This document shows positions 1 to 21,127 of a DNA stretch of 21,127 nt, one piece after another; the stretch's first letter is position 1; the number at the start of each line of letters is the position of its first letter. The stretch is from positions 1,606 through 22,732 of IMG/VR virus record IMGVR_UViG_3300001450_000284; one strand, written 5' to 3'. The position numbers were made by a program, and so were the translations under genes. Origin of the DNA: a virus. The notes beneath the pieces were generated by a model. That model saw only the letters and a program-made list of their open reading frames with translations. It searched no databases and had not been told where the DNA came from.

Positions 1-51
1 GCAATTAAGTTGTTCAATTATCAGATACAGGAGAATGTAGATGCGGCGTAA
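1..51 (+). CDS. 3' end of an upstream gene (partial)
   Basis: Frame 1 is open from the left edge to a TAA at 49-51 and encodes a 16-residue tail ending in ENVDAA. It would overlap the next gene by 11 bases, which is normal in this tightly packed genome. A second frame (2-40) is also open and ends in TAG just before the next ATG, so the choice of frame is uncertain. Frame 1 is preferred because its composition looks more protein-like. No function can be assigned from so little sequence. Confidence 0.35.
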   Translation, partial: AIKLFNYQIQENVDAA

Positions 52-298
52 TGGATTAACAAAGTATGATGCTCCACTTCGTATTCAATACGAGTGGGGC
101 TACGAAGCATTCAAACGTGGTGGTAGGTTTGATTCAAAGGGTATCTTCCAAGAGATACGCCTTAACACTGATCCGAATACCATGCAAGCACGAGAGTGGC
201 AGAGGGGGTATAATGATGCTTACTACGGCAAGCCGATGGCTTACGCATTAGATCAGCAAGAAGGACGCAGCAACAATGAATTTAGAAAACGAAGCTAA
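41..298 (+). CDS. Hypothetical 85-aa phage protein
   Basis: A small soluble protein with no recognised family. The ATG at 41 follows a clear Shine-Dalgarno site (AGGAGA, 29-34) at six bases. The protein is rich in aromatic residues and arginine, and has two similar elements: EWGYEAFKRG near residues 18-27 and EWQRGYNDAYYGKP near 52-65. The G-Y-x-x-A-x-x-x-G pattern weakly recalls small ribosome modulation factor/CrpP-like proteins, but this is only a resemblance. The stop lies 25 bases before the preferred MazG start, so the two are probably co-transcribed. Its place beside MazG suggests an early or metabolic role rather than a structural one. Confidence 0.7.
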   Translation: MRRNGLTKYDAPLRIQYEWGYEAFKRGGRFDSKGIFQEIRLNTDPNTMQAREWQRGYNDAYYGKPMAYALDQQEGRSNNEFRKRS

Positions 299-323
299 AC
301 AGTGGATGAAGGAGAGAAAATCA

Positions 324-662
324 ATGAGTGGTATTACAGCAACTGAGTATCAAATACGTGCTGCTGAAACTGCCATCTTCCCAAAAGAAAAAGCCCTTGA
401 GTATATCACTCTTGGGCTTTGTGGTGAGGCTGGTGAGATTGCTAATAAGGTTAAGAAATTAATACGTGATGGTGCAGATATCGAAGGCTACAATGATAAG
501 ATGAACCAGATAGGTGCAGAGTTAGGGGATGTCCTATGGTACTGCGCTATGCTTGCAAAGGAAGTGGACATGAATCTTGGTAGCGTTATGGAAGGTAATC
601 TAGAGAAGTTGGCAGACAGGAAAGCTAGGAACCGTTTACAGGGTGATGGTGATAACCGTTGA
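324..662 (+). CDS. mazG: MazG-like nucleotide pyrophosphohydrolase
   Basis: All-alpha NTP pyrophosphohydrolase that would hydrolyse (d)NTPs, or possibly alarmone-like nucleotides, to monophosphates with Mg2+. The diagnostic E-x-x-E ... E-x-x-D metal-binding signature is present: EAGE (residues 35-38 from this start) in the context GLCGEAGEIANKVKK, then ELGD (66-69) 27 residues later. The usual N-terminal Y-Q-x-x-A-x-x-T-A element precedes it. The ATG at 324 is chosen because AAGGAG lies nine bases upstream (309-314) and the protein then starts where single-domain phage MazGs usually do, giving 112 aa. An in-frame ATG at 276 would add 16 residues and overlap the previous gene by 23 bases. Stand-alone MazG genes are common in marine phages. 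Substrate preference cannot be read from sequence. Confidence 0.92.
   Translation: MSGITATEYQIRAAETAIFPKEKALEYITLGLCGEAGEIANKVKKLIRDGADIEGYNDKMNQIGAELGDVLWYCAMLAKEVDMNLGSVMEGNLEKLADRKARNRLQGDGDNR
390..420 (+). other. Hairpin inside mazG
   Basis: AAAGCCC (390-396) is the exact reverse complement of GGGCTTT (414-420). Inside it GAG (399-401) pairs with CTC (409-411), leaving a symmetric TT/TT internal loop and a seven-base terminal loop. It looks like a terminator stem, but only three T residues follow before GTGG, so termination should be weak. It lies over the codons leading into the first metal-binding motif, so it may be incidental or may slow translation. Confidence 0.4.
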
Positions 663-736
663 TTATATTACTAGGTATAATAGCAATGTTATATATGTAC
701 TTGTTACATATCTTAGCCAAGGAGCAGGGGATTTAG
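659..736 (+). CDS. Possible 25-codon single-span membrane peptide
   Basis: A TTG at 659-661 overlaps the MazG stop as TTGA, a classic translational-coupling arrangement. The frame then stays open for 25 codons to TAG at 734-736. The peptide is very hydrophobic through residue 19 (MIILLGIIAM...), with a polar tail, AKEQGI, so it would be a single transmembrane helix with a short charged end. There is no strong Shine-Dalgarno site; GGTGATGG lies upstream. The stop falls in the loop of the terminator hairpin, so the frame ends exactly where the transcript does. Chance hydrophobic frames occur in AT-rich DNA, so this is a candidate only. A shorter start, ATG at 686, would leave 16 residues. Confidence 0.3.
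   Translation: MIILLGIIAMLYMYLLHILAKEQGI
693..711. repeat. Perfect 7-bp inverted repeat
   Basis: ATATGTA (693-699) and TACATAT (705-711) flank a five-base loop, 14 bases before the terminator stem. The AT-rich stem has no adjoining T-tract on either strand. It could add to transcript-end structure between the convergent units, or be incidental. Confidence 0.35.
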
Positions 737-750
737 TTCCCCTGTTTTTA
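725..750 (+). terminator. Rho-independent terminator of the plus-strand unit
   Basis: CAGGGG (725-730) pairs perfectly with CCCCTG (739-744) around an eight-base loop, and TTTTT (745-749) follows directly. On the plus strand this is a textbook intrinsic terminator ending the mazG transcript. Read on the minus strand the stem has no T-tract after it, so it should not stop the opposing late transcripts efficiently. The T-tract shares bases with the TAA stop (748-750) of the convergent 1230-aa gene. Confidence 0.85.
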
Positions 751-3700
751 TTTGTACGCATCCCTTACTGCCTTACCATACTCAACTAATTTAGATAAAT
801 CTTCTACATCAGCACCGTCTGCTGGCCTACCCTCACGTAGTAAGAACTCCGATGCAGCATTTACACGTACATCAGACGGAAGTCTACGGTAAGCTGTCAT
901 TGCTTTTATGTATACAGGTGCATCTGCTTTTACTTTCTTACCATCTGATAAATTTATTTTGGCGGCTTTAATCTGAGTTGTGATAAGAGGTTTGATACGA
1001 CTGTTTACAAACTCTTGCTCAGTCATTTTCTTTATACCAAACATATTACGTTCTTGTAGCACCTCACTGTCACGATACTCTTCACGAGATTCTTCTTCAT
1101 AAGCTTGTGCTGCAGCTACAATACCGGGGATGATGTCACGCAATTGAGCGTTCTCAAACCTACGTATGCTAGGTACTTTAGATGTACTACCCAATTCAAA
1201 CTCAGTTAAACCAAGACGTTTAATATATTCACCCTCTTCACTATCCTGTGTTCTCAGGGTAAGGCCTAGCCCCACTTTCAATGCTGAACCTACTCTACTT
1301 GATTCCTCTTGGAATAAGCGTTCACGTATAGGTTGTTCATCTTCTGTTATTACACCATCCTCATTTATGTCTAGGTCTACATCTCTTTCATTTACAGTAC
1401 CATCTTTATTTATTCGCACATCCCTTGCCATCAGTCCCCTAGCTTCAAAGGGTCGCTTAATTTCTTTCTCAAATGTAGAACCAAACGCTAGTGTAGGGTC
1501 TTGCGCTACGTCCTTATATGTTTCTTCACGTCTACCTAGCGCACGTTCAGTATCAATTATTTGTGCAAATGGTACAGCCCACGTAGATAGATAGTTACCT
1601 AGCGCACGGCCTACTCGCCTTGCTGCAGCTTCATCTCTAGTCAAATCAGAATCACCTGCAAGTTGTACCACTTCATCTACGATGCTGTTACCTACACCTG
1701 TACGTATGTTAGTGCCTAAGAATGTTTCTGCAAATTCCCTTGCTTTAAAGAAGTCGTCAAACGTACCATTTATTATACGCTTAGTTGCTTCACCTAAGTA
1801 CATCATCTGGCGTACTGGAAACTGTGGTGTAGTATCCATCACTGTACCATCACCTACATTAATCTCTTTATAATCTGCAGGTGCATCATCACTTGTACGA
1901 GCCATATAAGCTGCACCAACAGTACCTATGCCTACTAGATTACGTGAGATACGTTGACGGTCTTTAGCGGTCAGCTTAGTGCCTTTAGGTATTTGCCCCA
2001 TCAGTTTCTTTGTCAAGGGTATAGATGCACCACCTGCATAGTTACCCATTATCTCCATACTATTAAACATAAAGCGTGGGAATGGCATTACAACAGTCAA
2101 ACCATTACGTGTAATGAATGATGTAGCTTCTCTGAACACACCAATGTCAGGCTGCTTTGCATAGGTTACATCTAGTGCATTGTTAGTAGCATCAGCTACC
2201 AGTTCATTGAATGACCTAGCCCCTTTAGGACGTACTGTAGTTGAATCATTCAGCAAGTCTTTAATCTTGCCATCATTCAGCGTGTCAATTAAATCAATCT
2301 TATACTCACGCTTGACTAGGCGTTCTAATTCACCAAGGAATGCACCCCTGCGTACAAGGTATTCTTGCCAGCGGTTAGCACTATTAAGTACACTTACACC
2401 ATCCTCTAGTTCAGATAGTACAGTATCTACACCCTTGCCTACTGTATCAAAATTTCTACTCGCCAAGCGTTCTGCTTCTTGCCTAGCTTTTTTAGCGTTG
2501 TATACTAACTTACCCTTTTTGTTTTTTGAGTAAAATCTTTTATCATCTTTCAACGCCTTTAAGAAAGTCTCTACTTGCTGCTGTCTAGGAATACCACGCC
2601 CTGTAGCAGCCTGTAATTCATTAAGCTGGTTAAACATAAGGTCAAACTGCTTGGATAGTTCAGGTCTGTCTAAGATAAAGTCAACATACTCCTTAGTATC
2701 TAATCTGCTTTCAGGCCCAAACATATACTTCATGTTGGCAAAGCTATCCTTCCAGTTTTCTTTACTGATAAGAGACTTAGCACCAGCAGCAGCCTTACCA
2801 CCTACGCCCTTTGCTTCGCCCATGTTATACAAGGCAGTGTCCATTACATTACCTAGTGAATCCATAGGTGAACGAATGCCAGCAGACTGTAGGTTACGTG
2901 CAGCAGTAGCAAGCTGAGACACCAGACCACCACGGCGTATACCTTCTAAGCGCATGATGTTATTACGTATGTTACCCTGACGTGCCTGTGTAGCTGCCCG
3001 TTGCAAGTCCTGCATCTCATTGAGTGGCCTTGCACGTTTAATCTGAGACAGCTTGTTGAGTACCTTACCTGCCTCTGAGCCAGAGCCTACAACAGTAAGG
3101 ATGTAATCCTCAAAAGATACATTGTACTTGTTTAACGTGTCAATGAGTTCGTCACCAGCTATCAGTTCTTTGTTGATGGTCAGGTCAAGTAGATTATCTA
3201 TTACAGTCTTATCATTATCAAACGCTGTAGGATACTTAGTCTTTAGGTCTGCTGCTGCAGCAACTAGACCATCTAGCTTCTCTGGCTTGAGTATAGGTGC
3301 AGTAAGTGTATCACCAACGCCAGCTAGTTTAGCTGCATCGTCAGCCTCTACTTCACTAAGACCTAGTGCTTTAGCAGTTTGACTTCTGGTATCTTTAAAG
3401 TCTATCTCTTCAGCGGTTTCTTTACCTGCTTTACGAGCTAAGTCATCGTCAACTACACGCACACCATCTACTACAGTTGAGATAGTCTTTCCTGTCTGTT
3501 CTTCAAAGCCTAAGATAAGTTCATTCTTTAAGTCTACGTTCTCTGCCGCAACCTGTTCAGCCCTTGTTGTCTTAGCTGCTATCTCTTCTGCTGTAGCTTC
3601 CTTGGCCTTGTTTATATTCATCTTACGGTCAAGTAGTTTAGCACGGGCTTTCTCACCCTTTGCTTTTAGCTTGGCTGTTTGTTTAGCTTCTCTAAATAGT

Positions 3701-4440
3701 TTTCTTACAGGACGCATAACAGTTGAACCACCCGGAACTGCAGACTCTATCATTTCTAACATCATACCCATATCACCAGCAAACTTCTCACCGCCTACTC
3801 TGTCTTCAAAGGGTACGTCAACTCCGACAGCTTTTAATCCTTTAGTCAAGGCTACTCCAACATTGGCGGTGCTATCAGACACAAATTCCATAGCTACGGC
3901 AAGATTCCTAATGTCTTTACCCGCTGCTTTACCAATCCATTCTACAATAGGCTGGAAGGGTTCTGCTATAGATTCATCTATAAAGTCTTCTGGTATCACA
4001 CTACCAAGATTACTAAACTTCTCTGCTGTTTTTGCAGTACTGGCATAGTTAAACGCAGAGTCAGTTTGTTCTGACACTGTTGGTGTAGGCTCATCAATGG
4101 GTTCTAGCTTTACTCTATCAACTTCTGCATCGCCTGTAGGCACTGAAGGTACATACCTGTACCCTTCAGGCACTTCACCTGTACGCACGAATGTTTCTTC
4201 TGGTGTTTCTACAACAGGCTCATCTACAGAGACATATTCAGCGTCATCGAACACACTTTCAAACTTAGATACTGCTGTATCTTGTGGTGCAGCTTCTTCT
4301 ACGTCCTCGACAGGTACTTCTTCTTCATCATCTTTAAACACATCATCAAACTTAGAAACAGAAGAAGGAGCAGACGCAGGTGTTGATTGCTGTCTCTGCT
4401 CCTCATCGTCAAAGACACTACTAAAATCTAACGATGCCAT
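748..4440 (-). CDS. Large probable internal/ejection virion protein, 1230 aa
   Basis: Last gene of the late unit and the largest in the window. The first ~120 residues are acidic and disordered, and carry three copies of an F-x-x-V-F-x-D motif (F6, F31, F60). Residues about 250-350 are a charged helical region. Near 501-540 is RGGLVSQLATAARNLQSAG, and near 781-792 VVMPFPRFMFN; both resemble, as recalled, segments of large phage proteins thought to be packaged in the head and ejected with DNA. A calcium-loop pair lies at 1009-1035, with DINEDG in the second loop. No lysozyme, protease or polymerase active site was recognised. Position downstream of the tail genes, size and composition fit a T7 gp16-type internal protein, but homology to gp16 is not visible. 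Confidence 0.6.
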   Translation of the reverse strand: MASLDFSSVFDDEEQRQQSTPASAPSSVSKFDDVFKDDEEEVPVEDVEEAAPQDTAVSKFESVFDDAEYVSVDEPVVETPEETFVRTGEVPEGYRYVPSVPTGDAEVDRVKLEPIDEPTPTVSEQTDSAFNYASTAKTAEKFSNLGSVIPEDFIDESIAEPFQPIVEWIGKAAGKDIRNLAVAMEFVSDSTANVGVALTKGLKAVGVDVPFEDRVGGEKFAGDMGMMLEMIESAVPGGSTVMRPVRKLFREAKQTAKLKAKGEKARAKLLDRKMNINKAKEATAEEIAAKTTRAEQVAAENVDLKNELILGFEEQTGKTISTVVDGVRVVDDDLARKAGKETAEEIDFKDTRSQTAKALGLSEVEADDAAKLAGVGDTLTAPILKPEKLDGLVAAAADLKTKYPTAFDNDKTVIDNLLDLTINKELIAGDELIDTLNKYNVSFEDYILTVVGSGSEAGKVLNKLSQIKRARPLNEMQDLQRAATQARQGNIRNNIMRLEGIRRGGLVSQLATAARNLQSAGIRSPMDSLGNVMDTALYNMGEAKGVGGKAAAGAKSLISKENWKDSFANMKYMFGPESRLDTKEYVDFILDRPELSKQFDLMFNQLNELQAATGRGIPRQQQVETFLKALKDDKRFYSKNKKGKLVYNAKKARQEAERLASRNFDTVGKGVDTVLSELEDGVSVLNSANRWQEYLVRRGAFLGELERLVKREYKIDLIDTLNDGKIKDLLNDSTTVRPKGARSFNELVADATNNALDVTYAKQPDIGVFREATSFITRNGLTVVMPFPRFMFNSMEIMGNYAGGASIPLTKKLMGQIPKGTKLTAKDRQRISRNLVGIGTVGAAYMARTSDDAPADYKEINVGDGTVMDTTPQFPVRQMMYLGEATKRIINGTFDDFFKAREFAETFLGTNIRTGVGNSIVDEVVQLAGDSDLTRDEAAARRVGRALGNYLSTWAVPFAQIIDTERALGRREETYKDVAQDPTLAFGSTFEKEIKRPFEARGLMARDVRINKDGTVNERDVDLDINEDGVITEDEQPIRERLFQEESSRVGSALKVGLGLTLRTQDSEEGEYIKRLGLTEFELGSTSKVPSIRRFENAQLRDIIPGIVAAAQAYEEESREEYRDSEVLQERNMFGIKKMTEQEFVNSRIKPLITTQIKAAKINLSDGKKVKADAPVYIKAMTAYRRLPSDVRVNAASEFLLREGRPADGADVEDLSKLVEYGKAVRDAYK

Positions 4441-4442
4441 AT

Positions 4443-6065
4443 TTATCTACCCATATCTTCATCATTTTCTGCTTTTACAAATCTAGTACCTGTCCAAATT
4501 CCATAAAGCGAACCATCCTCTTTAAAAGGTACAACAGCACCTGCCTTAATATTTTCTTTAGCATACTTTGTTAGCTGTTGAGCATTCTGTAATCCTGAAA
4601 TCTTGTTCCACGGTACATAGTTTATTTTGTCAGTAGATTTCTTTTTTGCAACGGCTGTATTGTATTCTGCCTCTTTACCAACAGCAAAGCCATATGCCTT
4701 TTGAATATTGTCTGCACGTAAGGAATCAATGTAGCGTTTAGCTTCGTCTGGCATAGATTTACCTTCAGGTGTAAGTCTTTTTGCAGCAGTGTTTAATGCT
4801 CTATCCATTCCACCATAGTAAGCAGCTTCGTTACCCTCAATAGCGTACTTAACTTTGCCGCCAATATCTTTCTGTGGTACTTTCTCTAACTCAAACTTTC
4901 TAGCGTTTTCTATTATACTATCAAGACTTTGTTTTGCAAACTCAATAGCCGTACCGCCTTGATTCTCTACTTCATTATTATAGGCTATTGCAGCAGCAGT
5001 CATATCAGTCGATAATTGTTTAAAGTCTTTACGTTCAATATCAGTAATATCAGACCTAGCCAGTTGAGTTTCTGCATATATAACTGCTTTTTCAAAGCTG
5101 GCAAATTCAGGATGTCGTTTAGCTTTTGCTGCCTCACGTTTCTGCTCTGCAACGGATAAGCCAGCAGCTTCCATATCAACTACGTGTTTTTCTGCCCTCA
5201 TAATTAATTCTGCTTGTCTACGTAGTGCCTCTGCTTTTGCTCTTTTATTAGCTACTTCTTGTTGTTTTTCAGCGGAAGCAAACTTGTCTTTAGCTAAATC
5301 TGCAGCTTGTGCGTCTAGGTTCATAGCTTGCCTTGTTCTTGTCATTCCAAGGTCAGTAGCATCCATATCTAACCTTACTCTATCTAAGCCCAATTCTTTA
5401 GTTTCTATATTTAAGCCTCTTTCTTCTTGATCCTGTCCATACTTTTCTGCAGCACTAAGCCTTGACCTATCCACAGAACCAAACTTACCTATACTTGATG
5501 CCGGTGCAGTGGCAGGTTTTGCATCAAATCCTTTATTCATTTGTTTCTCAAGCCGTGCAGTATCCGTGTCATCACCATCACGTCCGAAGAACTCGTCTAT
5601 CCTAGATGTACCTACACCATAGGTAGCAGCTTTAAACTGTGTTCCTTTATACTCAGGCATAAGAAGTCCAGCTTCTCCACCTGTGTAAGCAGTATCACCT
5701 TCTTTGAAATCTTTAAAGTCTAAGCTTATGTCATAGCTACCTAACTCATCTGCACGTCCTCTTGCTTTAGTTAAGTAAGAAGTCACACCAGCAACACCAC
5801 CACCTGATTCAGCCAAGCTATCAAAAGCAGCTTTAGCTTTAGTAGCATCTCCATTAAAACCCTCTAATAAAGATCGGTATCCAGCAAGAGCCTCTTCATC
5901 TGTCTTTTCTTTTTTGGCTTCATACTTTTCTCGTTTGGTTGCTTCTCGTTGCATCCAAAACTTTTTAGCAGAGCTAAGTTCATCTTGCCTTCTTTCCATA
6001 GCAGACTGCAAGCCCTTGTCTATACTACTAGCTAATCCTGTTGAAAACCCTGTCCAAAAACTCAT
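4443..6065 (-). CDS. Coiled-coil virion protein, 540 aa, probably internal
   Basis: The short N-terminus (SFWTGFSTGLASSIDKGL) is amphipathic, followed by charged helix to about residue 75. A glycine-containing middle part (90-200) leads into a long predicted coiled coil at 203-320, with heptad spacing in the stretch LGLDRVR, LDMDATD, LGMTRTR. The C-terminus turns to beta-type sequence with GSLYGIWTGTRFVKA and an acidic end. The ATG overlaps the upstream stop as TAATG, with GGAG seven to eight bases before it, and the next gene starts two bases after its stop, so translation is probably coupled. It has no recognised enzyme motif. Context and helical content suggest an internal core or ejection protein partnered with the 1230-aa product; this is inference. 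Confidence 0.6.
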   Translation of the reverse strand: MSFWTGFSTGLASSIDKGLQSAMERRQDELSSAKKFWMQREATKREKYEAKKEKTDEEALAGYRSLLEGFNGDATKAKAAFDSLAESGGGVAGVTSYLTKARGRADELGSYDISLDFKDFKEGDTAYTGGEAGLLMPEYKGTQFKAATYGVGTSRIDEFFGRDGDDTDTARLEKQMNKGFDAKPATAPASSIGKFGSVDRSRLSAAEKYGQDQEERGLNIETKELGLDRVRLDMDATDLGMTRTRQAMNLDAQAADLAKDKFASAEKQQEVANKRAKAEALRRQAELIMRAEKHVVDMEAAGLSVAEQKREAAKAKRHPEFASFEKAVIYAETQLARSDITDIERKDFKQLSTDMTAAAIAYNNEVENQGGTAIEFAKQSLDSIIENARKFELEKVPQKDIGGKVKYAIEGNEAAYYGGMDRALNTAAKRLTPEGKSMPDEAKRYIDSLRADNIQKAYGFAVGKEAEYNTAVAKKKSTDKINYVPWNKISGLQNAQQLTKYAKENIKAGAVVPFKEDGSLYGIWTGTRFVKAENDEDMGR

Positions 6066-6565
6066 TACTTTCTCCGTGCCATTAAGCCTGTTGGCTCTTC
6101 ATTTTCTTCAACTTCTTTATCCTCAGTTTCGGTTACTTCATCTTTGTTTTTTAAGTCTGCTTCATACTCTGTAATAGCTTTAGCCATAGCTGAATCTCGT
6201 AGTATAGGCTTATTAGGATTTTCTAAACCTGTCTCATACTTAACACCTGCACTATCACCAATCATCATAAGCATTTCCATAATCATAGGCAGTACAAGCA
6301 TGCCCACATCTACTGTGTGTATACCTTCCATAACACTAGACAATTGAATAGTATTAGCAATAGATGTAACAGGCACACCAGACTCCAGCACTTCAGTTAG
6401 TTGAACCATGAACTCTTCACTACTCATACGTTCCATGTAGTAGTCAATAGTATCATCTACTGTACTAAATCTAGAAGGAGTTTGCCACGGTCTAGCACCT
6501 AACTCAGCAGTTAAAGACTGCCCCGGAATAGGTGCATCAAAACTAGGTTGATTCGTTATCGCCAT
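6065..6565 (-). CDS. Conserved phage structural protein with FDAPIPGQSL motif
   Basis: A 166-aa protein opening with SFDAPIPGQSLTAELGARPW, a motif recalled from uncharacterised virion proteins of marine phages, including T4-like cyanophages; this is from memory and not checked. Residues 86-107 (starting VDVGMLVLPMIMEMLMM) are hydrophobic enough to be a membrane segment or a buried helix. The last 35 residues are a highly acidic linker ending in a basic GLMARRK. The start overlaps the preceding gene by 23 bases in another frame, and its stop overlaps the next ATG by one base. The acidic tail with a basic end resembles a tether or scaffold-type interaction tail. The biochemical role is unknown. 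Confidence 0.65.
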   Translation of the reverse strand: MAITNQPSFDAPIPGQSLTAELGARPWQTPSRFSTVDDTIDYYMERMSSEEFMVQLTEVLESGVPVTSIANTIQLSSVMEGIHTVDVGMLVLPMIMEMLMMIGDSAGVKYETGLENPNKPILRDSAMAKAITEYEADLKNKDEVTETEDKEVEENEEPTGLMARRK

Positions 6566-6782
6566 TTATTTCATCCCTGTATTTTCTTATGACTTGCATT
6601 TGTTTAGCTACACGAACAGCAGGATTATTGTAGTCGAGACCATCTGTTTCTTTAGACATAGTATTAGACCTAGTTAATAGGCCACCTGTTTTTTCTGGTT
6701 TTTTTACAGTCTTTAAGTTTTCAAATCCTTCAATATCCATACGTTTGTAGGCTTCTCTAGCAGCATTAAATTGTCTGGACAT
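6543..6782 (-). CDS. Small basic unknown protein, 79 aa
   Basis: The ATG at 6780-6782 has GGAG eight bases upstream and overlaps the 3' end of the 976-aa gene by 17 bases; its own 3' end overlaps the next gene by 23 bases. The N-terminal half is helical and charged (FNAAREAYKRM). The middle holds KTGGLLTRSNTM, similar to a glycine-pair element in the 70-aa protein near the other end of the late unit (SKGGLLKKY). The C-terminal half is a second charged helix. No family was recognised. The tight overlaps on both sides and the conserved frame support it as a real gene of the internal-protein block. Confidence 0.6.
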   Translation of the reverse strand: MSRQFNAAREAYKRMDIEGFENLKTVKKPEKTGGLLTRSNTMSKETDGLDYNNPAVRVAKQMQVIRKYRDEINGDNEST

Positions 6783-9696
6783 TATGCTTTCTCCGTTTCT
6801 TGTTTACTACTATATCCATGAATTGTTTTGTGGCCCATTTTAATGGCGGTACTTTAGCAATTAGTTTAGCATAATTTTCACCATGTGTCATGTATAAATT
6901 TTTAAACCAACTAGGAGCATCATATTGTAGCCAAGTACGGAACACAAACCATTCAGCATTTTGTTTGCCATATACTTCACGTGCTACCCAGCAAGCACCA
7001 AATAAATATGCACTGCCTAATGTACCAATTAAACTACCTATTGCATTACCTGCTGCTGATTTACCTGCTGCAGCAGAAGCAGCTTGAGATGTTGCAGCAT
7101 CTAGTTCAGCAATCGCCATAGCACTGTATCTATCCAGTTCACCTTCTGCTGATTCCCATGCCCACTCCATAGTATCAGCATAGAAACTCCACAAATTACT
7201 GTAAGCTTGTTTACTTACATCAAGAACAGCATTCGCATTCAACTCATTAGCACGATTAATTGAAGCCGTATCCGCTGTAGCTATCTGTCTACGCCACTGT
7301 GCATTACTCTGTGCAATCACTAGCTGGTTCTGTGCATTAAACTGATCACGTTGATTGTTTAGTTCTGCGTTAAAACGATTTACTGTATTAGCCTGACCAG
7401 CATTATACTGTGATTGTGCATTAGATTGTGTCGCATTAAACTGAGACACTTGAGAACCAAGATTCTGGAAGAACTGATCTGTTTGGTTTTCACTAGATGC
7501 ATTAAACTGTGCGGCAGCATTTGCTGCAGCTTGATCTGAAAACAAAGACTGTACACGCTGTTGTGCTTTAAACAACTCTGTCTGTTGGTCGTTAGATAAG
7601 TTAGCCATATCCATCTGCAAGAAGTTCTGTGCTTGTTGTACAGAAGCTTGTTGTCTATTGCTTAGGTTCTGGCTATCCATAGCAGCAATTGTTGCAGCAT
7701 TCTGCAGGGTCGTAGCTTGTGCAGTATTAAGATTAGCTAATCCAATAGTTTTCATCAACTCTGAATTATGTAATTGCTCTTGCTGGTCTGCACTAAATGT
7801 TATGTTAGCTGCCTCAGAAAATCTAGCTGCGTTTTGCATAGCTGTTTGTTGTTGTACATTAATCTGTTGACCTTGTAAGGCTGCAGAAAGTTGTGCATTA
7901 GACATATAAGATTGTTGTCTATTAGACAGATTAGCTAAATCTATTTGAAGATTGTTGGCATTATTTACTAGTGCTGTCTGTTGCCTATTATTTAAATTCA
8001 TATTAGAAACTTCAGCAAATCTAGCAGCAGTAACTAAGTTTACCTGTTGTTGATTACTTAAATTCTGTCCTTGGAAAGCTGCCTTTATTTGTGCATTAGC
8101 CAAGAAGGTTTGCTGCATGTTAGACAAGTCTTGTGTCTGTAATGCGAAAGCATTAGTACTGTTCTGTAATGCTACTTGCTGCTCATTAGATAAGTTTTGC
8201 AGTGAAAGACCTTGTTGTGCAGCAGCATTAGTTAGGGACACTTGTTGCCGCCTATTTAAGTTGTTCATATTCATTTGATTGAATGTTTGAGCATCTTGTG
8301 TAGCAATAGGTAGTGAAGACTCCATAGCAGCCTGTAGGATAGCCGCACCTGCCATTGAGCTACCAGCTAGACCCCTTGAGGCCATAGCAGCGTTAGCGGC
8401 CCTTAAAGCCCCTGCTGCCCATACAGGTGTACCATCATCAAACTGCTTCATCAACCCTTCTAGCTGACCCTGTACAGTTCCTAATGCACCTACCTCGCCT
8501 TGAATAGCACTAGCTAATGTGCCATTGTCTACACTAAATGAATTTAGTTTGGCTGCATAAGCTACGGCATCTTCTCTAAGGAACCCACCTGATTGTGCCA
8601 GTTGCGCTTGAGCCATATTAGACTCTTGAATTTGTGCAGCCTGTGGTATTTCATTTACAGATACGGTAGCTTGTTGAGCTATAGCTGGATCAATGCCAGA
8701 AGACTGTGCAATCTGAGCTGCTGGTATAACTTCGTCTTGACCTTTAGCTGCTGCTAACTGGTCTGGTGTTACGTTTAGATCACCAAATCCAACCCCTTGT
8801 TTAAAAGCAGTATCAAACTCTGGTGCGCCGGGTGTAGCTCCGGCAGATAATGAACCTGTTGCTGCTGTTATGCCGCTAGTTGTCCCCGATGCGGCAGCTA
8901 CTTTGTTCATTTCAGTATCTACATCAGTTTCCGTAGTTGTTACAGCAGCTTTATTTGCTGTTCCCGCTGTAATTAATCCAGCTTGATACGTATTTGCAGT
9001 AGCAGTCGGTACTTGTACAGCACCTGCTGAAAAGTCATAGTTAATAGGAACTTCAAACCGGCCACCATCCGGCGTAAATGCAAATTTATTACCTTGTTGC
9101 GGCATTACTGTTTGACGTATTGCGCCGGGGGTAGGATCGTTTTCAAGATACGGGCCTGTCAGTGTACCTGTTCCTGCTGCTATTTTTTGTGCATCTTCTG
9201 TTTTTGTAGCTTTAGAAATTGTTGTGGCACCAATAGGCAGACCGGGTTGATACATTTGTTCTACACTGAACTGTGCTACACCGGGAATTTGGTTTTTGAT
9301 TTCTGCTGTTTTTTCATCGCCTACATTTACACCTTCAGGTAACTGATCACCTTCTTTGTAATATGTAGCGGGAGTTACATTATATTGTGCGGGACTAGCA
9401 CCTGTATACACAGGTGTGGCAGCTTGTGTTGACCCAAAATTACTTACAGTACCTCTGTTTGATACAGGCTGTTCTTCTTCTTCTTTTTTATTATCGGCTA
9501 CACCACCAGTATTAAACCGTGGCACGTATCCACCTTCTGCCATCTTCCGTGCAGCATTCGTATACATATTCATCTGCTGTTGCCGTGCAGGGTCTTGGTC
9601 AACGTACTGCTGAAACTGGTTCATATCACCTTGATAGCCCATAGCCCCTGCAATCTTATTCATTGCTTGAGGTTTAAATCCTTTGAACATCGCCAT
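6766..9696 (-). CDS. Large repeat-containing virion protein with CWVAREVYG C-terminal domain, 976 aa
   Basis: Residues 1-68 form a compact basic module (MAMFKGFKPQAMNKIAG) ending in AEGGYVPRFNTGG, a glycine-pair element common in marine phage virion proteins. Residues 70-470 are low-complexity Ala/Thr/Gln/Pro-rich sequence. Residues 479-720 are eleven exact-length 22-residue repeats (consensus N-L-S-N-x-Q-Q-x-x-L-x-N-A) and 730-806 seven 11-residue repeats starting QFNA. A small-residue hydrophobic stretch (about 880-901) runs into a C-terminal domain at 902-976 beginning CWVAREVYG. That motif is similar to the CFIATAAYG box found at the C-terminus of other proteins. The gene starts one base after the holin-like gene. 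Long helical repeats suggest a fibrous internal or ejected tail component; the function is unproven. Confidence 0.65.
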   Translation of the reverse strand: MAMFKGFKPQAMNKIAGAMGYQGDMNQFQQYVDQDPARQQQMNMYTNAARKMAEGGYVPRFNTGGVADNKKEEEEQPVSNRGTVSNFGSTQAATPVYTGASPAQYNVTPATYYKEGDQLPEGVNVGDEKTAEIKNQIPGVAQFSVEQMYQPGLPIGATTISKATKTEDAQKIAAGTGTLTGPYLENDPTPGAIRQTVMPQQGNKFAFTPDGGRFEVPINYDFSAGAVQVPTATANTYQAGLITAGTANKAAVTTTETDVDTEMNKVAAASGTTSGITAATGSLSAGATPGAPEFDTAFKQGVGFGDLNVTPDQLAAAKGQDEVIPAAQIAQSSGIDPAIAQQATVSVNEIPQAAQIQESNMAQAQLAQSGGFLREDAVAYAAKLNSFSVDNGTLASAIQGEVGALGTVQGQLEGLMKQFDDGTPVWAAGALRAANAAMASRGLAGSSMAGAAILQAAMESSLPIATQDAQTFNQMNMNNLNRRQQVSLTNAAAQQGLSLQNLSNEQQVALQNSTNAFALQTQDLSNMQQTFLANAQIKAAFQGQNLSNQQQVNLVTAARFAEVSNMNLNNRQQTALVNNANNLQIDLANLSNRQQSYMSNAQLSAALQGQQINVQQQTAMQNAARFSEAANITFSADQQEQLHNSELMKTIGLANLNTAQATTLQNAATIAAMDSQNLSNRQQASVQQAQNFLQMDMANLSNDQQTELFKAQQRVQSLFSDQAAANAAAQFNASSENQTDQFFQNLGSQVSQFNATQSNAQSQYNAGQANTVNRFNAELNNQRDQFNAQNQLVIAQSNAQWRRQIATADTASINRANELNANAVLDVSKQAYSNLWSFYADTMEWAWESAEGELDRYSAMAIAELDAATSQAASAAAGKSAAGNAIGSLIGTLGSAYLFGACWVAREVYGKQNAEWFVFRTWLQYDAPSWFKNLYMTHGENYAKLIAKVPPLKWATKQFMDIVVNKKRRKHNVQTI
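7279..7509 (-). repeat. Seven tandem 33-bp (11-residue) repeats
   Basis: Coding repeat in the 976-aa protein, residues 730-806. Units begin QFNA, QFFQ, QFNA, QYNA, RFNA, QFNA and QSNA, each exactly 11 residues with no insertions. An 11-residue period is the hendecad pattern of long, nearly straight helices. The units are diverged at base level, so this is not a recent expansion. Confidence 0.85.
7537..8262 (-). repeat. Eleven tandem 66-bp (22-residue) repeats
   Basis: Coding repeat in the 976-aa protein, residues 479-720. Every unit is exactly 22 residues, usually opening N-L-(S/N)-N-x-Q-Q. Units 3-5 and 6-8 match each other better than their direct neighbours: AQIKAAFQGQ with AQLSAALQGQ, AARFAEVSNM with AARFSEAANI. 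This gives a super-period of 66 residues (198 bp) and suggests growth by duplication of three-unit blocks. Confidence 0.9.
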
Positions 9697-9697
9697 A

Positions 9698-9904
9698 TTA
9701 ACTCATTCCCATAAATACTGTAACTACCATAGCTACTACCATTATAGTGCTACCCATTATCATTGCTTCTAAACGCCACATGCGTTTGTCTAGTGATTTT
9801 AATTGTTCACCTACAGCAGCGTAACGCACTGCACATTCTTTTTCGTGTGCTTCTAGTTCTAGTGCTACACGAAGTTCAGGGGTTACAGACTGCTCTAGTT
9901 TCAT
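9698..9904 (-). CDS. Small C-terminal-membrane-anchor protein, holin candidate
   Basis: A 68-aa protein with a charged helical N-terminal two-thirds (HEKECAVRYAAVGEQLKSLD, KRMWRLEAM) and a single hydrophobic C-terminal helix (IMGSTIMVVAMVVTVFMGM). Small proteins of this layout, with an ECAxRY-type helix and one terminal membrane span, are frequent in marine phages and are often taken as holins or other lysis-associated proteins. The ATG at 9902-9904 is preferred over an in-frame TTG four codons upstream, because it sits two bases after the previous stop and has GGAG (9911-9914) at six bases. No endolysin is visible nearby, so the lysis role is only a candidate; a membrane-anchoring virion role is also possible. 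Confidence 0.55.
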   Translation of the reverse strand: MKLEQSVTPELRVALELEAHEKECAVRYAAVGEQLKSLDKRMWRLEAMIMGSTIMVVAMVVTVFMGMS

Positions 9905-9906
9905 TG

Positions 9907-10212
9907 CTAGCTCCAAGAATCAAACCAAGTAGATACCTCAGCAGTAACTTCATCTGTAGTCATATCAACAAACTCACCGCCACTGTTTTCTTTCTGCATA
10001 GCGTACCGACCATGAATGTTAAGGACACGAGTGGTAAGTCCTGCCTTGTCTAGTACCGTTACTGTCTCTGGTACTTTAAACTCACGAGGTGCGTCAATGG
10101 TCCAGCCCACCATAGTAAAGTTATCTGGGTCAGTGTAGTATCCACCATTCTTTACCCAATTAGGTATAGTCATGCCCTGTGGACCTGCATCTAGTTTATA
10201 TTCAATAATCAT
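9907..10212 (-). CDS. Conserved hypothetical structural-block protein, 101 aa
   Basis: A compact, probably beta-rich soluble protein. The central part, PNWVKNGGYYTDPDNFTMVG, resembles uncharacterised proteins of environmental marine phages as recalled, not verified. The last 20 residues are acidic and helical, and end DSWS. Its ATG overlaps the stop of the 273-aa gene as ATGA, with AGGAG in the proper position, so it should be translationally coupled. Its own terminal codons (TGG AGC) supply the Shine-Dalgarno bases for the holin-like gene. The function is not known; the gene order suggests a minor virion or assembly component. Confidence 0.65.
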   Translation of the reverse strand: MIIEYKLDAGPQGMTIPNWVKNGGYYTDPDNFTMVGWTIDAPREFKVPETVTVLDKAGLTTRVLNIHGRYAMQKENSGGEFVDMTTDEVTAEVSTWFDSWS

Positions 10213-11030
10213 TCTTCTTTCTCCTGTTTGTTTTCTAGAAGATTCATATATTCAGAGTTAGTAAAGTTTACTTTGCCAAACATACGTTCCGCAGTTTTGT
10301 CTACATTGACACAATACTTATCTGCCATTCGGTCTAAAAACTCTTCTAAGTCATTTGAGTGTAATACAACACCATTACTAATTTGTTCTCCAGTATGTTG
10401 TACATAACCAGAAGTCTCTGTTAATGCTACTTGTGGATGTACCCCATACTGTTGCAGGTACTCAATTGTGGCTGTTTGCGCACGACCACCTTCTAGTAAA
10501 TTACGGTACATAAGTTCAAAGCCTCTGCGAACATGGTGTCGTTTTTCTTCAGCTTCAAATGTAGATTCATCCCATTCATCAATACCGTGTTTTTCTTTAA
10601 TGTTATTATACTGGTCAATAAGCGTAGCTATATCTTTAAACGATCCATTAACCTTTGACTCTAGCATAAACATAGAAACATTTTTTTGGCGAAACTTTGC
10701 TTGTGAGATTGGGTCATCTTCAAACTCCAAGTCCTTAATTTCTTTCTGTGTTTCTGCGTAGCTAACCTGTGCTTCTGCCAATGCCATCTTACGCTTTTCA
10801 ATCTCTGCCATAATCTGACGCATCATACGCATTGGTGATTGACCATTGAGCATAGTTAGTGTCATTAGTGATAGAGTATGCTGGCTGTTGTTACGATCAA
10901 AGCTACGAGTTTTTTCTTCTATCTCTGGAAGAAATTCATTTACTTTTGCTACAGCAGCCGTATTAACTTTATTCTCTTGTATCATGGGTAGATCAAAGGC
11001 TACCCTTGTAGTTATTATTTCATTAGTCAA
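10209..11030 (-). CDS. Helical virion/assembly protein, 273 aa, TTG start
   Basis: First gene after the internal promoter. The region SPMRMMRQIMAEIEKRKMA (about 71-89) opens a long charged coiled coil to about 165, with KEKHGIDEWDE following. The C-terminal part is mixed and ends in a charged ENKQEKEE tail. Comparable proteins occur in marine phage structural regions (from memory), without an assigned role. The start is TTG at 11028-11030: AGGAG (11038-11042) lies seven bases upstream and the next in-frame ATG is residue 16, far from any ribosome-binding site. Its 3' end overlaps the next gene by four bases. No catalytic motif was recognised. Confidence 0.65.
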   Translation of the reverse strand: MTNEIITTRVAFDLPMIQENKVNTAAVAKVNEFLPEIEEKTRSFDRNNSQHTLSLMTLTMLNGQSPMRMMRQIMAEIEKRKMALAEAQVSYAETQKEIKDLEFEDDPISQAKFRQKNVSMFMLESKVNGSFKDIATLIDQYNNIKEKHGIDEWDESTFEAEEKRHHVRRGFELMYRNLLEGGRAQTATIEYLQQYGVHPQVALTETSGYVQHTGEQISNGVVLHSNDLEEFLDRMADKYCVNVDKTAERMFGKVNFTNSEYMNLLENKQEKEE

Positions 11031-11041
11031 TTTACTTCTCC

Positions 11042-11068
11042 TCTGTATAAAAAATTACATTATACAGA
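11042..11068. promoter_or_regulatory. 9-bp perfect inverted repeat over the promoter -10, possible operator
   Basis: The arms TCTGTATAA (11042-11050) and TTATACAGA (11060-11068) are perfect reverse complements separated by nine bases. One arm contains most of the -10 hexamer, and the other ends on the Shine-Dalgarno site of the 273-aa gene. A transcript starting from this promoter would lack one arm, so DNA binding by a dimeric regulator fits better than an RNA hairpin. In read-through transcripts from upstream genes, however, both arms would be present and could fold over the ribosome-binding site. Confidence 0.55.
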
Positions 11069-11087
11069 TATTTTACTAAAAATGCAA
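11059..11087 (-). promoter_or_regulatory. Sigma70-type promoter for the 273-aa gene and downstream block
   Basis: On the minus strand there is a perfect TATAAT (11059-11064) with a 17-base spacer from a weak -35, TTGCAT (11082-11087, three of six bases as consensus). It lies in the largest non-coding gap of the late unit (64 bases) and 28 bases before the TTG start codon. The expected transcription start is near 11052. The weak -35 suggests moderate strength or activator dependence. Confidence 0.65.
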
Positions 11088-11094
11088 GTCTTTA

Positions 11095-12198
11095 TTAATT
11101 GCCTGATAAGCCTGTTAGATAACGTCTAGCTAAAGTCAAGTCTCCAAAATCTGTAGCATTGCCGGGGGTAGATATAGTTACGTATGCCATAACATTAACA
11201 GGAGTGTTGCCGCCACCACCAAATATTGCTCTAGTGACATTTGCACACGCTGCCATATTATACTGCACTGCTGTTAAATTTCCAAAATCCGTGGCATTAC
11301 CAGTTGTAGCTATAGTTACATAGTCTATTACATCACTTACAGCAGAAGAAGAATAACCACCTCCAAATAATGCTCTAGTGCCGTTTGAACACCCTGCTGG
11401 GGCTGAACCTCTACCTACGGTTAAATCACCAAAGTCTGTAGCATTACCAGTAGTAGCAATTGTTATATAGTCAATTTCGTTTTTAGGGCCGGGATTTCCA
11501 CCAGCAAATAAACCTCTTGTAGTGGAACTAGCACCTCCTAATTGTTTTCTAGCTACGGTAAGATCACCAAAGTCTTGAGAATTTCCCGGAGTGGCTATAG
11601 TTATATAATCTATTGTATTTACTGTTGCTGATGCTTGGCCTAGTGCTATAGCGGCACGGCTTCCATTAGACACAGCAGCACAGCCTCTAGCAGTGGCACT
11701 TAAATCTCCAAAATCCGTACCGTTTCCTGTGTTGGCTATAGTAATATATTCTATAATGTTATAAAAAGTAGTATTAGATTGGCTATGTCCACCCGCAAGT
11801 ATACCTCTACTTCCGTTAGAACAACCCGCTAAAAAAGCCCTAGCTTGTGTAAGGTTTCCAAAATCTGTAGCATTACCTGTGGTAGTTATATCTATATAAT
11901 CTATATTATTTTGTTCTGTGTTATTAACATCACCGCCAGCAAATATACCTCTATTTCCTAGTATAGGTGGTGGTGGTTCTGTTACAGCCGTAGTATACCA
12001 CAGATCATTAGCATAGATTTTAAATACATCATCAGAAGTGTCAAACCACAAAGCTCCATCACAAGGGTAAGTAGGCTCTGTGGATTGTGCGTAGTACTCT
12101 TTTTTGAGTGCGCCGCTGCCTGCACCTACTTTAGCGTTGTAGGTGAAGTCTACAGTGCTACCGTCATTGGTAATTGTGTCTACTTTTATTGTACTCAT
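11095..12198 (-). CDS. Kelch-like propeller fibre, paralogue 3 of 3, 367 aa
   Basis: Third in transcription order of three tandem paralogues. Residues 1-75 are the shared attachment-type module: KVDTITNDGS near the start and GALWFDT about residue 50, then a Pro-rich linker (EPPPP). The rest is six repeats of 45-51 residues. Each has R-G/A-hydrophobic-F-x-G-G, then I-D-Y-I-T-I-A-T, then GNATDFG(D/N)L. The order GG, Tyr, FG-x-L, Arg matches the Kelch blade layout, so a six-bladed beta-propeller is inferred. The protein ends LSGN, lacking the Shine-Dalgarno-bearing ending of its two siblings, in line with the gap and promoter that follow. Probable receptor-binding tail fibre. Confidence 0.65.
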   Translation of the reverse strand: MSTIKVDTITNDGSTVDFTYNAKVGAGSGALKKEYYAQSTEPTYPCDGALWFDTSDDVFKIYANDLWYTTAVTEPPPPILGNRGIFAGGDVNNTEQNNIDYIDITTTGNATDFGNLTQARAFLAGCSNGSRGILAGGHSQSNTTFYNIIEYITIANTGNGTDFGDLSATARGCAAVSNGSRAAIALGQASATVNTIDYITIATPGNSQDFGDLTVARKQLGGASSTTRGLFAGGNPGPKNEIDYITIATTGNATDFGDLTVGRGSAPAGCSNGTRALFGGGYSSSAVSDVIDYVTIATTGNATDFGNLTAVQYNMAACANVTRAIFGGGGNTPVNVMAYVTISTPGNATDFGDLTLARRYLTGLSGN

Positions 12199-12201
12199 AA
12201 A

Positions 12202-13293
12202 TTATTCTCCTGAACATGAGGCGGGACCACCCCGTGCTGCTGTTAAGTCACCAAAATCCGTACTATTACCAGTCGTGGCTATCGTTACATACTCAATTAT
12301 ATTTTTAAACCCGCCGAAACTGCCACCGCCAAATACAGCTTTGATGCCATCTGAACATGATGCACTCTCGCTAATTGTCGCCCCAAGATTACCAAAACTT
12401 GTAGAATTGCCGGGGGTAGCAATGGTAACATACTCTATGCCATAGTAGTTAGCTAAGGCAGAAAACAAACCTCTTGTACGATTTGAACACCCCGTTACGT
12501 AGTCTCTACCTTGAGTAAGGTTTCCAAAATCTATGGCATTACCAAGCGTTGCTATTGTTACATAATCAATAGTGACATCAGATGTTGGATTACCACCAGC
12601 AAAAACACCGTATGTACCATCTGAACAAGAACCAGTGCTTGATCTTTCAGTCGTTAAATCACCAAAGTCTTGAGCGTTACCTGTTGTTGCTATTGTAATG
12701 TAATCAATTGCAGCTTTTGGGCTTCTGGCACTTCCAGCAAACAAACCTTTTGTGCCATCCGAACACCCGCTACCTAATTGATACGTTACTTTTGTAAGAT
12801 CACCAAAATCAGTAGCATTACCTGCGCTGGCTATTGTTACATAGTCTATGTTATTTGTGTCGTTTCCTGTAGTACCACCAGCAAAAACACCTCTAGTTTT
12901 ATTTGAACAAGCACCCCCCCTGTATCGTGCTAATGTTAAATCACCAAAGTCTGTAGCATTGCCGGGGGTAGATATAGTAATATAGTCTATTGTATTGACA
13001 GCGGCATACGAAGTATTCAGACCACCAAAAAAAAGACCACGTGAACCTACATACGGTATAGGTGGTGCTGTCACATTAAGTTTCCTAAATCTAGTATTTA
13101 TATACTGATGTAAGTCTGTACCATTCCACCAGAAAGCACCATTCTTAGGGCTAGTAGGTTCTGATGTACCTGTGTAGTACTCCGAAATTGCATGGCTTGC
13201 CGTAATATCTGCCCCAGCTATATTTAAACCCTGTGAGAAAGAAGGAGACCCGTTTGAGGTATTTTCCATACTTGATACTTTAAATTCGCTCAT
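12202..13293 (-). CDS. Kelch-like propeller fibre, paralogue 2 of 3, 363 aa
   Basis: Same layout as its neighbours: an N-terminal module (KVSSMENTSNG, then EPTSPKNGAFWWNG), a short linker (TAPPIP), and six GG / IDYVTIAT / GNATDFG repeats. The N-terminal module is the most diverged of the three; GAFWWNG replaces the usual G-A-x-W-x-D-T. All six repeats end in a Cys-Ser pair (CSN, CSD, CSGE), more regularly than in the other two. Repeat 5 is short and has lost its glycine pair (LFSALANYYG). The ATG follows the previous stop by three bases, with AGGAG supplied by that gene's last codons. Probable alternative or co-assembled receptor-binding protein. Confidence 0.65.
   Translation of the reverse strand: MSEFKVSSMENTSNGSPSFSQGLNIAGADITASHAISEYYTGTSEPTSPKNGAFWWNGTDLHQYINTRFRKLNVTAPPIPYVGSRGLFFGGLNTSYAAVNTIDYITISTPGNATDFGDLTLARYRGGACSNKTRGVFAGGTTGNDTNNIDYVTIASAGNATDFGDLTKVTYQLGSGCSDGTKGLFAGSARSPKAAIDYITIATTGNAQDFGDLTTERSSTGSCSDGTYGVFAGGNPTSDVTIDYVTIATLGNAIDFGNLTQGRDYVTGCSNRTRGLFSALANYYGIEYVTIATPGNSTSFGNLGATISESASCSDGIKAVFGGGSFGGFKNIIEYVTIATTGNSTDFGDLTAARGGPASCSGE
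12206..12211 (-). promoter_or_regulatory. Shine-Dalgarno site inside the CSGE ending of paralogue 2
   Basis: AGGAGA lies in the codons for Ser-Gly-Glu at the end of the 363-aa gene, seven bases before the ATG of the 367-aa gene. It fixes that start and forces coupling of the two. Confidence 0.75.
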
Positions 13294-13296
13294 TAT

Positions 13297-14427
13297 TTAA
13301 TCTCCTGAACATCCAGAAACTGCTTGAGTTGCAGCAGTTAAATCGCCAAAGTCTTGAGCATTACCCGGTGTAGATATAGTTACGTATTGAATAACATTAC
13401 TGCCTGCTGAAGCTGCTGTATCATAACCTCCTGCAAAAACGCCTCTTGTAGCATTAGCACAAGCTGCAAGAAGATAAGGAGAAGTAGTTAAGTCTCCAAA
13501 GTCTGTAGCATTACCCGGTGTAGATATGGTTATATATTGTATTACGTTGTTATTATTTTGAGAATTGCCGCCAAATAAACCTCTACTTCCATCACCACAA
13601 CCTGCACTTGCTTGCATAGTACTAAGCAGATCACCGAAGTCTGTTGAGTTTCCTGTGGTAGAAATAGTAACATACTCTATTGAATTTACAGCACCAGACG
13701 AAGAGTCTCCCATGTTAAATACAGCCCTACTTTTACTAGCGGTAGACGCAGAATTTTGTCCTACGATAGCTGCATTTCCAAAATCAGTAGCATTTCCAGT
13801 AGTAGCTATTGTAATATATTCAATAGTATTAACTTTACTACTTTCATTGCCGCCGATAATTAATCCCCTAACATCATTAGACGCACAAGAAAGTCTGTGT
13901 CTATTTGCAGTAAGATTACCGAAGTCTGTAGCATTTCCAGTACTAGCAATTGTAACATAATCTATTACATTTGACTGGCCCCCGGCTGCTATAGTTTCAC
14001 CACCTGCCCAAATACCTCTACTTCCACTAGAACAAGAACCTGATCGTGTTCTAGCTGCAGTTAAATCACCAAAGTCTGTAGCGTTACCCGTAGTTGGTAT
14101 AGCTATATAACTTATTACATTTACATCCGTACCGCTTCCACCTGTATTACCGCCACCAAATAATCCTCTATTACCTATACCTACTTCCAGCAAATTAGTA
14201 TACGTTAATTCGTAAAACTCACTGTTAATATAAACATACGCTTTGTCATCATCTGTATCATACCACACTGCGCCATTAGCAGGACTACTTGGTTCTGCAC
14301 TCTGTGCGTAATGCTCTTGTTTATTTACAGAAGCTAAAGCGACACCATCAATTGTAACACCATCTGGTATGTTTGGCGCACCTGATCCAGCTAAGTTAGT
14401 AACTGTATCTACTTTAATCTTACCCAT
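13297..14427 (-). CDS. Kelch-like propeller fibre, paralogue 1 of 3, 376 aa
   Basis: First of the three propeller genes. The N-terminus carries KVDTVTNLAGSG and, near residue 45, EPSSPANGAVWYDTDDD, followed by YVYINSEFYEL. This module also heads many marine phage fibre-like proteins, as recalled, and probably attaches the propeller to the tail. Six repeats follow; the third lacks the LT-x-A-R element (GNAAIVGQN) and the fourth has GD in place of GG. The start ATG directly abuts the stop of the 1027-aa fibre (TAAATG) with only a weak GGTGG upstream, so translation probably depends on coupling to that gene. It ends CSGD, whose codons form the next gene's ribosome-binding site. Confidence 0.65.
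   Translation of the reverse strand: MGKIKVDTVTNLAGSGAPNIPDGVTIDGVALASVNKQEHYAQSAEPSSPANGAVWYDTDDDKAYVYINSEFYELTYTNLLEVGIGNRGLFGGGNTGGSGTDVNVISYIAIPTTGNATDFGDLTAARTRSGSCSSGSRGIWAGGETIAAGGQSNVIDYVTIASTGNATDFGNLTANRHRLSCASNDVRGLIIGGNESSKVNTIEYITIATTGNATDFGNAAIVGQNSASTASKSRAVFNMGDSSSGAVNSIEYVTISTTGNSTDFGDLLSTMQASAGCGDGSRGLFGGNSQNNNNVIQYITISTPGNATDFGDLTTSPYLLAACANATRGVFAGGYDTAASAGSNVIQYVTISTPGNAQDFGDLTAATQAVSGCSGD
13301..13306 (-). promoter_or_regulatory. Shine-Dalgarno site inside the CSGD ending of paralogue 1
   Basis: AGGAGA lies in the Ser-Gly-Asp codons of the 376-aa gene, seven to eight bases before the ATG of the 363-aa gene. It is the same arrangement as at the next junction. Confidence 0.75.
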
Positions 14428-17400
14428 TTATACCACCGCCCATCTTGATCCTGAAGGTACTGTAACTGTAACACCTGATGCTATGCTTACAGGACCAGCA
14501 CTTACTGCATTTTTATTACTTGTAATTGTGTAGTTAGTAGAAACTGTTTGACCATTCTCGTAAAATATATCGTTTACAGCACCTGCCGCTACCTCAGCCC
14601 ATGTTAAACCACCAGTATTACCCGACTGTGCCGAAAGAAAATAACCATTTACTGCACTATTAGAAACTTTTAAGTTAGCTTCATCAACAATGTTATCGGC
14701 AATAACAGTCGCACCATCTGCTGTACTGGTGACTTCACCTGAATGATTTGGATGAACATAGTTATTTGCTTCAGCCCAAGTTAAACCACCAGTATTACCA
14801 GATTGTGCTGAAAGAAAATAGCCATTACTAGGACTGTTACTAACTTTTAGGTTGGCCTCATCTACTATATTGTTGGCAATAACAGTTGCACCATCTGATG
14901 ATGAAGTAACCTCACCTGTGTGATTAGGGTGGGTGTAACTACTTGTAGCAGCAAAAGATAATACACCTGAACCGTTTGTAGTTAGTACTTGTCCATTAGA
15001 ACCGTCAGTCGCAGGTAAAACAAACGATGGATTACCACTAAATGCGCTATGTGCTGGAGCCTTTAATTCAAGGTAGTGTGCATTATTTGACTCACAATAG
15101 AACCGTATGGCTGCAACACTGCCTGTGCCTGTGCGAATACTTACAAGACCATCTTGTAGGGTTACACCACCACTAGAACCATTCCCACCAAATGTTGCAC
15201 TACTGCTGTTGCTTAATGCAACTGTACCTGTAGCATTAGGGAAGGTAATTGTACGGTCAGCCGTAGGGTTTGTAAAAGCTACAGTAGTATCATTGCCATC
15301 TGCACCAGAACCTTCTACAGTAAAGCCTGAGTCGTTAAGATGCATACCTGTTATAATAGGACTTGTTATTGTTTTATTAGTAAGTGTTTTAGTTGTAGCT
15401 GAGAAGTATGTGTCTAATAAGTCTACATCACGATAACCGATATTGTTACCATTGTCAAATACTAATAGGGCATCATTATTAGCTATTGCGGTACTTGTGT
15501 CTACACTTACAGCAGAAAAGTCAGCTACAGTGTTTAACTCTGCACCTGTAGCATTAAGACCTGTTACGTTATTAGATGACGCAGCTACACTATCTACATA
15601 AGCCTTTACAGATTGTTGTGTTGGAATAAGTACTGCACTGTTAGAAGACATGTTATCTTCATCTACAAATGCGGTAGCAGTTATAGTGCCATCCGTAATA
15701 CTACCAAAGGATACCGTGCCACCAGTTATAGTGCCTGTAGTTGTAATAGCACTTGAACCATTGTCAATAGCTCCAAAGCCGCTTGTAATACTACCACTAT
15801 TAAGTGCGCCTACTGTTGTAGCAGCAGTAGTCACAAGGTTAGGCATAGCTGTTATTTCATCATCAAAGTATGCAGCTAGGTCTGTTACAGCAACCTGTAC
15901 CATAGTGCCGCTATCATTCATTACAACACGGTCAGCGTCAGCTACGGTTGTTGATGTTGCGGATGTACCACCATCTATAATGTTTAGTTCAGCAGGTGTA
16001 GCTGTAATCGCTGTATTACTTGCTGCAGCTAATACAGGAACAGTACCCGACTGATTAGGAAGATTGATTGTACGGTCTGCTGTTGGGTCTACAATAGTTA
16101 GAGTAGTCTCATGGTCATCTGGTGTAGCACCCTCAAATACAATCGCATTCTGTGCATTAATAGTTACTGTATCTACAACAGTCTGTGTACCTGATACTGT
16201 CAAGTTACCTGAAACAATGAGGTCTTGCGATACAGTTACGTTACCACCAGCAGCAATAGACACTGCATCAGTATCACTAGCGGAACCTATATTACCACCG
16301 TCACCGATAATAATATTACCACCTGTAATGTTACCAGTAGTTGTGATTGTGCTAGAGCCGGTATTTATTGTACCAAAACCACTTGTGATGCTACCACTGT
16401 TTAATGCACCGACAGCAGTAACACTACTAAGAATACCTAAGTTACCACCTAAATACGTAGTTAAATTAGTCATGGCAACTTGCTTCATAGTGCCATTGTC
16501 GTTGACTACGACTCTATCTGCATCTACTAGAGTAATAGCAGAAGCTGAGGTATCGCCATCTACAATATTTAGTTCAGCAGCAGTACTAGTAACTGCAGTA
16601 CTAGCAATAGAAAGTGCATCCGTTTCTAGCGTACCATCAATATCAACGTCACCAGATACGTCTAAAGTAGCAGCATCTAGTTCGCCAGTAATTGTTATGT
16701 TTCTTGCGCCAGTAAAATCTTTATTGCCATCTACAACTATTGCTTTAGAAGCTGCAACAGTTCCTGCTGTTACGCCATCTATAGTTTCTAATTCGGCTTC
16801 ATTAATATCAGCAGAACCAATTACAAAACTTGTACCTGTAATTGTTGTGCCAGTTATAGCTGCTGCACTAGCTCCACCAATAACAGCACCATCAATAGAA
16901 CCGCCATTAATATCTGCCGTGTCAGCTACAAGAGCGTCAATGTTAGCAGTACCGTCAATGTACAGATTACGCCACTCAGAGCCTACAGCACCTAAGTCGT
17001 ATGTATCGTCAGCAGAAGGTAATAGAGGAGAGGCTACATCTGCAGTAATTGTAACTGTGTCACTTGCAGCATTGCCAAGTGTAGTGTTTCCATTTACTGT
17101 AAGATTTCCTGTAAGGGTAGAGTTAGTGTCTACTTGCAATACATCTATTGTGGCTGTACCATCAAGATATAAATCTTTAAACTGCAGGCTAGACGTACCT
17201 AAGTCAATATCATTGTTAGTGACAGGAACTACTGCACCGTCTTGAATACGTATCTGCTCTACAGCAGAGGTAGACACTTGTACAAAGACACCGACACGAT
17301 TGTTTGTTGTGTCAATTGCTACTTTGTTTAGTGCGTCTGAATCAGCAATTAAAGGTACATATGCACCCTCTGCTGTAGTACCATCGTGCTTATGCCCTGT

Positions 17401-17511
17401 GCTTGCGCTAAAGGCATCCCGAAGAGCATTGTATTCTATGTTAAGCGGATTAGCACGTACAACAGCCGTTGCAATAATATCTGCTGAAGATTGTCTTGTA
17501 TATCCTGCCAC
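14428..17511 (-). CDS. Long tail fibre/appendage protein, 1027 aa, GTG start
   Basis: Residues 1-60 are a recognisable marine phage fibre N-terminus: MAGYTRQSSADI, a helix with LNIEYNALRDAF, then the GHKHDGT motif. The shaft is Thr/Ser/Asn/Asp-rich beta-repeat sequence with two D-L-G ... L-Y-(I/L)-D-G-T-A units, paired (T/P)-AELNI-(V/I)-DG blocks at about 312 and 507, and two TADRTI-x-(L/F)-PN-x-x-GTV units. Residues 861-973 are a near-identical 59-residue tandem repeat (HPNH...LTWAE). No chaperone-protease (S74) end was seen; the C-terminus is a short beta domain ending SRWAVV. The GTG start (17509-17511) has AGGAGA (17518-17523) within the last codons of the nozzle gene. Probably a trimeric fibre attached to the tail. 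Confidence 0.75.
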   Translation of the reverse strand: MAGYTRQSSADIIATAVVRANPLNIEYNALRDAFSASTGHKHDGTTAEGAYVPLIADSDALNKVAIDTTNNRVGVFVQVSTSAVEQIRIQDGAVVPVTNNDIDLGTSSLQFKDLYLDGTATIDVLQVDTNSTLTGNLTVNGNTTLGNAASDTVTITADVASPLLPSADDTYDLGAVGSEWRNLYIDGTANIDALVADTADINGGSIDGAVIGGASAAAITGTTITGTSFVIGSADINEAELETIDGVTAGTVAASKAIVVDGNKDFTGARNITITGELDAATLDVSGDVDIDGTLETDALSIASTAVTSTAAELNIVDGDTSASAITLVDADRVVVNDNGTMKQVAMTNLTTYLGGNLGILSSVTAVGALNSGSITSGFGTINTGSSTITTTGNITGGNIIIGDGGNIGSASDTDAVSIAAGGNVTVSQDLIVSGNLTVSGTQTVVDTVTINAQNAIVFEGATPDDHETTLTIVDPTADRTINLPNQSGTVPVLAAASNTAITATPAELNIIDGGTSATSTTVADADRVVMNDSGTMVQVAVTDLAAYFDDEITAMPNLVTTAATTVGALNSGSITSGFGAIDNGSSAITTTGTITGGTVSFGSITDGTITATAFVDEDNMSSNSAVLIPTQQSVKAYVDSVAASSNNVTGLNATGAELNTVADFSAVSVDTSTAIANNDALLVFDNGNNIGYRDVDLLDTYFSATTKTLTNKTITSPIITGMHLNDSGFTVEGSGADGNDTTVAFTNPTADRTITFPNATGTVALSNSSSATFGGNGSSGGVTLQDGLVSIRTGTGSVAAIRFYCESNNAHYLELKAPAHSAFSGNPSFVLPATDGSNGQVLTTNGSGVLSFAATSSYTHPNHTGEVTSSSDGATVIANNIVDEANLKVSNSPSNGYFLSAQSGNTGGLTWAEANNYVHPNHSGEVTSTADGATVIADNIVDEANLKVSNSAVNGYFLSAQSGNTGGLTWAEVAAGAVNDIFYENGQTVSTNYTITSNKNAVSAGPVSIASGVTVTVPSGSRWAVV
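14593..14931 (-). repeat. 177-bp tandem direct repeat in the fibre gene
   Basis: Two copies (14755-14931 and 14593-14754) encode residues 861-919 and 920-973 of the fibre. Both run from HPNH(T/S)GEVTS to GLTWAE, with only a few replacements (for example SSSD versus STAD, and SPSN versus SAVN). Third-position differences are more numerous, so selection has kept the protein repeat. Confidence 0.9.
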
Positions 17512-17514
17512 TTG

Positions 17515-19647
17515 TTATCTCCTATCCCCTGTTCCATACAATATTGATACAGCCTGTATGGTATGGCTGGGGCTTGTACTGTTGGTAACATAAGATACTG
17601 AAATAGAATCACCTGAGCCACTTATGTTAGTACTACGAATTGGTGTAGGGTTTCCATCATAGATGTCTGTGTCATCGTAGATAGTTGAACTTGCATCAAA
17701 TAAAGAAGCAGCACCTGCGGTAGTTAATTCAACGTTTGCAGGTGTAGAAATTTCTGCATCACCAAAATTATATTCTAAACCTACGGCTATTGTTGATGCA
17801 CCCTCTGATTTAAGAAAGGTTTTAACTCTGTAAAATACTTTACGTAATTCTGGGTCTTGCATAAAGTAAAAGGGAGTTTGATAAACGCTTAATATATTGC
17901 TCCCGCCAAACGAACTACCTTCTTCTTGTTTGAATACTTTACCAGTAGTATCTCCATGAAGAACGAACTCAAACTGTCCTACATATCCACTGGCTACTGC
18001 TGTTGCTTCAATCCCTACAAGCTGACTATATTCAAATGTAGACTGCGCTGAAGAACTTTTACGTATAGCTGCTAGCAAAGATAAAGAAGTGTTAGCCTCA
18101 AAGAATAATCTAAACTGGGATTTTCTACGAATTACTAAAGCTTTTAATTTAGTTACGTCTTCGTTTTCCGTATAGTTTTCAAATGTTTTTTGTATCTCAC
18201 GTGATACTGTTTCAAGTTCAACGTCACCAATCCTAGAGGTTCCTGAAATAGGTCTAATGCCATCTGGACCAAGAAAAATAATGTCTCCACCAAACTCTAC
18301 TACAGTGTCGGGAGCAACACAACCCAAGTCATTAGTGACATTTTCTACACTAAAGTTAGAGTAATTATCCCCAACAATACGTTTAATTTGATTCTGACCA
18401 AATACATATAGTTGATTACGAAAAGACTTTAACTGTGTTATTGTAAAACCTATGTTAATAACACCTGCTCCATTTGCAGGATCAAAGTCTGTGTCTACGT
18501 TAGGAGAAGAAAAGTAAATATTAAAAGGTTCGTCAGGGTCTCCAGCTAACCAGAGGTGATTTGAAAATGCACTAGAAAATTTAGGATTGTTAGGTGCGTT
18601 AGTATGTGTAATTTGTATGTATGCAGTTCCATTATACTTAGCTGCTGGATTTATACCATCCGTTATTAACAATATTTCTTCAGACCAATTATACCTTTCA
18701 AAACGTATAATGTCAACCCCCGTCATAGTAGGGCTAGCGGGTCTATGTTGTCCTGCACCTGAACCTACCGTAATGGCTGCAGCAGTTCCAGCACTTACGG
18801 CTATTTGTGTAATTGTGTTAAAGTATCCAGTACTATTTACTGTGCTATTATTTGGCCCTGCTACAACTTCTACTAAAGCTACCCCTGAAGAGTTTGTCCC
18901 TGTTATAGTAAAATTTTTACCCGACTCGTTTCCTGTACCTGTAATAGTAACTTGTCTAGGTTGTTGTGCTGCAGAAGTTGTAAAGTTTACACTGCCACTG
19001 TCTGCTAAAGCACCGTTTATAGTTAGATTACCAGAACCGCCCGGAGTTTGAGATGCACATACACCATCAGGATCGTTAGCAACTAAGTCAGTATTTACAG
19101 TAGTCCAACCTATAACAGTAGGGGTACTTGCTACAGTGCCTGCTGCACTAGATGTACCGCCTGTGATTACGTTAGCTGCAGCAAAAATATTGGTAGGTAG
19201 TCTGCCAAAGTTTAGTACAATAGCATTTGCTGCTATAGATATTACTGTGCCGGTTGCAACGACTGCAGTAGCGTCAGATGAACTAACTACACCTGTAACC
19301 GTTTCTCCTACACTAAAACTAGAACCTTGTCCTGATCCTAAAGCCACAGTGTAGTAATGATTGTAGAAATGCAGATACTTATTTCCTGAAGATGGTGTTC
19401 TACAACCTAGTATGCCTTGATTTATTTCGCCATTTACTGCTAGACCTAGAACCTTACCTGTGCCGGGTAATGTTTCATAAGAGTTTGCATAACCGCTTAT
19501 ACGTCTATAGCCACCCTCAAGAGAAGGCTCCATATTAATTAAGCGTATGGCACTGCCAGATAAAGCATTACTTTGAGTAAGAGGGTCAACATTAGTGACA
19601 AGCCCTCCTGAACAAACAGAGACAAAGGTTTGTAGATTGTCTGCCAT
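17515..19647 (-). CDS. T7 gp12-like tail nozzle protein with inserted Ig-like domains, 710 aa
   Basis: Tail tube/nozzle protein forming the distal part of the short tail. The N-terminal signature GGLVTNVDPLTQ (14-25) and LEGGYRRISGY (43-53) is typical of this class in marine podoviruses. Propeller-type sequence resumes near 310 with VDIIRFERYN and continues through LKSFRNQLYVFG and GDIIFLGPDGIRPISG (454-469). Between them are two inserts: 107-175, with paired GETVTG/ITGGTSSAAGT elements, and 203-300, an Ig-like stretch (PRQVTITGTGNESGKNFTI). The latter kind of domain recurs in marine phage tail proteins. It follows the adaptor gene closely, as in T7 (gp11-gp12). Its last codons carry the fibre gene's Shine-Dalgarno site. 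Confidence 0.75.
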   Translation of the reverse strand: MADNLQTFVSVCSGGLVTNVDPLTQSNALSGSAIRLINMEPSLEGGYRRISGYANSYETLPGTGKVLGLAVNGEINQGILGCRTPSSGNKYLHFYNHYYTVALGSGQGSSFSVGETVTGVVSSSDATAVVATGTVISIAANAIVLNFGRLPTNIFAAANVITGGTSSAAGTVASTPTVIGWTTVNTDLVANDPDGVCASQTPGGSGNLTINGALADSGSVNFTTSAAQQPRQVTITGTGNESGKNFTITGTNSSGVALVEVVAGPNNSTVNSTGYFNTITQIAVSAGTAAAITVGSGAGQHRPASPTMTGVDIIRFERYNWSEEILLITDGINPAAKYNGTAYIQITHTNAPNNPKFSSAFSNHLWLAGDPDEPFNIYFSSPNVDTDFDPANGAGVINIGFTITQLKSFRNQLYVFGQNQIKRIVGDNYSNFSVENVTNDLGCVAPDTVVEFGGDIIFLGPDGIRPISGTSRIGDVELETVSREIQKTFENYTENEDVTKLKALVIRRKSQFRLFFEANTSLSLLAAIRKSSSAQSTFEYSQLVGIEATAVASGYVGQFEFVLHGDTTGKVFKQEEGSSFGGSNILSVYQTPFYFMQDPELRKVFYRVKTFLKSEGASTIAVGLEYNFGDAEISTPANVELTTAGAASLFDASSTIYDDTDIYDGNPTPIRSTNISGSGDSISVSYVTNSTSPSHTIQAVSILYGTGDRR

Positions 19648-19649
19648 TC

Positions 19650-20366
19650 TTAAATTCTATCAACAATTGCACTAGAAGTAGATCGTTGTAACATTGTAGA
19701 TATAACATTAATATGTTGATCTAAAACTAATCTTCGCATCATTTTTATACCGTCTTCAAATTTAACACTGTGCATATTTGCACTCTGCTCATTTGATCTG
19801 AATATCATCATGTACATCATAGCACCGTCAAGAATTACATGTTTAAATCTGTCTGGTATAATTGATACATCATCATGTAAGACTATATCAGCAGGAAACT
19901 TAAAGTATCTATACTCAACTACGTAAGCTGCATCAGGAACAGGGGTAACACCAAACTTTGTATCTTGCGTTGTATAAACATATTCAGGATCGCCTCTTCC
20001 ACCCTCACCGCTTACTTCTTCATTACTTCTGTACTTGGTTAGATACTGATCATAAGTAAGTAGTTTTAGTTTTTTGGGTATGTTATTTTTTGATGTAAGG
20101 CGTTTAATAAAAAAAGTATCCCAGTCTGCTTTTGAATAATCAGCAGGAAAAGAATACGCACCCGTACCTGCAGTTAATGTCTGCTCGTGGGTAACTAAAA
20201 GAAAAGGCCACTCTTGTGCGTCTTGAAGCGTTTGCCTAATAGCAGAATTAATTGCATCCTTAGCTAGTGCCTGTACATTTTTAGCACTAGCAAAACTAGA
20301 CTCATCTATTTGAACTTCGTTTAGCCTACGTAAAAGTTCATTAGTTAGATTAATAAATGTACTCAT
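19650..20366 (-). CDS. T7 gp11-like tail adaptor (head-tail connector) protein, 238 aa
   Basis: Ring-forming adaptor that sits under the portal and receives the nozzle. The helical opening FINLTNELLRRLNEVQIDE, with a second helix ALAKDAINSAIRQTLQDAQEWPF (read here in two parts: ALAKDAINSA and IRQTLQDAQEWPF), is typical of tubular protein A. The beta region contains GTGAYSFPADYSKADW, and a C-terminal helical part follows PDRFKHVILDGAMMY. Length is slightly above T7 gp11 (196 aa). The order capsid, small proteins, adaptor, nozzle supports the call. The start has AAAAGG upstream at a longer than usual distance, two bases after the previous stop. Confidence 0.75.
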   Translation of the reverse strand: MSTFINLTNELLRRLNEVQIDESSFASAKNVQALAKDAINSAIRQTLQDAQEWPFLLVTHEQTLTAGTGAYSFPADYSKADWDTFFIKRLTSKNNIPKKLKLLTYDQYLTKYRSNEEVSGEGGRGDPEYVYTTQDTKFGVTPVPDAAYVVEYRYFKFPADIVLHDDVSIIPDRFKHVILDGAMMYMMIFRSNEQSANMHSVKFEDGIKMMRRLVLDQHINVISTMLQRSTSSAIVDRI

Positions 20367-20368
20367 TG

Positions 20369-20755
20369 TTATAGCCTTTTAGCAGGTGTAAAATATAGTC
20401 TAGCAGAAAGTGTAGCGTCAAAGTTCTTGCTAGACGTATGCCTAAATATTAATACTTTATCTCCGGCATGTAAAAATAAAGGTCCACCACCAATAAACTG
20501 TGTGCTGCTGTTTGCAGGTATGGCATCTTCGCCTACAAGAAAGGGATATGTATCATCTTCTGCATGATATATTTGAATACCAATATTAGAAGCATCACTA
20601 TTTTTATTAGCCACCATAAGAAAAACTATTTCAGCTTCGTGGCTTTCAGGACAGGTAAACAGTAGGGTAGCATTAGTAGTATCACTAGTAGTACTAGCAG
20701 AATTACCTGTAACTGCAACAAACTTGCTATCTGTTCTGAAGTTAATGCCTGCCAT
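20369..20755 (-). CDS. Small beta-sandwich structural protein, 128 aa
   Basis: Almost entirely beta-type sequence: alternating hydrophobics in EAEIVFLMVANKN, IGIQIYHAEDD, HAGDKVLIFRHTS and TLSARLYFTPAKRL, with no long helix. The position between the probable capsid gene and the adaptor, and the jelly-roll-like composition, suggest a head decoration, head-completion or tail-connector protein. No specific family was recognised. The ATG directly abuts the stop of the upstream 70-aa gene (TAAATG) and no Shine-Dalgarno site is evident, so expression probably depends on translational coupling. That is notable for a protein that might be needed in many copies. Confidence 0.6.
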   Translation of the reverse strand: MAGINFRTDSKFVAVTGNSASTTSDTTNATLLFTCPESHEAEIVFLMVANKNSDASNIGIQIYHAEDDTYPFLVGEDAIPANSSTQFIGGGPLFLHAGDKVLIFRHTSSKNFDATLSARLYFTPAKRL

Positions 20756-20968
20756 TTAATTATTCTTTTTACGCTCTAAATTATTTACGATTGTTACAGG
20801 ATTAACATACTTCTTTAATAGTCCACCTTTAGACAAACCCATAGCTGCAGATGTACCCCTAGAGGACATCATGCCCTGTGGCGCACGTGTAGCAGATGGA
20901 CGGTACTTACTGTTTTCTTGTTCAGGAGTTCCTATACCACCCAAAGCATATTTTTTAATTTTGCGCAT
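20756..20968 (-). CDS. Small basic disordered protein, 70 aa, with glycine-pair motifs
   Basis: A very basic, low-hydrophobicity protein starting MRKIKKYALGGIGTPEQE, with a Ser/Arg-rich middle and SKGGLLKKYVNP near residues 47-58. The two x-G-G-hydrophobic elements resemble those in the 976-aa and 79-aa proteins. GAGGA is placed about eight bases before the ATG. The gene lies between the capsid-end hairpin and the 128-aa gene. It may be a DNA- or capsid-lining assembly peptide, but this is inference from charge and location only. No family was recognised. Confidence 0.6.
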   Translation of the reverse strand: MRKIKKYALGGIGTPEQENSKYRPSATRAPQGMMSSRGTSAAMGLSKGGLLKKYVNPVTIVNNLERKKNN

Positions 20969-20990
20969 TTATAAATCCTCTAATGTGTAA

Positions 20991-21020
20991 CTAAAGGGCC
21001 ACCCGAAAGCAGCCCTCTAG
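20991..21020 (-). terminator. Hairpin after the probable capsid gene, weak terminator or mRNA-end element
   Basis: On the minus strand CTAGAGGGC pairs with GCCCTTTAG (nine pairs, one G-U), with further wobble pairing inside. It begins nine bases after the capsid stop. The stem is strong, but the following TTACAC is not a T-tract, so full termination is unlikely. A partial terminator or 3'-end stabiliser separating high capsid expression from the downstream genes fits phage practice. Confidence 0.5.
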
Positions 21021-21028
21021 TGTTTTAT

Positions 21029-21127
21029 TTACGCAAGTGCGTCACGGGAAACTTCAGCAGCTTCCATCTCACCAAGTGAGCTTACATCCATCAGTACGGC
21101 GAAAACACGAATTTCACCAGCAGTAAA
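21029..21127 (-). CDS. 3' end of probable major capsid protein gene (partial)
   Basis: The frame is open from the right edge to TAA at 21029-21031 and encodes 32 residues: EIRVFAVLMDVSSLGEMEAA in the middle and SRDALA at the end. Compact hydrophobic strands with an acidic helical tail resemble the C-termini of HK97-fold capsid proteins of marine phages. The location just before the adaptor-nozzle series also fits. With so little sequence the identity rests mainly on gene order; another head protein is possible. Confidence 0.5.
   Translation of the reverse strand, partial: FTAGEIRVFAVLMDVSSLGEMEAAEVSRDALA

Follow-up and report, generated by a model that had tools for sequence, protein, structure and literature searches.

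Siphophage tape measure proteins are long and helical, carry repeats and vary in length in units. In the single-stranded DNA microvirus phiX174, the H protein forms a decameric tube, 170 angstrom long, through which DNA passes, and 18 of 23 inward residues are described as N, Q or R (PMC7354561). In T7-type phages, the products of gp14, gp15 and gp16 have sizes of 181-240, 431-982 and 609-1337 residues, respectively (PMC8954989). Phage SU10 (Kuravirus) is reported to release five types of ejection proteins (PMC9509320).

Here, we analysed a window of 21,127 nucleotides (the whole stretch of viral DNA studied, positions 1,606 to 22,732 of IMGVR_UViG_3300001450_000284). Positions below are those of the window, and all features lie on the minus strand. 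One gene (6766..9696), identified from the ORF list and from its relatives, encodes a protein of 976 residues with a long repeat array. Like phiX174 H, this array protein has a long, glutamine-rich alpha-helical domain with 11-residue repeats (hendecads); in the array the register was computed and the helix was predicted. The amide and charged maxima of the H hendecads are also roughly opposite, at 344 and 147 degrees. However, H consists of three hendecads, a transition and eleven heptads in a single-stranded DNA microvirus, whereas the array holds about 11 to 97 hendecads between two conserved anchors across a family found in double-stranded DNA podoviruses. Moreover, the 33 hendecad residues of H have no clear two-seam pattern (VILMFWY; |F3| 1.37, |F5| 1.13, |F4| 1.99). 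The likeness is treated as analogy, and homology is not claimed.

The locus resembles the T7 gp14-gp15-gp16 region in its late structural module, its podovirus gene set and three downstream genes that fit in order and lie near those sizes, although the smallest product, with 166 residues, falls slightly below the gp14 range. The array protein would be a fourth member without a T7 counterpart. Homology to gp14, gp15 and gp16 was not supported by hhalign (probability 0.2-0.4%), and the two large neighbouring proteins showed no sequence relation to gp15 or gp16; both comparisons used single T7 sequences and have limited reach. T7 chains were also absent from the PDB sequence matches. The tail adaptor of the window falls in the SU10 adaptor family, but none of the 27 phage records with an array protein relative is of SU10 type.

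The array protein and its gene neighbourhood

The array protein begins with a small helical domain (residues 1-60, 9517..9696), delineated by consensus and by an AlphaFold2 model of the protein (pLDDT 62-91 for residues 11-60). This domain is common to the HMO-2011 clade, and it was not seen in the pelagiphage, phiM6, CHOED and L129-type proteins compared. It is followed by a low-complexity linker rich in A, G, T and Q (residues 61-400, 8497..9516), which has mostly low model confidence and differs in length among relatives, and by a conserved helical lead-in (residues 405-470, 8287..8484) with the invariant residues P424, G442 and A465. The first anchor, PIA (residues 463-465, 8302-8310), lies inside the lead-in. 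The second, W801 (7294-7296), lies near the end of the array. Further downstream, a Gly-rich hydrophobic segment (residues 886-904, 6985..7041) reaches a 19-residue Kyte-Doolittle mean of 1.44, the only peak of the protein above 1.2, and its G887 is nearly invariant among relatives; it is possibly a membrane-inserting helix. An optional C-terminal helical domain containing Cys (residues 905-976, 6769..6984) was recognised from the model (pLDDT 88-95 over most of the domain) and from a motif that occurs in 16 of 253 relatives.

The array gene belongs to the late part of the structural region, where it is accompanied by a constant partner of 166 residues and by genes for two large proteins that evolve fast. 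The partner gene (6065..6565), whose product has one hydrophobic segment, was linked to the array gene by co-occurrence: among 50,697 phage records, both occur in the same 27, and a counterpart of the partner was found in 113 of 134 loci, many of which are incomplete, and in 26/26 records. The other two genes were assigned to the module by gene order. The first (4443..6065, 540 residues) diverges fast, with a blastp homologue in 8 of the 134 loci; the second (748..4440, 1230 residues), the last in the module, has one in 37 of 134. Neither gave a convincing family match in Pfam, PHROGs or NCBIfam. The general order is the array protein, zero to four small or other genes, and then the three counterparts, with sizes of 166, 540 and 1230 residues in the window, 164, 502 and 1128 in HMO-2011, and 173, 504 and 817 in CHOED. 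At the other end of the window, the SU10-type tail adaptor, a podovirus gene (19650..20366; PF24175, E = 1.7e-22; phrog_10775, E = 2.5e-41), adjoins a gene (17515..19647) that matches phrog_5107 (E = 2.6e-48), a PHROG labelled 'amidase'. Judged by its position beside the adaptor, which recurs in other members, its product is probably the tail nozzle protein.

The array protein belongs to an undescribed podovirus protein family. At a cutoff of E = 0.1, Pfam, PHROGs and NCBIfam yielded no match to it. For 59 relatives, matches were only scattered, each confined to one or two members; 10 PHROGs were hit at that cutoff, and none bears the name tape measure. In the long-array contig G003, weak matches to tape-measure PHROGs were observed in two other ORFs. 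The single protein had no PDB match by sequence, and a profile gave one weak match, ribosomal bL9c (E = 0.27). A fold search of BFVD returned six matches at E up to 0.001, all with TM-scores of at most 0.18 and none with a tested function; two carry domain-type names (DUF4214 and intramolecular chaperone), and one, W8FPS3 (460 residues), is probably the protein of CHOED itself, judging by its length. The model of a short homologue had no fold match in the PDB at E up to 0.001. The literature searched, including that on MQM1 and CHOED, contained no virion proteomics or mass spectrometry of the array protein and no description of DNA delivery in these phages.

Repeat register and quantised array length

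The initial annotation placed two repeat arrays at 7279-8262 on the minus strand, which corresponds to residues 479-806 of the ORF 9696-6766. Self-alignment confirmed eleven consecutive 22-residue units with zero insertions (residues 479-720, 7537..8262). Self-identity in this part was 0.30-0.37 at lags of 22, 44, 66 and 88, against a mean of 0.17 and a second-highest value of 0.21 for the maximum over lags in 500 shuffles. The 11-residue array that had been described after a gap of nine residues is also present (residues 730-806), with a lag-11 identity of 0.348, just above the second-highest of 500 shuffle maxima (0.346). The gap is not a spacer. Residues 721-731 and 732-742 share one register, and residues 479-808 form 30 unbroken 11-residue units; therefore, the nine residues 721-729 belong to the array, and residues 721-808 (7273..7536) are eight 11-residue units in the register of the 22-mers.

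It had also been suggested that units 3-5 and 6-8 match as blocks and that the array grew in steps of three units. The match holds for two of the three pairs (units 3/6, 59% identity; units 4/7, 41%) and fails for the third (units 5/8, 32%), the mean over all pairs being 33%. When the unit order was permuted, enrichment at lag 3 was found in the DNA (p = 0.002) and was not clear in the protein (p = 0.07), both values being uncorrected for the six lags tested. The 66-residue super-period is weak, and so is the case for growth in 66-residue steps. Relatives often differ by 110 residues, or five 22-mers.

Relatives of the array protein were found in 25 phages (27 of the 50,697 phage records) and in many contigs, within lists of the best 80 of 222 and the best 80 of 350 matches. 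The carriers are short-tailed phages, many of them marine. Array length was measured as the distance from PIA to W, where W was taken from W-R or, if W-R was absent (e.g., CRP-603), from a looser W pattern. Both anchors were found in 253 of 275 loci; in the count of distances, 21 of 274 loci were left out for a missing anchor or an ORF cut short. As first measured, the distance was 8 modulo 11 in 245 of the 253 loci. Seven of the other eight (distance 274) had been measured to a later W and were reset to 228, the value under a stricter anchor, also for the phase, face and tree analyses below. After this correction, 18 different distances occur, the shortest being 140 and the longest 1086 residues, a nearly eightfold range, and the fixed spacing is retained in every measured locus except L097, which is one residue off. 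With the stricter anchor, no locus in the corresponding set stood at 274, and 119 of 120 were 8 modulo 11. A comparison of unit counts had been proposed in the initial annotation, and the number of units does vary between relatives. Steps of 110 residues are frequent, from 228 to 338 and also among 316, 426, 536, 646, 756, 866 and 1086. Compared with the common distance-228 form (e.g., L006-L008), the window protein has a net extra 110 residues, which can be drawn as units 1-5 (7933..8262); it diverges from L008 just past PIA, and the place of the extra residues is therefore not fixed.

The loci are redundant: they comprise 213 unique segments, and clustering them at 70% identity gave 43 to 47 groups as the input order varied. 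A rough tree of the core was built for 43 clusters, and parsimony on it required 24 length changes, compared with a mean of 29.7 and a minimum of 26 for shuffled lengths. Residue-phase information across the family reached 0.62 bit at period 11, and no period from 3 to 33 other than the multiples of 11 exceeded 0.08 bit. All 1100 windows of 55 residues from the 43 clusters fitted one phase of a profile that was itself derived from these sequences. The array is polar and weakly charged, and its 13,992 residues across the family include two prolines and no cysteine.

Predicted helix and residue faces

AlphaFold2 models of the window protein and of the short homologue were both helical without strand, in agreement with the hendecad helix that had been expected from the period. 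Array pLDDT was 60-86 in the window protein, except for 47-53 at residues 601-660, and 51-90 in the short homologue, with 83-90 across residues 331 to 460; pTM of these monomer models was 0.29-0.33. The 22-residue repeats rich in N and Q raised the possibility of a curli-type beta-solenoid, which we discarded in view of the two helical models and the near absence of Pro and Gly from the arrays. As a straight structure, the rod of about 48 nm proposed earlier is putative; in the monomer model, the helix is interrupted at several of the borders between units, and confidence is low at residues 601-660.

We placed the residues of the whole family on an 11/3 helix. The hydrophobic residues (AVILMF) form two opposite seams, with a one-face component |F3| of 0.08 and a two-face component |F5| of 1.23. 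A further component, |F4|, matches |F5| in strength, at 1.31, and has no simple helical meaning; in the window, the strongest period of hydropathy is 2.75 instead of 3.67. Charged residues have their maximum at 42 degrees and amide residues at 220 degrees, on opposite faces. When the window array is taken by itself, the charged one-face signal reaches only the 99% shuffle level, and the amide signal stays below it.

Proposed role and alternative explanations

We suggest, with a probability of about 0.45, that the array protein is an ejected virion protein that forms an amide-lined helical tube for DNA and works like the H tube of phiX174. That it is a virion protein, and an ejected one, is suggested by gene order and by the analogy. 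It would be packaged in the head and ejected together with its operon partners. Several copies would then associate side by side, held by the two hydrophobic seams, and form an alpha-helical tube whose lumen face carries amide side chains and whose other face carries charged ones; the tube would shield or guide the DNA leaving the virion. Neighbouring helices would be packed in one register along the whole array. We propose that the lengths are quantised because such packing tolerates only insertions and deletions of whole hendecads, that is, of three helical turns. In favour of this reading are the fixed register and quantised distances, the scarcity of proline and cysteine, the number of length changes on the tree, the helix-only models, the two seams with opposite charged and amide faces, the likeness to the H tube and the gene order. 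Against it count the missing sequence relation to gp14, gp15 and gp16, the hydropathy period of 2.75, the strength of |F4|, the weak face signals of the window array, the unclear seams of H, the low pTM and the empty PDB fold search. An array of 1086 residues would measure about 160 nm if straight, which far exceeds an envelope; therefore, a straight trans-envelope span cannot hold for every member.

This length would fit a long fibre better than a conduit. An external fibre, whisker or tail needle, in which a parallel dimeric or trimeric coiled coil sets the reach by array length, is also in keeping with the freely varying unit number and with the position of the array gene after tail-fibre-like genes in the window and HMO-2011. 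However, a two- or three-stranded coil should give one hydrophobic stripe, and the one-face component is near zero. A beta tip is missing from the models, which contain no strand, and the C-terminal part is hydrophobic and rich in Gly. The array gene of CRP-3, CRP-738, phiM6 and RHph_N3_19 has a gene for a lysozyme or endolysin upstream, at a distance of one to three genes. A fibre is thus unlikely. Somewhat less credit is given to an internal protein that remains inside the head or close to it, as a rod that organises a core stack or spools DNA and drifts in length by whole units. Very long arrays are easier to reconcile with packing in a folded or coiled form than with a straight span, the polar, weakly charged array is compatible with it, and putative DNA spooling around the ejectosome is mentioned for phage PhiM1 (PMC11440229). 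Yet neither the protein nor its relatives matched a DNA-binding family in Pfam, PHROGs or NCBIfam, and the Gly-rich hydrophobic segment and the position in the module point weakly to ejection.

It is improbable that array length acts as a ruler for the physical length of a tail, conduit or envelope span, even though the length quanta are exact and the ends stay conserved. Podovirus adaptor and nozzle genes stand alongside arrays of 151 to 1086 residues, and isolates with short or no apparent tails have distances of 162 (CRP-3) and 228 (CRP-1), both RCA phages with short tails, and 173 (CHOED, no evident tail). The window and L008 differ by 110 residues (338 and 228), but their nozzle and adaptor are 91% and 97% alike. 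Of 18 ORFs listed for the parts of G003 on either side of its middle, 10 were scanned, and none was recognised as a tail tube. The ruler role raised in the initial annotation is thus not borne out for the tail; a conduit ruler is a separate possibility. The podovirus adaptor and nozzle genes, and the lack of a long tail in every isolate with microscopy, led us to reject a tape measure protein. Repeats of 11 and 22 residues are typical of apolipoprotein- and alpha-synuclein-type helices, but an amphipathic membrane helix on lipid is most improbable here, as the single hydrophobic face is absent (|F3| 0.08 vs. |F5| 1.23) and the array is amide-rich.

Returning to the amide-lined conduit, we tentatively consider, with the odds against it, a broader reading: tailed double-stranded DNA phages would have independently evolved an H-tube-like conduit as a fourth ejection protein, adjustable in length in quanta of 11 residues. 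If this is true, conduit length ranges from about 20 to about 160 nm and often changes by 110 residues at once, beyond the need of any envelope, and the longest conduits would have to act elsewhere than in a simple span of the periplasm; they might, for instance, take the DNA far into the cytoplasm or lie coiled inside the head.

The array protein may help to guide viral DNA into the cell. Its quantised, nearly eightfold length range with conserved ends is a natural series of length variants, with which the effect of length and the reason for the restriction to whole hendecads can be tested directly.

Quantised length of the repeat array

We examined the array protein (window 9696-6766, minus strand; 976 residues) and found eleven 22-residue units at residues 479-720, in agreement with the initial annotation. 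Eight 11-residue units follow at residues 721-808 in register with the 22-residue units, so the nine-residue spacer once placed between two arrays is itself part of the array. Self-identity of the protein peaked at lags 66, 88, 22 and 44, above shuffles. Six lags each were tested in DNA and in protein. The proposed 66-residue super-period (lag 3) was recovered in the DNA at p = 0.002; in the protein the signal was not clear (p = 0.07).

The array is flanked by two conserved anchors, PIA (residues 463-465) and W801, and the distance between them measures array length. In a first set of relatives, this distance was 8 mod 11 in 119 of the 120 loci having both anchors. In an enlarged set, the family ORF was found in 274 of 275 loci searched and both anchors in 253 (redundant loci, with 213 unique segments and 43 clusters at 70% identity). 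As measured, 245 of the 253 distances were 8 mod 11; in seven off-register loci the measurement had run to a later W, and their distance is 228 with the first-set anchor. Only one locus (L097) is truly off, by one residue near the W anchor, which may be a real indel or a sequencing error. Eighteen distances were observed: 140, 151, 162, 173, 184, 217, 228, 250, 283, 316, 338, 426, 536, 569, 646, 756, 866 and 1086. Both anchors were present in 12 of the 14 phages examined (of 25), all 12 with distances of 8 mod 11. The common phase was also the best phase in 1100/1100 windows of 55 residues, using a profile from the same sequences.

Several array lengths differ by exactly 110 residues, and super-periods of 55, 110 and 220 residues, nested on the 11-residue register, were found in long members (L184, L185, L188). 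The window (338) and its close relative L008 (228) are 110 apart, with nozzle and adaptor proteins 91% and 97% identical. Because their DNA diverges directly after PIA, it is possible that this difference arose by recombination rather than by simple insertion. Parsimony on a core tree of the 43 clusters, a rough tree with about 160 residues per row, required 24 changes in length, possibly including the single residue of L097; shuffled lengths gave a mean of 29.7 and a minimum of 26.

The length quanta demonstrate a conserved register. On their own they do not demonstrate selection, because unit-wise duplication alone could keep the register. Hardly any other indels occur between the anchors among relatives at about 30% identity, which suggests selection.

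Predicted helices and residue faces

For the window protein, AlphaFold2 run with 85 sequences gave a model (mean pLDDT 64, pTM 0.29) with helices (447-499, 504-543, 548-608, 615-629, 636-650, 658-697, 702-824 and 829-880) and no strands. The pLDDT of the array was 60-86, except for 47-53 at 601-660. Helix breaks inside the modelled array coincide with unit borders and may be kinks or turns. For a short relative of 517 residues (L129; mean pLDDT 63.9, pTM 0.33), helices were predicted at 240-294, 297-370 and 374-467, with pLDDT 51-90, and 83-90 over residues 331-460. The window protein also has a C-terminal Cys-containing helical domain (window 6769-6984, minus strand; pLDDT around 90), detected by motif in 16 of 253 relatives.

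On an 11/3 wheel, hydrophobic residues form two opposite seams family-wide (|F3| 0.08, |F5| 1.23); their |F4| of 1.31 has no simple meaning. At the family level, the charged centre lies at 42 degrees and the amide centre at 220 degrees. For the window array on its own, the one-face signal of charged residues stood at the 99% level of the shuffles, and that of amides fell below it. Across the 43 clusters, the arrays contain 17% Q, 16% A and 13% N, with two prolines and no cysteines in 13,992 residues.

Relatives, gene context and tail type

Relatives of the array protein were found by tblastn in 27 of 50,697 phage records, that is, 25 phages, since HMO-2011 and CHOED were each entered twice. 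These are 11 roseophages, four pelagiphages, HMO-2011, three Rhizobium phages, phiM6, CHOED, two Aeromonas phages, Slicky01 and one uncultured genome. Queries with two relatives (L154 or L129) again returned 27 records. The neighbouring 166-residue protein (window 6065-6565, minus strand) occurs in the same 27 records, and was present in all 26 records tested, of which 25 were viral and one was a MAG. In one relative (L135, MW202701), the protein is annotated as "huntingtin", probably owing to its glutamine-rich sequence.

Further loci came from scans of IMG/VR and a genome collection, two of the lists comprising the best 80 matches each. All 13 genome-collection loci lie on MAG contigs, which are probably phage contigs binned with bacteria. 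The same pair of phage contigs (L146-L149; equal lengths and contig numbers) appears in each of two MAGs that belong to different phyla (Flavobacteriales and Neomarinimicrobiota), which probably reflects a binning error.

The 21,127-base window lies within a 24,671-base virus record and carries podovirus structural genes: an adaptor (20366-19650), a nozzle-like protein (19647-17515), a tail fibre, three related repeat proteins, the array protein and the genes for proteins of 166, 540 and 1230 residues. A motif around NATDFGDL recurs throughout the three tandem repeat proteins (367, 363 and 376 aa; window 11095-14427, minus strand); of these, 11095-12198 was scanned against PHROGs and hit phrog_19111, a family of unknown function. 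A 177-base tandem repeat of about two copies lies inside the tail fibre gene (14594-14925).

Nozzle-type and adaptor-type families were found in 20 and 21 of the 26 records searched, respectively; the records without a match are mostly fragments, where absence says little. Records with these families span arrays of 151 to 1086, including 426, 756, 866 and 1086. On the contig with the 866 array, read outside its middle, ten of the 18 ORFs listed were scanned; they included terminase, portal, major head, adaptor and nozzle-type proteins, and no tail tube was found among them. Weak local similarity to tape-measure families was seen in two ORFs (L278:6946-8229 and L279:8089-9366) of a podovirus contig with a long array. 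No tail is evident in CHOED (PMC4110762). Seven RCA phages with short tails are described in PMC6918029; CRP-1 to CRP-3 are HMO-2011-type members of the RCA phages in that paper.

A putative ejected tube

Against Pfam, PHROGs and NCBIfam the array protein gave no hit at E up to 0.1, the PDB yielded no convincing match, and no description of it was found in the titles and abstract openings of the open-licence papers searched.

The strongest objection to an ejected tube is length. An alpha-helix rises 1.5 angstrom per residue, and 1086 residues would span about 160 nm if straight. We nevertheless infer that the array protein would leave the virion as a helical tube, because of its position in a module whose partner sizes are near those of gp14-gp15-gp16, the Gly-rich hydrophobic C-terminal segment of the window protein, its two-faced helices, amide on one side and charged on the other, and a solved precedent; all of these bear on function indirectly. 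The precedent is the H tube of phiX174. Its hendecads do not clearly show the two hydrophobic seams of the array family, but they carry opposite amide and charged stripes, as the array family does.
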